This document shows positions 1 through 64,000 of a stretch of DNA of 64,000 nt, in pieces (the first letter of the stretch is position 1; every line of letters starts with the position of its first letter). Position numbers and translations under genes: made by a program. The stretch is from Anaeromyxobacter paludicola (GTDB taxonomy: Bacteria > Myxococcota > Myxococcia > Myxococcales > Anaeromyxobacteraceae). The stretch spans positions 3,658,001 to 3,722,000 of the forward strand of contig NZ_AP025592.1 of NCBI RefSeq assembly GCF_023169965.1. The letters run 5' to 3'. The notes beneath the pieces are model-generated. The model was not told the origin of the DNA. It made no database searches and worked only from the letters and a program-made list of their open reading frames with translations.

Positions 1-504
1 TTCCTCGCCGGCGCGCTGCTCGCGAACTTCCCGGGCGTCCACCGGGCGGCGCTCGGGGCCGCGCTGCGGCGGCTGGAGCGGCCGGTCTACCTGCTCTCGC
101 TCTTCGCCATCGGCGCGCTCTGGGACCCGTCCGACTGGCGGGGCTGGGTGGTCATGCCGGTGTTCATGGCGGCGCGCCTCATCGGCAAGCGGCTCGGGGC
201 CAACGCCGCCGCGGCGTGGGGCGGGCTTCGGCTCGGTCCCCGCGAGCGCGAGGCGCTCGCGGTCGCGCCCATGGGGCCGCTCGCCATCGCCATCGTGGTG
301 AACGCCCACCTGCTCTACCCGGACCTCGCGAGCTCGCTCATCGCCCCGGCGGTGGTGGGCGGCGGGATCCTGACCGAGGTGGTGGTGCAGCTCGTCACGC
401 GCGGCAAGCTCTCGACGATGGAGCGGGAGGCGGGCGCGGTCGGGCGGATCGCGGCGCCGCGCCCCGCCGCGTCCGCGGCCGGCTCGCGCGAGGCGATCGG
501 ATGA
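1..504 (+). CDS. CPA2/Kef-type cation:proton antiporter, C-terminal part (5' cut by window edge)
   Basis: Frame 1 is open from the first base to a TGA at 502-504, so this is the 3' end of a longer gene. The visible 167 residues are hydrophobic, with several membrane segments (for example around VYLLSLFAIGAL and VVMPVFMAARLIG), and end in a short basic/alanine-rich tail. The pattern resembles the C-terminal half of the membrane domain of monovalent cation:proton antiporters. The stop overlaps the next start (ATGA), so the two antiporter-like genes are probably translationally coupled and may form a pair. No RCK/TrkA-N domain follows. Family assignment is moderate because the N-terminal half is missing. 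Confidence 0.6.
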   Translation, partial: FLAGALLANFPGVHRAALGAALRRLERPVYLLSLFAIGALWDPSDWRGWVVMPVFMAARLIGKRLGANAAAAWGGLRLGPREREALAVAPMGPLAIAIVVNAHLLYPDLASSLIAPAVVGGGILTEVVVQLVTRGKLSTMEREAGAVGRIAAPRPAASAAGSREAIG

Positions 505-1829
505 ACGCGCTCCTGCTGGTGGCCCTGGGCGGGCTCATGCACGCCGCCCGCTCCTTCGGACCGGCGGGGCCCGAGGGCGGCGCGAGCACGCTCCTCGCCT
601 TCGGGTACGTGCTCGTCACCGCGTTCTTCGCCGGCCGGCTCTTCGGCCAGCTCCGGCTGCCCCGGCTCACCGGGTACATCGTGGCCGGGGTGGTCGCCGG
701 CCCCATGGGGCTCGGCCTGCTCTCCCGCGAGATGGTGGGGAGCCTCGACGTCGTCAACGGGATCGCGGTGTCGATGATCGCGCTCACCGCGGGCAGCGAG
801 CTCGAGCTGCGGGCCATCCGCCCGCTGCTGCGGTCGATCCGCTGGATCGCGCTGCTCGGCGTGCTCGGCACGGCGGCGCTGCTCTCGGCCGCGGTCTGGC
901 TCCTGCGGTCGCTGCTGCCGTTCATGGCCCACCTCGCGCCGGCGCAGGCCGCCGCGGTCTCCCTGGTGCTCGGGGTGGTGACGGTGGCCCAGTCGCCCGC
1001 GGTGGTGGTGGCGCTGCGCGACGAGCTGCGCGCCGACGGCCCGGTGGCGCGCACCGCGCTCGGGGTGGTGGTCCTCGCCGACCTGATGGTGATCGTCCTC
1101 TTCGCCGTCACCTCGACCGTCGCCAAGGCCACCTTCGGCGCCGGCGCCGACGCGGCGCACACCGCGGCGACCCTGGCCTGGGAGATCCTGGGCTCGCTCG
1201 GCGCGGGCGCGCTGGTGGGGGTGGTGCTCGCGACCTACCTGCGCAAGGTGGCCGGGGGCGCCCCGCTCTTCGTGTTCCTCACCACGGTGGTGGTCTCCGA
1301 GATCGGGCGGCGGCTCCACTTCGATCCCTTGCTGGTGGCGCTCGCCGCCGGGATGCTGGTGCGCAACGCCACCCAGGTGGCCGAGGTCCTCCACCGGGAG
1401 CTCCAGCCGTCGTCGCTCCCGGTCTCGATCGTCTTCTTCGCCGTGGCCGGCGCCAGCCTGCACCTCGACGTGCTCGCCACCGCCTGGGTGCCGGCCGGGG
1501 TGATCGTGCTCGTCCGCGCGGCCGGGCTGCTCTCCGGGGCCCGCGCCGGCGCCCGCCTCGCCCGCGCCCCGGCGACGGTGGTGAGGTACGCCGGCTTCGG
1601 GCTGCTGCCCCAGGCCGGGCTCGCGCTCGCGCTCTCCACCCTGTTCGCGAAGACCTTCCCCGAGTTCGGCGCGGCCGCGAGCGCCCTCACCCTCGGGGTG
1701 GTGGCGCTGAACGAGCTGCTCGCGCCCGCGGTCTACCGCGCCGCCCTGGTCCGCGCCGGCGAGGCGGGGCAGGGCGAGTCGCCGGCTCCGGCGGCGGAGG
1801 CTCCGGCGCTGGAGCTGCTCCGGCACTGA
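501..1829 (+). CDS. CPA2 family cation:proton antiporter (Kef/NhaP-like membrane protein)
   Basis: A 442-residue integral membrane protein with about a dozen hydrophobic segments. Family-like landmarks are the N-terminal stretch around LPRLTGYIVAGVVAGPMGLG, then a conserved-looking segment at GVVTVAQSPAVVVALRDE, and VVVLADLMVIVLFAV, which carries a membrane-embedded Asp of the kind used for proton coupling in CPA antiporters. It would exchange Na+ or K+ for H+ across the inner membrane. The ATG at 501 overlaps the stop of the upstream antiporter-like gene (ATGA). No cytoplasmic nucleotide-binding domain follows; the C-terminus is a short acidic/alanine tail. Ion specificity cannot be told from sequence. 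Confidence 0.75.
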   Translation: MNALLLVALGGLMHAARSFGPAGPEGGASTLLAFGYVLVTAFFAGRLFGQLRLPRLTGYIVAGVVAGPMGLGLLSREMVGSLDVVNGIAVSMIALTAGSELELRAIRPLLRSIRWIALLGVLGTAALLSAAVWLLRSLLPFMAHLAPAQAAAVSLVLGVVTVAQSPAVVVALRDELRADGPVARTALGVVVLADLMVIVLFAVTSTVAKATFGAGADAAHTAATLAWEILGSLGAGALVGVVLATYLRKVAGGAPLFVFLTTVVVSEIGRRLHFDPLLVALAAGMLVRNATQVAEVLHRELQPSSLPVSIVFFAVAGASLHLDVLATAWVPAGVIVLVRAAGLLSGARAGARLARAPATVVRYAGFGLLPQAGLALALSTLFAKTFPEFGAAASALTLGVVALNELLAPAVYRAALVRAGEAGQGESPAPAAEAPALELLRH

Positions 1830-1880
1830 GGACCGGCCGGACCGCGTCGCCGGGGCGATCGAGGCGCGCCCGAGGCGCCC

Positions 1881-3854
<1,974 letters not shown>

Positions 3855-3866
3855 CGCTCCTCCGTG

Positions 3867-3930
3867 TTCCGGGTTCGGGAAAGCCACCTGTTCCAATAAT
3901 GGAACGGATCGTTCCGCGTCTGGAAGTTCC
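3867..3930. promoter_or_regulatory. Array of GGAA/TTCC inverted repeats, candidate upstream activator sites
   Basis: Four dyads built from the same half-site lie between the divergent activator and the beta-oxidation operon: TTCC-N7-GGAA (3867-3881), TTCCAATAATGGAA (3891-3904), GGAACGGATCGTTCC (3901-3915) and GGAAGTTCC (3922-3930). They sit about 80-145 bp upstream of the -24/-12 promoter, a usual distance for enhancer sites of sigma-54 activators, and close to the activator's own start, so autoregulation is plausible. Binding by the PrpR-like protein is inferred from position. Confidence 0.6.
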
Positions 3931-4010
3931 GGGCGGGTCGATTTTGAGGTCAGTCTTGAAAATCAGCGGAAACACGGCCGCTTGCCGCGGCGCGTCCGAC
4001 GGGTGTGCCC

Positions 4011-4027
4011 CTGGCCCGGCCGTTGCT
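4011..4027 (+). promoter_or_regulatory. Sigma-54 (-24/-12) promoter of the beta-oxidation operon
   Basis: CTGGCCCGGCCGTTGCT matches the consensus TGGCACG-N4-TTGCW with one mismatch and the exact GG-N10-GC spacing (GG at 4013-4014, GC at 4025-4026). The predicted start of transcription (about 4038) is only some 7 nt before the ATG at 4045, and the GGAG at 4033-4036 would then lie outside the transcript, implying a leaderless mRNA if the site is real. Confidence 0.6.
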
Positions 4028-4044
4028 CTCCTGGAGCAGCGGCG

Positions 4045-5208
4045 ATGGACCTCGACCTCTCCCCGGAGCAGAAGGCGATCCAGGCGGCGGCGCGCGAGCT
4101 GGCCCAGGCCGAGCTCGAGCCGGTCGCCGGCCTCCTCGACCGCGAGTTCGACCGGCGCACCTTCGTCGGCAACCTGGGGAAGCTCGCCGCCCAGGGCTTC
4201 ATGGGGATGAACGTGCGCCGCCGCTACGGCGGGGCCGAGGCCGGCACCGTGGCGCTCTCCCTCGTGCTGACCGAGCTCGGCCGCGCCTGCGCCGCCACCG
4301 CCGCCAGCGTCTCGGTCACCAACATGGTCGCCGAGGTGATCCAGGCGGTCGGGTCGGAGGAGCAGAAGGCGACCTACCTCCCGCGCATCAGCTCCGGCGA
4401 GTACCCGGCGGCGAGCTTCGCGCTCACCGAGGCCGGCGCCGGCTCCGATCCCGCCGGGATGGTCACCCAGGCGGTGGCCGACGGCGACGCCTTCGTCCTC
4501 GACGGCGAGAAGCGGTTCATCACCAACGCCCCCTACGCCGGCGTCTTCGTGGTCTGGGCGGTGACCGACCGCGCCGCGCCGAAGGGGAAGGGGATCAGCT
4601 GCTTCCTGGTCGAGGCCGGCACCCGCGGCCTCGTCGTCGGCCGGCAGGAGGACAAGATGGGGCAGCGGGCCTCCGCCACCAACGAGGTCCGGCTCGAGCG
4701 CTGCCGCGTCCCGCGCGGCGCGCTCCTGGGGCGGCTCAACGACGGCTTCCGCGTGGCGGTGGCCGAGCTCGCCGGCGGCCGCATCGGCGTGGGGTCGCTG
4801 GCGCTCGGGATCGGGCTCGCCGCGATGGACTACGCCACCCGGTATGCGTCGGAGCGTGTGCAGTTCGGCGAGCCCGTCACCACGTTCGAGGGCGTGCAGT
4901 GGATGCTCGCCGACGCCTACACCGAGCTCGAGGCGGCGCGGCTCCTCCTCGCGAGCGCGGCCTTCCAGAAGGAGCGCGGCCGGCCCTACGCCAAGGCGGC
5001 GTCGATGGCCAAGCTCTTCGCCACCGAGGCGGCCGAGCGGGCCTGCCGCTCCGCGGTGCAGCTCATGGGCGGCCAGGGCTACCTGCGCGATCACCCGGTG
5101 GAGCGCTACGCCCGCGACGTGCGCGTCACCTCCATCTACGAGGGCACCAACGAGATCCAGCGCCTCATCGTGGCGCGCGAGATCCTGAAGGAGCTGGTGC
5201 GCCCGTGA
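4045..5208 (+). CDS. Acyl-CoA dehydrogenase
   Basis: 387 residues, normal for the short acyl-CoA dehydrogenase family; a flavoenzyme that introduces the trans-2 double bond in acyl-CoAs and passes electrons to ETF. Family features include the FAD/acyl-CoA segment around ASFALTEAGAGSD, a conserved helix near YASERVQFGEPV, and SIYEGTNEIQR near the C-terminus, where the Glu of YEG is the usual catalytic base. The start MDLDLSPEQ is typical for the family. First gene of an operon with fadN-, fadA- and fadE-like genes, under a predicted sigma-54 promoter. Chain-length specificity is not predictable here. Confidence 0.9.
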   Translation: MDLDLSPEQKAIQAAARELAQAELEPVAGLLDREFDRRTFVGNLGKLAAQGFMGMNVRRRYGGAEAGTVALSLVLTELGRACAATAASVSVTNMVAEVIQAVGSEEQKATYLPRISSGEYPAASFALTEAGAGSDPAGMVTQAVADGDAFVLDGEKRFITNAPYAGVFVVWAVTDRAAPKGKGISCFLVEAGTRGLVVGRQEDKMGQRASATNEVRLERCRVPRGALLGRLNDGFRVAVAELAGGRIGVGSLALGIGLAAMDYATRYASERVQFGEPVTTFEGVQWMLADAYTELEAARLLLASAAFQKERGRPYAKAASMAKLFATEAAERACRSAVQLMGGQGYLRDHPVERYARDVRVTSIYEGTNEIQRLIVAREILKELVRP

Positions 5209-5234
5209 CCGAAGCGAAAGGACGGAGCCTGTCG

Positions 5235-7556
5235 ATGAGACCCTTCTCCAAGGTGGCGGTGCTCGGCTCGGGTGTGATGGGGGGCGGGATCGCCGCCCAC
5301 CTCGCCAACGCCGGGGCGCGGGTGCTCCTGCTCGACCTCACCGCCGCGCAGGCCCAGGCCGGGCTCGACGCCGCGAAGGCGGCGAAGCCGGCCGCCTTCT
5401 TCACCGGGGCCGAGGCGGCGCTCGTGGAGGTGGGCGGGTTCGACGAGGACCTCCCGCGCCTCGCCGGGTGCGACTGGGTGATCGAGGTGGTGCTCGAGGA
5501 CCTCTCGGTGAAGCAGAGGCTCTTCGAGCGGGTGGCGCCCCACCTCTCCGCGGACGCGGTGCTCTCGAGCAACACCAGCGGCCTCTCGGTGGAGGCGATG
5601 GCCCGGGCGCTCCCCGCCGACCTGCGCCGCCGCTTCCTCGTGACCCACTTCTTCAACCCGCCGCGGTACCTGCGGCTCGTCGAGGTGGTGCCCTGCGCCG
5701 ACACCGACCCCGAGGTGGTCGCGCGGGTGGAGGCGTTCCTCGAGCGGCGGCTCGGCAAGGGGGTGGTCCGGGCCAAGGACACGCCCAACTTCGTCGCCAA
5801 CCGGATCGGCGTCTTCGCGCTCTGCAACGTGGTGAAGCACGTGCTGGAGCTTGGGCTCACCGTGGAGGAGGCCGACGCCGCCGCCGGTCCGGCCACCGCC
5901 CGGCCCCGCAGCGCCGCCTTCCGCACCGCCGACCTGGTCGGGCTCGACACCCTCCTGCACGTCGCCGACAACTCCCACGCCGTGCTCCAGCAGGACGAGG
6001 AGCGCGAGGTCTTCCGGCTGCCCGACTTCCTGCGCGAGATGGTGAAGCAGGGGCTCCGCGGCAACAAGTCGAAGGCCGGGTTCTACAAGAAGGAGAAGGG
6101 CGAGGGCGGCGCCACCACGGAGCGCTACTTCGACTTCCGCGCCGGCCGGTACGAGCCGGTGAGGCGGCCGCGCTTCGCCTCGGTGGAAGCGACGAAGGGG
6201 ATCGACGACCCGGCCGCGCGGCTCCGGGCGGTGCTCGCCGGCGACGACCCGGCGGCGGAGCTCGCCTGGCGCAACCTGCGCGACACGCTCCTCTACGCCT
6301 TCCGGCGCGTGCCGGAGATCGCCGACGACGTCTCGGCGGTGGACCGGGCCATGCGCTGGGGCTTCAACTGGGAGCTCGGCCCGTTCGAGATGCTCGACGC
6401 CATCGGCGTGGCGCGCTTCCGCGAGCGGGCCCGCAAGGACGGGAGCGCCATCCCGGCGCGGCTCGACGAGGTGGAGCGCTTCTACCGGGTCGAGGGCGGC
6501 CGGCGCGAGGTGCTCGACCTCGCCACCGGCGCCTTCCGCGAGGTCCCGCGGCCGGAGGGGCGGATCGACCTCGCCCTCGTGAAGGCGGGCGGCGTGGTGG
6601 AGCGGAACCCCGGCGCCTCGGTGCTCGACCTCGGGGACGGCGTCTTCGGCCTCGAGTTCCACTCGAAGATGAACGCCATCGGGAACGACACGCTCGCCAT
6701 GGTCCACAAGGCGCTCGCGCGCGCCGAGCGGGAGGGGCAGGCGCTCGTCATCGCCAACCAGGGCGCGGCCTTCTCGGCCGGCGCGAACCTGGCGCTGCTC
6801 GCCATGGCCATCGTGGAGGGGGAGTGGGACGAGATCGCCCTCACCGTGCAGCGGTTCCAGCGGGCCACGATGGCGCTCGCGCTGGCGCAGGTGCCGGTGG
6901 TGGCGGCGCCGCACCAGCTCGCCCTCGGCGGCGGCTGCGAGGTCTGCCTCCACGCCACGGCGATGAACCCGCACTCCGAGACGTACATGGGGCTCGTGGA
7001 GGTGGGGGTGGGGCTGCTCCCGGCCGGCGGCGGCACGAAGGAGCTGGCGCTGCGGGCCATCCGGCTCGCCGAGCAGTGGGAGACCGACGTGTCCCCCTTC
7101 CTCTTCAAGAGCTTCAAGCAGATCGCGACCGCCCGCGTGAGCACCTCCGCCGCCGAGCTGCGCGACATGGGCTACCTCCGCCCCGGCGACGCCGTCACCA
7201 TGAACGCCGACGACCTCGTCGCCGACGCGAAGCGGAAGGCGCTGGCGCTCGCGGCGAACTTCCGCCCGCGCGCCCTCGCGACCGGGCTCGCCGCGCCGGG
7301 CCGGGGCGTGGCCGCGAGCCTCGCCTCCCAGCTCTGGAACCTGCGGATGGGCGGCTTCATCACCGCGTACGAGGAGCACCTCGGGAAGACCATCGCCCGG
7401 GTCATCACCGGCGGCGACGTGCCGGCCGGCACCCCCATCACCGAGGAGTGGCTGCTGGAGCAGGAGCGCGAGGCCTTCGTCTCGCTCTGCGGCGAGAAGC
7501 GCACGCTGGAGCGGATCCAGCACATGCTCAAGAAGGGCAAGCCGCTCCGCAACTAG
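5235..7556 (+). CDS. fadN: 3-hydroxyacyl-CoA dehydrogenase / enoyl-CoA hydratase, FadN-type domain order
   Basis: 773 residues. The NAD-binding Rossmann domain is at the N-terminus (GSGVMGGGIAAHLANAG, about residues 8-25), with the 3HCDH catalytic His in VTHFFNPPRYLRLVE and a second 3HCDH helical region to about residue 420. A crotonase-fold domain follows (about 460-700) with the two expected Glu residues in GGGCEVCLH and GLVEVGVGLLPAGGG. It catalyses the hydration and 3-hydroxyacyl oxidation steps of beta-oxidation. This order (dehydrogenase first, hydratase second) is that of Bacillus FadN, not of FadB/FadJ, and the gene order fadN-fadA-fadE also matches the Bacillus fadNAE operon. The ATG at 5235 follows a GGAG; a GTG at 5205 overlapping the previous stop is an alternative. 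Confidence 0.88.
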   Translation: MRPFSKVAVLGSGVMGGGIAAHLANAGARVLLLDLTAAQAQAGLDAAKAAKPAAFFTGAEAALVEVGGFDEDLPRLAGCDWVIEVVLEDLSVKQRLFERVAPHLSADAVLSSNTSGLSVEAMARALPADLRRRFLVTHFFNPPRYLRLVEVVPCADTDPEVVARVEAFLERRLGKGVVRAKDTPNFVANRIGVFALCNVVKHVLELGLTVEEADAAAGPATARPRSAAFRTADLVGLDTLLHVADNSHAVLQQDEEREVFRLPDFLREMVKQGLRGNKSKAGFYKKEKGEGGATTERYFDFRAGRYEPVRRPRFASVEATKGIDDPAARLRAVLAGDDPAAELAWRNLRDTLLYAFRRVPEIADDVSAVDRAMRWGFNWELGPFEMLDAIGVARFRERARKDGSAIPARLDEVERFYRVEGGRREVLDLATGAFREVPRPEGRIDLALVKAGGVVERNPGASVLDLGDGVFGLEFHSKMNAIGNDTLAMVHKALARAEREGQALVIANQGAAFSAGANLALLAMAIVEGEWDEIALTVQRFQRATMALALAQVPVVAAPHQLALGGGCEVCLHATAMNPHSETYMGLVEVGVGLLPAGGGTKELALRAIRLAEQWETDVSPFLFKSFKQIATARVSTSAAELRDMGYLRPGDAVTMNADDLVADAKRKALALAANFRPRALATGLAAPGRGVAASLASQLWNLRMGGFITAYEEHLGKTIARVITGGDVPAGTPITEEWLLEQEREAFVSLCGEKRTLERIQHMLKKGKPLRN

Positions 7557-7583
7557 CCCGCCGGAACGCACGGAGACTCGACG

Positions 7584-8756
7584 ATGAAGAGCGCCTACGT
7601 CCTCGCCGCCTGCCGCACCCCGGGCACGAAAGCCAAGAAGGGGAAGCTGCGCCACGTGCGCCCCGACGACCTCGCCGCCGCGGCCGTGAAGGCGGTGATG
7701 GAGCGGGCCGGGGTGGACCCCCTCGAGATCGACGACGTCATCCTCGGCTGCGCCTTCCCGGAGGGCGAGCAGGGGATGAACCTGGCCCGGGTGGCGGCGC
7801 TCCGGGCCGGGCTGCCGTACCAGGTGCCGGCCCAGACCGTGAACCGGTTCTGCTCCTCCGGGCTGCAGTCGATCGCCAGCGCCGCCGAGCGGATCATGGC
7901 CGGCTTCGCCGACTGCATCGTCGCCGGCGGGGCGGAGAGCATGAGCCTCGTCCCCATGGGCGGCAACAAGTTCAGCGCCAACCCGGCGCTGGTGGCGAGC
8001 TGGCCGGAGTCGTTCGCGGCGATGGGGATCACCGCCGAGCTGGTGGCCGAGCGGCACGGGGTGTCGCGCCAGGACCAGGACGCCTTCGCCGCCGAGAGCC
8101 ACCGGCGCGCCGCGGCGGCGCAGGCGAGCGGCGCCTTCGGCGACGAGCTCGTGCCGGTCGAGGCGGAGTCGGCGGCGGTGGTGGGCGGCAAGCTCGAGCG
8201 CGCGGTGGAGCGGGTCGAGGCCGACGACGGCGTCCGGCCCGACACCACGCCCGAGGGGCTCGCGAAGCTCAAGCCGGCGTTCAAGGTGGACGGCACGGTG
8301 ACGGCCGGCAACGCGTCGCAGATGACCGACGGGGCCGCGGCGGTGCTGGTGGTCTCGGAGGACTTCCTGCGCCGCACCGGGCGCGAGCCGCTGGCGCGCT
8401 TCCTCTCCTTCGCGGTGAAGGGCGTGCCGCCGGAGGTGATGGGGATCGGACCGGTGGAGGCGATCCCGGCGGCGCTGCGGCTGGCGGGGGTCTCGCAGGA
8501 CGCGCTCGGGCGGATCGAGCTCAACGAGGCGTTCGCGGCCCAGGCGCTCGCCTGCGTGCGGGCGCTCGGTCTCGACCCGGCCAGGGTGAACCCGTCGGGC
8601 GGCGCCATCGCCCTGGGCCACCCGCTCGGCTGCACCGGGGCGAAGCTCACGGCGACGCTGCTGCACGGGATGCGCCGGGCCGGCGAGCGGTACGGGATGG
8701 TGTCGATGTGCATCGGCGGCGGCATGGGCGCGGCCGCCGTCTTCGAGAGGGCGTGA
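7584..8756 (+). CDS. fadA: Acetyl-CoA acyltransferase (3-ketoacyl-CoA thiolase)
   Basis: 390 residues, the standard thiolase length. The acyl-accepting Cys is in VNRFCSSGLQS (about residue 90), the catalytic His in GGAIALGHPLGCTGA, and the second Cys in SMCIGGGMGAA at the C-terminus. It cleaves 3-ketoacyl-CoA to acetyl-CoA and a shortened acyl-CoA, the last step of the spiral. It lies 27 nt after the FadN-like gene and 3 nt before the FadE-like gene, so it is clearly part of the same transcript. Direction (degradative rather than synthetic) is inferred from the operon. Confidence 0.92.
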   Translation: MKSAYVLAACRTPGTKAKKGKLRHVRPDDLAAAAVKAVMERAGVDPLEIDDVILGCAFPEGEQGMNLARVAALRAGLPYQVPAQTVNRFCSSGLQSIASAAERIMAGFADCIVAGGAESMSLVPMGGNKFSANPALVASWPESFAAMGITAELVAERHGVSRQDQDAFAAESHRRAAAAQASGAFGDELVPVEAESAAVVGGKLERAVERVEADDGVRPDTTPEGLAKLKPAFKVDGTVTAGNASQMTDGAAAVLVVSEDFLRRTGREPLARFLSFAVKGVPPEVMGIGPVEAIPAALRLAGVSQDALGRIELNEAFAAQALACVRALGLDPARVNPSGGAIALGHPLGCTGAKLTATLLHGMRRAGERYGMVSMCIGGGMGAAAVFERA

Positions 8757-8759
8757 ACC

Positions 8760-10586
8760 ATGGCGGACGTGGCGAAGGTCGAGCAGGTGGAGCAGGGAGC
8801 GAAGCGCGCGGCGGACCCGAGGCGGCCGGGCGGCGGCGAGTACCTCATCGCCGACGCGGCCCCGGCGGACGTCTTCACGCCGGAGGACTTCACCGAGGAG
8901 CAGCGGGCCATCGGCGACACCGCCGAGGGGTTCGTGCAGGACTCGATCTGGCCGCGCGCCGAGGAGATGGAGAAGCAGCACTTCGAGGTGGCGGTCGCGC
9001 TCATGAAGCAGTGCGGCGAGCTCGGGCTCCTCGCCATCGACGTGCCGGAGGCCTTCGGCGGCCTCGAGCTCGACAAGGCGACGAGCATGCTCGCGGCCGA
9101 GCGGATCGCCCCGGCCGGCTCCTTCTCGGTGACCTGGTCGGCCCACACCGGCATCGCCACCCTGCCGCTCGTCTACTACGGCACCGAGGCGCAGAAGGCG
9201 AAGTACCTCACGAAGCTCGCGAGCGGCGAGTGGATCGGCGCCTACTGCCTCACCGAGCCCGGCTCGGGCAGCGACGCGCTCGGCGCGCGCACCACCGCGA
9301 AGCTCTCGGCCGACGGGACGCACTACGTCCTCGAGGGCACGAAGCAGTTCATCACCAACGGCAGCTTCGCCGACCTCTTCACCGTCTTCGCGAAGGTGGA
9401 CGGCGAGCACTTCACCGCCTTCCTGGTGGAGCGCGGCTTCCCCGGCGTGACCGTCGGGGCCGAGGAGAAGAAGCTCGGCATCAAGGGCTCCTCCACGACC
9501 CAGATCATCCTCGAGGGGGCCCGGGTGCCGGTCGAGAACGTCCTCGGCGAGATCGGCAAGGGGCACAAGATCGCCTTCAACGTGCTCAACGTGGGCCGGT
9601 TCAAGCTGGGCGCCGCGGTGACCGGCGCCGCCAAGCACGCCCTCGGCGAGGGGGCGAGGTACGCCAACCTGCGCAAGCAGTTCGACACGCCCATCGCGCG
9701 GTTCGGCGCCATCCGGCAGAAGCTGGCCGAGGGGGCGGCCTCGATCTTCGCCTCCGAGTCGGTGGTCTACCGGCTGGCGGGGCTCCTCGACCGGCGGCTC
9801 GCCGCCATCCCCAGGGACGCGCCGGGCTACTACGAGCTCTACCAGAAGGCGATCGAGGACTATGCCATCGAGTGCGCCATCTCGAAGGTGTTCTGCAGCG
9901 AGGTGCTCGCCGGCGTGGTGGACGAGGTGGTCCAGATCCACGGCGGCTACGGCTTCACCCAGGAGTACGCGGCGGAGCGCTTCTACCGCGACGAGCGGAT
10001 CAACCGGATCTTCGAGGGCACGAACGAGATCAACCGGCTCCTCGTCCCCGGGACGCTGCTCCGGCGCGCCATGAAGGGCGAGATCCCGCTGCAGCGCGAG
10101 GTGATGAAGGCGGTCGAGTCGCTCCTCTCGCCCTCCTACGAGGAGGTGGACGCCGCGGTGCCGTTCGCGGTCGAGCGGGCGGCGCTCGGGCACCTCAAGA
10201 AGGCGTTCCTGGTGGTGGCCGGCGCGGCGGTGCAGAGGTACCGGGGCGGCCTCAAGGACGAGCAGGAGGTGCTGCTCGCGCTCGCCGACGTGGCCATCGA
10301 GATCTTCGCGCTCGAGAGCGCGCTCCTGCGGGCCGAGAAGGGCGCGGCCCTGCCGGAGCGGCGGCGGGCGGTGATGGCCGCCGCGGTGAAGGTCTTCGCC
10401 TTCGGGGCGGTGGAGCGGATCGGCACCGCCGCCCGCAAGGCCGCCTTCTGCTGCGCCGAGGGCGACGAGCTCACCATGCTCCTCGCCGGCGTGCGCCGGT
10501 TCACCAAGTACGACGCCTCCGGGCTGCTCCAGGCGCAGCGGCTCCTCGCCGACGCGGTGCTGGAGGGCGAGAAGTATCCCTGCTGA
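8760..10586 (+). CDS. fadE: Acyl-CoA dehydrogenase, long form (FadE-type, about 600 residues)
   Basis: 608 residues, the long acyl-CoA dehydrogenase form with an extra C-terminal helical domain like Bacillus FadE and mammalian VLCAD. Visible features: AYCLTEPGSGSDALGART in the substrate/FAD region, KQFITNGSFADLFTVFAK, and IFEGTNEINRLLV with the catalytic-base Glu. The last 200 residues form the added helical domain. It oxidises acyl-CoA to enoyl-CoA and completes a self-contained beta-oxidation operon together with the shorter dehydrogenase upstream. The ATG is 3 nt after the thiolase stop. Confidence 0.9.
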   Translation: MADVAKVEQVEQGAKRAADPRRPGGGEYLIADAAPADVFTPEDFTEEQRAIGDTAEGFVQDSIWPRAEEMEKQHFEVAVALMKQCGELGLLAIDVPEAFGGLELDKATSMLAAERIAPAGSFSVTWSAHTGIATLPLVYYGTEAQKAKYLTKLASGEWIGAYCLTEPGSGSDALGARTTAKLSADGTHYVLEGTKQFITNGSFADLFTVFAKVDGEHFTAFLVERGFPGVTVGAEEKKLGIKGSSTTQIILEGARVPVENVLGEIGKGHKIAFNVLNVGRFKLGAAVTGAAKHALGEGARYANLRKQFDTPIARFGAIRQKLAEGAASIFASESVVYRLAGLLDRRLAAIPRDAPGYYELYQKAIEDYAIECAISKVFCSEVLAGVVDEVVQIHGGYGFTQEYAAERFYRDERINRIFEGTNEINRLLVPGTLLRRAMKGEIPLQREVMKAVESLLSPSYEEVDAAVPFAVERAALGHLKKAFLVVAGAAVQRYRGGLKDEQEVLLALADVAIEIFALESALLRAEKGAALPERRRAVMAAAVKVFAFGAVERIGTAARKAAFCCAEGDELTMLLAGVRRFTKYDASGLLQAQRLLADAVLEGEKYPC

Positions 10587-10611
10587 GGCGCGGGCCGCGC
10601 GGCGCCGCGCC
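10587..10611. terminator. Hairpin between convergent genes
   Basis: A perfect 7-bp inverted repeat (GGCGCGG at 10587-10593 and CCGCGCC at 10605-10611) fills the short gap between two convergent stop codons. There is no U-tract, so a bidirectional termination role is inferred from position only. Confidence 0.35.
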
Positions 10612-10613
10612 CC

Positions 10614-11426
10614 TCACCGGTTCATCATCGTCCCGGCGTCCATCATGACGCCCCCGTCCGGCACGCCGCCGTCCATCATCGTGCCGCCGTCCATCGTCAC
10701 GCCGCCGTCCGCCCCCGGGCCGCCGCCCATCATGCCGCCGTCGCCCATCATCCCGCCGTCCAGGGTCCAGCCGCCGTCCATCCACCAGCCGCCGTCGGGC
10801 GGCTGCCAGGCGCCGCCGGCGTAGGTGCAGCCGGGCATCGGCTCGTCGAAGCGCATCATGCCGCCGTCCGGCAGGCTCCAGCCGCCGTCGGTGTAGCCGG
10901 CCATCCAGCCGGCGTCGGCGCCCATCATGCCGCCGCCGCTCATCATCCCGCCCGCCCGCAGCTCCATGTGGCTCGTGAACTGCTGCATGGCCTGGACGTG
11001 CCGCTCCATCTCCTGCTGGTTCGCGGCCATGTCCCCGCTGGTGCAGGCCACCGCCTGGTGATGGGCCATCTCGTCCGCCATCGCCTGGGTGCCGCACGAC
11101 AGGTCGGCGGAGGCGGGCGTGCCCGCGCCGCGCAGGTAGTCGTCCATCCGGGTGGACATGCCCGGGAGCTGGCCCATGAGCGGCTGCATCCGCTGGAGGT
11201 ACTGCTGCAGCGCCGCCTGGCACTGGGCCGGGGTGGTGGCGCTGGCGACCGCCTGCTGGTACTGGGTCACGGCCGCGGCGGCCGAGGTGGCGGTCTGATC
11301 CACCGTGGCGGCGTCGGCGAGGCTGGTGCCGCTGCCGCTCGACGACGAGGAGCAGGCGACCCACGCCGCGCCGAGCAGGCAGGCGAGGGCCAGGGCGATC
11401 GTCTTCCTTCCGTGGATCTCGGGCAT
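10614..11426 (-). CDS. Methionine/glycine/aspartate-rich putative lipoprotein
   Basis: 270 residues, not recognised as a known family. The N-terminus is a lipoprotein signal (KTIALALACLLGAAWVAC, lipobox near residue 25) followed by a serine-rich stretch. Residues about 30-160 are predicted helical and contain AHHQAVAC and a His in QFTSHMELRAGG. From about residue 165 to the end the protein is a low-complexity series of MMDGG/MMGDGG-like units rich in Met, Gly, Asp and Trp, ending in TMMNR. Clustered Met with His and Cys in an exported protein can bind copper or silver, but acidic DGG runs are also common in myxobacterial surface lipoproteins, so function stays open. It has a weak ribosome-binding site and converges with the fad operon. 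Confidence 0.7.
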   Translation of the reverse strand: MPEIHGRKTIALALACLLGAAWVACSSSSSGSGTSLADAATVDQTATSAAAAVTQYQQAVASATTPAQCQAALQQYLQRMQPLMGQLPGMSTRMDDYLRGAGTPASADLSCGTQAMADEMAHHQAVACTSGDMAANQQEMERHVQAMQQFTSHMELRAGGMMSGGGMMGADAGWMAGYTDGGWSLPDGGMMRFDEPMPGCTYAGGAWQPPDGGWWMDGGWTLDGGMMGDGGMMGGGPGADGGVTMDGGTMMDGGVPDGGVMMDAGTMMNR

Positions 11427-11497
11427 GATCGTTGGAGCCCGGACCGCGGCGCGGGGTTTCGGCGGCGGTCCGGTCCGGCGGGGCGTCCCGGGAGAGG

Positions 11498-12076
11498 CTA
11501 GCCCCGGCGTCTCCCGAGCAGCTCGGACAGCATCCGCAGCGGACCCAGCTCGGCGCGGGCCTCGCGCAGGAGGTTGTCGAGCATGGCGAGCCCGGTGCGC
11601 GCGAGGGCCACGAGCTGCTCGAGCCGCTCCAGCTTGAACTTCGCGGCGGCCCGGATGGCGGGGTCCTGGTCCACCCGCGCCGCCTTCACCTCGCGCAGCG
11701 CGCGGTCGAAGGCCGCGAGGGCCTCCTCCACCGCCTTGTGCTCGCGCTCGGCGAGCACGCGCCGGACCATCTTCCAGACGTCGGTCTCGGCCTCGTAGTG
11801 CTCCTTGCGGTCGCCGGGCACGTCCACGGGGCGCACCACCCCCCAGCGGCGCAGCTCGGCGAGGCTCATGGAGAGGAGGCCGGTGGAGATCTGGAGCCGG
11901 TCGCAGAGCTCCGGCGCCGCGAGCGGCTTCTCCGAGAGGAAGAGCACCGCCCAGATCCGTCCGAGCTGCCGGCGGAAGCCCCAGAGCTCCATGAGCGAGC
12001 CGACGGCGTCCGCCACCGCCAGCTCGGCGCGGGCGAAGGGGCGGGGGGAACCGGGGTCGGCGAGGGCGGGGCTCAT
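11498..12076 (-). CDS. GbsR/MarR-family transcriptional regulator
   Basis: 192 residues with an N-terminal winged-helix domain of the MarR superfamily, GbsR-like: LMELWGFRRQLGRIWAVLFLSEKPL followed by the recognition-helix region LQISTGLLSMSLAELRRWGVV and a wing with a DVPGDRKEHYEAE segment typical of the family. The C-terminal half is helical and probably dimerises. It starts only 8 nt after the stop of mqnP, so it looks like the last gene of the menaquinone operon. That makes it the nearest candidate regulator for the TTCAA-N6-TTGAA palindrome found at both menaquinone promoters in this window; this link is inference. Confidence 0.8.
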   Translation of the reverse strand: MSPALADPGSPRPFARAELAVADAVGSLMELWGFRRQLGRIWAVLFLSEKPLAAPELCDRLQISTGLLSMSLAELRRWGVVRPVDVPGDRKEHYEAETDVWKMVRRVLAEREHKAVEEALAAFDRALREVKAARVDQDPAIRAAAKFKLERLEQLVALARTGLAMLDNLLREARAELGPLRMLSELLGRRRG

Positions 12077-12084
12077 CGCGGCTC

Positions 12085-12951
12085 TCAGGCGCGCAGGGCG
12101 AGGTCGGCGAGGGCCGCGGCCGCGAACGCCACCGACGCGAAGGCGTTGTAGTTGAAGAAGGCGACGCCGATCCGCTCCGGCCGGAGCGCGCCGCCGGGGG
12201 CGACGTGCCGGTGCTCGGCCACGAGCACGCCGGCGAGGATGGCGGCGCCGGCGAGCCAGCCCGGGCCCCGGCCGGCGAGCGGCCCCGCCCCGGCGATGCA
12301 GAGGGCCGCGAGGAGGTGCAGGCCGCGCGCCCAGGCGAGCGCGCCCCTGACGCCGAACCGGGCCGGGATCGACTGGAGCCCCTCGCCGCGGTCGAACTCC
12401 ATGTCCTGCAGCGAGTAGAAGACGTCGAAGCCGGCGATCCAGGCTCCCACGCCGACGCCGAGCACCACCGCCGGCAGCGTGGCGCGGCCGGTGAGCGCGA
12501 TGGCGACGCCGATCGGCGCGAGCGCCTGCGCCACCCCGAGCCAGAGGTGCACCGCCCAGGTGAACCGCTTGGCGTAGGAGTAGCCGAGGAGGATCGCGAG
12601 CACCGGCAGCGCCAGCGCGCCGCAGAGCGGGGCGATGAGCGCGGCGGCGGCCACGAACAGGGCCGAGGAGCCGGCGAGGAGCGCCCAGGCGCCGGTCACG
12701 CTCACCTCGCCGGTCACGAGCTCGCGCCGGCTGGTGCGCGGGTTGCGCGCGTCGAAGCGCCGGTCGGAGATCCGGTTCATCGCCATGGCCGCGGTGCGGG
12801 CGGCGACCACGGCGAGCGCCACCAGCGCGAGGCGCACCGGGTCGAGCCGGGCGTCGCGCGCCACCAGCACCACCGCCGCCGCGGCGAAGGGCAGGGCGAA
12901 GAGCGAGTGCTCGAGCTTCACCATGCGGGAGAGGGCGGCGAGCTGGGTCAT
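12085..12951 (-). CDS. mqnP: UbiA-family prenyltransferase of the futalosine menaquinone pathway (MqnP)
   Basis: 288 residues with about eight membrane segments. It carries the two Asp-rich prenyl-diphosphate/Mg2+ motifs of the UbiA superfamily: NRISDRRFDARNPRTSRREL (about residues 55-75) and YSLQDMEFDRGEGLQSIPA (about 185-200). In the futalosine route the UbiA-like MqnP attaches the polyprenyl tail to 1,4-dihydroxy-6-naphthoate; the immediate mqn neighbours support that over ubiquinone synthesis. The ATG overlaps the stop of the upstream amidohydrolase gene (ATGA). The polyprenyl donor is probably made by the synthase encoded at 28040-29089. Confidence 0.88.
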   Translation of the reverse strand: MTQLAALSRMVKLEHSLFALPFAAAAVVLVARDARLDPVRLALVALAVVAARTAAMAMNRISDRRFDARNPRTSRRELVTGEVSVTGAWALLAGSSALFVAAAALIAPLCGALALPVLAILLGYSYAKRFTWAVHLWLGVAQALAPIGVAIALTGRATLPAVVLGVGVGAWIAGFDVFYSLQDMEFDRGEGLQSIPARFGVRGALAWARGLHLLAALCIAGAGPLAGRGPGWLAGAAILAGVLVAEHRHVAPGGALRPERIGVAFFNYNAFASVAFAAAALADLALRA

Positions 12952-14288
12952 GCGGAGGGCTCCGGGCGGTGGCGGGCGAGCCAGGTGAAGGGGAGCTCCT
13001 CGCGCCCGAAGACGTCGAGGAGCCAGCGGCAGGGGTCGAACGGCGCGTCGCCGAGCTCCTCCCGCTCGATGGGGGCGGCGAGGACGCCCGGGGCGCGGCC
13101 CGGCTCGAGCCGGCCGACCGCGGGGGCGCCGACGGCGGCGCCGTTCCAGGCGAGCTGCAGGAGCGCGAGCGGCGACACCTCCGGCCAGGCGCGCGAGAGG
13201 GTGGCGAGCTCGGCGAGCGGCGAGAGCGACGGGGCGCTCGCGAGCGAGTCGGTGCCGACGGCGAGCGGGACGCCGGCCTCGAGGAGCTTCGGGAGGTCGG
13301 CCAGCCGGCCGCCGATGTGGAGGTTGGAGCGGGGACAGAGCACCGCGGTCGCGCCGGAGCGGGCGAGGAGGGCGCGGTCCTCGTCGTCGAGGTCCACCAC
13401 GTGCACCACCAGCGTCCCGGGGCGGAGGTGGCGCGCCACCACCTCGACCGGGCTGCGGCCGAGCCGGGGCAGGTCGGTGACGCCGAGCGAGCGGTGCAGG
13501 CCCGCGAACGGGCCGGTGGCTTCGCTGCAGAAGCGCCGCTCCGCCGGGTCCTCGGCGAGGTGGAGCGAGGCGGGGCCGGCGGCGAGCAGCTCCACCAGCC
13601 TCGGCAGGTGCGTGGAGTAGACCGCGTGCGGGGTGAGGACGCGGCGCAGCCCGGGGCCGAGCGGCGGGGCGCGCTCGGCGAGGAGCCGGGCCTGGGCCAG
13701 CGCCCGCTCGATGCGCGGGCCGGTGAAGCCGAAGACCTCCTGGTAGACGGTCCCGGCGACGCCGGCCCGCGAGAGCCAGGGGATCGAGCCGAGGCCGTTC
13801 GAGACGTCGCCCACCGCGGCCACGCCGAAGCGCGTCAGCGCCGCGACGCCGTCCTCGACGGCGATGTCCGACTCCGGCTCGGCGGCGCGCGCGGCCACGA
13901 GGAGCTGGATCCAGGAGGGGAGCCCGTCGCCCCCCGGCACGCGGCCGTGCAGGTGCGAGAGCTCGAGGTGGGTGTGGGCGTTCACGAGCGCGGGGAGGAG
14001 CACCGCGTCGAGCCGCTCGCCCGGGCCGAAGCGGGCCTCCACCTCGGCGGCGGGGCCGACCGCGAGCAAGAGATCGCCGTCGAGGGCGACGGCGCCGTCC
14101 GCGATCAGCGCGGGAGTCGTGGCCGCGCCTCCCCCGCCCTCCCCGCCCGAGCGGGGAGGGGGCTCAGCGAGGCGCCCGCCGGAAAGGTGCGCAGCGGCGC
14201 CCTCTCCCTCTCCCGCGCAGCGGGGGAGGGCCGGGGAGGGGGCTCGCCCCGTCAGCACCCACGGCGCGCGGACGACGCGGACGGTCAC
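12948..14288 (-). CDS. mqnX: Aminodeoxyfutalosine deaminase, amidohydrolase family (MqnX), with palindromic-element insertion
   Basis: 446 residues. The metal site of the amidohydrolase fold is visible: HxH in VNAHTHLELSHLHG, a His in SLHLAEDPAERRF and the Asp in AVGTDSLASAPSL. In the futalosine pathway this enzyme deaminates aminodeoxyfutalosine to futalosine. The GTG start at 14288 overlaps the upstream stop (GTGA). Residues about 15-59 are anomalous: a Gly/Pro/Ala/Arg-rich peptide encoded by a C/G-rich bipartite palindromic element (14128-14248) inserted in frame between the first beta strand (VLTG) and ALIADGAVALDGD. Without it the N-terminus reads like a standard amidohydrolase beta-sandwich. 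The metal-binding core is untouched, so the enzyme is probably active. Confidence 0.87.
   Translation of the reverse strand: MTVRVVRAPWVLTGRAPSPALPRCAGEGEGAAAHLSGGRLAEPPPRSGGEGGGGAATTPALIADGAVALDGDLLLAVGPAAEVEARFGPGERLDAVLLPALVNAHTHLELSHLHGRVPGGDGLPSWIQLLVAARAAEPESDIAVEDGVAALTRFGVAAVGDVSNGLGSIPWLSRAGVAGTVYQEVFGFTGPRIERALAQARLLAERAPPLGPGLRRVLTPHAVYSTHLPRLVELLAAGPASLHLAEDPAERRFCSEATGPFAGLHRSLGVTDLPRLGRSPVEVVARHLRPGTLVVHVVDLDDEDRALLARSGATAVLCPRSNLHIGGRLADLPKLLEAGVPLAVGTDSLASAPSLSPLAELATLSRAWPEVSPLALLQLAWNGAAVGAPAVGRLEPGRAPGVLAAPIEREELGDAPFDPCRWLLDVFGREELPFTWLARHRPEPSA
14128..14248. repeat. Bipartite C/G-rich palindromic element inside mqnX
   Basis: Two palindromes about 40 nt apart: one centred near 14150 (CTCCCCGCCCGAGCGGGGAG core) and one near 14218 (CCCTCTCCCGCGCAGCGGGG core), followed by a GGGGAGGGGG tail. 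The same arrangement occurs at 44991-45108. It is translated in frame as part of MqnX. Confidence 0.8.
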
Positions 14289-16159
14289 CCGGCGGCCCCG
14301 ACCAGCTGGTAGCGCATGTTCCGCCGCGCGGGCCGGAAGCCGGCGTCGCGGATGTGCCGCTCCACCTCCTCCGAGTCCATCTTGAACGTGGTGCCGGCGG
14401 CCGAGACCACGTTCTCCTCGATCATCACCTGGCCGAAGTCGTTGGCGCCCATGTGCAGCGCCGCCTGCGCCACCCCGCCGCCCATGGTGACCCACGAGCA
14501 CTGGAGGTTCGGCACGTTGTCGAGCACGAGCCGCGCGATGGCGTTCTCGCGCAGGTAGGCGTGGGCGCTGTTGTCGCCGGGCGTGAGCCGGGTGTTCTCG
14601 GGCTGGAAGGTCCAGCAGGCGAAGGCGGTGAAGCCCCGGGTCTCGTCCTGCAGCTCGCGCAGGCGGAGCAGGTGGTTGGTGCGGTGGCGGGCGTCCTCGC
14701 CCACGCCGAACATGAGGGTGGCGGTGCTGCGCAGCCCCTTCTGGTGGGCCACCTTCATCACCGTGAGCCACTCGTCGGTGGAGCACTTGAGCGGGGCGAT
14801 GCGCCGGCGCACCTCGTCGTCGAGCACCTCGGCGCCGCCGCCGGGGATCGAGTCGAGCCCGGCCGCCACCAGCCGGTCGATGGTCTCCTCGAGCGAGATC
14901 TGGCTGGTGCGGGCGATGTGCCAGAGCTCCTCGGGCGAGAGCGCGTGCAGGTTGATCGAGGGGTAGTGGGCCTTGGCCCAGCGGAACAGGTCCTCGTACC
15001 ACTCGATGGCGAGGTCGGGGTGGAGCCCGCCCTGCAGCAGGATCTCGATCCCGCCCACGGCGATGGTCCCCTCGATCTTCTCGGCCAGCTCCTCGCGCGA
15101 GAGCACGTAGGACTGCGCGTGGCCGCGCGGCCGGTAGAAGGCGCAGAAGTGGCAGGCGGTGGTGCAGACGTTGGTGTAGTTGACGTTGCGCGAGACGATG
15201 TAGGTGACGAGCCCCTCGGGGTGGAGGGCGCGCCGGCGGGCGTCGGCGGCGAGCCCGAGCTCGAGCAGCGGCGCCTTCTCGTCCACCAGCTCCGCCTCGT
15301 CGGCGTCGAGCCGCTCGCCGTCGGCCCCCTTCTGCAGGGCGGTGTCGAGCGAGACCACGCGCCGCGTCCGCCGCGCCTTCACCTGGTCGTCGGCGAAGCG
15401 GAGCGTGTGCTCCGGCAGGAACCCGAGCTTCGCGGCGCGCGCGAGGAAGGCCTCCATGCCCGAGATCTCGTACGGGCCGAGCCCGTAGCGCAGCTTCTGG
15501 GTGAGGTAGCGCCGGTACTTCTCCGGGTCGCCGCCGCGCTCCTTCGCGAACTGCCGGGCGAGCTCGGTGCGGACGCCGAGGCCGTGGTGCGCCGCGCGCG
15601 CCAGCTCGGCGACGTCCTCGGGCGCGAGCACGCCCGGCCGCGCCGCCCAGACCGCGAAGACCATGGGGAGCCCGGAGATCCGGTTCCACTCGCGCGCCAG
15701 GTCGAGCACGTGCGGCTTGTGGACGTCGAAGGCCCGGTCGCCGATGACGAGCGCGCCCTTGGTGCCCTTCGCGGCGGCGATCCCCTCCACCGCCGGCGAT
15801 GGGGTGAACTTCGGGCTCCGCCCCAGCTCGGCCAGCACCACCTTCGAGAGGACGACCGAGGTGCGGCTGGCGGTGTCGAGGAAGACCTCGTCCCAGACCA
15901 CCGGCGACTGGTCTCCGGCGAGGAGCACCGTCTGCACCGGCCCGTCGGCGCCGATGCCGATCCCGGGCACCACCTCGTAGTCCTTGCCGGCGAGGGCGCC
16001 CACCGGCAGCAGGGCGAGGTCCACCTCGCCGCGCTCGAGCATGGCGGCGCCGGCGGAGGGCTCGCAGAGCGTGAGGTCGATGCGCTCCGACCCCTCGAGC
16101 CCCACGGTGAGCGGGCGGGCGTTGAGGAAGGAGACGGCGGCGGCGCGGATCTTCGGCAT
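14285..16159 (-). CDS. mqnA/mqnC: Fused chorismate dehydratase (MqnA) and cyclic dehypoxanthinylfutalosine synthase (MqnC)
   Basis: 624 residues, about the sum of two menaquinone enzymes. Residues 1 to about 265 match MqnA, a periplasmic-binding-protein-like chorismate dehydratase (start PKIRAAAVSFLNARPLTVGL, then CEPSAGAAMLERGEVDLALLPVG), which makes 3-[(1-carboxyvinyl)oxy]benzoate. Residues about 270-624 are a complete radical-SAM MqnC with the cluster motif CTTACHFC (Cys332, 336, 339), GGLHPDLAIEWYEDL and a C-terminal ENVVSAAGTTFKM segment. MqnC cyclises dehypoxanthinylfutalosine, three steps after MqnA, so the fused activities are not consecutive. There is no frameshift or stop at the junction. 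It lies 6 nt after the mqnE stop and overlaps mqnX. Confidence 0.9.
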   Translation of the reverse strand: MPKIRAAAVSFLNARPLTVGLEGSERIDLTLCEPSAGAAMLERGEVDLALLPVGALAGKDYEVVPGIGIGADGPVQTVLLAGDQSPVVWDEVFLDTASRTSVVLSKVVLAELGRSPKFTPSPAVEGIAAAKGTKGALVIGDRAFDVHKPHVLDLAREWNRISGLPMVFAVWAARPGVLAPEDVAELARAAHHGLGVRTELARQFAKERGGDPEKYRRYLTQKLRYGLGPYEISGMEAFLARAAKLGFLPEHTLRFADDQVKARRTRRVVSLDTALQKGADGERLDADEAELVDEKAPLLELGLAADARRRALHPEGLVTYIVSRNVNYTNVCTTACHFCAFYRPRGHAQSYVLSREELAEKIEGTIAVGGIEILLQGGLHPDLAIEWYEDLFRWAKAHYPSINLHALSPEELWHIARTSQISLEETIDRLVAAGLDSIPGGGAEVLDDEVRRRIAPLKCSTDEWLTVMKVAHQKGLRSTATLMFGVGEDARHRTNHLLRLRELQDETRGFTAFACWTFQPENTRLTPGDNSAHAYLRENAIARLVLDNVPNLQCSWVTMGGGVAQAALHMGANDFGQVMIEENVVSAAGTTFKMDSEEVERHIRDAGFRPARRNMRYQLVGAAG

Positions 16160-16165
16160 GGCGCT

Positions 16166-17290
16166 CTAAGCCTCGTGGACCTTGAGGACGTGGTACAGGC
16201 TGTCGCGCTCGGCGGGGACGCGGCCGGCGAGCCGGATGAGCCGGTGGAACGACGACTCGGTCTGGCCCTGCGGCACGTGCGAGCCGGCCATGTGGTAGAT
16301 GCGCTCCTCGAGCACGGTGCCGTCCACGTCGTCCACGCCGAAGGAGAGCGCGGTCTGGGCCATCCGCTCGCCGAGCGAGACCCAGTACGCCTTCACGTGG
16401 TCGAAGTTGTCGAGGAACAGGCGCGAGACCGCGTAGGTGCGCAGGCCGTCGTAGCCGGTCGGCTTGGGGAACGCCTTGCCGATCATGTTGTGCTCGGGGT
16501 GGAAGGCGAGCGGGATGAAGACCTGGAACCCGCCGGTCTCGTCCTGCAGCGCCCGGAGCCGCGCCATGTGATCCACCCGCTCGGCCAGCGTCTCGATGGT
16601 GCCGTAGAGCATGGTGGCGTTGGTCTTGATGCCGAGCCGGTGGGCGGTGCGGTGCACCTCGAGCCACTCCTCGGCGGTGGCCTTGTCGTCGCAGATCTTC
16701 CGGCGCACCCGCTTGGCGAAGATCTCGGCGCCGCCGCCCGGCATGGTGTCGAGCCCGGCGGCCTTCAGCTCGGTCAGCACCTGCGCGTAGCTCTTGCCGA
16801 ACTTCTGCGCGAAGAAGTGGATCTCGACCGCGGTGTACGCCTTGAGCGCGATCTCCGGCCAGGCGGCGCGGATCCGGCGCAGGAGCTCCGTGTAGTACTC
16901 CCACGGCAGCGTGGGGTGGAGCCCGCAGACGATGTGCACCTCGGTGACGCCGAGCGGCTTGCGCGAGAGCACCTTCTCCACCGCCTCGTCGAGCTGGAAG
17001 GTGTAGCCCTCCGAGGCCTCCTGGTCGTCGAGCCGGGCGAACGAGCAGAACTTGCAGCTCGCCACGCAGACGTTGGTCGGGTTGAGGTGGACGTTGCGGT
17101 TGTAGAAGGCCAGGTTCCCGTGCCGCTCCTCGCGCACGTGGTTCGCGAGCGCCCCCACGGCGGCGAGGTCCTTCACCTCGAAGAGGCGCACCGCGTCCTC
17201 CTCGGTGAGCCGCTCCTTCGAGAGCACCTTGTCGCGGATGGGGCCGAGGCCGGCCCGCTCCAGCGCGCGGTGGGCGAGGTTCGAGAGCAT
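16166..17290 (-). CDS. mqnE: Aminofutalosine synthase (MqnE), radical SAM
   Basis: 374 residues. Radical-SAM cluster motif CVASCKFC (Cys75, 79, 82) follows NVHLNPTN; further family landmarks are VHIVCGLHPTLPWEYY, DTMPGGGAEIFAKRVRRKIC and HNMIGKAFPKPTGYD. MqnE joins the MqnA product with the adenosyl group of SAM to give aminodeoxyfutalosine. The start MLSNLAHRAL at 17290 is chosen because it lies 2 nt after the UbiX-type stop and matches the usual N-terminus; the open frame continues upstream only as shadow. Middle gene of the menaquinone operon. Confidence 0.92.
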   Translation of the reverse strand: MLSNLAHRALERAGLGPIRDKVLSKERLTEEDAVRLFEVKDLAAVGALANHVREERHGNLAFYNRNVHLNPTNVCVASCKFCSFARLDDQEASEGYTFQLDEAVEKVLSRKPLGVTEVHIVCGLHPTLPWEYYTELLRRIRAAWPEIALKAYTAVEIHFFAQKFGKSYAQVLTELKAAGLDTMPGGGAEIFAKRVRRKICDDKATAEEWLEVHRTAHRLGIKTNATMLYGTIETLAERVDHMARLRALQDETGGFQVFIPLAFHPEHNMIGKAFPKPTGYDGLRTYAVSRLFLDNFDHVKAYWVSLGERMAQTALSFGVDDVDGTVLEERIYHMAGSHVPQGQTESSFHRLIRLAGRVPAERDSLYHVLKVHEA

Positions 17291-17292
17291 CT

Positions 17293-17883
17293 TCAGGCGT
17301 CCTCCGGTTCCACGTTCCTGCGCGGCGTGAGCCCCTCCCAGCGGCGCATCAGCGCGTTGGGCAGGCCGAGCCGGTCGAGGAGCCGGGACACCACCGTGTC
17401 CACGAGCTCCCCCGTGTCCCTGGGCTGCGAGTAGAAGCTGGGCGAGGCCGGCATCACCACCGCCCCGGCCTCGATGGCCGCGGTGATGGCGCGGGCGTGC
17501 ACGAGCGAGAGCGGCGTCTCGCGCAGGCAGAGCACGAGGCGGCGCTTCTCCTTGAGCATCACGTCGGCGGCGCGGCCGACGAGGTCCACCGAGAGCCCGT
17601 AGGCGATGCGCGAGAGCTGCCCCGCCGAGCACGGCACCACGCACATGGCGTCGTAGGGCGCGCTGCCCGAGGCGAACGGGGCGGTGAAGTCGTGGTTCTT
17701 CCAGATCGGGAAGGGGTAGCGCGGCTCGGCGCCGATCTCCTGCATCCAGACCTGCTTGCCGGTGGCGGTGAAGACGAGGTCGGCCTCCACGCCGTGCGCC
17801 GCGCCCTCGCTCGACAGGAAGTCGAGGAGCCGCTTCGCGTATGGCGCGCCGGACGCGCCGGAGACGCCGACCACGAGCTTCAC
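17293..17883 (-). CDS. mqnL: UbiX-type flavin prenyltransferase (MqnL)
   Basis: 196 residues, normal for UbiX. The N-terminal VVGVSGASGAPYAKRLLDFL is the FMN/phosphate-binding GASG motif, and the mid-region CVVPCSAGQLSRIAYGLSVDLVGRAADVMLKE and LCLRETPLSLVHARAI are characteristic. UbiX makes prenylated FMN, the cofactor of UbiD decarboxylases; the paired UbiD gene is two genes upstream. In futalosine organisms this pair (MqnL/MqnM) removes the carboxylate of prenylated dihydroxynaphthoate. GTG start, overlapping the menG stop (GTGA). Confidence 0.9.
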   Translation of the reverse strand: MKLVVGVSGASGAPYAKRLLDFLSSEGAAHGVEADLVFTATGKQVWMQEIGAEPRYPFPIWKNHDFTAPFASGSAPYDAMCVVPCSAGQLSRIAYGLSVDLVGRAADVMLKEKRRLVLCLRETPLSLVHARAITAAIEAGAVVMPASPSFYSQPRDTGELVDTVVSRLLDRLGLPNALMRRWEGLTPRRNVEPEDA

Positions 17884-18611
17884 GCGCGGACCCCGGTGAC
17901 GAGCCCGCAGACGCCGGGGAAGAGGGTGACGCCCTGCACGTCGCGGAAGCCCGCCTCCCGGCAGAGCCGCTCGAACTCCTCGCGGGGCACGAAGCGCTCC
18001 ATCGACTCGACGAGGTAGCGGTAGGCGCCCGGGTCCTTCGAGATGGCGCGCCCCACCACCGGCAGGAGCGCCCGGTTGTAGACGTTGTGGACCAGGCGGG
18101 AGCCGGCCGACTGGGGCCGGAAGAACTCGAGCACGCCGAGCCGGGCGCCGGGGCGCAGCACGCGCGCCATCTCGGAGAGCCCCGTCGGCAGGTCCTCGAG
18201 GTTGCGGACGCCGAAGGCGACCGTGAGCGCGTCGAAGCTTTGCGCCTTGAAGGGGAGGGCGAGGGCGTCGGCCTGCGCGGCCGGGAGCCCGGTCTTCCGC
18301 GCGCCGCGCGAGAGCATGGGGAGCGAGAAGTCGGCGCCGGTGACGCGCGCGAGGGGGGCCTGCCGCCGCGCCTCGGCCGCGACGTCCATGGTGCCGGCGC
18401 AGAGGTCGAGGAGGTGGTCGCCCTCGCGAAGCGCGAGCGTGCGGATGAGCCGCCTGCGCCAGGCGACGTCCACCCGCAGGGCCAGCACGCGGTTGAGGAG
18501 GTCGTAGGTGGGGGCGATCCGGTCGAACATGGCCCGCACCGCCGGGGCGCGGTGGGCCTCGCCGGGCAGGGGCGGGGCGACCTCGCTCGCCGCGCGCTTG
18601 GCGTCGCTCAC
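17880..18611 (-). CDS. menG: Demethylmenaquinone methyltransferase (MenG/UbiE family)
   Basis: 243 residues. SAM-binding class I methyltransferase with MFDRIAPTYDLLNRVLALRVDVAWRR, DLCAGTMDVA as motif I, and VAFGVRNLEDLPTGLSEMARVLRPG, all typical of UbiE/MenG. It performs the last step, methylation of demethylmenaquinone. It starts with GTG overlapping the UbiD-type stop (GTGA), so translation of the two is probably coupled. The operon context supports menaquinone rather than ubiquinone as product. Confidence 0.92.
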   Translation of the reverse strand: MSDAKRAASEVAPPLPGEAHRAPAVRAMFDRIAPTYDLLNRVLALRVDVAWRRRLIRTLALREGDHLLDLCAGTMDVAAEARRQAPLARVTGADFSLPMLSRGARKTGLPAAQADALALPFKAQSFDALTVAFGVRNLEDLPTGLSEMARVLRPGARLGVLEFFRPQSAGSRLVHNVYNRALLPVVGRAISKDPGAYRYLVESMERFVPREEFERLCREAGFRDVQGVTLFPGVCGLVTGVRA

Positions 18612-20125
18612 AGGATGCTCCCCTTCTTGGGCGTCCAGGACGCGGCGGGCGGGACGGCGAGCTTCATGCGGCGGAGCGGCGCCGCCCCCGGGACGAGCCG
18701 GTCGTAGAGCGCGTCCATGCGGGCCACCACCTCGGGCGGGTGGACGCAGGGCTCGGGCCACTCGCGCCCGCCCTCCTCCACCCACTTGCGCGTGGCGTCG
18801 ATGCCGATCTTGGAGCCGAAGGCGAAGTGAGGAGAAGCATGGTCGAGGGCGTCGACCGGCCCGTCCACCACCACGAGGTCGCGCTTCACGTCCACGTTGG
18901 CGAAGGCGCGCCAGGCGGCCTGCGGCGTGTCCTGCACGTCCACGTCGTCGTCGAAGACCACCAGCGTCTTGGTGTTGGCCATCTGCCCCGAGCCCCACAT
19001 CCCGTGCATCAGCTTCTTGGCGTGGCCGGGGTACTCCTTCCTCATCGAGATGAAGCAGAGGTTGTGGAAGACGCCCTCCGGCGGGAAGGCCATGTCCACC
19101 ACCTCGGGGAAGACCATCTGCAGCATCGGCAGGAAGAGCCGCTCGGTCGCCTTGCCGAGCCACACGTCCTCCACCGGCGGCGGCCCCACCACCGTGGCCG
19201 GGTAGACGGCGTCGCGCCGGCGGGTGATGCAGGTGACGTCGAGCGCCGGGTAGTCGTCGGCGAGCGAGTAGTAGCCGGTGTGATCGCCGAAGGGCCCCTC
19301 GCGAACGAGCGGCGCCGAGGTGTCCACGAAGCCCTCGATGACGAGATCGGCCTCGGCCGGGACCTCGAGCGGCACGGTGACGCACTTCGCCAGCGGCACG
19401 CCCTCGCCGCGCAGGAAGCCGGCGAAGAGGTACTCGTCCACCCCCGGCGGCAGCGGCGCCGAGGCGGCGTAGGTGAGGGTGGGGTCGCCGCCGAGCGCGA
19501 TGGCGACCGGCATCCGCTCGCCGCGCGCCTTGTAGGCCCGGTAGTGGGCGGTGGCGGTCTTGTGGAGCTGCCAGTGCATGGCGAGCCGCCGCGGCCCGAG
19601 GACCTGGAGCCGGTACATGCCCACGTTGCGCAGGCCGGTCTCGGGGTCGCGCGTCACCACCTGCGGGAGGGTGATGAACGGGCCGCCGTCGTGGGGCCAG
19701 GTGGTGAGGACCGGGAGGGCGCCGAGGTCCGGTTCGCGCTCGACGATCTCCTGGCAGGGGCCGTCGGCGTGGTGCTTGGGGGTGAGGGTGGCGAGCCGCC
19801 CGAGCTTGGGCAGGAGCTTCAGCTTCTCCCAGAGCCCCTGGGGCGGCGCGGTCTTGAGCAGCGCGCGCAGCTCCTCGGCGCGCTCCTCGAAGTCGTCGCA
19901 GGAGAAGGCCCAGCTGGTGCGGCGCCGGGTGCCGAAGAGGTTCATGGCCACCGGCAGCGCGCCGCGGGTGGGCTTCTCGAAGAGCAGCGCCGGCCCGCCC
20001 TGCTTCGCGGCCCGGTCGGCGAGCGCCGCCATCTCCAGCACCGGATCGACGGGCTCCTTGACCCGGACGAGCTCGCCCGCCCCTTCGAGCCGAGCGAGGA
20101 ATTCGGAGAGCGAGCGGTAGGCCAT
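18608..20125 (-). CDS. mqnM: UbiD-type decarboxylase (MqnM)
   Basis: 505 residues, the normal UbiD length. Features include YRSLSEFLARLEGAGELVRV at the N-terminus, an ENLFGT-like segment (MNLFGTRRRTSWAF), the prFMN-binding stretch with GPFGDHTGYYSLADDYP, and the E-rich active-site region. It would decarboxylate the prenylated 1,4-dihydroxy-6-naphthoate using the prenylated FMN made by the UbiX-type protein. First gene of the leftward menaquinone operon. The ATG at 20125 is preferred to an in-frame codon 40 residues upstream, which would run across the divergent promoter. No clear Shine-Dalgarno; a -10-like TAGGAA lies 10 nt upstream. Confidence 0.87.
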   Translation of the reverse strand: MAYRSLSEFLARLEGAGELVRVKEPVDPVLEMAALADRAAKQGGPALLFEKPTRGALPVAMNLFGTRRRTSWAFSCDDFEERAEELRALLKTAPPQGLWEKLKLLPKLGRLATLTPKHHADGPCQEIVEREPDLGALPVLTTWPHDGGPFITLPQVVTRDPETGLRNVGMYRLQVLGPRRLAMHWQLHKTATAHYRAYKARGERMPVAIALGGDPTLTYAASAPLPPGVDEYLFAGFLRGEGVPLAKCVTVPLEVPAEADLVIEGFVDTSAPLVREGPFGDHTGYYSLADDYPALDVTCITRRRDAVYPATVVGPPPVEDVWLGKATERLFLPMLQMVFPEVVDMAFPPEGVFHNLCFISMRKEYPGHAKKLMHGMWGSGQMANTKTLVVFDDDVDVQDTPQAAWRAFANVDVKRDLVVVDGPVDALDHASPHFAFGSKIGIDATRKWVEEGGREWPEPCVHPPEVVARMDALYDRLVPGAAPLRRMKLAVPPAASWTPKKGSIL

Positions 20126-20135
20126 GGGAGGGCCA

Positions 20136-20164
20136 TTCCTACTAGAGCGCCGGCCTTGTTTCAA
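20136..20164 (-). promoter_or_regulatory. Candidate promoter of the leftward menaquinone operon
   Basis: On the minus strand TTGAAA (20164-20159), a 17-nt spacer and TAGGAA (20141-20136) form a sigma-70-like promoter. The -35 hexamer is one arm of the palindrome at 20159-20176. The predicted transcript would start within a few bases of the mqnM ATG. Confidence 0.5.
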
Positions 20165-20184
20165 TGATCGTTGAAAGCTATAAC
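20156..20184 (+). promoter_or_regulatory. Candidate promoter of mqnD
   Basis: TTGTTT (20156-20161), 17-nt spacer and TATAAC (20179-20184) form a good sigma-70-type promoter. The -10 element ends 8 nt before the ATG at 20193 and no Shine-Dalgarno is present, so the mRNA is probably leaderless. Confidence 0.6.
20159..20176. promoter_or_regulatory. Palindromic operator TTTCAA-N6-TTGAAA in the mqnM/mqnD divergent promoter
   Basis: TTTCAATGATCGTTGAAA is an 18-bp dyad placed between -35 and -10 of mqnD and over the -35 of mqnM, a classic repressor position for both directions. The same TTCAA-N6-TTGAA core recurs at the polyprenyl synthase promoter (29112-29129). Confidence 0.6.
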
Positions 20185-20192
20185 GGGCCGCC

Positions 20193-21035
20193 ATGACCAC
20201 CACCGTGCGCGTCGCCCACAGCCCCGATTCCGATGACGCCTTCATGTTCTACGGCCTCGCGTCGGGCGCGGTGAAGGCGGAGGGCGTGGACTTCGAGGAG
20301 GCGCTCTCGGACATCGAGACGCTCAACCAGGCGGCCACCGAGGGGCGCTACGAGATCACCGCGATCTCGGTGCACGCCTACGCGCACATCGCCGACAAGT
20401 ACCGGCTCCTCGACTCCGGCGCGTCGTTCGGCGACGACTACGGGCCGACGGTCGTGGTGCCCAAGGGCTCGAGCGTCCGCTCGGTGGAGGAGCTCTCCGG
20501 CAAGCGCATCGCCATCCCGGGCAAGTGGACGAGCGCCGCCCTGGCCCTCGCCCTGCGCCTCCCGGTCTTCACGCCGGTCATCATGGACTTCAAGGCGGTG
20601 GGCGACGCGGCGAAGCGCGGCGAGGTGGACGCCGGGCTCGTGATCCACGAGGGGCAGCTCACCGCGGAGGAGGAGGGGCTCCAGGTGGTGGAGGACCTCG
20701 GCAAGTGGTGGAAGGGTCGCACCGGCCTGCCGCTGCCGCTCGGCCTGAACGCCATCCGACGCGACCTGCCCATCCAGCTCCGGGAGCAGCTCGCCCGCAC
20801 CATGGCCGAGAGCATCGACTACTCGCTCGCGCACCGCGAGCCGGCCCTCGACCACGCCATGAAGTTCGCGCGCGGCCTCGATCGGAAGCGGGCCGACACC
20901 TTCGTCGGCATGTACGTGAACGACTGGACCCGGTGCCTGGGCGAGCGCGGCCGCGAGGCGGTGGCGCTCTTCCTCCACGAGGCGGCCGAGCGCGGGCTGG
21001 TGCCGCGCGTGAAGCCGGAGTGGCAGGAGCGGTAG
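20193..21035 (+). CDS. mqnD: 1,4-dihydroxy-6-naphthoate synthase (MqnD)
   Basis: 280 residues with a periplasmic-binding-protein-like fold, related to MqnA. The N-terminus VRVAHSPDSDDAFMFYGLA is the characteristic MqnD motif; EITAISVHAYAHIADKY and GKRIAIPGKWTSAALAL also fit. MqnD splits cyclic dehypoxanthinylfutalosine into 1,4-dihydroxy-6-naphthoate. It is transcribed away from the mqnM-to-gbsR operon and shares its control region, including the palindrome at 20159-20176. With the neighbouring genes every futalosine-route step is represented here except the futalosine hydrolase MqnB. Confidence 0.92.
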   Translation: MTTTVRVAHSPDSDDAFMFYGLASGAVKAEGVDFEEALSDIETLNQAATEGRYEITAISVHAYAHIADKYRLLDSGASFGDDYGPTVVVPKGSSVRSVEELSGKRIAIPGKWTSAALALALRLPVFTPVIMDFKAVGDAAKRGEVDAGLVIHEGQLTAEEEGLQVVEDLGKWWKGRTGLPLPLGLNAIRRDLPIQLREQLARTMAESIDYSLAHREPALDHAMKFARGLDRKRADTFVGMYVNDWTRCLGERGREAVALFLHEAAERGLVPRVKPEWQER

Positions 21036-21206
21036 TCCGGCCCGTCCTCCCCTGCGCGATCCGGGGTTGACTCGCCGCGCACGCAGGTCCGCTCGACCCG
21101 GGGCCTGGATGCCCCCTACCCAGGGTACGCATCGCCCGGAGCCCACCTCCCCGATTCCTCAGTCAGCGCGGACCCGAGGCCGCCGGCGGTAGCGCGGCGG
21201 CCCTCT

Positions 21207-21222
21207 GGCACGGGGGGTGCTA
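21207..21222 (+). promoter_or_regulatory. Sigma-54 promoter of the first chemoreceptor gene
   Basis: TGGCACGGGGGGTGCT matches TGGCACG-N4-TTGCW with a single mismatch and exact GG-N10-GC spacing. The predicted start near 21233 gives a leader of about 55 nt before the ATG at 21288. Confidence 0.65.
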
Positions 21223-21287
21223 TTTCCCCGACCGGACCGTCTTCTTGACTGCGTTGGGCGCGTGCGGGCGCGACCCGAGGGAGAGGC

Positions 21288-24200
21288 ATGTTCGCGAACC
21301 GGCTGTCGAGGCTGAACCTGGGGAAGAAGGTGGTGGCGGGCTTCTGCATCGCCATCGGCATCAGCGGGATCGTCGGGGCCGTCGGGTACGGCAGCGCCGC
21401 CGGCGTGCGCGACCGGCTCGAGTCGGTCGGCGGGCTGCAGCTCCCGAGCGTGAGCGCCATCGGCCAGATCCAGACGGCCGAGCAGGAGGCCGTGCGCGGC
21501 CTCAACGCCCTCCAGATCGAGCGGCTCGGGGCGGGCAAGTATCACGAGTCCGCCTTCGGGCTCGTGGGGCACTCGCTGAAGTCCATCGAGGAGGCGCAGG
21601 TCGCCTACGAGAAGCTCTCGCACTCCCCGGAGGCCCTCCAGAAGTGGGCCGTGCTGAAGGAGAAGGTCGCCGCCTGGCGCCCGCTCGTGCTCGCCACCGT
21701 GGACGCGGTGAAGGAGCGCGACCGGCTGGTCGCGTCGGGGCTCCCGGCGGGAGACGCGAGCCTGGGCGCCGCCGATCGCAGGCTCTACGACGCCTGGCTC
21801 TCCATGCGCGAGGCGCTCGACCCGCTCGACGCGGCGCTGGAGGATCTCTCGACGCTCATCCGGGCTCACGCCGAGGAGGCGCGGGAGCAAGGGCACGCGA
21901 CCGCGGCCCGCTCCGCCGCCGTGATGCTGGCGGCGATCCTGCTCGGCTCGGCGCTCATGCTCGGCCTCGGGCTCTGGATCGCCCGCTCCATCGGCCGCGC
22001 CCTCACCGCCCTCACCGCCGAGGCGGCGAAGCTGCGCGACGCGGTGGCCGACGGGCGGCTCTCGGTGCGCGGGGACCTCGCCGCCGTCGAGCCCGAGTTC
22101 CAGCCCATCGTGGCCGGCATCAACGCGACCCTCGACGCCTACGCGAAGCCCATCGCGCTCACCGCCGGCTGCCTGGAGCGGATCGCGAAGGGGGACATCC
22201 CGGCGCGCATCACCGAGTCGTACCGGGGCGACTTCGACGCCATCCGGAACGACCTCAACACCTGCATCGACGCCGTGAACGCGCTCGTGGCCGACGCCGA
22301 CGCGCTCGCCGAGGCGGCGGTCCAGGGGCGCCTCGCCACGCGCGCCGACGCCTCCCGCCACCAGGGCGACTTCGCCCGGATCGTGGAGGGCGTGAACCGG
22401 ACCATCGCCACGCTGGTGGGCCACCTCGAGGCGATGCCCGCCCCGGCGCTGATCATCGATCGCGAGTTCACCATCCGGTACATGAACGCCACCGGCGCCA
22501 AGGTGATCGGCCGCCCGGCGGACCAGCTCGTGGGCACCAAGTGCTACGACGGGTTCAAGACCGCCGACTGCCACACCGACCGCTGCGCCTGCGCCCGCGC
22601 CATGCAGACCGGCCAGACGGCCACCAGCGAGACCGAGGCGCACCCGAACGGCGCCACGCTGCAGATCGGCTACTCGGGCGTGCCGGTGAAGGACCGCGCC
22701 GGCGCGGTGGTCGGCGCCTTCGAGGTCGTGGCCGACCAGACCGAGACGAAGCGCGGCATGGCGGTCGCGCGGAAGGTGGCCGACTACCAGGCGGCCGAGG
22801 CGGCCCGGCTCACCACCGCGCTCGAGCGGCTGGCGCACGGCGACCTCGCGCTCGAGCTGCAGGTGGCCGCGGGCGACGCCGACACCGCCGCCGCGCGGCA
22901 GGTCTTCGCCGGCATCACCGCCTCGCTGCGCCAGAGCGCGTCGGCGGTGGGCGCGCTCGTCGCCGACGTGAAGGGGCTCTCCCGCGCGACGGTGGAGGGC
23001 CAGCTCGGCGCCCGGGCCGACGTCTCCCGGCACGAGGGCGAGTTCAAGGCGGTGGTGCAGGGGGTGAACGAGACGCTCGAGGCGATCGTGACGCCGTTCC
23101 GGATCATCGCCGAGGACTGCGAGCGGATCTCGCACGGCGACATCCCGCCGCTCCGCACCAACGCGGTGAAGGGCGACATCGTGGCGATGCAGCAGAGCCT
23201 CAACCGCTGCATCACCGCGGTGAACGCGCTCGTGGCCGACGCGAAGGCGCTGTCGCGGGCGGCCGTGGAGGGCCGGCTCGCCGAGCGGGCCGAGGTGACG
23301 AAGCACGAGGGGGCCTTCCGCGAGGCCCTCCAGGGCGTGAACGCCACGCTCGACGCGGTGCTGGCGCCCATCGGCGAGGCCACGGCGGTGCTGGAGCGGC
23401 TCGCCGAGCGCGACCTCACCGCCCGGATGAAGGGCGACTACCAGGGCGACCACGCCCGCGTGCAGACGGCCCTCAACGCCACCGCCCAGGCGCTCGACGA
23501 GGCGCTCTCGCAGGTGTCGCAGTCGGTGGGCCAGGTGTCCTCCGCGGCGAGCCAGATCGCGTCGTCCTCGCAGGCGGTCGCGAGCGGCGCCTCGGAGCAG
23601 GCGGCCTCGCTCGAGGAGACCACCGCCAGCCTCGACTCGGTGGCGGCGATGGCGCGCAGCAGCGCCGAGCACGCCGGCCAGGCGAGCGCGCTCGCGACGA
23701 GCGCGAGGGGTCAGGCCACCGAGGGCGCGGCGGCGATGTCGCAGATGCAGGTGGCGATGGATCAGATCCGGGCCTCGGCCGAGGGCACGAGCGCCATCAT
23801 CCGCGACATCAACGAGATCGCCTTCCAGACCAACCTGCTCGCCCTCAACGCGGCGGTGGAGGCGGCGCGGGCCGGCGAGGCGGGGCGCGGCTTCGCGGTG
23901 GTGGCCGAGGAGGTGCGGTCGCTCGCGCTCCGGAGCAAGGAGGCGGCGCAGAAGACCGAGGCGCTCATCCAGCAGTCGGTGAAGCAGGCGGCGCAGGGCG
24001 CCGAGACCTCGCGCCACGTCTCGGCGAAGCTGGGCGAGATCGTGGGCGGCATCGGGAAGGTGACCGACATCGTGGCCGAGATCGCCGCCGCGGCGAAGGA
24101 GCAGTCGGCCGGCATCGAGCAGCTCCACAAGGCGGTCTCGGAGATGGACAAGGTGACGCAGCAGAACGCCGCCAGCTCCGAGGAGTCGTCCTCGGCGGCG

Positions 24201-24410
24201 AGCGAGCTCTCCGGGCAGTCGGAGGAGCTCGCCGCCATGGTCGGCGCCTTCAGGCTCGGGGCGGCCGGCGGCAAGCCGCGCGCTGCCGCGGGCCCCGCGC
24301 CGGCGCTCCGCCCCGTCCCCGCCGCCGCGCGCGCGCCGGAGCGGATCGCGCTGAAGCCGGAGGAGGTCTTCCCGCTCGAGGAGGGCGGGGCCTTCACCGC
24401 GGACTTCTAG
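21288..24410 (+). CDS. Methyl-accepting chemotaxis protein with poly-HAMP and Cys-rich PAS domains
   Basis: 1040 residues. TM1 is about residues 13-33 and TM2 about 208-232, enclosing a helical periplasmic sensor domain. The cytoplasmic part has a HAMP and further HAMP-like repeats ([25 protein letters not shown] and two later copies), interrupted by a PAS domain (about 385-490) with four clustered Cys (419, 428, 433, 435; C-X8-C-X4-C-X-C). The signalling hairpin tip is [27 protein letters not shown] (about 844-870). The C-terminus [14 protein letters not shown]...FTADF is not the CheR-tethering NWETF type but is shared with the next gene. It signals to a CheA/CheW array. Promoter is sigma-54-like. 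Ligand unknown; the Cys cluster could bind a metal or respond to redox. Confidence 0.9.
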
Positions 24411-24444
24411 CGGGAGGCTGGCGGCGGCCGGGAGCCCCTGGCCG

Positions 24445-24480
24445 CTCCTCCCCGGCCCCTCCCCGCCCGACGGGGAGGGG
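24445..24480. repeat. C/G-rich palindromic element between the two chemoreceptor genes
   Basis: A single palindrome of the family (CTCCCC...CCCCTCCCCGCCCGACGGGGAGGGG pattern) about 35 bp after the first chemoreceptor stop. The rest of the 330-bp gap holds the sigma-54-type promoter and little else recognisable. Confidence 0.65.
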
Positions 24481-24664
24481 CGGCGCGGGGTCACCTCGGC
24501 GGCGCCAGGTCGGCCGCCCTGCAGGCAGCCCGACCCGGACACTCGCGGCTTTCGTGACCCGGGGCCGTGGTGACCCGGGGCTCCGCCCCGACCGCGCGGC
24601 CGGTGCGGGCCGGTTTCGACCCTGATCCCGAGCGCTCAGCGAGACGCCTCTCCGCCCGCCTGAC

Positions 24665-24680
24665 TGGCACGGGCGCTGCT
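24665..24680 (+). promoter_or_regulatory. Sigma-54 promoter of the second chemoreceptor gene
   Basis: TGGCACGGGCGCTGCT matches the -24/-12 consensus with one mismatch and exact GG-N10-GC spacing; predicted start near 24691, about 50 nt before the ATG at 24741. It mirrors the site in front of the first receptor. Confidence 0.65.
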
Positions 24681-24740
24681 CTCGACCCACCCCGAACCGG
24701 TGCGCCCTGGCCGGCCGCATTTCTCACCGGGGAGGGACTC

Positions 24741-27700
24741 ATGTTCGGGAAGCTCAAGCTGGGCGGCAAGGTGGTGGCCGGGTTCGGCGTCGCGATCGCG
24801 ATCAGCCTGATCGTCGGCGGGGTGAGCTACTGGAGCGCCGGGCGCATCTCCGCCCAGCTCGAGAACGTCGCCGCCGCCAAGCTCCCCTCGGTGGGCGCGC
24901 TCGGGGTGTTCGACGGGTCGATCCACGAGGTGATCCGCGGGCTGAACGTCCTGCAGATGCGGCAGCTCGGCCACGGCGAGCTCCACCGGGCGGGCTACGG
25001 CTTCGTGGAGGACGGGCTCCAGGACATCGCCGACGCCCAGAAGACCTTCGAGGAGGTGCAGCACACCGAGGCGGGCCTGAAGATGTGGGCCGGGATCCAG
25101 GAGCGCTACCGCGCCTGGGCGCCGCTGGTGGACCGCACCGTGGAGGCCGCGCGCGAGCGCGACAAGCTGATCGCCGCCGGCCACGGTCCCTCCGATCCCG
25201 TGGTGGTCGAGGCGGACCGCCGGGAGCTCGAGGCCTGGAGCGCCCAGCGGGCGGCCGCGGCCCCGCTGCAGCTGGAGCTGGGCAGGCTCGTCGCGAAGAC
25301 CCGGACCGACGCGGAGAAGGTGCGCGAGGAGGGGCGCCGCGCGGCCGCCACCGGGAGCCTGCTCATGGCCGTGGCGATCGCGGCGGGCGCCGCGCTGATG
25401 CTGGGGCTCGGCCTCTGGATCGCCCGCTCGATCCGGCGCACCCTCGCCGCGCTGTCGGCGGAGTCGGGCAAGCTGCGCGACGCGGTGACGGACGGCCGGC
25501 TCTCGGTGCGCGCCGAGCCCTCGGCGGTGGAGCCGGAGTTCCGGCCCATCGTCGAGGGGGCCAACGCCATCATGGACGCCTACGCGCGCCCCCTCGCGCT
25601 CGCGTCGGGCACCCTGGACCGGATCGCCCACGGCGACATCCCCGACCGGATCGCCGAGGCGTCCCGGGGCGACTTCAACGCCATCACCGAGAACCTCAAC
25701 ACCTGCATCGACGCGGTGAACGCGCTGGTCCGGGACGCCGACGCGCTGGCCGAGGCGGCGGTGCAGGGGCGGCTGTCCGCCCGCGCCGACCCGAAGCGGC
25801 ACCGGGGCGACTTCGCCCGCGTGGTGGAGGGCATGAACCGGACCCTGGCGACGCTGGTGGGCCACATCGACGCCATGCCGGCCCCGGCCATGATCGTGGA
25901 CCGCGAGCTCACCATCCAGTTCATGAACGCCACCGGCGCCAAGGTGATCGGCCGCCCGGCGGACCAGCTCGTGGGCACGAAGTGCTACGACGGGTTCAGG
26001 ACCAGCGACTGCCACACCGAGCGCTGCGCCTGCGCCCGGGCCATGTCGACCGGTCAGACGGCCTCGAGCGAGACCGAGGCCCGGCCCAACGGCCAGGTGC
26101 TCCAGATCGGCTACAGCGGCGTGCCGGTCCGCGACGGCGCGGGCGCGGTGATCGGCGCCTTCGAGGTGGTCGCGGACCAGACCGCGGTGAAGCGCTCCAT
26201 GGCCGTGGCCCAGAAGGTGGCCGGGTACCAGGCCGCCGAGGCGGCGCGGCTCACCACGGCGCTGGAGCGGCTGGCGCAGGGCAACCTGGACCTCGCGCTG
26301 GAGGTGACGCCCGGCGACGCCGACACGGCGCACGCGCAGGAGGTGTTCGCCGGCATCGCGGCCTCGTTGAAGCAGAGCGCCGCGGCGGTGGGGGCGCTGG
26401 TCAACGACGTGAAGGCGCTCGCCCGGGCCGCGCAGGAGGGCCAACTCGGCGTGCGGGCCGAGGCCGGCCGCCACCAGGGCGAGTTCCGCGCCGTGGCGCA
26501 GGGCGTGAACGACACCCTCGACGGCATCGTGACGCCCTTCCGGACCATCGCCGAGTACTGCGAGCGGATCTCGCGCGGCGACATCCCGCCGCTCCGGACC
26601 GGGAAGGTGAAGGGCGACATCGTCGCGATGCAGCAGAGCCTCAACCGCTGCATCACCGCCGTGAGCGGGCTCGTCGCCGACACGAAGGCGCTCTCGCAGG
26701 CGGCGGTCGAGGGGCGGCTCGCGGAGCGGGCCGACGCCTCCCGTCACGAGGGAGCCTTCCGCGAGGCCCTCCAGGGCGTGAACGCCACGCTCGACGCGGT
26801 GCTGGCGCCCATCGGCGAGGCCACGGCGGTGCTGGAGCGGCTCGCCGAGCGCGACCTCACCGCCCGGATGAAGGGCGACTACCGCGGCGATCACGCCCGG
26901 GTCCAGACGGCGCTCGACGCCACCGCCCAGGCGCTGGAGGAGGCGCTCTCGCAGGTGTCGCAGTCGGTCGCGCAGGTGTCGAGCGCGGCGAGCCAGATCG
27001 CGTCGTCCTCGCAGGCGGTGGCGAGCGGCGCCTCGGAGCAGGCGGCCTCGCTCGAGGAGACCACCGCCAGCCTCGACTCGGTGGCGGGCATGGCCCGCTC
27101 GAGCGCCGATCACGCCGGGCAGGCCAGCGCCCTCGCCGCGGCCGCCAAGGGGGCGGCGGTGGAGGGCGCGGCGGCGATGTCGCAGATGCAGTCCGCCATG
27201 GACAAGATCCGGGCCTCCGCCGAGGGCACCGGGGCCATCATCCGCGACATCAACGAGATCGCCTTCCAGACCAACCTGCTCGCCCTCAACGCGGCGGTGG
27301 AGGCGGCGCGGGCCGGCGAGGCGGGGCGCGGCTTCGCGGTGGTGGCCGAGGAGGTGCGGTCGCTCGCCATGCGCAGCAAGGAGGCGGCCCAGAAGACCGA
27401 GGAGCTGATCCGGCAGAGCGTGGCCCAGGCCACGGAGGGCGCCCAGACCTCCCGCCAGGTCTCGGGCAAGTTCGGGGAGATCGTGGGCTCGATCGGGAAG
27501 GTGACCGACATCGTGGCCGAGATCGCCGCCGCGGCGAAGGAGCAGTCGGCCGGGATCGAGCAGCTCCACAAGGCGGTCTCCGAGATGGACAAGGTGACGC
27601 AGCAGAACGCCGCCAGCTCCGAGGAGTCGTCCTCCGCGGCGAGCGAGCTCTCGGGGCAGTCGGAGGAGCTCGCCGCGATGGTCGGGGCGTTCCGGCTCGA

Positions 27701-27845
27701 GGCGGCCCGCGTCAGGAGCCGCCCGGCCGCGGGCGCCGCCGACCGCGCCCTCCCCGCCGCCGCGCGCGCGCCGGAGCGGATCGCGCTGAAGCCGGAGGAG
27801 GTCTTCCCGCTTGAGGAGGACGGGACGTTCACGGCGGACTTCTAG
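24741..27845 (+). CDS. Methyl-accepting chemotaxis protein, tandem paralogue
   Basis: 1034 residues with the same layout as the upstream receptor: TM1 about 12-32, TM2 about 210-230, HAMP repeats, PAS with the same Cys spacing ([17 protein letters not shown]), signalling domain and an almost identical C-terminal tail ([22 protein letters not shown]). The periplasmic domain is clearly more divergent than the cytoplasmic part, so ligand specificity probably differs. Two tracts of about 130 bp are identical in DNA between the copies (23313-23442 with 26754-26883, and 23793-23926 with 27234-27367), suggesting recent gene conversion. The ATG has a strong GGGGAGGG upstream and its own sigma-54-type promoter. 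Confidence 0.9.
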
Positions 27846-27870
27846 CGGGGTGGACCTTCTCGGCTGAGAC

Positions 27871-28038
27871 GAGAGGGGGAGGGGCCCCACCGTAGGTGGG
27901 GAGGGGCAGCGCCCCTCCCCGCCGGACAGCGTGCAAGCGACGAGCGGAGCGAGGCGCGCAGCGCGCTCGGCTCCGGCGCAGCAGGGGAGGGCCCCCGGCG
28001 AGCTTTGCTCGACGGGGAGGGGGCGCAGCCCCCTCCCG
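27871..28038. repeat. Cluster of C/G-rich palindromic elements between convergent genes
   Basis: Several inverted repeats of the family (CCCCACCGTAGGTGGGG, GGGGCAGCGCCCC, GGGGGCGCAGCCCCC) fill the gap between the second chemoreceptor and the polyprenyl synthase, both of which end here. They could act as a bidirectional terminator. Confidence 0.65.
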
Positions 28039-28039
28039 A

Positions 28040-29089
28040 TCAGAACGCCCGCTCGGTGAGCTGCTGCGCCGCCTCGGCGATGGCGCGGCGGTGGACGCCG
28101 TCGGGCACGCGCTCGAGGGCGGCCATGGCGCGGCCGGTGTGCTCGCGGGCGATGGCGCGGGCGGCCTCCACGCCGCCGGAGCGCTTCACGGCCTCGATGA
28201 CGTCGCCGGCGACGTCGTGGGCCTCGGCCTTGCCCTCGACCAGCGCCGAGAGGCGCTGCCGCAGGAGCGGCTCGGCCTCGCAGGCGCGGATGAGGGGCAG
28301 GGTGGCCTTGCCCTCGAGCAGGTCCGTGCCGAGCCGCTTGCCGAGCAGCTCGGGCGCGGCGGCGTAGTCGAGCGCGTCGTCCACGAGCTGGAAGGCGATG
28401 CCGATCCCCTCGCCGAAGACGCCGAGGGCGCGCGGCACCTCGCCGCGGATCCCGGCCGCCCAGGCGCCGGCGGCGGCGCTCCAGCCGAAGAGCGAGGCGG
28501 TCTTGCCCTCGACCACGTCGAAGTAGTCGCGCTCGGTGGCCTCGAAGCTCCCGCGGAGCGAGAGCTGCAGCACCTCGCCCTCGACGAGCCGGCGCATGGT
28601 GGCGAGCAGCGCCGGGAGCGCGGCCGGCCGGGCGTGCTGCTCGGCCACCAGCTCGAGCGCGCGGGTGAGGAGCCAGTCGCCGGTGAGCACCGAGACCGCG
28701 TTGCCCCAGATGACGCGCGAGGTCGGCTGGCCCCGGCGCATCGGGCCGTCGTCGATCACGTCGTCGTGCAGGAGCGTCGCCGAGTGGGTGAGCTCCGCGG
28801 CCACCGCGAACGGCACCGCGGTCGCGAGCTCCCCGCCGCAGGCGCCGCAGGCGAGCAGGGTGACGGTGGGCCGGATGCGCTTGCCGCCGGCGAGCACCAG
28901 GTGGCGGGCGGCGGCCTTGAGCGTCTCCTCGGCGTCGGCGGTGGCGCGCGAGAGCTGCTGCTCGAGGGCCATCAGCTCCTCGCCGAGGCGCGGCACCTCC
29001 TGCAGGGCCGCCTGCGCGCGCTCGGGGCGCGCCCCGCGCTCGGCGCTGGCGTCCAGCTGGGACAGGATGGCCTGCTCGGAGCTGCGCAT
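28040..29089 (-). CDS. Polyprenyl (trans-isoprenyl) diphosphate synthase
   Basis: 349 residues. The two Asp-rich Mg2+/substrate motifs are LLHDDVIDDGPMRRG (first DDxxD) and QLVDDALDYAA (second), with GGKRIRPTVTLLAC upstream. The residues before the first motif are Ala-Glu-Leu-Thr-His-Ser-Ala-Thr, small ones typical of long-chain (C35-C50) synthases of the IspB/HepT group. It would make the menaquinone side chain used by MqnP. Its promoter region carries the same palindrome as mqnM/mqnD, supporting this link. The ATG at 29089 follows GGGAGGGG. The exact chain length is not predictable. Confidence 0.88.
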   Translation of the reverse strand: MRSSEQAILSQLDASAERGARPERAQAALQEVPRLGEELMALEQQLSRATADAEETLKAAARHLVLAGGKRIRPTVTLLACGACGGELATAVPFAVAAELTHSATLLHDDVIDDGPMRRGQPTSRVIWGNAVSVLTGDWLLTRALELVAEQHARPAALPALLATMRRLVEGEVLQLSLRGSFEATERDYFDVVEGKTASLFGWSAAAGAWAAGIRGEVPRALGVFGEGIGIAFQLVDDALDYAAAPELLGKRLGTDLLEGKATLPLIRACEAEPLLRQRLSALVEGKAEAHDVAGDVIEAVKRSGGVEAARAIAREHTGRAMAALERVPDGVHRRAIAEAAQQLTERAF

Positions 29090-29111
29090 GAAGCGACCCC
29101 TCCCGGGGAAA

Positions 29112-29129
29112 GTTCAAGAAAAGTTGAAC
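29112..29129. promoter_or_regulatory. Palindromic operator GTTCAA-N6-TTGAAC upstream of the polyprenyl synthase
   Basis: GTTCAAGAAAAGTTGAAC shares the exact TTCAA-N6-TTGAA frame with 20159-20176. It lies over the predicted start of transcription, just downstream of the -10 element, where a bound repressor would block initiation. Confidence 0.55.
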
Positions 29130-29133
29130 GAGC

Positions 29134-29163
29134 CATATAGCGCGGCCCGGTGTCGCGGGTCAA
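29134..29163 (-). promoter_or_regulatory. Candidate sigma-70 promoter of the polyprenyl synthase gene
   Basis: On the minus strand TTGACC (29163-29158), an 18-nt spacer and TATATG (29139-29134). Predicted start near 29127, inside the palindrome at 29112-29129. Confidence 0.5.
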
Positions 29164-29338
29164 CGACGCGCCGTGCCGTTCGGGGCCCCTCCCGGCGCCC
29201 GGCACGGCGCGGGACGGAAGCGCGCTTCCTCCGCTGTGTCGCGCGGTTCCCACCGGCGGCGCCGCGGGCGCGGCGCGGAGGCGTGGCGCGAGGCGTGCAC
29301 GGGCAGGGCGCGCGGCTGGACGGCCGCGGAGGGTGCGA

Positions 29339-31459
29339 ATGCGCCACGTCTGGGCGGGGGTGCTCCTGGGCTCGCTCCTCGCGGGCTGCGGGGGAGGCGG
29401 GAAGGTCACGCAGAGCGGCGGCTGCCCGCCGGGGCAGCTGCAGGACGCGAGCGGGCGCTGCCTCGCGAGCTGCGACCCGGCGCAGACCTGCGGCGCCACC
29501 TGCTGCCCGTCGGGCCAGACCTGCCAGGCGGGCAACGTCTGCGGCGCGCCCGGCGGCTCCGGCCAGGCCTGCGGCGCCGGGGGGACCTGCGCCGACGGCA
29601 CCTTCTGCCTCGCCGGGACCTGCGTCGCCGCCGATCCGAAGTGCAGCTTCAAGCCGCCCCCCGGCCCGTTCCAGCCGCGCGTCGCCTGGCAGTGGACCGG
29701 CTCCAAGGACCAGCCGGCCTACGCGCAGGTGCTGATGACGCCGGTGGTGATCCCGCTGCACCGGCAGGCCGACGCCTTCACCGCCCCGGCGGTGGTCTTC
29801 AACGCCATCCTCGACGGGCTCGGCGCCGGCGACGCGGTGCCGGGCGTGATGCGCGCCGTGGACGGCCGGGACGGGACCGACCTCTGGTCGAGCGACCCCG
29901 CCCACCCGGTCAACGGGATGGCCGCCATCGCCGCCGGCGACCTCTTCGGCGACGGGAACACCGAGTTCGTCACCGCGCGCATGCCGGCCCAGATCCCCGG
30001 CACGCCCTCCTACGATCCGAAGACCGAGGGGCTCGTCGCCTTCGACGACACCGGCCGGTTCCTCTGGGAGCTGGCGGGCATCCCGGTGGAGTGGGGCGCG
30101 CCGGCGGTGGCGCGCTTCGGGCCGGGCGAGGCGCGGGTGGTGATCGGCGCGACGGTGGTGGACGCGCACGGCAAGCTCGTCTGCCAGGGCCAGTCCGGCA
30201 GCGGCAACAACCTCGGCTACGGCCCGCTCTCGGTGGTGGCCGACATCGACGGCGACGGCGTCCCGGACATCGTGGCGGGCAACGCGGTCTACGACCTCGC
30301 CTGCCAGCCCAAGCCCGGCTGGCCCAACGGCCAGCCCGACGGCGCGGTGGCGGTGGCCGACTTCACCGGCGAGGGCAAGCCGCAGATCGCGGTGGTCTCG
30401 GGGATCCCCAACGCCGCGCCCAACCCGCCCACGCTCTCGGTCCGGCTCCAGGACCGGACCGGCAAGGTGATCTGGGGGCCGGTGACGGTGGCCAACGGCG
30501 GCGCCGGGGGCGCGCCCACCGTGGCCGACTTCGACGGCGACGGCAAGCCGGAGATCGGCGTCGCCGCCCGCGCCGCCTACCGGGTGTTCAAGCCCTTCGC
30601 CGCGAACCCCATCCTCTGGGAGAAGCCGACCCAGGACACGAGCGACGTCACCGGCAGCTCGGTCTTCGACTTCACCCACGACGGGAAGGCCGAGGTGGTC
30701 TACGGGGACGAGTGCTACACGCGCGTCTACGACGGGACCACCGGCTCCATCGAGTTCGAGTCGCCCAACCCGAGCTGCACGGTCTACGAGAACCCGGTGA
30801 TCGCCGACGTGGACCGCGACGGCCGGGCCGAGATCGTGGTGGCCACCAACAGCGTCTGCAACATCACCTGCCCGTGGGGCGCGCACCAGGGCTCGGGGCG
30901 GCACGGCGTCACCGTCTTCAAGGATCTCCGCGACCACTGGGTCTCGACGCGGGCGGTCTGGAACCAGCACAGCTACCACGTCACCAACGTGAACGAGGAC
31001 GGCAGCCTGCCCTGGCCGGAGCAGGACAACTGGACCACCCCCGGCCTCGACGACTACCGGATGAACGTGATCGGCAACCCCGACTACTCGGCGCCCGACC
31101 TCGCCGCCGACCCGCTCGCCGACGTCTCGCTCGACCGCTCCGCCTGCCCCGCCTCCCTCACGGTCGCGGTGCGCGTCTGGAACCGGGGCGCGGTGCTCGT
31201 GACCGCCGGCGTGCCCATCGCGGTCTACCAGGGCGCCGCCGGGGGGGCGCTGCTCGCCACCGCCAGGACCGCCGGCGCCATCAAGCCGGGGGCGTTCGAG
31301 AGCGTCTCGATCCCGCTCGCCGGCCCGGCCTCGGCGCCGGCCACGGTGACGGTGGTGCTGAACGACGACGGCACGGGGCAGGGCGTGGTGGGCGAGTGCC
31401 GGCGCGACAACAACGCCGTCGCCGTCCCGGGCGCCTACTGCCCGGCCGGGGGGAAGTGA
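29339..31459 (+). CDS. FG-GAP/VCBS-repeat lipoprotein
   Basis: 706 residues. An N-terminal lipoprotein signal (VWAGVLLGSLLAGC) is followed by a Cys-rich segment of about 80 residues with about sixteen Cys (for example CGATCCPSGQTC), then beta-propeller-like FG-GAP repeats with Ca-binding D-x-D-x-D-G loops (DIDGDGVPDIVAG, DFDGDGKPEIGVA, DVDRDGRAEIVVA). The C-terminal about 120 residues look like a CARDB/Ig-like domain (SLTVAVRVWNRGAVLVTAGVPIAVY). Such proteins are outer-surface lipoproteins thought to mediate binding; no enzymatic motif is visible. The ATG at 29339 has GGAGGG upstream. The 3' end overlaps the convergent kinase gene by 25 bp. Confidence 0.82.
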   Translation: MRHVWAGVLLGSLLAGCGGGGKVTQSGGCPPGQLQDASGRCLASCDPAQTCGATCCPSGQTCQAGNVCGAPGGSGQACGAGGTCADGTFCLAGTCVAADPKCSFKPPPGPFQPRVAWQWTGSKDQPAYAQVLMTPVVIPLHRQADAFTAPAVVFNAILDGLGAGDAVPGVMRAVDGRDGTDLWSSDPAHPVNGMAAIAAGDLFGDGNTEFVTARMPAQIPGTPSYDPKTEGLVAFDDTGRFLWELAGIPVEWGAPAVARFGPGEARVVIGATVVDAHGKLVCQGQSGSGNNLGYGPLSVVADIDGDGVPDIVAGNAVYDLACQPKPGWPNGQPDGAVAVADFTGEGKPQIAVVSGIPNAAPNPPTLSVRLQDRTGKVIWGPVTVANGGAGGAPTVADFDGDGKPEIGVAARAAYRVFKPFAANPILWEKPTQDTSDVTGSSVFDFTHDGKAEVVYGDECYTRVYDGTTGSIEFESPNPSCTVYENPVIADVDRDGRAEIVVATNSVCNITCPWGAHQGSGRHGVTVFKDLRDHWVSTRAVWNQHSYHVTNVNEDGSLPWPEQDNWTTPGLDDYRMNVIGNPDYSAPDLAADPLADVSLDRSACPASLTVAVRVWNRGAVLVTAGVPIAVYQGAAGGALLATARTAGAIKPGAFESVSIPLAGPASAPATVTVVLNDDGTGQGVVGECRRDNNAVAVPGAYCPAGGK

Positions 31460-33012
31460 GGCGCCCGCGCCGCGAGCAGGCTTCGCAGGCGCGCGAGGTC
31501 GAGCGGCTTCTCGAGCCGCTCGTTCGGGAGCAGCGCCAGGGCCTCGCGCTCGGCCCCGGCGAACGCGCCGCCGCTCACGAACACCAGGTCGCGCGCGGCG
31601 GCCGGGTCGAGCTGCGCCAGCGCCGCGTGGAACTGCGTCCCGGTCATCTGCGGCATCATCACGTCGCAGAGCACGAGGTCGAACCGCTCTCCCGCCGCGA
31701 ACCGCTGCAGCGCCTGCCGCCCGGCGGTCTCGCAGACCACCTCGGCGAAGCCGTGCAGCGCCCGGCGCACCGCGCGGCCGATGCCCTCCTCGTCGTCGAG
31801 CAGCAGCACGCGCGGGAGGCGGGCCGGGGCGGCGCCCGGCGGCGCGTCGCGCGGCGCGGCGGGGCGGGCCAGGGGCAGGCGGGCCTGGAAGACGTTCCGG
31901 CCGCGCCCGCTATCGGCCGTGAGCTCTCCGCCCATCCCGCAGACCAGGGTGCGGCAGATCGAGAGCCCGAGCCCCGCCCCGGCGCCGTCGGCGCGGGTGA
32001 CGGTGAACGGCTCGAAGACGCGCGGGAGCGCCCGCTCCGGGACGGCCGGGCCGGTGTCGGTCACCTCGAGCACCGCCTGGTCGCCCTCCGCGCGCGCGGC
32101 GACCTGGATGAGGTGCCGCTCACGCTCCCCGGGGCGGATGGCGAGGGCGGCGTTGAGCAGGAGGTGGAGCGCCACCTGCCCGAGCCGCGCCGGGTCCCCG
32201 CGCACCACCGGCGCCTCGTCCAGGTCGAGCTCGAGCCGGGCGCGGTGGCGGATCTCGTTCCCGGCCAGCGCGAGCGCCCCCTCGACCACCCCGTGCAGCT
32301 CCACCGCCGCGAGCCGCTCGTCGGCCGGCTGCGAGAGCTGGCGCAGCTCGCGCACCACGCGGTGGACGCGCCGGGCCCCCTCGAGCGCGTCGGCCACCGC
32401 CTCCGCGAGCGCGCGCACCTGCTCGAACCCCGGCGGGCCGCCGGTGGCGAGCGCCGCGAGCTCGCGCTCGACGTAGGAGAGGTTCGAGAGGACGTACGAG
32501 AGCGGGTTGTTGAGCTCGTGCGCCAGCCCCCCGGCGAGCGCGCCCAGGGTGGCGAGCCGGTCCGAGGCGGCGAGCTCGCGCAGCATCCGCTCCCGCTCCT
32601 CGCGCGCCCGCTGCCGCTCGCTCACGTCGAGCGCGAGGACGAGCTCGCACCGGCGGTCGCCCAGCTCGAGCCCGTGGTTCAGGATCTCCACCGGGAACAC
32701 CGTCCCGTCCTTCCGCCGGTGGCGCCAGACGCCGGCGGAGGTGGAGCCGCACGGCTGGGCCTGGTGCAGCCACGTCTCGAGCGGCCCGACGTCCTCGCGC
32801 GGGCGGATGTCCCGCAGGGTCATGGAGAGGAACTCGGCCCGGCTGTAGCCGTAGCGCGCGACGGCCGCGTCGTTCACCGCCACGAAGGCGAGCGTCGCCC
32901 GCTCGAAGACCCACATCGGGTTCGGGTTGTTCTCGAACAGCAGCGTGGCGGGCGCGCCGGCGAGCGGATCGCCGTCGAGCGTCGTCGAGCTCTCCCCCGG
33001 GTCGTTGCGCAA
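31435..33012 (-). CDS. Soluble hybrid histidine kinase (PAS-HisKA-HATPase-REC)
   Basis: 525 residues with no membrane segment. A PAS domain (about 20-135) precedes the phospho-acceptor His in LAHELNNPLSYVLSNL, an N box in LLLNAALAI, a G box in GAGAGLGLSICR, and a C-terminal receiver domain (about 400-520) with DD in LLLDDEEGIG, the phospho-Asp in LVLCDVMMPQMTG and the Lys in NERLEKPLD. It would autophosphorylate and pass phosphate to its own receiver; no DNA-binding output is attached. The start is a TTG preceded by GGGGGA; no upstream ATG is available. It is related to the two membrane kinases downstream on the same strand. Confidence 0.85.
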   Translation of the reverse strand: MRNDPGESSTTLDGDPLAGAPATLLFENNPNPMWVFERATLAFVAVNDAAVARYGYSRAEFLSMTLRDIRPREDVGPLETWLHQAQPCGSTSAGVWRHRRKDGTVFPVEILNHGLELGDRRCELVLALDVSERQRAREERERMLRELAASDRLATLGALAGGLAHELNNPLSYVLSNLSYVERELAALATGGPPGFEQVRALAEAVADALEGARRVHRVVRELRQLSQPADERLAAVELHGVVEGALALAGNEIRHRARLELDLDEAPVVRGDPARLGQVALHLLLNAALAIRPGERERHLIQVAARAEGDQAVLEVTDTGPAVPERALPRVFEPFTVTRADGAGAGLGLSICRTLVCGMGGELTADSGRGRNVFQARLPLARPAAPRDAPPGAAPARLPRVLLLDDEEGIGRAVRRALHGFAEVVCETAGRQALQRFAAGERFDLVLCDVMMPQMTGTQFHAALAQLDPAAARDLVFVSGGAFAGAEREALALLPNERLEKPLDLARLRSLLAARAPHFPPAGQ

Positions 33013-33135
33013 TCGATCCCCCGATCTCGAACGCAGCGTCCCTGCCTTTCTAGCAGATGGGACGGCCGCGCCGCCTCCGGACGAGCGGCGCCGCCTCGCG
33101 CACCTCGGCCTACACGGCGCCGGCCCCGCCCGTGC

Positions 33136-33141
33136 TAGGGT
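33136..33141 (+). promoter_or_regulatory. -10-like hexamer close to the truA start
   Basis: TAGGGT ends 8 nt before the ATG; no Shine-Dalgarno is visible, suggesting a leaderless mRNA. Confidence 0.3.
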
Positions 33142-33149
33142 CCGCCCCC

Positions 33150-33899
33150 ATGGCGGCGGTGAAGCTCATCCTCGAGTACGACGGCACGCGCTACGCCGGC
33201 TGGCAGGTGCAGCCGAACGGCCCCTCGATCCAGGCCGAGGTGGAGCGGGCGCTCTCCACCCTCCACAAGGGCCCGCGGCGCGTCACCGCCTCCGGGCGCA
33301 CCGACGCCGGCGTCCACGCGCGCGGGCAGGTGGCGAGCTTCCAGGAGGAGCGGCCGCTGCCGGTGAAGGCCTACGTGCTCGGGATGAACGCGCTCCTGCC
33401 CGAGGACATCGCCGTCCGCGAGGCGGCGCTGCTGCCCGACGGGTTCGACGCCCGGCGCAGCGCGCGGGGCAAGCGCTACCGCTACCGGATCGAGAACCGG
33501 CCCGGGCGCGCCCCGCTCTCCCGGCTCCAGTCCTGGCAGGTCTTCCGCCCGCTCGACGCGGACGCGATGCGCGCCGCCGCCGCGCAGCTCCTCGGGCGCC
33601 ACGACTTCGGGGCCTTCCGGGCCTCGGACTGCGAGGCGGCCCACGCCGTCCGCGAGCTGCGCCGGCTCGACGTGCTCGGGGAGCGCGGCGGGACGATCGA
33701 GGTGGTCGCCGAGGCCACCGCGTTCCTGAAGCACATGGTGCGGAACCTGGTGGGCACGCTGGTGGAGTGCGGCCTCGGGCGGCGCGACCCGGCCGGCATG
33801 GCGGCGCTGCTCGCCTCGCGCGACCGGACCCGCGCCGGCGCGACCGCGCCGCCGCAGGGACTCTGCCTCGAGGAGGTCTTCTACGAGGACCCGCCCTAG
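33150..33899 (+). CDS. truA: tRNA pseudouridine(38-40) synthase TruA
   Basis: 249 residues, the normal length. The catalytic Asp lies in ASGRTDAGVHARGQVASF (about residue 53), preceded by the family start LILEYDGTRYAGWQVQPNGPSIQ, and followed by LLGRHDFGAFRASDCE and FLKHMVRNLVGTLVECG. It isomerises uridines 38-40 in the anticodon arm of tRNAs. It is a single-gene unit between a convergent-side kinase gene and a degraded region. The longer open frame upstream is non-homologous, so the ATG at 33150 is chosen. Confidence 0.94.
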   Translation: MAAVKLILEYDGTRYAGWQVQPNGPSIQAEVERALSTLHKGPRRVTASGRTDAGVHARGQVASFQEERPLPVKAYVLGMNALLPEDIAVREAALLPDGFDARRSARGKRYRYRIENRPGRAPLSRLQSWQVFRPLDADAMRAAAAQLLGRHDFGAFRASDCEAAHAVRELRRLDVLGERGGTIEVVAEATAFLKHMVRNLVGTLVECGLGRRDPAGMAALLASRDRTRAGATAPPQGLCLEEVFYEDPP

Positions 33900-34056
33900 G
33901 CGCAAGCCGGTCACTTGAGGATTTCCGCCGTAGCTCCCCTCAGGTGGCGCGGGTCGGCTCGCGCGCCGGCCCGCAGCACGGGCTTCGGCCAGTCCGCCGG
34001 CGTCAGTCTGCTCCGACCAACGGCCCCGCCCAGCGAGCGGCCTTTGGGCCGAGAGC

Positions 34057-34311
34057 TGCCCGGCTCGCCGCAGGCTCGAGTTCCACCACCAACGGGTCGC
34101 CTTCGCGAAGGGCGGGGAGGCGACGGCCGACAACATCTGCCTGCGCTGTGCCGCCCACCATGGGCTCGCGACCGAGCACGAGTTCGGCCGCGAGCACGTC
34201 GCCCGACGCGTCGCCGAGGCCCGGCAAGCGCGCGAGCGCCGCCGCGTTGCCAAGGCGCCGTCCCCGGGGACGGCGTTCACCACCTCATCTTTCGCGTTCG
34301 GCCCGACCTGA
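34057..34311 (+). pseudogene. Remnant of an HNH endonuclease (C-terminal part)
   Basis: In frame 1 the sequence reads CPARRRLEFHHQRVAFAKGG, then EATADNICLRCAAHHGL and EHEFGREHVARRVAEARQA, the HNH core (His-His, Asn, C-terminal His) and tail common in stand-alone HNH nucleases of this lineage. There is no start codon or upstream homologous sequence, and the frame continues past the tail before stopping at 34309-34311, so it is a truncated relic. The rest of the 760-bp gap 33900-34659 shows nothing I recognise. Confidence 0.65.
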
Positions 34312-34659
34312 CCGATGCGCGGGGCGCGTGCAGCTCCGTGCTCCATCCGCCGGTTCCTCCCACCGCGCGCGGCGGGACGAGCTTCCGTGAGTGTTCCTCA
34401 TCTCGCGGGCGCGGCCTCGTTGCACGGGCCCCCGCGCTCGGGCGCACAGACTCCGTCCGGCGAGGCGGCGGCGCCGCCGCCGAGCTCGGCGCCAACGGTC
34501 GCGCGGGTCCCTTCCCTCGTAGTCTTTGCCCAAGACCCGCTCGCTGGGGGGCCGTCGATCGAAGCAGACGCACGCCGGCGGACTGGCTGGCGCGCGAGCC
34601 GAGGCCGCATCCCCTGACAGCGAGGGACAGCGGAAGTCACTGAGTGAACGGCATTGGCC

Positions 34660-37149
34660 CTAGGCGGCCGGCGCGGCCTCGAGCAGCTCCGCCACCTTGC
34701 GGCGCAGCGCCCCCGTGTCGAACGGCTTCTCCATCCAGCGGCCGGGGTTCTCCTCGAGGAAGCGCCGCGCGTTCGGGGTGAAGGCGCCGCCGGTCAGGAA
34801 CAGGACCCGCCCGGCCAGGGCCGGGTCGGCCTGCCGCAGCGCCTCGTAGCACTCCATGCCCGAGATGCCGGGCATCACCAGGTCGAGGAGGACGAGGTCG
34901 AAGCGCTCCCCGCCCTGGATCCTCGCGAGGGCCTCGCGGGGGTCCGAGAGCGCCACCACCTCGTGGTCCTCCTCGAGGGTCCGCTGCACCGAGCGGCAGA
35001 CGAACGGCTCGTCGTCCACCACCAGCAGGCGGCCGCGGCGGCCCGTGGCGCCCGGCGCCGCGGCGGCGGGGACGGCCGGGCGCTCCTCGGCGCGGGCCGC
35101 CAGGGTCACGGTGAAGGTGGTGCCGCGCCCGACCGCGCTCTGCACGCCGATGGTGCCGCCCATCGCCTCCACGAGCCCGTGGCAGATGGCGAGCCCGAGC
35201 CCCGAGCCCTCGCCGACCGGCTTGGTGGTGAAGAACGGGTCGAACACGTGCTCCAGGTGGTGCGAGGGGATCCCGATCCCGGTGTCGCTGACCGTGAGCT
35301 CCACCCGGCCGTCCGGGAGGGTCCGGGTGGCCACGCGGATCTCGTTCTCCGACGGGCGCCCCTCCGGCACCGCCTGGATGGCGTTGATCACGAGGTTCAG
35401 CACCACCTGCGCGAGCTCGTGCTCGCTCCCCGTCACCGGCGGCGTCTCGCCGAGCTCGCTCACGAGCCGCGCCCGGGGCCGCGCCTGCGCCTGCGCCATC
35501 CGGACCGCCGCCTGGGCCGCCTCGCGCAGGTCGGCGCGGCCGTGCTCCTCCCGCTCCCGCCGGCTGAAGGTGCGGAGGCTGCGGACGATCTCGCCGATGC
35601 GACGGGCTCCGTCGCGCGCCTCGTCCAGGACGTCGCGGGTGGTCGCGAGGTCGGCCTCCAGCCCCGGCCCCCGCGGCGGGAGCTGCCGCTCGAGGTACTC
35701 GAGGTTGGTGAGCAGGTAGGAGAGCGGGTTGTTGATCTCGTGGGCCACGCCGGCCGCGAGGGTGCCGATCGAGGCGAGCCGGTCGGCGAAGGTGAGCTGC
35801 GCCTGGAGCCGGAGCCGCTCCACCTCCGCGGCCTGGCGCTCGCTCATGTCGCGCCCCACGCCGAGCAGGATGCGCGCGCCGCCGGCCGCGAAGACCCGGC
35901 TGCTGAACTCCACCGGGAAGGTGCTGCCGTCCTTGCGCCGGTGGCGGGTCTCGAACCGGATGGCGCCCTCCCGGCAGGCGCGGGCGAAGTCCGGCTCCCA
36001 GTCGTCGGGGCGGGCCTGGAGCGCCGCGGCGGGACGGCCGACGAGCTCCTCGCGGGCGTAGCCGTAGGCCTGGAGGGCGCGGTCGTTGGCCTCCAGGATG
36101 GCGCCGTCCTCGGCGACGACCACCACGATGTCGTTCACCTGGTCGAGCAGCGCCCGGAGCCGCAGCTTCTCCGACTCCTGGGCGGCGGTCTGCGCCCGGC
36201 GCCGCTCCTCCGCGCGCAGCGCCTGCCACCAGGCGAGCAGCAGCGCGCCCGAGAGCAGGAGGATCACGGCGACGCCGCCCGCGAGCTGCTCGGCGCGGAG
36301 CCGGGCCGGCGCGAACATCTCCGCCCGGTCCACCTTGTTCGAGAGGTACCAGTCCGAGCCGGGGACGTGCCGGAGCGCCGCGATGACCTCCGCCCCGCGG
36401 TAGTCGTGCGTCTCCACCACGCCGGTCTCGCCGCGGACGGCGCGCGGGCCGGGCGGCTCGCTGGCCGGATCCATCTCGACCCGCCCGGGCGAGTAGCGCA
36501 GGCGGGTGATGGTGACGATCCGGTCGCCCTCGCGGCGCACCAGCGCCGGCTCGGCGCTGGAGCCCGGGCGCGGCCACACCATCACGATGGGGGTGAGGCT
36601 CCGCTCGGCGTCGAAGTGGACCACCAGCCCGGCGCCGGCGGCCCGCCTGAAGGGCGACACCAGCGTGAGCCTGGGGCTGGCCCGCTCGGAGCCGGAGAAG
36701 ACCGTGAGGCCGCGGGGCCGGGCGCGGGCGAGGAGCTCCAGGTCCTCGGCGCCGGGCGCGCTCGCGCCGGGCGCCGAGAGCAGCGTCCGCCCGTCGGCCC
36801 CGACCAGCTCGACCGCGGTGGCGCCCTGCCGCCGCGCGATGGCCCAGAGGGTCGCCCGGAGCTCGTCGGCCGTCGCCGTCGAGGTCCCGCGCGCCACCGC
36901 CGCGATGGCCCGCCCGAGGAAGGGGTCCTCGTCGAGGTCGTCCCACTCGCGGAGCCGCTGCTCGCGCCAGGCGACGAGCTGCTCGACCTTGATGTCGGCG
37001 ATGGTCGAGAGCTCGCGCTCGACCTGGGCGCGGAGGTCGCGGCGGAAGGCGCGCAGGTGGAGCGCGCCGCCGCCCGACAGCGAGAGCGCCAGGAACGCGA
37101 AGATGGCGAGCGGCATCGCCCAGGCCCGGCGGTGCGACGTGTCGCGCAT
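34660..37149 (-). CDS. Membrane hybrid histidine kinase (sensor-PAS-HisKA-HATPase-REC)
   Basis: 829 residues. TM1 is about 11-32 and TM2 about 289-308, framing a periplasmic sensor region of about 250 residues. Cytoplasmic modules are PAS (about 320-435), the DHp helix with His470 in VAHEINNPLSYLLTNLEYLE, an ATPase domain (N box LVINA, G boxes DTGIGIP and GEGSGLGLAI) and a C-terminal receiver with VVDDEP, phospho-Asp756 in LVLLDLVMP and Lys808 in RWMEKPFD. No DNA-binding output. The ATG at 37149 has GGGAGGA upstream. It lies 81 bp after a paralogue with the same layout, so the pair probably arose by duplication. The sensed signal is unknown. Confidence 0.87.
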   Translation of the reverse strand: MRDTSHRRAWAMPLAIFAFLALSLSGGGALHLRAFRRDLRAQVERELSTIADIKVEQLVAWREQRLREWDDLDEDPFLGRAIAAVARGTSTATADELRATLWAIARRQGATAVELVGADGRTLLSAPGASAPGAEDLELLARARPRGLTVFSGSERASPRLTLVSPFRRAAGAGLVVHFDAERSLTPIVMVWPRPGSSAEPALVRREGDRIVTITRLRYSPGRVEMDPASEPPGPRAVRGETGVVETHDYRGAEVIAALRHVPGSDWYLSNKVDRAEMFAPARLRAEQLAGGVAVILLLSGALLLAWWQALRAEERRRAQTAAQESEKLRLRALLDQVNDIVVVVAEDGAILEANDRALQAYGYAREELVGRPAAALQARPDDWEPDFARACREGAIRFETRHRRKDGSTFPVEFSSRVFAAGGARILLGVGRDMSERQAAEVERLRLQAQLTFADRLASIGTLAAGVAHEINNPLSYLLTNLEYLERQLPPRGPGLEADLATTRDVLDEARDGARRIGEIVRSLRTFSRREREEHGRADLREAAQAAVRMAQAQARPRARLVSELGETPPVTGSEHELAQVVLNLVINAIQAVPEGRPSENEIRVATRTLPDGRVELTVSDTGIGIPSHHLEHVFDPFFTTKPVGEGSGLGLAICHGLVEAMGGTIGVQSAVGRGTTFTVTLAARAEERPAVPAAAAPGATGRRGRLLVVDDEPFVCRSVQRTLEEDHEVVALSDPREALARIQGGERFDLVLLDLVMPGISGMECYEALRQADPALAGRVLFLTGGAFTPNARRFLEENPGRWMEKPFDTGALRRKVAELLEAAPAA

Positions 37150-37230
37150 GCGCGTCCTCCCGGCGGTTCGGACGAAGGTCTCGACCGGCCCAGGATAGCC
37201 CAGCCGGCGACGCGAGGCGCGGGCCAACGG

Positions 37231-40092
37231 TCAGGCGGCGGCCAGGGCGGCGGCGACCCGGGTCCGGAGGGCCTCGGGATCGAACGGTTTCTCCATCCAG
37301 CGCCCGGGGTTCTGGTCGAGGAAGGCGCGGGAGCGCGGGGTGAAGGCCCCGCCGGTGAGGAACACCATCCGCCTGGCCGCGTCCGGGCGTCGCCGCGAGA
37401 GCTCCTCGTAGCAGTCCATCCCCGAGAGCTCGGGCATGACCAGGTCGCAGACCACGAGGTCGAAGTGCTCGCCGGCCGCGAGCCGCTCCACCGCGGCGCG
37501 CGGGTCGGAGAGCGTCTCCACCTCGTGCTCCGGCTCGAGCGTGCGCCGGATCGAGCTCAGGACCAGCGGCTCGTCGTCCACGATCAGGATCCGGCCGCGC
37601 CGGCGGCCGGGCGGGCTCGCCAGCGGGAGCTCCGTCTGCTCGGCGGTCGCGGGCGGCAGGTCGAGGGTGAAGGTGGTCCCCCGGCCGAGCTCGCTCTCGA
37701 CCGAGATGACGCCGCCCATCCCGTCCACCAGGCCGTGGCAGATGGCGAGCCCGAGCCCGGAGCCCTCGCCCACCGGCTTGGTGGTGAAGAACGGGTCGAA
37801 GATGCGCGACAGGTGCTCGGGCGCGATGCCGCTGCCGGTGTCGCCGATCGTCAGCTCCACGCGGCCGCCGGGGTGGACCCGGCTCGTCACCCGGACCTCG
37901 TTCCGCTCCGGCGCGCCCTCCGGGATGGCCTGGATGGCGTTCATCACCAGGTTGAGCACGACCTGGGCGAGCTCGTGCTCGGTGGCCGACACCGGGGCCG
38001 TCTCGCGGAGGTCGGTCACCAGCCGGGCGCGGGGGCGCGCCTGCGCCTGCGCCATCCGCACGGCGGCGTCGGCCGCGGTCCGGACGTCGGCGCCGCGCCG
38101 GGCGCCGGCGGTGTCCTTGCGGCTGAAGGTGCGCAGCCCGCGGACGATCTCGCCGATCCGGCGGGCGCCGTCGCGCGACTCCCGCAGCGCCTCCACCAGC
38201 TCGGACGGCGAGACGCGGTCCAGGGCCGGCCCCTCGCCCGAGAGCTGCTGCTCCACGAAGTCGAGGTTGGCGAGCAGGTAGGAGAGGGGGTTGTTGATCT
38301 CGTGGGCCACGCCGGCCGAGAGCGTGCCGATGGAGGCGAGCCGGTCGGCGAAGACCAGCTCCGACTGGAGCCGCTGCCGGTCCGCCTCCTGGCGGCGCTG
38401 CTCGGTGAGGTCGCGGTTCACGCCCACCGCGCCGACGACCCGGCCCGCGGCGTCGCGCAGGGCGGTGGCCGTGATCTCGACCGGGATCTCGGTCCCGCCC
38501 TTGCGGAGCTGGACGGTCTCGGCGCGGGCGGTGCCGCAGCGCTCGATCTCGGCCCAGTAGGCCTCGCGCGTGGTGCCGGTGAAGCGCGCCCGGATCAGCT
38601 CGTGGGCCAGGCGGCCGACCGCCTCCTCGGCGGTCCAGCCGTACATCCGCTCGGCGCTGCCGGCCCAGGCGGTGATCACGCCGGCGCGATCGAGCGCCAT
38701 CACCGCGTCGGTCATGTTGGCGAGCAGGGCGGCGTGCTCGCGGGCCACGCGCGCCGCCCGGTTCCGCTCGGTCACGTCGCGGCAGACCGCGAAGGCGAAG
38801 CGCTCCTCGCCCACGGGGACCACCTGCAGGCTGAGCTCGATGGGGAAGGTGGAGCCGTCGGCGCGCCGGTGCTCCGCCTCCGCCACGAGGTGGCCGTCGC
38901 GCCAGGCCTGGGCCCACTGCGAGGACCAGATCGCGGCGGCGGCCGGCGTGCGCAGGCCCACCACGTGGGTCCCGATGAGCTCCTCGCGGCGGCGGCCGTA
39001 GACGGCCACCGCCCGGTCGTTCACCTCCACCAGGGCGCCCCGGCTGTCGAGCACGAGGACGATGTCGTGCGCCTGGGTCCAGAGCGCGTCGAAGCGCTGG
39101 CGCGCGGCCCGGGCGGAGAGCTCGCCGTGACGGGCCCGGAGCGCCGCCACCTGCCCCCGCCACCAGGAGATGAGCAGCCCGGAGCCGAGGAGGAGGAGGA
39201 GCACCACCGCCACCCCGAGCTGGAAGGTGCGATCGTGCGCCGGCGCCAGCAGCTCGGCGGCGTCGGCCTTCACGGCGAGCACCCAGGTCGAGCCGGGGAC
39301 CCGCCGCACCGCCGCGAGCACCTCCCGGCCGTACCGGTCGCGGGACGCCCGCACCCCCGTCTCGCCGCGCGCGGCGCGGGCGATGGCCGACGTGCCCTCG
39401 ATGGGGAAGCTGAGGCCGGCGCTCGCCCCGGGCAGGAGCGACAGGGGGACCACCTCGCGCTGCGACACCCGCGCGATGAGGGCCTCGGTCGAGGAGTCGT
39501 GGCGGGGGCGCCAGAGCGCGATGGGCGTGAGGCTCCGCTGCAGGTCGAAGCGGACGATGAGCCCCGCCTCGCCGCCGGGCACCTGCGCCGGGCGGGCGAT
39601 GGCGAGGACGAAGCCGTCGGCGTCCCGCTCGAGGTCCGAGAGCACCGGCGCGCCGCGCTCGCGCGAGAGCCGCAGCAGCCGGAGGTCGTCCGGGTCGCCC
39701 GGGCGCGAGCGGGTGGCGAGCACCAGCTCCCCCGCGCCGTCGCGCAGCTCCACGCAGTCCGCCTCCGCCGAGGCGCCCTCGCGCTCGAGCAGGTCGAGCA
39801 GCTGCATCCGCAGTCGCGGCTCCGGGTCGCCGGCGAGCACCCGCTCGATCGCCTCCATGGCGAACGAGTTCGCGAGCAGGTCGCTCCACTCGCGGACCTG
39901 GTGCTCGCGCCAGGCCACCACCTGCGCCACCTTCACGTCGGCGAGGGCCGAGAGCTCGCGATCCACCCGCTCCCGCGTCTCCCGCTGGAAGGCGCGGAGG
40001 TGGACGAAGGCGCCGCCGCAGAGGGTGGCCGCGAGCACCGCGAAGACCGCGAGCGGGGTGGCCCAGGCTTTGGCGCGCAGGTGGTCGGGCAT
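37231..40092 (-). CDS. Membrane hybrid histidine kinase with two PAS domains
   Basis: 953 residues, a paralogue of the kinase downstream. TM1 is about 11-31, TM2 about 292-311, with a periplasmic sensor between. Two PAS domains follow (about 330-445 and 450-570), then the DHp helix with His597 in VAHEINNPLSYLLANL, an ATPase domain with DTGSGIAP and GEGSGLGLAI, and a receiver domain with IVDDEP, phospho-Asp in LVVCDLVMPELSG and Lys in RWMEKPFD. The extra PAS is the main difference from its neighbour. The ATG at 40092 gives a positively charged N-terminus just before TM1; its ribosome-binding site is weak. It lies 66 bp downstream of clpB on the same strand. Confidence 0.86.
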   Translation of the reverse strand: MPDHLRAKAWATPLAVFAVLAATLCGGAFVHLRAFQRETRERVDRELSALADVKVAQVVAWREHQVREWSDLLANSFAMEAIERVLAGDPEPRLRMQLLDLLEREGASAEADCVELRDGAGELVLATRSRPGDPDDLRLLRLSRERGAPVLSDLERDADGFVLAIARPAQVPGGEAGLIVRFDLQRSLTPIALWRPRHDSSTEALIARVSQREVVPLSLLPGASAGLSFPIEGTSAIARAARGETGVRASRDRYGREVLAAVRRVPGSTWVLAVKADAAELLAPAHDRTFQLGVAVVLLLLLGSGLLISWWRGQVAALRARHGELSARAARQRFDALWTQAHDIVLVLDSRGALVEVNDRAVAVYGRRREELIGTHVVGLRTPAAAAIWSSQWAQAWRDGHLVAEAEHRRADGSTFPIELSLQVVPVGEERFAFAVCRDVTERNRAARVAREHAALLANMTDAVMALDRAGVITAWAGSAERMYGWTAEEAVGRLAHELIRARFTGTTREAYWAEIERCGTARAETVQLRKGGTEIPVEITATALRDAAGRVVGAVGVNRDLTEQRRQEADRQRLQSELVFADRLASIGTLSAGVAHEINNPLSYLLANLDFVEQQLSGEGPALDRVSPSELVEALRESRDGARRIGEIVRGLRTFSRKDTAGARRGADVRTAADAAVRMAQAQARPRARLVTDLRETAPVSATEHELAQVVLNLVMNAIQAIPEGAPERNEVRVTSRVHPGGRVELTIGDTGSGIAPEHLSRIFDPFFTTKPVGEGSGLGLAICHGLVDGMGGVISVESELGRGTTFTLDLPPATAEQTELPLASPPGRRRGRILIVDDEPLVLSSIRRTLEPEHEVETLSDPRAAVERLAAGEHFDLVVCDLVMPELSGMDCYEELSRRRPDAARRMVFLTGGAFTPRSRAFLDQNPGRWMEKPFDPEALRTRVAAALAAA

Positions 40093-40158
40093 CGGGCGGG
40101 GTGCGCACGATAACCCGGATGAGGCAGCCCGTTCCACATGGGCGCCGGACCCACCGCC

Positions 40159-42798
<2,640 letters not shown>

Positions 42799-42929
42799 GC
42801 CGCGCAACGTAAGACCGGCAGGGGCCCTGGCAAGCGCGGTGCATCACGGCCGGTCCCGACAGGGCAGGGACGGGGCGGGTAGGATGTGCTACCACTAGGG
42901 GGGTACGGGCGGGGGCTCGGAGGAACGCG

Positions 42930-43247
42930 ATGGCGGACCGCACGGACCCCGACGAGCAGGACGGCACGGAGGCGCTCGCGCCCGACTGCGAGGAGCTCCG
43001 GGCGCGCCACGAGCACTTCGTGCGCATCATGGCCCACGACGTCCGCAACCCGCTCCAGGTCATCCTGCTCCAGGCGGAGCGGCTCCAGCGGCTCCTGCCC
43101 GAGCCCGAGTCGCGCGAGCGGCGGGCCGCCGACGTGATCGCCGTCGCGGTGCGGCAGCTCGACGCGCTGATCCGGCAGCGGGTCCGGGAGGCGCGCGGGG
43201 AGGAGGAGCACCCCGAGGACGGGGCGGGCGCCGCGCGGGGGCGTTGA
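42930..43247 (+). CDS. Small protein made of a lone histidine-kinase DHp (HisKA) domain
   Basis: 105 residues. The centre is a HisKA phospho-acceptor helix, FVRIMAHDVRNPLQVILLQAE with His36 followed by the conserved N-P, and a second helix that would complete the dimerising four-helix bundle. There is no ATPase domain: the protein ends 60 residues later in an acidic/alanine tail with a stop, and the next gene is unrelated. It has a good ribosome-binding site (GGAGGA). It could be a phosphotransfer protein, a decoy that pairs with a kinase, or a truncated kinase kept by chance. It is not long enough to be any standard kinase. Confidence 0.7.
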   Translation: MADRTDPDEQDGTEALAPDCEELRARHEHFVRIMAHDVRNPLQVILLQAERLQRLLPEPESRERRAADVIAVAVRQLDALIRQRVREARGEEEHPEDGAGAARGR

Positions 43248-43349
43248 CGGGCCGCGCGGCTCGCCCGGTCACGCCTGGTCCTTGCGCCCGCTGCCGCGCG
43301 GCCCCAGACCCGACGGAGCCCGTCCCTCGCGCTCCGGAGCCCCTCCCCC

Positions 43350-44426
43350 TTGATCGCCTCCCGCCCGCCGCACCCGGTCGTCCTCTCGGTCGGCAGGGCC
43401 CTGCCGGAGCACCACGTCGATCAGGAGACGCTCATCGCGGTCTTCCGCGAGCTCTGGTCCCGCAAGCACCACAACGCCGCCCGGCTCGAGGATCTGCACC
43501 GGGCCGTGGGGGTGGGCGGCCGCCACCTCGCCCTGCCGCTCTCGGAGTACCCGCCGCTCGACACCTTCGCGAAGTGCAACGACGCCTGGCTCCGCGTCGC
43601 CGTGGACCTGGGGGAGCGCGCGGTGCGCGACGGCCTCGCCCGCGCCGGCCTCGCGCCGGCCGACGTGGACCAGCTCTTCTTCGTCACCGTCACCGGGATC
43701 GCGACCCCCTCGGTGGACGCCCGGCTCATGAACCGGCTCGGGCTCCGGCCCGGGGTGAGGCGCACGCCGGTCTTCGGGCTCGGGTGCGTGGCCGGCGCCG
43801 CCGTGACCGCCCGCGCCGCCGACGCGCTGCGCGCCTGGCCGGGGGAGGTGGCGGTGATGCTCTCGGTCGAGCTCTGCTCGCTCACGCTCCAGCGCGACGA
43901 CCTCTCGGTGGCGAACCTGGTCGCCTCCGGCCTCTTCGGCGACGGCGCGGCGGCGGTGGTGCTCGCGGGCGGGGAGCGGGCGGTCGGGCCGGGGCCGCGC
44001 GTGCTCGCGACGCGGTCGATCTTCTACCCGGACAGCGAGCGGGTCATGGGCTGGGACGTGGTGGAGGGCGGCTTCAAGGTGGTGCTGGCCGCGTCGGTGC
44101 CGCAGATCGTCCGCGAGCACGTCGGCGGCGACGTGGACCGGTTCCTCGCCGACGCCGGCCTGACGCGGCGGCAGATCCGGCACTGGGTGGCGCACACCGG
44201 CGGGCCGAAGGTGCTCGAGGCCTTCGAGACCTCGCTCGAGCTGCCGGAGGGCGCCCTGGCGCGGAGCTGGCGATCCCTGTCCGAGGTCGGGAACCTCTCC
44301 TCGGCCTCGGTGCTCTTCGTGCTCGGGGAGCTGCTCGACGCGGGGGAGGCGCGGCCGGGGGACCTCGGCCTGCTCCTCGCCATGGGGCCGGGCTTCTGCG
44401 CCGAGCTGGTGCTCCTGCAATGGTGA
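43350..44426 (+). CDS. Type III polyketide synthase (chalcone synthase-like)
   Basis: 358 residues, the normal type III PKS size. The Cys-His-Asn triad is visible: Cys146 in VFGLGCVAGAA, His282 in WVAHTGGPKVLEA and Asn315 in SEVGNLSSASVL. It would extend an acyl starter with malonyl-CoA and cyclise the chain to a resorcinol, pyrone or related ring. It is the first of five overlapping genes encoding a methyltransferase, an ACP, a fatty acyl-AMP ligase and a FAD oxidoreductase, which suggests a long-chain acyl starter loaded from the ACP. The start is a TTG at 43350 with GGAG about 11 nt upstream; its exact position is uncertain by a few residues. Confidence 0.88.
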   Translation: MIASRPPHPVVLSVGRALPEHHVDQETLIAVFRELWSRKHHNAARLEDLHRAVGVGGRHLALPLSEYPPLDTFAKCNDAWLRVAVDLGERAVRDGLARAGLAPADVDQLFFVTVTGIATPSVDARLMNRLGLRPGVRRTPVFGLGCVAGAAVTARAADALRAWPGEVAVMLSVELCSLTLQRDDLSVANLVASGLFGDGAAAVVLAGGERAVGPGPRVLATRSIFYPDSERVMGWDVVEGGFKVVLAASVPQIVREHVGGDVDRFLADAGLTRRQIRHWVAHTGGPKVLEAFETSLELPEGALARSWRSLSEVGNLSSASVLFVLGELLDAGEARPGDLGLLLAMGPGFCAELVLLQW

Positions 44427-45118
44427 ACAACGCGCTGCCCGGGATGGTCCTCGCCTCGGCCGTGGCCGCCGAGCGCGGGGTCGAGCTCTGGCTCTCGGCC
44501 CGCAACGCCCGGCGGCTCCGGCGGGCGGGGGCGGTGGAGGCGGGGCGGGCGCACTACCCGGCGATGGTGGCGTTCCACGCCGCGCTCCTCGCGGCCTGCC
44601 TCGCCTGGCCGCTCCTCGGGGGCGAGCGGCCGAGGCTCGCGGTGGCGATCCCCGCGGTGGTCGCGGTGCTGCTCGCGCAGGCGCTGCGCTGGTGGGCGGT
44701 CGCCACGCTGGGCGGGCGGTGGACGACGCGCGTGCTGGTGCTCCCGGGAGCGCCCCCGGTGACCGGCGGGCCCTACCGCTTCTTCCACCACCCCAACTAC
44801 CTGGCCGTCGCCGTCGAGGTGGCCGCGCTGCCGCTCTCGGTGGGCGCGTGGATCGTCGCGCTCGCCGCGACGCTCCTCAACGCGGCGCTCATGGCAGTGC
44901 GGATCCCCGAGGAGGAGCGCGCGCTCGGGCCGGCCTGGGCGGAGGCCTTTGCGGGCGCGGAGCCCGTCGCGGCGCCGCGGGCCGCCCCGCCCCAGCCCTC
45001 CCCGCCCGAGCGGGGAGGGGGCGCCCCGGGCGGCCTCGAGGACGGCGGCTCCCCGCGCGCCCCTCTTCCCCTCTCCCGCGGAGCGGGGGACGGACAGGGA
45101 GGGGGCGGCGGCGGATGA
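44420..45118 (+). CDS. Membrane methyltransferase, isoprenylcysteine carboxyl methyltransferase (ICMT)-like
   Basis: 232 residues with about five membrane segments. The C-terminal catalytic signature of the ICMT/PEMT group is present: GPYRFFHHPNYLAVAVEVAALPL and the acidic IPEEERALG. Proteins of this type sit beside type III PKS genes in Streptomyces (SrsB) and Bacillus (BpsB), where they O-methylate phenolic lipids or alkylpyrones; the same job is inferred here. The ATG overlaps the PKS stop. Residues from about 191 to the end are encoded by the palindromic element at 44991-45108, which has replaced or extended the natural C-terminus without touching the catalytic part. Confidence 0.8.
   Translation: MVNNALPGMVLASAVAAERGVELWLSARNARRLRRAGAVEAGRAHYPAMVAFHAALLAACLAWPLLGGERPRLAVAIPAVVAVLLAQALRWWAVATLGGRWTTRVLVLPGAPPVTGGPYRFFHHPNYLAVAVEVAALPLSVGAWIVALAATLLNAALMAVRIPEEERALGPAWAEAFAGAEPVAAPRAAPPQPSPPERGGGAPGGLEDGGSPRAPLPLSRGAGDGQGGGGGG
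44991..45108. repeat. Bipartite C/G-rich palindromic element at the 3' end of the methyltransferase gene
   Basis: Same two-palindrome layout and orientation of parts as 14128-14248. It encodes the last 40 or so residues of the methyltransferase, and its terminal GGGAGGGGG lies about 10 nt before the ACP start, where it can serve as the Shine-Dalgarno. Confidence 0.8.
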
Positions 45119-45372
45119 GCGGGCGCGAGGCCGCGGTCGCCGCGGAGATCCGCCGGCTCGCCCGCGAGGAGCTGAAGCTCGAGGGCGAGGTCGGCGCCGA
45201 CGAGGAGCTCGCCGGGCAGCTCGACTCGATGGCGCTCCTCGCGCTGGTGGTCGCGGTGGAGGACCGCTTCCTCGTCGTCCTCACCGACGACGACGCGGCC
45301 GGCGCCCGGACGCTCACCGACCTGGCGCGGCTCGTGGTCGCGAAGCAGGTGGCCGCCGAGGGGGCGAGGTGA
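45115..45372 (+). CDS. Acyl carrier protein
   Basis: 85 residues, acidic and helical. The phosphopantetheine attachment site is Ser38 in GQLDSMALLALVVAVEDRF, a clear match to the carrier-protein DSx motif, with VVLTDDDAAGARTLTDLARLV as helix III and IV. It would carry the fatty acyl chain activated by the adjacent acyl-AMP ligase and pass it to the type III PKS. Its ATG overlaps the methyltransferase stop (ATGA) and its stop overlaps the ligase start (GTGA). Confidence 0.85.
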   Translation: MSGREAAVAAEIRRLAREELKLEGEVGADEELAGQLDSMALLALVVAVEDRFLVVLTDDDAAGARTLTDLARLVVAKQVAAEGAR

Positions 45373-47249
45373 GGGGCCCGCCCGCGCCGCCTCCCCGTCA
45401 CGCGACCGTGAACGAGGCGCTGGCCGCGGCGGCGCGCCACCCCTCGGGCGCCACCTTCGTGGACCTGCGGGAGCGCGAGGAGCGGCGCTCCTGGCGCGAG
45501 GTGCGCGACCGGGCGCGCGCCGTCGCCGGGGGGCTCGTCCGGCTCGGGGTCCGGCGCGGCGACCGGGTGGCGCTCGTGTTCCGCACCGAGCCCGACTTCC
45601 TCGCCGCGTTCTTCGGCGCGCTCCTCGCCGCGGCGGTGCCGGTGCCGCTCTACCCGCCGGTGCGGCTGGGCCGGCTCGAGGAGTACCTCGACGCCACGGC
45701 GCGGATGCTTCAGGTCTCCGGGGCGCGCCTGCTCCTCGCCTCGGCGCCGCTCCGCCGGCTGCTCGGCGAGGTGGTGGCGCGGGCGCGGCCTCTGCTCGGC
45801 TGCCGCGGCCTCGACGGCCTGCCCGCGGCCGATCCGCTGGAGCTCCCGGCCGCGCCGGACGAGCTCGCGCTGGTGCAGTTCAGCTCCGGCTCGACGGTGG
45901 CCCCCAAGCCGGTGGCGCTCACCCACGCCGCGCTCGCGGCCCAGTCGGCGGCGCTGCTCGCGCTCGTCCGCCCCACGCCGGCCGACGTGCTCGTCTCGTG
46001 GCTGCCGCTGTACCACGACATGGGGCTCATCGGCGGCCTCCTCTCGGCCGTCTCCTACCCCGGCCCGGCGGTGCTCATCCCCCCCGAGCACTTCCTCGCC
46101 CGCCCCGCGCTCTGGCCGCGCGCCATCTCGCGCCACCGCGGGACGATCTGCGCCGCGCCCAGCTTCGCCTTCGCCTACGCCGAGGCCCGCGTGCGCGACC
46201 GGGAGCTCGAGGGCGTGGACCTCTCCTCCTGGCGCGTGGCGCTCGACGGCGCCGAGCCGGTCTCGGCGGAGGCGCTCCGGCGCTTCGCCGCCCGCTTCGC
46301 GCGCCACGGCCTCGACCCGCGCGCGCTCCGCCCGGTGTACGGCCTCTCCGAGGCGGCGCTGGCGGTCACCTTCTCCGACGGCGGCTGGCCCCCGCGCACG
46401 CTCCGGCTCGACCCGCTGCGGCTCGCGCGCGAGGGGGTGGTGGCGCCCGGCGATCGCGAGGTGGCGAGCGTGGGGCGGCCCATCCCCGGGGCGGAGGTGG
46501 AGGTGCGCGGGCCCGACGGCGCGCCGCTCCCGGAGCGGCGGCTCGGCCGGATCTTCGCGCGGGGCCCCTCGCTGATGCGGGGCTACCTCGGGGACGAGGC
46601 GGCCACGGCGCGCGCCCTCGCCGGCGGCTGGCTCGACACCGGCGACCTCGGCTTCGCCTGCGAGGGCGAGCTCTACGTGCACGGCCGCGCCAAGGACGTG
46701 GTCATCGTCCGCGGCGCCAACCACGCGCCGGAGGAGTTCGAGGCCTGCCTCGCCGGCCTGCCCGGGCTCCGCGCCGGCTGCGCGGTGGCGGTGGGCCACG
46801 CGCCCGACGGCGGCGACGGCGAGGAGCTCCTCATCCTGGCCGAGCTGGAGCGGGCCGACGCCCCGCCTCGCGCGTCGCCCTCGCCGCCTGGTCCCGCGCC
46901 GTCTCACGAGGTTCCCCCTCCCCGCCGCGCGGGGAGGGCCGGGGAGGGGCCCGGCGCCCGCGCGGATCTGGAGGCCACCATCCGCCGCGCCCTCCTCGAG
47001 CGCACCGGCGTCTCCCCGCACGCGGTGATCCTGCTCCCGCCCGGCGCGCTCCCCCGCACCTCCTCGGGAAAGCTCCGGCGCGGCGAGGCGCTGCGCCGCC
47101 ACCTCGCCGGCGAGCTCTCCCCGCCCGCCCCGGTGACGCCGCTCGCCCTCGCCAGGGCCTTCTCCCGCTCCGCGCTCGCCTACGCGCGCGCCCGGCTCGC
47201 CCCGGTCCGCGCGGCCGCCCCGAGCCACCCCGGTGAGCCGCCCGCGTGA
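45369..47249 (+). CDS. Fatty acyl-AMP ligase (FAAL-type adenylating enzyme)
   Basis: 626 residues. Adenylation motifs: SSGSTVAPKPVALTH (P-loop), SWLPLYHDMGLIGG (the YHDMGLIG signature usual in FAALs), YGLSEAALAVTFSDGG, GWLDTGDLGF and the C-terminal SSGKLRR with the catalytic Lys. FAALs form acyl-adenylates and load them on carrier proteins rather than CoA, fitting the ACP gene just upstream. The GTG start overlaps the ACP stop. About residues 515-528, in the linker before the C-terminal subdomain end, are encoded by a single palindromic element (46911-46952). The alternative reading as an acyl-CoA ligase is less likely given the ACP. Confidence 0.86.
   Translation: MRGPPAPPPRHATVNEALAAAARHPSGATFVDLREREERRSWREVRDRARAVAGGLVRLGVRRGDRVALVFRTEPDFLAAFFGALLAAAVPVPLYPPVRLGRLEEYLDATARMLQVSGARLLLASAPLRRLLGEVVARARPLLGCRGLDGLPAADPLELPAAPDELALVQFSSGSTVAPKPVALTHAALAAQSAALLALVRPTPADVLVSWLPLYHDMGLIGGLLSAVSYPGPAVLIPPEHFLARPALWPRAISRHRGTICAAPSFAFAYAEARVRDRELEGVDLSSWRVALDGAEPVSAEALRRFAARFARHGLDPRALRPVYGLSEAALAVTFSDGGWPPRTLRLDPLRLAREGVVAPGDREVASVGRPIPGAEVEVRGPDGAPLPERRLGRIFARGPSLMRGYLGDEAATARALAGGWLDTGDLGFACEGELYVHGRAKDVVIVRGANHAPEEFEACLAGLPGLRAGCAVAVGHAPDGGDGEELLILAELERADAPPRASPSPPGPAPSHEVPPPRRAGRAGEGPGARADLEATIRRALLERTGVSPHAVILLPPGALPRTSSGKLRRGEALRRHLAGELSPPAPVTPLALARAFSRSALAYARARLAPVRAAAPSHPGEPPA
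46911..46952. repeat. Single C/G-rich palindromic element inside the FAAL gene
   Basis: CCCCTCCCCGCCGCGCGGGG core with a GGGCCGGGGAGGGGC tail, read in frame as part of a Pro/Arg/Gly-rich loop. Confidence 0.7.
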
Positions 47250-48328
47250 GGGACGTGCTCGTCATCGGCGGCGGCCCGGCCGGCCTCGCGGCCGCCATCG
47301 CCGCCGCGGCGCGGGGGCTCTCGGTCGAGGTGCTCGAGCGGCGTGCCCTCCCGGCCGACAAGCCGTGCGGGGAGGGGATCCTGCCGGCCGGCGTCGCCGC
47401 CCTCGGGGCGCTCGGCGCGCTGCCGCGGCTCGATCGCGCGTCGGTCTCCCCGGTCCGCGCCATCCGCTGGCTCGACGAGAGCGGCGCCCGGGCCGAGGCG
47501 CGGCTCCGCGGCGCGGGCGGCCTGGGCGTCCGGCGCACCGCGCTCTCGGCGGCCCTCCTCGACCGGGCGCGCCACCTCGGGGTGGCCGTCCGCGAGGGGT
47601 GCGAGGTGCGCGCCCACCGGCGGGAGCCGGACGGCGTCACCCTGGAGACGAGCGACGGCGAGCGCCGGGGCCGCCTGCTGGTCGCCGCGGACGGGCTCGC
47701 CTCGCCGGTCCGCGCCCGCGAGGGCTGGGACCTCCCCGGACCCGAGCGGCGCCGCTTCGGGGTGCGCCGGCACCTGGCGCGCGCCCCCTGGAGCGACGCG
47801 GTGGAGGTGCACTTCGCCGACGGGGCCGAGGCCTACGTGACCCCCGCGGGGCCGGGGCGGGTCGGGGTGGCGCTCCTCTTCGAGGAGGACGCGCCCCACG
47901 CCTTCGAGCGGCTCCTGACGCGCTTCCCCGCCCTCGGCGACCGGCTCGCCGGCGCGCCCTTCGAGACGCCCGCCGCGGGCGCCGGGCCGCTCGAGCGGCG
48001 GGCGTCACGGGTCTGCGCCGACCGGCTGGTGCTCCTCGGCGACGCCGCCGGCTACGTGGACGCCCTCACCGGCGAGGGGCTGTCGCTCGCCTTCGACGCC
48101 GCCCTCGCGCTCGGCCGCTGCCTGCCGGAGGCGCTCGCCCGGGACGGCGCCCGGGCGGCCCTGCGCCCGTGGGAGCGCGAGGTGCGGTCGCGCTGGCGCC
48201 GGTACCAGGCGATCACCCGCCTGGTGCTCGCCGTCTCGCGCCGCCCGCCGCTGCGCCGGCGCGCCATCGCCCTGCTCGGCGCGAGCCCCCAACTTTTCGG
48301 TGCCCTGGTCCATTCGGCCATCGGGTAG
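47246..48328 (+). CDS. FAD-dependent oxidoreductase, geranylgeranyl reductase / aromatic hydroxylase type
   Basis: 360 residues. FAD-binding GGGPAGLAAAIAAAARG at the N-terminus, a CGEGILPAGVAAL segment, and the second FAD motif LVLLGDAAGYVDALTGEGLSLAF, typical of the p-hydroxybenzoate hydroxylase/geranylgeranyl reductase superfamily. In the Streptomyces srs cluster a flavoprotein (SrsC) hydroxylates the methylated alkylresorcinol toward a quinone; this gene sits in the equivalent place, after PKS, methyltransferase, ACP and ligase. Hydroxylation or reduction of the lipid chain cannot be told apart from sequence. The GTG start overlaps the FAAL stop (GTGA). Confidence 0.82.
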   Translation: MRDVLVIGGGPAGLAAAIAAAARGLSVEVLERRALPADKPCGEGILPAGVAALGALGALPRLDRASVSPVRAIRWLDESGARAEARLRGAGGLGVRRTALSAALLDRARHLGVAVREGCEVRAHRREPDGVTLETSDGERRGRLLVAADGLASPVRAREGWDLPGPERRRFGVRRHLARAPWSDAVEVHFADGAEAYVTPAGPGRVGVALLFEEDAPHAFERLLTRFPALGDRLAGAPFETPAAGAGPLERRASRVCADRLVLLGDAAGYVDALTGEGLSLAFDAALALGRCLPEALARDGARAALRPWEREVRSRWRRYQAITRLVLAVSRRPPLRRRAIALLGASPQLFGALVHSAIG

Positions 48329-48377
48329 AAGGGGCGCCTGCGCCTAAGATGGCGCGGACAACCGGCAGGAGAACGAC

Positions 48378-49376
48378 ATGCGCGCGACGGTACTGGGAGC
48401 GGGTTCGTGGGGCACGGCGCTGGCGAGCGTCCTGGGCGGAAAGGGCGTCCCGGTGACGCTCTGGGGCCGCGACGCGGAGGTGGTCCAGGCCATCACCCGC
48501 GACCACGAGAACGCGCGCTACCTCCCCGGCATCAAGCTCCCCGCCGCCATCGGCGCCACCACCGATCTGGCGCGGGCGCTCGAGGGGGCGGAGCTGGTGG
48601 TCCTGGCCGTGCCGTCGCACGCCATCCGGCAGGTGGTCATCGAGGCGAAGCGCCACCTCCACGCCGGCGTCCCCATCGTCTCGGCGGCGAAGGGGATCGA
48701 GGTCGAGACCCACATGACGATGAACGAGGTGCTCGAGGACGTGCTGCCCGTCCCCATGCACCCGTACCTCTGCTTCCTGGGCGGGCCGTCCTTCGCGAAG
48801 GAGGTGGCGCGCAACCTGCCCACCGCCGTCACCATCGCCGGCCGCTGGGAGCGGATCACCCGCGGCGTGCAGGCGGTCTTCCACACCCAGACCTTCCGCC
48901 CCTACACCTCCACCGACATCACCGGCTGCGAGATCGGCGGCTGCGTGAAGAACGTCATCGCCATCGCCGCCGGCCTCTCCGACGGCATGGGGTACGGCGG
49001 CAACGCCCGCGCCGCCCTCATCACCCGCGGCCTCACCGAGATCACCCGGCTCGCCGTGCGCAAGGGGGCGAACCCGCTCACGCTCTCCGGCCTCGCCGGC
49101 ATGGGCGACCTCGTGCTCACCTGCTCCTCCGACCTCTCCCGCAACCGGCGGGTCGGCTTCGGGCTCGGGCAGGGGCGCAAGCTCGAGGAGATCCAGCGCG
49201 AGCTGGGCCAGGTGGCGGAGGGCGTCCTCAACGCCCGCAGCGTCCACGAGCTCGCGCTCAAGGCCCGGGTGGACATGCCCATCACGCAGATGGTGTTCCG
49301 GCTCGTGCACGAGAGCTACCCGCCGCAGCAGGCGGTGACCGACCTCATGATGCGGGAGATCAAGAGCGAGATCTGA
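48378..49376 (+). CDS. gpsA: NAD(P)-dependent glycerol-3-phosphate dehydrogenase
   Basis: 332 residues, normal for GpsA. N-terminal Rossmann motif [19 protein letters not shown], then [17 protein letters not shown], the catalytic Lys in [31 protein letters not shown] and the [17 protein letters not shown] segment. It makes sn-glycerol-3-phosphate from dihydroxyacetone phosphate for phospholipid synthesis. ATG with GGCAGGAG upstream; separated from the PKS operon by 49 nt, so it may be read through from it. Confidence 0.95.
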
Positions 49377-49472
49377 GGGGCCTCCGAGGTCCGCTCGACC
49401 CAGCCCCCCCGCCGGCCCGACCGGCGCGAGGCTCGCCCGGCCGGGCGGCGCCGGGCTCGCCTGGACCGGATT

Positions 49473-49500
49473 TTGCCCTCTCGCGCCGCTCGGCTAGCAT
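49473..49500 (+). promoter_or_regulatory. Candidate promoter for the MshEN-REC-TPR gene
   Basis: TTGCCC (49473-49478), 16-nt spacer, TAGCAT (49495-49500). The -10 element ends 9 nt before the ATG and there is no Shine-Dalgarno. Confidence 0.4.
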
Positions 49501-49509
49501 CGGAAGCCT

Positions 49510-51033
49510 ATGCTGGACGTCTCCGCCGCCCTCCTGCGCGAAGGGGTGCTCACGAAGGACGCGCTCACGCGCGCCGAGGCGGCCGCCCGCGACGGCGACG
49601 TCTGCGCGGCGGCCCTGTCGCTCGGGCTCGCGAGCGAGGCGCGGCTGCTGCACGCCGTCTGCAAGCTGCGCGGGGTCCCCGGGATCGACCTCTCCCGCAG
49701 CGCCGTGCCGGCGCGGAGCCTCGACGGGCTCTCGCTCCCCTGGTGCCGCGAGCGGCGCCTCCTCCCCATCGCGGTGGGGAAGGGCGAGCTGGTGCTCGCG
49801 ATGGCCGACCCGGACGACGTGCAGGCCGCCGACGAGGTCCGGTACGTCACCGGCAAGAAGGTGCTCTGCTACCTCGCGCTCGCGTCGACTGCGCTCGATC
49901 GGCTCGCCGCGCTCGGCACCGCCCGCGACACCGGGCTCCCGGCCGTCCGCGGCGACCACGCCCCCGAGCTGCCCGACCCGGCCGCCGCCTGGGTCGAGGT
50001 GGTGCACCCGAGCGACCGCACGCCCGAGGACGCCGCCGCCGGCCGGGTGGAGCTCGTCCCGCTCACCGACTCGAGCTTCGCCTCCCCCTTCGAGCGCGGC
50101 ACCGGCGCCGCCGCGGTCCCGGCCCGTCGCGCCGCCGGCGCCGTGGCGGCCCCGTCCGCCCGCCCGGCCCCGCCCGTCGCCGCGGCCGCTCCGCGCCCTG
50201 CGGCGGCCTCCGCCGGCCTCCCCCCGGCCGCGCCGGCGCGGCCCGAGGAGCAGGTCGGCCTGGGCAAGCTCGTGCTGGTCGCCGACGACGATCCCGACGT
50301 CCGCAAGCTCATGTCGCGCATCGCCCAGAGCCTCGGCTGTCAGGTGATCGAGGCGGGCGACGGCAAGGCCGCCCTCGAGCTCACCCGCGCCGAGCGCCCC
50401 GACGTGGTCCTGCTCGACGCCATGATGCCGCAGCTGCACGGGTTCGAGGTCTGCCGCGCCATCAAGGGCGACCCCGCCCTGCGCGCCACCCGCGTCGTCC
50501 TCTGCTCCGCCGTCTACCGCGGCACCGTCGGCGCCGACGCCAAGGTCGCCTTCGGCGCCGACGACTACGTCGAGAAGCCGTTCCGGCTGGAGGTGATGCT
50601 CCGCGCGCTGAAGGTGGCGCTCGTCGGCACCGCCCGCGCCGAGAGCGCCGAGGAGCGGGCCGCGCGCGAGGAGTCGGCCCGGCTCTGGCGCGCCGGCGCC
50701 GCGGCGTGCGCCCAGGGCCGGCTCGACGAGGGCGTCGCCCTCTGCCGGCTCGCCACCGAGAAGGACCCGCTCTCGGCCGAGGCCCACTTCTACCTCGGCC
50801 ACGCGCTCGCGCGCCGCGAGAGCTGGTTCGAGGCCGCCGCCGCCTACGAGCGGGCCGCGGAGCTCCGCCCCGACGTGGACGCCGCCCACCAGCACCTGGC
50901 GCAGATCTACGAGCGGCTCGGCTTCCAGAAGTCGGCCCGCCAGGAGTGGCAGCGCGCCATCGAGTCCTGCCGCGACGACAAGAAGAAGAAGGCGATGCAG
51001 GCGCGGCTCATCCAGCTCATCGGGATGGCGTAG
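49510..51033 (+). CDS. MshEN-like domain, response-regulator receiver and TPR protein
   Basis: 507 residues in three modules. Residues about 1-135 resemble the MshEN/GspE N-terminal domain (LLREGVLTKDALTRAEAAA, then RLLPIAVGKGELVLAMADP), which in MshE-type ATPases binds cyclic di-GMP. An Ala/Pro-rich linker (about 190-250) leads to a receiver domain (about 258-375) with ADDDPD, the phospho-Asp in VVLLDAMMPQ and Lys in YVEKPFR. The C-terminal part (about 395-507) has TPR-like helices (LYL/A-G-H patterns around AHFYLGHALARRESWFEAAAAYERA). No ATPase is present. It may couple cyclic di-GMP and phosphorylation to a protein partner, for example in pilus or motility control (inference). Confidence 0.75.
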   Translation: MLDVSAALLREGVLTKDALTRAEAAARDGDVCAAALSLGLASEARLLHAVCKLRGVPGIDLSRSAVPARSLDGLSLPWCRERRLLPIAVGKGELVLAMADPDDVQAADEVRYVTGKKVLCYLALASTALDRLAALGTARDTGLPAVRGDHAPELPDPAAAWVEVVHPSDRTPEDAAAGRVELVPLTDSSFASPFERGTGAAAVPARRAAGAVAAPSARPAPPVAAAAPRPAAASAGLPPAAPARPEEQVGLGKLVLVADDDPDVRKLMSRIAQSLGCQVIEAGDGKAALELTRAERPDVVLLDAMMPQLHGFEVCRAIKGDPALRATRVVLCSAVYRGTVGADAKVAFGADDYVEKPFRLEVMLRALKVALVGTARAESAEERAAREESARLWRAGAAACAQGRLDEGVALCRLATEKDPLSAEAHFYLGHALARRESWFEAAAAYERAAELRPDVDAAHQHLAQIYERLGFQKSARQEWQRAIESCRDDKKKKAMQARLIQLIGMA

Positions 51034-51039
51034 GGCGGG

Positions 51040-51060
51040 GCCGCCGGCGGGACCGGCGGC
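51040..51060 (+). terminator. Strong hairpin after the MshEN-REC-TPR gene
   Basis: GCCGCCGG / CCGGCGGC, a perfect 8-bp stem with a 5-nt loop, begins 7 nt after the stop codon. No U-tract follows; termination role inferred. Confidence 0.4.
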
Positions 51061-51089
51061 GCACGCGCGGCTGCGCCGGGGGAGGGGAG

Positions 51090-52331
51090 ATGCTCGCGGT
51101 CTGCCTCGTGCTCGCGCTCGCCGCGGCGCCCGGCCCGGCGCCGGGAGGCGCGGCGCCGGTGGATCCGACGCTCTCGGCGGTGGACCGGATCGTCCGCCGG
51201 GACTTCTACGCGCCGGAGCTGCTCGTGGCGCGCGGCTGGGATCGGCTCGTGGACGCGGCGCGGCGCCGGCTGGCGGCGACGCCGGCGGAGCGAGAGCGGA
51301 TCCTCCGCGAGCTGCTCGAGGGGCTCGGCGCGTCGCACACCGAGTACGTCCCGCGCTCCGACGTCAGGTACTGGGAGCTCGCCTCGGTGCTGGCGCCGGT
51401 CTTCCCGGAGGTGCCGGATCACTGCCCGGATCCCGCCGCCCTGCCGCCGTTCCCGCTGCTCCGGGACGAGATCGGCGCCGTCTGGCTGCGCGTCGAGGGG
51501 CGCTGGCACCTCGGCGGCGTCTTCGAGGGCGGCCCGGCGCGCCGGGCGGGGCTCCTGGAAGGAGACGAGCTCGTCTCCGCCGACGGCGCGCCCTTCGACC
51601 CCATCTCGGCCTTCGCCGGGAAGAGCGGCCGGAGCGTGGCGCTCGAGTACCGCCGCCGGAGGGGCGGGCCGCTCGCGGTGGCGCGGGTGGTGCCGGGCCG
51701 GCGGGATCCGCAGGCGGCCTTCCGGGAGGCGCTCCGGGACAGCGCCCGGATCCTGGAGCGGGGCGGCCGGCGCATCGCCTACGTCCACGTCTGGTCCTGG
51801 GCCGGGGACGAGATGCAGGAGGAGCTCCGCGCCGCGATCGCGCGCCTCAACGACCGCGCGCCCGACGCGTTCGTCCTCGACCTGCGCGACGGGTGGGGCG
51901 GGGCGGCTCCCGGGTACCTCGGCATCCTCGACCGCAGGGTCCCCGTGCTGGAGTCGGTGGACCGCGCCGGCGTCCGGCGCCGCTGGGATCCCCAGGTGCG
52001 GGTCCCCGCCGCGCTGCTCGTGAACGGCGGGACCCGGAGCGGCAAGGAGGTGATCGCCCACGCCGTCAAGAAGCACGGGCTCGCCGTGCTCGTCGGGGAG
52101 CGCACCGCCGGGGCCGTGCTGCCGGGGAGCCCCTACTGCCTGCCCGACGGCGCGCTCCTGTTCCTGGCCGTGGCGCGCCTCCGGGTGGACGGCGAGTCGC
52201 TCGAGGGGAAGGGCGTCGAGCCGGACCTCGTGGTCCCGCGGTCGCTCCCCTACGCCGCCGGCGCCGATCCCCAGCTCGAGCGGGCGCTGGAGCACCTCGC
52301 CGCGGGGGGCGCGCACCCGGGCGCGAGGTGA
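51090..52331 (+). CDS. Secreted S41-family (C-terminal processing peptidase-like) protein
   Basis: 413 residues with a short N-terminal signal (LAVCLVLALAAAPGPAPGG). A PDZ-like region (about 135-205, [25 protein letters not shown]) precedes the S41 core: IAYVHVWSWAGDEMQ, FVLDLRDGWGGAAPG, and the candidate nucleophile in LVNGGTRSGKEVIAHAV. In canonical Ctp proteases a Lys follows in a GxKTxGKG segment; here the equivalent is VGERTAGAVLPG with no Lys, so the canonical Ser-Lys dyad is not evident and activity is doubtful or uses another base. ATG preceded by GGGAGGGGA. Confidence 0.75.
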   Translation: MLAVCLVLALAAAPGPAPGGAAPVDPTLSAVDRIVRRDFYAPELLVARGWDRLVDAARRRLAATPAERERILRELLEGLGASHTEYVPRSDVRYWELASVLAPVFPEVPDHCPDPAALPPFPLLRDEIGAVWLRVEGRWHLGGVFEGGPARRAGLLEGDELVSADGAPFDPISAFAGKSGRSVALEYRRRRGGPLAVARVVPGRRDPQAAFREALRDSARILERGGRRIAYVHVWSWAGDEMQEELRAAIARLNDRAPDAFVLDLRDGWGGAAPGYLGILDRRVPVLESVDRAGVRRRWDPQVRVPAALLVNGGTRSGKEVIAHAVKKHGLAVLVGERTAGAVLPGSPYCLPDGALLFLAVARLRVDGESLEGKGVEPDLVVPRSLPYAAGADPQLERALEHLAAGGAHPGAR

Positions 52332-52448
52332 GCTCCGAGCTCAGCCCGCGGCAGGCTTCACCTGATCCGCCTCGGGGACCACCAGCTCCAGGGCGGGCTT
52401 GCCGGCGCGGAGCCCAGCGCCCGGAGCACGCCCCGGCGCGAGAGCGTA

Positions 52449-52518
52449 GCCGCCCGCCCATCGGCGTCCGGTCCACCCCCCGCCCCGGGAGCGCCGCCGC
52501 CCGCCCATCGGCGCCCGG
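52449..52518. repeat. Pair of 23-bp direct repeats
   Basis: GCCGCCCGCCCATCGGCG(T/C)CCGG occurs at 52449-52471 and 52496-52518 (period 47 bp), in the 212-bp gap between the S41-like gene and the convergent GFA gene. No other feature was recognised in that gap. Confidence 0.6.
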
Positions 52519-52543
52519 CCGAGTCGAGACCGCGGCCCGCCGC

Positions 52544-52960
52544 TCACCCCACCCGCGCCGGCGTCCACGCCCTCCGCCTGCGCGCGAGCCGGTCCTCGGC
52601 GGTCTCGCCGTCGTAGTCCACCGGCAGCGGCGCCTGCGTGAGGCGGCCCCGGTCGTCGAGCGCGTTCGCGTTCAGGGCGGCGTAGGTGGCGCCGTCGAGC
52701 TCGCAGACCGCGGCGACCGGCACGCCGCAGCGCCGGCAGAGGAGGAACTCCGAGGTGCCGAGGCCGAACCGATAGCGCGAGAGGAGCTGCGGGTCGCCCA
52801 CCCGCACCTCGAGCGATCCCGCCGGATCCGAGGTCCAGGTCGCGCCGTGGCGGCGGCAGAACGTGCAGCCGCAGGCGCGCAGCGGGACGCGCCCGGCGTC
52901 GAGCGCCGTCTCGAAGCGCACCTTCAGGTTCCCGCAGTGACACCCGCCCTCGTAGCGCAT
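52544..52960 (-). CDS. GFA/CENP-V domain zinc-binding protein
   Basis: 138 residues, a typical small GFA-family protein. Zn-binding Cys residues: GGCHCGNLKVRFE at the start, CGCTFCRRHGATW in the middle and LCRRCGVPVAAVCELDG. The family is named after glutathione-dependent formaldehyde-activating enzyme, but most members have no proven activity. The ATG at 52960 has GGAGGA just upstream and places the first Cys at residue 7; a longer in-frame start is rejected. Stand-alone gene. Confidence 0.85.
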   Translation of the reverse strand: MRYEGGCHCGNLKVRFETALDAGRVPLRACGCTFCRRHGATWTSDPAGSLEVRVGDPQLLSRYRFGLGTSEFLLCRRCGVPVAAVCELDGATYAALNANALDDRGRLTQAPLPVDYDGETAEDRLARRRRAWTPARVG

Positions 52961-53062
52961 GCGGTCCTCCGCGGCGATGGTCCAGGCCGGGAGGCGATGG
53001 TAACCGGCCGGTCGCCGCGCCGCCGCCCTCACGAATCACCCTCCACCCCGCCCACCCGCCGC

Positions 53063-53068
53063 TATAAG
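53063..53068 (+). promoter_or_regulatory. -10-like hexamer close to the M3 peptidase start
   Basis: TATAAG ends 6 nt before the ATG with no Shine-Dalgarno, consistent with a leaderless mRNA. Confidence 0.35.
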
Positions 53069-53074
53069 GGCCCG

Positions 53075-54991
53075 ATGCTCGAATCGACCCCCGAGGCCTT
53101 CACCGCCTCCTGCCGCGCCGACCTCGACCTCGCCCGCCGCGCCGCCGAGGAGTTCCGCGCCTCGCCGGGCCGCCTCTCCCCCGAGGAGGCCCTGCGCCGC
53201 TACGACGCCGCCTTCGGCCAGCTCGGCGAGGCGGCCGCCCGCGCCAGCCTCTGCCGCAACGTCCACCCCGACCCGGCGCTGCGCGAGGCGGCCGAGCGAT
53301 GCGAGGTCGAGGTGGACGCCGCCGCGACCGAGCTCGCCCTCGACCGCGGCCTCTACGACGCGCTGCTCGCCGTCCCGACCGAGGGGCTCGACCCGGCCAC
53401 CCGCTACCTCGTCGAGCGCGGCCTGCGCGACTTCCGCCGCGCCGGCGTGGACCGGGACGAGGCCACCCGCGCCCGGGTCCGGGAGCTGCGCGACGAGCTC
53501 ACCCGCATCGGCCAGGAGTTCGGGCGCAACATCAAGGACGACGTGCGCCGGCTGCCGGTGCGACCCGAGGAGCTCGACGGGCTCCCCGAGGACTTCCGCC
53601 GCGCCCACCCGCCGGGCCCCACCGGCGAGGTGACGCTCACCACCGACAACACCGACTACGTCCCGGTGGTCACCTACTGCCGGAGCCCCCGGGTGCGCGA
53701 GGCGCTCTGGCGGCTCTACCGGCTGCGCGGCCACCCGGCCAACCTCGAGGTCCTCTCGCGCCTGCTCTCGCGCCGGGCCGAGCTGGCGCGGCTCCTCGGC
53801 CACGCCACCTGGGCCGACTACGCCACCGCCGACAAGATGATCGGCAGCGAGGAGGCCGCGGCCGCGTTCATCGAGCGCATCGCCGCCGCGGCCGAGGGCC
53901 GGATGCGGCGCGACTTCGCCCAGCTCCTCGAGCGCAAGCGGGCCGACGACCCGGCCGCCGCCGAGGTGAACGGCTGGGACTCGACCTTCCTGCAGGAGCG
54001 GGTCAAGGCCGAGCGCTACGGCTTCGACGCCCAGGAGATCCGGCCCTACTTCGAGTACGGCCGGGTGAAGCAGGGGGTGCTCGACGTCACCGCCCGGCTC
54101 TTCGGGCTCACCTACCGTCCCGTCCCTGGCGCCCCGCGCTGGCACGAGGAGGTCGAGGTCTTCGACGTGCTCGAGGGCGGCCGCCCGATGGGCCGCATCT
54201 ACCTCGACATGCACCCCCGCGAAGGCAAGTACAAGCACTACGCCCAGTTCACCGCCCGCTCCGGCGTCGCCGGGCAGCGGCTGCCGGAGGGGGTGCTGGT
54301 CTGCAACTTCCCGCGCCCGGGGAAGGAGCCGGCGCTCCTCGAGCACGGCGACGTGCGCACCTTCTTCCACGAGTTCGGCCACCTGCTCCACCACGTCCTC
54401 GGCGGCCACGTGCGCTGGGCCGCGCAGAGCGGCGTCGCCACCGAGTGGGACTTCGTGGAGGCGCCGTCGCAGCTCCTAGAGGAGTGGATCTGGGACCCCG
54501 CCACCCTCGCCACCTTCGCGCGCCACGTGGAGACCGGCCGCCCAGTCCCGGCCGAGCTGCTCGCGCGGGCGCGGGCGGCCGACGAGTACGGCAAGGGGCT
54601 CTGGGTGCGGCAGCAGATGTTCTACGCCGCGCTCTCGCTCGAGCTGCACCGGCGCGACCCCGCCGCCCTCGACCCCACGCGCGTGGTGGCCGAGCTGCAG
54701 GAGCGCTACACGCCCTTCCGGCACGTGGACGGCACCTTCTTCCACGCCTCCTTCGGCCACCTCGACGGCTACTCGGCCATCTACTACACGTACATGTGGT
54801 CGATGGTCATCGCGAAGGACCTCTTCACCGCCTTCGACCCCGCGAACCTGCTCGACCCCGCGCCGGCCCGCCGCTACCGCGACGCGGTGCTCGCGCCCGG
54901 CGGCACCAAGAAGGCGGCGGCGCTGGTGCAGGACTTCCTCGGCCGCGACACCCGCTTCGACGCCTACGCGGCCTGGCTCGAGGCCGGGTAG
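53075..54991 (+). CDS. M3-family zinc metallopeptidase (oligopeptidase)
   Basis: 638 residues. The zinc motif HEFGH occurs in FFHEFGHLLHHVLGGH (about residues 430-435), with the third ligand expected in the ATEWDFVEAPSQLLEEW segment, and IYLDMHPREGKYKHYAQF upstream as in thimet oligopeptidase/oligopeptidase A. A closing segment FFHASFGHLDGYSAIYYTYMWS is also typical. No signal peptide, so it probably degrades short peptides in the cytoplasm. ATG chosen because the upstream frame is non-homologous. Confidence 0.9.
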   Translation: MLESTPEAFTASCRADLDLARRAAEEFRASPGRLSPEEALRRYDAAFGQLGEAAARASLCRNVHPDPALREAAERCEVEVDAAATELALDRGLYDALLAVPTEGLDPATRYLVERGLRDFRRAGVDRDEATRARVRELRDELTRIGQEFGRNIKDDVRRLPVRPEELDGLPEDFRRAHPPGPTGEVTLTTDNTDYVPVVTYCRSPRVREALWRLYRLRGHPANLEVLSRLLSRRAELARLLGHATWADYATADKMIGSEEAAAAFIERIAAAAEGRMRRDFAQLLERKRADDPAAAEVNGWDSTFLQERVKAERYGFDAQEIRPYFEYGRVKQGVLDVTARLFGLTYRPVPGAPRWHEEVEVFDVLEGGRPMGRIYLDMHPREGKYKHYAQFTARSGVAGQRLPEGVLVCNFPRPGKEPALLEHGDVRTFFHEFGHLLHHVLGGHVRWAAQSGVATEWDFVEAPSQLLEEWIWDPATLATFARHVETGRPVPAELLARARAADEYGKGLWVRQQMFYAALSLELHRRDPAALDPTRVVAELQERYTPFRHVDGTFFHASFGHLDGYSAIYYTYMWSMVIAKDLFTAFDPANLLDPAPARRYRDAVLAPGGTKKAAALVQDFLGRDTRFDAYAAWLEAG

Positions 54992-55039
54992 CCCCGCGGC
55001 GGCGCTGCCGGCCGGGCTCCGCCCCGTTAGTCGATCGGG

Positions 55040-56020
55040 ATGGAGTCCTCGACCGGCGGCCTCTCCCAGCTCCCGCACCCCGGCGGCCCCGCCGGCGAGC
55101 CCGAGGCCGCCGAGCCCCGCAAGCGGATCAAGGAGCTCGAGGTGATGGTGGCCGAGGTGGTGGTGGAGACGCCCGACGCCGCCACCCTCGTCCTCTTCAC
55201 CGGCAACGACCGGCTCTGGTACGAGCCCGGGCACTTCCTCACCATCGACCCGCACCAGTTCGAGGCGCTGGAGCGGTTCATCGACTTCTTCGAGGAGCAC
55301 AAGGGGCGGCGGGAGCCGGCGCGGGCCTACTCGCTCACCTCGGCGCCGCACGAGCGGTACCTCGCCATCACGGTGAAGGAGGAGCGCTACCAGCGCGGCG
55401 TCACCAGGTACCCGCCGCTCCTGTCGCCGCTCCTCGTGAAGCGGACCACGCGCGGGATGCGGCTCCTCGTCACCGGCTTCACCGGCCCGTACGTCCTGCC
55501 GCGGCGGGTGGAGGAGGTGACCGACCACGTGGTCCACCTCGTCGCCGGGTCGGGCGCGGTGCCCAACTTCTCCATCCTGAAGCACGCGCTCCGGTGCCAC
55601 CCGCGCCTGCGCCACACCTTCGTCTACTCGAACAAGACCTGGCGCGACGTCATCTTCCGCGAGCCCCTCGCCGCGCTCGCCCGCGAGCACCCGGACCGGC
55701 TGCGGGTGGTGCACACGCTCACGCGCGAGGCCCGGGATCCCGCCCGCGCGGCGGCGCCCGGAGCACCTCCCGGGGAGGGGGCCCGCGGCGTCCCCGAGGT
55801 CCGCCACGGCCGCGTCACCGCCGACCTCCTCCGCGAGCTCGTCCCCGACCCCTCCGCCTGCCTGGTCTACGCCTGCGGCCCCGGGATCGGCCCCTGGGAG
55901 CGGCTCGCCGCCCGCGAGCGCGGGGAGGCGCCGCGCCCCCGCTTCCTGGAGGCGGCCGCCGAGGCGCTCGCCGAGCTCGGCGTCCCGCGCGACAGGATCA
56001 AGCGGGAGTCCTACGGTTAG
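55040..56020 (+). CDS. FAD/NAD(P)-binding ferredoxin reductase-like oxidoreductase
   Basis: 326 residues. FNR fold: FAD-binding RAYSLTSAP in the beta-barrel half (about residues 95-105), then NAD(P)-binding LVAGSGAVPNFSILKHAL and the C-terminal VYACGPGIGP. There is no plant-type 2Fe-2S domain, so it must pass electrons to a separate protein. Residues about 235-255 are an Ala/Pro/Gly-rich insert near a weak palindrome of the element family (55763-55790). The physiological partner is not evident; the neighbours are a peptidase and ABC permeases. Confidence 0.75.
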   Translation: MESSTGGLSQLPHPGGPAGEPEAAEPRKRIKELEVMVAEVVVETPDAATLVLFTGNDRLWYEPGHFLTIDPHQFEALERFIDFFEEHKGRREPARAYSLTSAPHERYLAITVKEERYQRGVTRYPPLLSPLLVKRTTRGMRLLVTGFTGPYVLPRRVEEVTDHVVHLVAGSGAVPNFSILKHALRCHPRLRHTFVYSNKTWRDVIFREPLAALAREHPDRLRVVHTLTREARDPARAAAPGAPPGEGARGVPEVRHGRVTADLLRELVPDPSACLVYACGPGIGPWERLAARERGEAPRPRFLEAAAEALAELGVPRDRIKRESYG

Positions 56021-56022
56021 AG

Positions 56023-56028
56023 TAACTT
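56023..56028 (+). promoter_or_regulatory. -10-like hexamer close to the first ABC-2 permease start
   Basis: TAACTT ends 6 nt before the GTG start; no Shine-Dalgarno is visible. Confidence 0.25.
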
Positions 56029-56034
56029 CCCGCC

Positions 56035-56829
56035 GTGCTCCGCAGCCTCCGCGCCCTCCCCACGCTGCTCCGCGTCGGCCTCGCCGAGGCGGTCGCCTAC
56101 CGGGCCGAGTTCCTGGTCTGGCTCCTCAGCACCAACATGCCGCTCGTGATGCTGGCGCTCTGGACGGCGGTGGCGCGCGAGGCCCCGGTGGGCCGCTTCG
56201 GCCAGCGCGACTTCGTCGCCTACTACCTCGCCACCCTCTTCGTGCGGCTCATGACCGGCGCCTGGGTGATCTGGGAGCTCAACATGGAGATCCGGCAGGG
56301 CACGCTCGCCTTCCGGCTGCTCCGCCCGGTCCACCCGCTCCTCGCCTACGCCTGCGAGAACGTCGCGGCCATGCCGCTGCGGCTCGCCATCTCCACCCCG
56401 GTGGTGGCGCTGCTCGTCGTCACCGCGGGGAGCCACCTCACCCGGGACCCGCTCCTGCTCGCGCTCTTCCCGCTCACCGTGATCGGCGGCTGGCTCATCA
56501 CCTTCCTCGCCATGGCGGTCATCGGGGCGCTCGCCTTCTGGGTGGAGTCGGCCACCTCGCTCTTCGACCTCTGGCTCGGCCTCTTCGGCGTCTTCTCCGG
56601 CTACCTCGTGCCGCTCGAGCTCTTCCCGCGCTGGGTGGGGGCGACGGCGCGGATCCTGCCGTTCCGGTACATGCTCGGCTTCCCGGTGGAGCTCCTGGTG
56701 GGGCTCGTGGACCGGCGCCGCGCGCTCCTCGAGCTCGCCGTCCAGTGGACCTGGGTGGCGGCGCTCCTCTTCCTCGCCCTCGGCGCCTGGCGCGCCGGCG
56801 CCCGCCGCTTCGCGGCCTACGGGGGCTAG
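56035..56829 (+). CDS. ABC-2 type transporter permease (first of a pair)
   Basis: 264 residues with six predicted membrane segments (for example PVVALLVVTAGSH, LFPLTVIGGWLITFLAMAVIGALAFW, LWLGLFGVFSGYLVPLELFP). It matches the ABC-2 permeases that occur as tandem pairs with one ATPase. GTG start. The second permease begins 5 nt after its stop. The likely ATPase is encoded 4.4 kb away on the other strand (62057-63055). The substrate is unknown. Confidence 0.8.
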   Translation: MLRSLRALPTLLRVGLAEAVAYRAEFLVWLLSTNMPLVMLALWTAVAREAPVGRFGQRDFVAYYLATLFVRLMTGAWVIWELNMEIRQGTLAFRLLRPVHPLLAYACENVAAMPLRLAISTPVVALLVVTAGSHLTRDPLLLALFPLTVIGGWLITFLAMAVIGALAFWVESATSLFDLWLGLFGVFSGYLVPLELFPRWVGATARILPFRYMLGFPVELLVGLVDRRRALLELAVQWTWVAALLFLALGAWRAGARRFAAYGG

Positions 56830-56834
56830 CCGCG

Positions 56835-57623
56835 ATGCTGCGCTACCTCCGGCTCCTCGGCGTCCAGTTCCGGGCCTCGCTCGCGGTGGCGATGCAGTAC
56901 CGCGTCGAGTTCGTGGTCGAGGGGCTCCTCGGGCTGTTCTGGGCCTTCTGGTCCCTCGTGCCGCTCCTGGTGCTCTTCCAGCACCGGCCCAGCGTGGCCG
57001 GCTGGAGCTTCCCCGAGGCCCTGGTGGTCATCGGCTGGTTCGCCCTGATGAAGGGCGTGCTCGAGGGGGCCGTGAACCCGTCCTTGCAGAGCGTGGTGGA
57101 GCACATCCGCAAGGGCACGCTCGACTTCGTGCTGCTCAAGCCGGCCGACGCCCAGTTCCTGGTCTCGACCGCGAAGTTCGAGCCCTGGCGCGTCATCGAC
57201 CTCGCCGGCGCGCTCGCCATCTTCGGCTGGGCCTTCCACCTCCTGGGCCGCTGGCCCACCCCCGGCCACGTCGCCGCGTCGCTGCTCCTGCTCGCCTGCG
57301 CCGCCTGGATCCTCTACTCGCTCTGGATCCTGGTGGTCTCGGCCGCCTTCTTCGTGGTGAAGGTGGACAACCTCTCCTTCCTCTTCTCCTCGATCTTCGA
57401 CGCCGCGCGCTGGCCGGCCTCGGTGTTCCGGGGCGCCTGGCGCCTCGTCTTCACCTTCGTGGTGCCGCTCGCGCTCATGACCACCTACCCGGCGGAGGCG
57501 CTGCTCGGCCGGCTGGCGCCGGGGCGGGGCCTCTCGGCGCTGGCCGGCGCCGCCGCCTTCGGGTGGTTCGCCCGGGTGGTCTGGACCCGCTCCATCCGGC
57601 GCTACACCAGCGCCTCCTCCTGA
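56835..57623 (+). CDS. ABC-2 type transporter permease (second of a pair)
   Basis: 262 residues with six predicted membrane segments, including LLGLFWAFWSLVPLLVLF and VAASLLLLACAAWILYSLWILVVSAAFFVVK. Similar in size and fold to the preceding permease, with which it would form the membrane channel of an exporter. The ATG at 56835 is preferred over an in-frame start inside the upstream gene. A tight hairpin follows the stop. Confidence 0.8.
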   Translation: MLRYLRLLGVQFRASLAVAMQYRVEFVVEGLLGLFWAFWSLVPLLVLFQHRPSVAGWSFPEALVVIGWFALMKGVLEGAVNPSLQSVVEHIRKGTLDFVLLKPADAQFLVSTAKFEPWRVIDLAGALAIFGWAFHLLGRWPTPGHVAASLLLLACAAWILYSLWILVVSAAFFVVKVDNLSFLFSSIFDAARWPASVFRGAWRLVFTFVVPLALMTTYPAEALLGRLAPGRGLSALAGAAAFGWFARVVWTRSIRRYTSASS

Positions 57624-57638
57624 CCGGCTAGGAGCCGG
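57624..57638 (+). terminator. Tight hairpin after the ABC-2 permease pair
   Basis: CCGGCT-AGG-AGCCGG, a perfect 6-bp stem with a 3-nt loop, directly follows the stop codon; no U-tract. Confidence 0.35.
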
Positions 57639-57674
57639 GGCCCACCTCGTGCGAAACTCGCCGGCTCGCCCGCC

Positions 57675-58583
57675 ATGCTCCGCGTCACCTTCCTAGGCAC
57701 CTCTGCCGCCGCGCCCACCGCCCACCGGAACCTCTCGGCGGTCTCGGTGCGCCACGAGCGCGAGCACTACCTCGTGGACTGCGGGGAGGGGACGCAGCGG
57801 CAGATGATCCGCTGCGGGACCGGGTTCGACGTCGCCGCCATCTTCTTCACCCACTTCCACGCCGACCACTACCTCGGCGCCATCGGCTTCCTGCGCACGC
57901 TCTCGATGCTCGGCCGCCAGGAGCCGCTCGACCTCTACGGCCCGCGCCCGGCGCGCAAGCTCCTCGAGACCATGCTCTTCACCGGGACCGACCGGTTCCA
58001 CTTCGACGTCCGCATCCACGAGGTGGGGCCGGGCGACGCGGTGGAGCGGCTCGACGCCCGCTTCGTCCCCTTCGCGACCGACCACCGGACGCCGTCCGTC
58101 GGCTGGGCGCTGGTCGAGCCGGCCCGGCCCGGCCGCTTCCACCCCGATCGCGCCCTTGCGCTCGGCGTGCCGGAGGGGCCGCTCTTCGGGCGGCTGCAGC
58201 GCGGCGAGCCGGTGGAGGCGGGCGGGCGGGTGGTCCAGCCGTCCGAGGTGCTCGACCCGCCGCGCCCCGGCCGGACGCTCGCGGTCACCGGGGACACGCG
58301 CCCCACGCCGGCCACGGTCGAGGCCGCCCGCGGCGCCGACCTCCTCGTGCACGAGGCCACCTTCGGCGACGGCGAGCAGGACCGCGCCCTCGAGACCCTC
58401 CACTCCACCGCCCGCGAGGCCGGGCGCGTCGCGCGGGAGGCGGGCGTGAAGCGGCTCGTCCTCACGCACCTCTCCACCCGCTACGACCAGGACCCGTCGC
58501 CGCTCGCCGCCCAGGCCGGCGAGGAGTTCCGGAACGTGTCGGTGGCGCACGACGGCCTCACCCTCGAAGTCCCGCTCGCCTGA
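57675..58583 (+). CDS. rnz: Ribonuclease Z
   Basis: 302 residues. Metallo-beta-lactamase fold with the RNase Z start VTFLGTSAAAPTAHRNLSAV, the metal motif FTHFHADHYLGAIGFLRT, VPFATDHRTPSVGWAL, a later metal Asp in VTGDTRPTP and the final LVLTHLSTRY. It trims the 3' trailer of tRNA precursors. It is a single gene between the permease pair and a PLP enzyme; no strong ribosome-binding site is seen. Confidence 0.93.
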   Translation: MLRVTFLGTSAAAPTAHRNLSAVSVRHEREHYLVDCGEGTQRQMIRCGTGFDVAAIFFTHFHADHYLGAIGFLRTLSMLGRQEPLDLYGPRPARKLLETMLFTGTDRFHFDVRIHEVGPGDAVERLDARFVPFATDHRTPSVGWALVEPARPGRFHPDRALALGVPEGPLFGRLQRGEPVEAGGRVVQPSEVLDPPRPGRTLAVTGDTRPTPATVEAARGADLLVHEATFGDGEQDRALETLHSTAREAGRVAREAGVKRLVLTHLSTRYDQDPSPLAAQAGEEFRNVSVAHDGLTLEVPLA

Positions 58584-58619
58584 CGCGGGCGTTTCCACCG
58601 CAGCGGAGCAAGAGCCACC

Positions 58620-59903
58620 ATGTCCGACGAGAGCAGCCACCTCGACCCCAACGTCCCGGGGAACCCCGCCTACCACTTCACCATCGTCCCGCCCGGCACG
58701 CCGGCGCGGGCCGGCTGGGCGGCGCGCGCCGCGCTCGTGCCCGCCGCCCGCCTCGCCACGAAGTGCGTGCACGCCGGCGTCCAGCCCGACTCCGCCTACG
58801 GCGCGGTGATGCCGCCCATCTACCAGACCTCCACCTTCGCCTTCCGCGAGGTCTGCACCAACGCGGGCTACGACTACACGCGCAGCGGCAACCCGACCCG
58901 CGCCGCGCTGGAGGAGGCCATCGCCGCGCTCGAGGGCGGCGCCGGCGCCACCTGCACCAGCACCGGCATGAGCGCCATCCTGGTGGCGCTCAACCTCCTG
59001 CCCCACGGCAGCCACGTCCTCTGCACGGTGGACTGCTACGGCGGCACCTTCCGCACCCTCGAGCACGCCAAGGCGGCCTACGGCCTCGAGGTGACCTACC
59101 TCGACCTCGCCGACCTCGACGCGGTGCGCGCCGCGTTCCGGGAGAACACCCGCCTCGTCTGGATCGAGACCCCCTCGAACCCGCTCCTCCGGCTCACCGA
59201 CATCCGGGCGGTCTCGGAGCTGGCGCGGGCGCGCGGCGCGCTCACCGCCGTGGACAACACCTTCCTCTCGCCGGTGCAGCAGCGCCCGTTCGAGCACGGC
59301 GCCGACCTCGTCGTCCACTCGACCACCAAGTACCTGAACGGCCACAGCGACGTGGTCGGCGGCGCGGTGGTGGCCGGGCCGGGCCGCACCGCGCTCGTGC
59401 AGCGGATCCAGAGCATGAACAACCTGCTCGGCACCTCGCAGAGCCCGCACGACTGCTTCCTCGTGCTGCGCGGCCTCAAGACGCTGCAGCTGCGCATGCG
59501 GGCCCACGAGGCCGGCGCGCTGCGCGTGGCCGAGCACCTCGCCGCCCACCCGGCGGTGGCCAAGGTCCACTACCCGGGGCTCCCCTCCCACCCGCAGCAC
59601 GCGCTCGCCCGCGCCCAGCAGTCCGGCTTCGGCGGCATGGTGAGCTTCGAGCTCGTGAACGGCACCCGGGCGCGGGTGGATCACCTCCTCACGGCGGTGC
59701 GCTGGTTCACCCTCGCCGAGAGCCTCGGCGGCGTGGAGAGCCTCATCGCCCACCCGGCCTCGATGACGCACGCGTCGATGACCCCCGAGGCCCGCCGGCG
59801 CGCCGGCATCACCGACTCGGTGATCCGGCTCTCCATCGGCATCGAGGATCCCGAGGACCTCCTCGCCGACCTCGACGCGGCGCTGGCGTCGCTGCCGGGG
59901 TGA
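58620..59903 (+). CDS. Cys/Met metabolism PLP-dependent enzyme (cystathionine gamma-synthase / lyase type)
   Basis: 427 residues. The PLP Lys is in VVHSTTKYLNGHSDVVGGAV, with YDYTRSGNPTRAALEEAIAALEGG, SVDCYGGTF-like VDCYGGTFRTLE and ETPSNPLLRLTDI typical of the family. An extra N-terminal stretch of about 40 residues precedes the usual start LATKCVHAG. It acts in trans-sulfuration or methionine synthesis; gamma-synthase, gamma-lyase and O-acetylhomoserine sulfhydrylase roles cannot be separated here. The ATG follows GCGGAGCAAGAG. Confidence 0.88.
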   Translation: MSDESSHLDPNVPGNPAYHFTIVPPGTPARAGWAARAALVPAARLATKCVHAGVQPDSAYGAVMPPIYQTSTFAFREVCTNAGYDYTRSGNPTRAALEEAIAALEGGAGATCTSTGMSAILVALNLLPHGSHVLCTVDCYGGTFRTLEHAKAAYGLEVTYLDLADLDAVRAAFRENTRLVWIETPSNPLLRLTDIRAVSELARARGALTAVDNTFLSPVQQRPFEHGADLVVHSTTKYLNGHSDVVGGAVVAGPGRTALVQRIQSMNNLLGTSQSPHDCFLVLRGLKTLQLRMRAHEAGALRVAEHLAAHPAVAKVHYPGLPSHPQHALARAQQSGFGGMVSFELVNGTRARVDHLLTAVRWFTLAESLGGVESLIAHPASMTHASMTPEARRRAGITDSVIRLSIGIEDPEDLLADLDAALASLPG

Positions 59904-59929
59904 GCCCTGGCGCCCCGCGGCGCCCGTGC

Positions 59930-59935
59930 TACAAC
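59930..59935 (+). promoter_or_regulatory. -10-like hexamer close to the Rsm22-like start
   Basis: TACAAC ends 6 nt before the GTG start, with no Shine-Dalgarno. Confidence 0.3.
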
Positions 59936-59941
59936 GCCCGC

Positions 59942-61132
59942 GTGGCCACGCCCGCCCAGGACCTCGCCCGCTGGATCCCCCGCCTGCTCGCCGTCTGGCG
60001 CGCCGGGCGGAGGGGCGGGCGCCCCGGCCCGAAGCCGCCCCCGGACCGGCTCGCGCCCGACGAGCTCAAGGACGTCGCCCGCGCCGTCGAGCGGCTCTCG
60101 AAGGGGCTCACCCGCGAGCGCGAGCTGGCCGGCGCGCGGTACATGGACGAGCAGCACCTGCTCGGCGCGTACCTGCTCTTCTACTGGCCGACCTCGTACC
60201 TCCAGGCGCGCGGGACCCTCTCCGAGCTGCCGCACCGGCCCGGCGCGGTGCTCGACCTCGGCAGCGGCCCGGCGCCGCTCGCCTTCGCCGCCTGGGACGC
60301 CGGCGCCTCGTCGGTCACCGCCTGCGACCGGAGCGCGCCGGCCCTCGCCACCGCCCGCGCGCTCGCGGCGGCGGCCCACGTCCCGCTCACCACGAAGGAG
60401 TGGAACCCGACGCGCGGCCGCCCGCTCGCGGAGCTCGGCACGGGGCGCGGCTTCGACACCGTCACCTTCGGCCACGTGCTGAACGAGCTGTTCCAGGGCG
60501 AGGGGGCCGCGCTGCGCCGGACCGCGCTGCTCGAGGAGGCCTGCGGGCTCCTCCGGCCGGGCGGCTCGGTGCTGGTCGTCGAGCCGGCGCTGCGCGAGAC
60601 CTCGCGCCACCTGCTCGAGGTGCGCGACCTCGCGGTGGAGCGCGGGTACGCGGTGCGCGCCCCCTGCCTCTTCCGCGGCCCGTGCCCGGCGCGGCTGAAG
60701 GAGAGCGACTGGTGCCACGCCGAGCGCGCCATCGAGCCGCCGCCGCTCGTCGCCGAGCTCGCCCGCGCCGCCGGCCTGCGCAAGGAGGCGGTGAAGATGA
60801 GCTACCTCGCGCTCGCGCCCAAGGGCGAGCCGTGGCGCGCGCCGCCCCCGACGCCGGCCGGCGCCAGGCTCTTCCGCATCGTCTCCGAGCCGCTGCCGTC
60901 GAAGGGGCGGCTGCGCTACATGGGCTGCGGCCCGGAGGGCCGGCTCGGCCTCGCGCTGCAGGAGAAGCACGTCGACGAGCGGAACCGCGCCTTCGAGGGG
61001 CTCCTGCGCGGCGACGTGGTCGAGGTGACCGCGACCGAGCCCTCCGGCGACGGGCTCAAGCTCGGGCCGGAGTCGGAGGTCCGCGTGGTCGCTCCCGCGG
61101 GCGCGCCGCTGCCCGAGGGCCCCGGGGCGTAG
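59942..61132 (+). CDS. Rsm22-like (small ribosomal subunit) methyltransferase
   Basis: 396 residues. A SAM-binding core starts at VLDLGSGPAPLAFAAWDAGA, with VTFGHVLNELFQGEG and LLRPGGSVLVVEPALRETSRHL. After it comes a Cys cluster in APCLFRGPCPARLKESDWCHAER, matching the CxxxGxCP...DWCH pattern of the Rsm22 family, now known in mitochondria to carry an iron-sulfur cluster and assist small-subunit assembly. A C-terminal beta domain (about 310-390) ends the protein. GTG start with a -10-like hexamer just upstream. The role in a bacterial ribosome is inferred from the family. Confidence 0.82.
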   Translation: MATPAQDLARWIPRLLAVWRAGRRGGRPGPKPPPDRLAPDELKDVARAVERLSKGLTRERELAGARYMDEQHLLGAYLLFYWPTSYLQARGTLSELPHRPGAVLDLGSGPAPLAFAAWDAGASSVTACDRSAPALATARALAAAAHVPLTTKEWNPTRGRPLAELGTGRGFDTVTFGHVLNELFQGEGAALRRTALLEEACGLLRPGGSVLVVEPALRETSRHLLEVRDLAVERGYAVRAPCLFRGPCPARLKESDWCHAERAIEPPPLVAELARAAGLRKEAVKMSYLALAPKGEPWRAPPPTPAGARLFRIVSEPLPSKGRLRYMGCGPEGRLGLALQEKHVDERNRAFEGLLRGDVVEVTATEPSGDGLKLGPESEVRVVAPAGAPLPEGPGA

Positions 61133-61230
61133 GCCAGCGCAGCCCGGCGCTCGGGCGCTGACCGCCCGCCCGCACGCTTCGGCCCTCTCCGGCGCCGCGC
61201 GCGCTTCCCGGCCGGAGGTCGCCGCCCGCT

Positions 61231-61264
61231 CGCCCTCTCCCCACCCTTGCGGCGGGGTGGGGGA
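61231..61264. repeat. Palindromic element directly before the lipoprotein start
   Basis: CCCTCTCCCCACCC-TTGC-GGCGGGGTGGGGG-type inverted repeat; its right arm ends 3 nt before the ATG at 61267. The rest of the 134-bp gap shows no other feature. Confidence 0.55.
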
Positions 61265-61266
61265 CC

Positions 61267-62043
61267 ATGGACCGATCGGCCGGGTGGACGCTCCTCGCGC
61301 TGGGCGCGCTGGGAGCGCTGGGAGCGCTGGGGGCGTGCGGCGGCGCGGGGAGCGGGAGCGTGCAGGCGAGCGCGAGTGACGTCGCCGGTCCGGCCGGCAC
61401 GCAGCTCGATCACGGCGGCCCGGTCATCGCCTCGGCGCGGGCGGTGCCGATCTGGTGGGGCGACCCGGCCGCCTTCGGCGACGCGGTGAGCGAGGTGGAG
61501 CGGCTCCTCGGCGCGCTCGACGGCTCGCCCTGGCTCGCCACCCTCGACCCGTACCTCCGCGGCGCGAAGGCGCGCGTCACCTTCGGCGGGAGCCTCTTCC
61601 TCGCGGGCGGCCCGTCGGCGCCGCAGCCCGGCATCTCCGAGGTGGTGGGCGCCATCTGCCAGGCGGTGACGGCCGCGGGCGGGGCGCCGGACCCGGGCGC
61701 CGTCTACCTGCTCTTCACCGACACGCCGCCCGCGGACCGGTGGGGCTGGCACGGCTACGGCGACTGCCGCGGCACGCGCCTCGGCGTGGCCTGGATCGCC
61801 GGCGTCTCCTACGCGGCCGCCTGCAGCGCCGCCTCGCCGCGGGCGCACGGCGCGGTGCAGGTCGCCGCGCACGAGCTCGTCGAGACCATGACCAACCCCT
61901 TCGTCCCCGACGCCTGGATCGCCGCGAACGGGCGGGAGGTGGCCGACGCCTGCCCCCTCGCCTGCCAGCAGGTGGGGCCCGGCCCGGCCTTCACGCTCCC
62001 CACGCTCTGGTCGAACGCGCAGGGGCGCTGCGTGCAGCCGTGA
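61267..62043 (+). CDS. Lipoprotein resembling the EXORDIUM/Phi-1 family, with a HExxE motif
   Basis: 258 residues. Lipobox LGACG near residue 24 after a hydrophobic stretch made of repeated Ala-Leu-Gly. The mature part has VIASARAVPIWWGDPAAF, then GAVYLLFTDTPP, GWHGYGDC and VQVAAHELVETMTNPFVP. The HELxET-NP motif and the IWxG start resemble the EXORDIUM/Phi-1 family; in a zinc peptidase the motif would be HExxH, which is not met, so enzymatic activity is not claimed. Four Cys near the C-terminus may form disulfides. Surface location is likely. Confidence 0.65.
   Translation: MDRSAGWTLLALGALGALGALGACGGAGSGSVQASASDVAGPAGTQLDHGGPVIASARAVPIWWGDPAAFGDAVSEVERLLGALDGSPWLATLDPYLRGAKARVTFGGSLFLAGGPSAPQPGISEVVGAICQAVTAAGGAPDPGAVYLLFTDTPPADRWGWHGYGDCRGTRLGVAWIAGVSYAAACSAASPRAHGAVQVAAHELVETMTNPFVPDAWIAANGREVADACPLACQQVGPGPAFTLPTLWSNAQGRCVQP
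61297..61332 (+). repeat. Four 9-bp tandem repeats in the signal peptide of the lipoprotein gene
   Basis: GCGCTGGG(C/A/G) repeated four times encodes consecutive Ala-Leu-Gly units of the hydrophobic core; copy-number changes would alter signal length by three residues without a frameshift. Confidence 0.75.
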
Positions 62044-62056
62044 CGCCGGCCCGCGG

Positions 62057-63055
62057 TCAGCTCCCCGCGGCCTCGCGCGAGCTGCGGAAGAGCTCGCTCA
62101 TGACCTCCTCGAGCGGCGGGTCCTCCACGGTGAGGTCCGAGACCGGCAGGCCGGCCAGGATCCGCGACACCGCGCCCGACACCTCCGCCGCGCGCACCTG
62201 CACCACCGCCTGCGCCGCGTCGGAGGAGACCACCACGCCGAAGCGCGACAGCTCGGTCGCCGGCACCGGCCGCTCGAGCCGCACCAGGATCCGCTTGTCG
62301 GGCCGGACCCGCAGCGCGAGCTGGCGCAGGTCGCCGTCGTAGATGAGCCGGCCGCGGTCGATGACGATCACGCGCGGGCAGAGCGCCGCCACGTCCTCCA
62401 TGTAGTGGCTGGTGAGGAGCACGGTGGCGCCGTAGCGCTCGTTGTAGGCCCGCACGAAGGAGCGGACCGTGGACTGCATCGAGACGTCGAGGCCGATGGT
62501 CGGCTCGTCGAGGAAGAGCACCCGCGGGCGGTGCAGGAGCGCGGCGGCGAGCTCGCACTTCATCCGCTCGCCGAGCGAGAGCTGCCGGGCCGGCTTGCCG
62601 ACGAGGTCCTGCAGCTCGAGGAGCTGCGTGAGCTCGGAGACCGTCTCCTCGAACTCGCGCTTGGGGATGTCGTAGACCGCCCGGTTGAGGGCGAAGGTCT
62701 CGGCGGGCGGCAGGTCCCAGAGGAGCTGCTGCTTCTGCCCCATCACGAGCGTGACCTGCTTGAGGAAGGCGACCTCTCGGTGACGCGGCGTGAAGCCGGC
62801 CACCTTCACCTCGCCGGCGGTCGGGTGGAGGAGCCCCGAGAGCATCTTGAGGGTGGTGGTCTTCCCCGCCCCGTTGGGTCCCAGGAAGCCGACCCGCTCG
62901 CCCGGCGCGACGGCGAAGTCGATGCCGTTGACCGCCTTGACCGTCTCGTAGCTGCGGCGGAAGAGCGACTTCACCATCGCCGCCGCGCCGGCCTGGCGCC
63001 GGTGCACCCGGTAGTGCTTCTGCAGTCCGCGGACCTCGATCACGGCCGGAGACAT
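62057..63055 (-). CDS. ABC transporter ATP-binding protein
   Basis: 332 residues. Walker A GPNGAGKTTT, signature LSLGERMK (LSGGQ variant), Walker B VLFLDEPT and the switch His in LLTSHYMEDV. The N-terminal insertion around FRRSYETVKAVNGIDFAV and the C-terminal extension of about 90 residues are typical of ATPases that serve ABC-2 permease pairs. The two permease genes 56035-57623 are the best partners in the window although separated and on the other strand. ATG at 63055 chosen; a GTG three codons upstream is possible. Confidence 0.9.
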   Translation of the reverse strand: MSPAVIEVRGLQKHYRVHRRQAGAAAMVKSLFRRSYETVKAVNGIDFAVAPGERVGFLGPNGAGKTTTLKMLSGLLHPTAGEVKVAGFTPRHREVAFLKQVTLVMGQKQQLLWDLPPAETFALNRAVYDIPKREFEETVSELTQLLELQDLVGKPARQLSLGERMKCELAAALLHRPRVLFLDEPTIGLDVSMQSTVRSFVRAYNERYGATVLLTSHYMEDVAALCPRVIVIDRGRLIYDGDLRQLALRVRPDKRILVRLERPVPATELSRFGVVVSSDAAQAVVQVRAAEVSGAVSRILAGLPVSDLTVEDPPLEEVMSELFRSSREAAGS

Positions 63056-63099
63056 TAGGGCCACCCCGCCGGGTGGGCAAAGGTTTCGCGGGCCCGCCC

Positions 63100-63105
63100 T
63101 AAGAT
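63100..63105 (+). promoter_or_regulatory. -10-like hexamer close to the ParB-like start
   Basis: TAAGAT ends 6 nt before the ATG at 63112; no Shine-Dalgarno. Confidence 0.3.
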
Positions 63106-63111
63106 GACGGC

Positions 63112-64000
63112 ATGGCCGCGAAGAGGCGCCCCGTCACGAAGAGCGGAAGGCCCCGCGCCCGCAAGGGCGTGAAGCTCTCTCCCACCGAGCTCGCCGCGCC
63201 CGACCTGCGGCTCGCCGATCCGCCGCCGGAGCTCGAGGCCCTCTCGCGGGAGGTGGAGGGGGACGGGGGCGCGGTGCTCGCCGCCTACCGCGAGCCGCTC
63301 GGCGGCCACCCGCTCCTCTTCTGCGCGCTGCCGGTGGAGAAGGTGGAGCGCACGCCCTTCCAGCGCGACGTCTCCGACGCCCACGTGCGGAAGCTCACCC
63401 TCGCGATGGACCGGACGCGCCGCTACCTCGACCCCATCATCGCCGTGCGCGAGGGGGGCCGCTACTGGACGCCCAACGGCGGCCACCGGCTCACGGCGCT
63501 CAAGGAGCTCGGGGCGCGGGCGGTGCTGGCGCTCCTCGTGCCGGAGCGGCGGGTCGCCTACCAGATCCTGGCGCTCAACATCGAGAAGGCCCACAACCTG
63601 CGGGAGAAGGCGCTCGAGGTGGTGCGGATGGTGCGCGACCTCGCCGGGCGCGAGCCGGAGCGGAAGGAGGAGGAGCTCGCGCTCGAGCTCGAGGAGCCGG
63701 CGCTGGTGACGCTCGGCTTCGCCTACGAGGAGCGGGGCCGGCTCTCGGGCGGCGCCTACCAGCCCATCTTGAAGAGGGTGGACGGCTTCCTCCCCTCGAG
63801 GCTGCCGGAGGCGATCGAGGAGCGGCGGCGCCGGGCGGCGGTGGTGCTCGCCTTCGACGACGCGGTGACGGGCGCGGTGGAGCGGCTCAAGGAGCGCGGC
63901 ATGAGCTCGCCCTACTTGAAGGCGTTCGTGGTGGCGCGGGTCAACCCGCTCCGGTTCATGAAGGGCGAGCCGCCGGGCTTCGACGCGCTCTTCGAGTCGA
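63112..64000 (+). CDS. ParB-like (ParB/Srx fold) protein, 3' end beyond the window
   Basis: At least 296 residues, open to the window edge. A basic N-terminus (AAKRRPVTKSGRPRARKG) precedes a ParB/Srx-type domain: LFCALPVEKVERTPFQRDVSDAHVRKLTLAMDRT, IIAVREGGRYWTPNGGHRLTALKELG, where NGGHR corresponds to the CTP-binding GERR box of ParB. The downstream part (residues 150 onward) is helical and charged and does not show the usual HTH of a chromosomal ParB in the visible part. It may be a nuclease-like or CTP-dependent DNA-binding protein. No parA gene is adjacent. Confidence 0.7.
   Translation, partial: MAAKRRPVTKSGRPRARKGVKLSPTELAAPDLRLADPPPELEALSREVEGDGGAVLAAYREPLGGHPLLFCALPVEKVERTPFQRDVSDAHVRKLTLAMDRTRRYLDPIIAVREGGRYWTPNGGHRLTALKELGARAVLALLVPERRVAYQILALNIEKAHNLREKALEVVRMVRDLAGREPERKEEELALELEEPALVTLGFAYEERGRLSGGAYQPILKRVDGFLPSRLPEAIEERRRRAAVVLAFDDAVTGAVERLKERGMSSPYLKAFVVARVNPLRFMKGEPPGFDALFES

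What the first reader, a model, noticed from the sequence alone, without database searches (positions are those of the whole stretch)
20159..29129. Same TTCAA-N6-TTGAA palindrome at the mqnM/mqnD divergent promoter and the polyprenyl synthase promoter
TTTCAATGATCGTTGAAA (20159-20176) sits between -35 and -10 of mqnD and over the -35 of mqnM; GTTCAAGAAAAGTTGAAC (29112-29129) lies over the predicted start of the side-chain synthase gene. In DNA this GC-rich, two exact 16-bp matches at the promoters of one pathway are unlikely by chance. It suggests a menaquinone regulon with one repressor controlling ring and tail synthesis.
Basis: partly seen in the sequence, partly recalled or inferred. Interest (0 to 1): 0.75.

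Follow-up and report, generated by a model that had tools for sequence, protein, structure and literature searches.

The report
Menaquinone regulon of a GbsR-type repressor
The paired DNA palindromes are very probably the binding sites of one MarR/GbsR-type regulator that controls both the ring and the tail of menaquinone (vitamin K2) across the phylum Myxococcota, and it appears to have kept that job even where the ring is made by an unrelated set of enzymes.

Summary
Observation confirmed. TTCAA-N6-TTGAA is exact at 20160-20175 and 29113-29128. It occurs only three times in the 4.59-Mb genome (about 0.02-0.2 expected); the third copy is upstream of dxs, the first isoprenoid gene. Across the family, 33 of 35 exact copies lie at mqn, polyprenyl-synthase (pps) or dxs promoters; the reversed control pattern has none. 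A candidate regulator is found: window 11498-12076(-), a GbsR-type MarR protein, last gene of the mqn operon. In other Myxococcota it is encoded directly after pps, with the dyad just upstream of pps (32 of 34 loci in a separate collection). In Myxococcaceae-like genomes, which carry the classical menF-menD pathway, the same dyad sits at the menF/DAHP-synthase promoter (30 of 30 closest loci). Two near-complete genomes that lost the regulator also lost the sites. A published footprint of another GbsR-type repressor, CydE, has the same architecture (TTCAG-N6-CTGAA). Best reading: a GbsR-type, probably autorepressing regulator of menaquinone ring and tail synthesis, retained while the ring pathway was swapped between futalosine and chorismate routes. 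DNA binding by this protein, repression and ligand are inferred. I found no description of it in the papers searched.

The parts
20160..20175 (.). dyad 1, TTCAATGATCGTTGAA, in the shared mqnD / mqnM promoter region
   Evidence: in the 21 family genomes whose mqnM promoter has the dyad (0-1 mismatch) the left half is 90-100% conserved and the right half 100%, against 52% and 65% mean in the flanks
29113..29128 (.). dyad 2, TTCAAGAAAAGTTGAA, just downstream of the -10-like element of the polyprenyl synthase gene
   Evidence: conserved at pps promoters
11498..12076 (-). candidate regulator: GbsR-type MarR-family protein, 192 aa (P0001), last gene of the mqn operon, 8 bp after the UbiA gene
   Evidence: Pfam MarR_2; best PDB sequence match 1KU9/MJ0223 E 5.7e-15; AlphaFold pLDDT 90, top fold match 1KU9; conserved at this place in the family
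12085..12951 (-). UbiA-family prenyltransferase (MqnP-like)
   Evidence: Pfam UbiA; NCBIfam MqnP models match below their cut-offs
12948..14273 (-). amidohydrolase, probable aminofutalosine deaminase step (start not determined)
   Evidence: PF01979; function from the pathway, not tested
14285..16159 (-). MqnA-MqnC fusion protein, 624 aa
   Evidence: PF02621 at residues 4-243 and TIGR03699 at 282-619, 468 bits against a 428 cut-off
16166..17644 (-). MqnE, aminofutalosine synthase (ORF as listed; the true start is probably about 17287)
   Evidence: TIGR03700, 498 bits against 434.6
17293..17883 (-). UbiX-like flavoprotein
   Evidence: PF02441
17880..18600 (-). MenG/UbiE methyltransferase (approximate start, inside ORF 17880-19385)
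   Evidence: TIGR01934, 215 bits against 158
18608..20125 (-).
   Evidence: TIGR03701, 641 bits against 496
20193..21035 (+). MqnD (VitK2_biosynth), divergent from the operon
   Evidence: PF02621, 229 bits
28040..29089 (-). polyprenyl diphosphate synthase (side-chain synthase, pps)
   Evidence: PF00348; best NCBIfam model GerC3_HepT, below cut-off
20156..20184 (+). mqnD promoter-like elements: TTGTTT (20156-20161), 17 bp, TATAAC (20179-20184); the dyad starts in the last two bases of the first element and otherwise lies in the spacer
   Evidence: read by eye; not called by the scanner
20136..20164 (-). mqnM promoter-like elements: TTGAAA (from the dyad) as -35, 17 bp, TAGGAA; relatives have TTGAAA followed by a conserved TAGAGAT/TACAGAT-like element
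29134..29163 (-). pps promoter-like elements: TTGACC (29158-29163), 18 bp, TATATG (29134-29139)
   Evidence: read by eye; not called by the scanner

Best explanation
The dyads are operators of a GbsR-type MarR-family regulator (window 11498-12076, minus) that coordinates menaquinone ring synthesis (the mqnM-menG-ubiX-like-mqnE-mqnAC-amidohydrolase-mqnP-gbsR operon and divergent mqnD), side-chain synthesis (pps) and, in this genome, isoprenoid supply (dxs). A dimer most likely binds the inverted repeat and blocks RNA polymerase, because the site covers the -35/spacer at mqnD and mqnM and the start region at pps. As its gene is the last of the controlled operon here (and follows pps elsewhere), it probably represses itself. 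A signal that reports the quinone or prenyl state would release it. Because the same regulator and operator accompany the futalosine pathway in some families and the classical chorismate (Men) pathway in others, the signal is probably something common to both: menaquinone or its redox state, a polyprenyl diphosphate, or a respiratory cue. Shown here: operator rarity, placement and conservation; gene linkage; loss of both together. Inferred: binding by this protein, repression, ligand.
For: (1) Only 3 exact copies in the genome, at mqnD/mqnM, pps and dxs. (2) Family: 20 of 24 genomes have exact copies and the control pattern none; of 35 exact places, 33 are at mqn, pps or dxs promoters (counted by hand). 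(3) At the mqnM promoter the dyad is an island of conservation, including the left half that is not part of the -35, also where mqnD is no longer next door. (4) The GbsR-type gene ends the mqn operon. (5) Outside the family it directly follows pps, with the dyad upstream of pps; in a separate genome collection 32 of 34 pps-linked loci have a dyad at up to one mismatch in about 380 bp upstream, none in the other 192 kb of those loci, control 0. (6) Same dyad at the menF-menD / DAHPS-menG divergent promoter in f4: 30 of 30 exact in the closest loci, clade variants in distant f4 and in f7; identities confirmed. (7) In another lineage of the phylum the regulator is divergent from pps-menG-menF-menD with an exact dyad between them (L271). 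(8) G022 and G023 (98-100% complete) lack the regulator, keep the -35 half of the mqnM site but have lost the left half, and have no pps site. (9) The footprinted CydE site TATTTCAGAAATTTCTGAAAGTTCA (PMC6096048) matches the f7 pps dyads, for example TTTCAGAAAGTTTTGAAAGTTCAGG.
Against: No binding or expression data for this protein. G014-G016 keep the regulator but have no dyad at pps. Genus g16 (G070, G073, G079) lacks the dyad at menF although it keeps it at pps. G045 and G024 show no dyad at up to 2 mismatches near menF. The dxs site is found only in G000; elsewhere in the family dxs mostly follows another gene directly. The f4 regulator is only about 40% identical and on a long branch, so its orthology rests on synteny. 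The loss in G022/G023 is probably one event. Many of the conserved loci are close relatives and not independent.
Confidence: 0.85

Rival explanations
1. The dyad is an operator of a coordinated quinone regulon, but of another transcription factor; the GbsR-type gene is a bystander in the quinone gene neighbourhood.
For: No binding assay exists. G014-G016 keep the regulator without a dyad at pps.
Against: The regulator is the recurring linked gene: after mqnP, after pps, or divergent from men genes, it is lost where the dyad decays, and a GbsR-type protein has a footprint of the same architecture.
Confidence: 0.07
2. The GbsR-type protein binds the dyads but acts as an activator or as a redox- or oxygen-dependent switch, not as a plain repressor of its own operon.
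For: The dyad position differs: over the -35 or spacer at mqnM and mqnD, downstream of the -10 at pps, so different outcomes at different promoters are possible.
Against: A site over the start region (pps) and inside the -35/-10 spacer (mqnD) suits a repressor; characterised GbsR-type relatives CydE and CioR are autorepressors (PMC6096048; PMC11837568).
Confidence: 0.12
3. The motif is only a promoter element (an extended -35 TTGAAA) of a particular sigma factor.
For: The right half does serve as a -35-like element at mqnM and is kept in G022/G023, which lack the regulator.
Against: At pps the dyad is downstream of the -10; the left half and the 6-bp spacing are conserved; a variant such as TTCAG-N6-CTGAA at pps of G020 keeps the symmetry.
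Confidence: 0.02
4. Chance coincidence of two AT-rich 16-mers.
For: Two copies in one window alone would be weak evidence.
Against: Genome-wide counts, controls and conservation.
Confidence: 0.003

Closest known systems
CydE of Alishewanella sp. WH16-1 (GbsR-type repressor of cydEAB; PMC6096048)
   Same: GbsR-type MarR regulator, gene in its own target operon, footprinted dyad TTCAG-N6-CTGAA nearly identical to the f7 pps dyads, a respiratory-chain target (quinol oxidase).
   Different: Targets cytochrome bd, not quinone or prenyl synthesis; reported to respond to sulfate; its second footprint is unlike the dyad.
GbsR / OpuAR of Bacillus (PMC6207618)
   Same: GbsR-type subfamily, modelled on MJ0223 (1KU9), which is also the best structural match here.
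   Different: Choline- or betaine-responsive control of osmoprotectant genes; no quinone-linked subgroup came up in the passages of that survey that I read.
CioR of Chromobacterium violaceum (PMC11837568)
   Same: GbsR-type autorepressor of a quinol oxidase operon.
   Different: No binding motif turned up in the passages read; targets cioAB.
MJ0223 (PDB 1KU9)
   Same: Same fold class and best sequence match in the PDB.
   Different: Archaeal, unknown targets, shorter C-terminal region.

Membership tests
GbsR-type subfamily of MarR regulators | Winged helix-turn-helix N-terminal domain with C-terminal helices | tested here: met
   AlphaFold model pLDDT 90: wHTH within residues 15-96 and helices 100-133 and 139-190; Pfam MarR_2
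GbsR-type subfamily of MarR regulators | Closest solved relative is MJ0223 (1KU9), the modelling template of GbsR proteins | tested here: met
   Sequence search E 5.7e-15 and top fold match
GbsR-type subfamily of MarR regulators | Match above cut-off to the curated model of one characterised member (CudC, NF047500) | tested here: not met
   54.6 bits against a cut-off of 218: it is not CudC itself; CudC is one equivalog, not the definition of the subfamily
GbsR-type subfamily of MarR regulators | DNA-binding repressor of adjacent or own operon | not testable with these tools
   Only operator placement and operon order are available
CydE/CioR subgroup (cytochrome bd) | Gene next to cydAB/cioAB | tested here: not met
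   Neighbours are mqn, pps or men genes; no cytochrome bd gene among the neighbours that were scanned
CydE/CioR subgroup (cytochrome bd) | Operator of the form TTCAR-N6-YTGAA | tested here: met
   Footprinted CydE site 1 against dyads
Choline/betaine-sensing GbsR/OpuAR subgroup | Linked to gbsAB or opu genes | tested here: not met
   No such genes among the annotated neighbours

The most novel reading that the evidence does not exclude
A dedicated, phylum-wide regulator of menaquinone level that kept its operators while the ring-making pathway was replaced by a non-homologous one (futalosine in Anaeromyxobacteraceae and f6, chorismate/Men in Myxococcaceae-like and other lineages), and which must therefore sense a product or state common to both, such as menaquinone itself or polyprenyl diphosphate.
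Probability: 0.6. Interest if true: 0.85.

Novelty: new variant of a known kind. Interest (0 to 1): 0.72.

Why it matters
How bacteria match the quinone ring to its prenyl tail is little understood, and I found no dedicated transcriptional regulator of menaquinone synthesis in the papers searched. This supplies a candidate gene, exact operators and ready-made natural comparisons: genomes with either pathway under the same control, and genomes that lost the regulator. It makes the question 'what does the cell sense to set its menaquinone level?' directly testable, and it extends GbsR-type proteins from osmoprotection and quinol oxidases to the quinone itself.

Tried and rejected
The consensus sigma-70 scan called no promoter at either site; promoter elements are given by eye and by conservation only. 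The one-mismatch sites of the window genome (L004-L006) show no promoter link to quinone genes. The other exact copies in Myxococcaceae-like genomes are mostly inside coding sequence; several are intergenic but next to genes with no visible quinone link, and were set aside as chance. The idea that dxs is a conserved member was rejected: only G000 has a dyad there. Searches for a paper on a GbsR- or MarR-type menaquinone regulator in Myxococcota gave nothing relevant. A candidate other than GbsR was looked for in the window; the other DNA-binding regulator scanned (an NtrC-type protein at 1881-3896) lies outside the mqn operon and its conservation was not followed.

Full report
Observation. TTCAA-N6-TTGAA with up to one mismatch occurs twice in the window, 0.01 expected. 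In the whole 4.59-Mb genome there are three exact copies and none of the reversed control; the expected number is 0.02-0.04 from composition and 0.22 from half-site frequencies. The third copy (G000:C1:1575810-1575825, L001) is 81 bp upstream of the dxs start codon; dxs is the first gene of the MEP isoprenoid pathway (TIGR00204, 647 bits against 466; position).

Genes. Downstream of the first dyad on the minus strand is a compact run: UbiD-type decarboxylase, MenG, UbiX-like flavoprotein, MqnE, an MqnA-MqnC fusion, an amidohydrolase, a UbiA-type prenyltransferase and a MarR-family regulator. MqnD is divergent. This is the futalosine menaquinone pathway. The second dyad is at the polyprenyl diphosphate synthase, the side-chain enzyme.

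Conservation in the family. Twenty of 24 genomes (six genera) have exact dyads, and the control pattern has none in any of them. Of the 35 exact places, 33 are at mqnM/mqnD, pps or dxs promoters (counted by hand). At the mqnM promoter 19 of 23 are exact, two have one mismatch, and two are decayed. The left half is 90-100% conserved although only the right half can serve as a -35 element; flank conservation averages 52% and 65%. The dyad stays with mqnM even in genomes where mqnD has moved away.

The regulator. The last gene of the operon (11498-12076, minus) encodes a 192-aa protein whose best solved relative is MJ0223 (1KU9), the template structure of GbsR-type MarR proteins (template role in PMC6207618). 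It is conserved after the UbiA gene in the family. G022 and G023, near-complete genomes, have no match by protein or by profile and none in their mqn loci; there the mqnM promoter keeps TTGAA but the left half reads CCCAA or CCGAA, and the pps promoter has no dyad. This is a natural joint loss, probably one event.

Beyond the family. In other families of the order the orthologous gene (45-53% identity) or its about 40% identical counterpart follows pps directly, and a dyad with 0-2 mismatches lies just upstream of pps in most loci examined, with clade-specific sequence. In a separate collection, 32 of 34 loci where the regulator is linked to pps and the upstream region is held have a dyad at up to one mismatch within about 380 bp upstream of pps; none occurs in the other 192 kb of these loci, and the reversed control gives none upstream. 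Regulator genes not linked to pps or ubiA rarely have a dyad nearby (3 of 29). These loci include Polyangiaceae and Labilithrix.

Pathway switch. Myxococcaceae-like genomes (f4) lack the mqnM-type decarboxylase at a strict cut-off and have isochorismate synthase and MenD; no family-f1 genome listed has MenF. In f4 the same dyad sits in the divergent promoter between menF-menD and DAHP synthase-menG: exact in 30 of 30 closest loci, exact or one mismatch in many distant f4 and f7 genomes, with clear exceptions in genus g16, G045 and G024. In f6 (L088) the regulator, dyad, pps, menG, mqnE, mqnAC and ubiA form one locus. In another lineage (L271) the regulator is divergent from pps-menG-menF-menD with an exact dyad between. 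So one operator and one regulator family accompany two non-homologous routes to the ring.

Independent biochemical parallel. The GbsR-type repressor CydE was footprinted on TATTTCAGAAATTTCTGAAAGTTCA (PMC6096048), that is TTCAG-N6-CTGAA. The f7 pps dyads, for example TTTCAGAAAGTTTTGAAAGTTCAGG in L083, are nearly the same, flank included. CydE and CioR repress their own operons and control a quinol oxidase.

Mechanism. Most likely: a dimer binds the dyad and blocks polymerase (the site overlaps the -35 and spacer at mqnM and mqnD and the start region at pps), including its own operon. The signal is unknown; since the ring intermediates differ between the pathways, a shared product or state is the better guess. 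Binding by this protein, repression and signal are inferences.

Limits. Relatives are not independent samples; the f4 regulator sits on a long branch and its orthology rests on synteny; some genomes with the regulator lack one of the sites. 'Not described before' means not found in the open-access papers searched.

Noticed in passing
window 14285-16159 (-): MqnA and MqnC are fused in one 624-aa protein; ORFs of similar length match in relatives (L046, L048).
   Followed up: partly
window 21288-24410 and 24567-27845 (+): Two long, similar ORFs in tandem, chemoreceptor-like by eye, lie between the mqn and pps loci; other genera have different genes there.
   Followed up: no
L195, L196, L197 (menF promoters of genus g16): In place of the dyad there is another palindrome directly before a -10-like element, GCTTTG-N7-CAAAGC or GCCTTG-N7-CAAGGC, with both arms changed together; the pps promoter of g16 keeps the usual dyad.
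   Followed up: partly
G003:C1:5006842-5007312 (L069, L090) and similar in G004-G006, G008, G009, G017, G020: A second, diverged GbsR-type paralog (about 40-45% identical), not near mqn or pps in the one 20-kb context examined (L090).
   Followed up: no
L293, L297, L327: GbsR-type relatives in other Myxococcota MAGs not linked to pps, beside response regulators (L293) or a large protein without Pfam match (L297); targets unknown.
   Followed up: partly
L347 2208-4304: In one MAG the regulator lies between DAHP synthase and mqnD, with UbiA and an amidohydrolase upstream, but no dyad at up to one mismatch.
   Followed up: partly
G000:C1:1574310-1577325 (L001): dxs stands alone with its own dyad promoter here, while in most other members of the family it follows another gene directly; this site looks newly gained.
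   Followed up: partly
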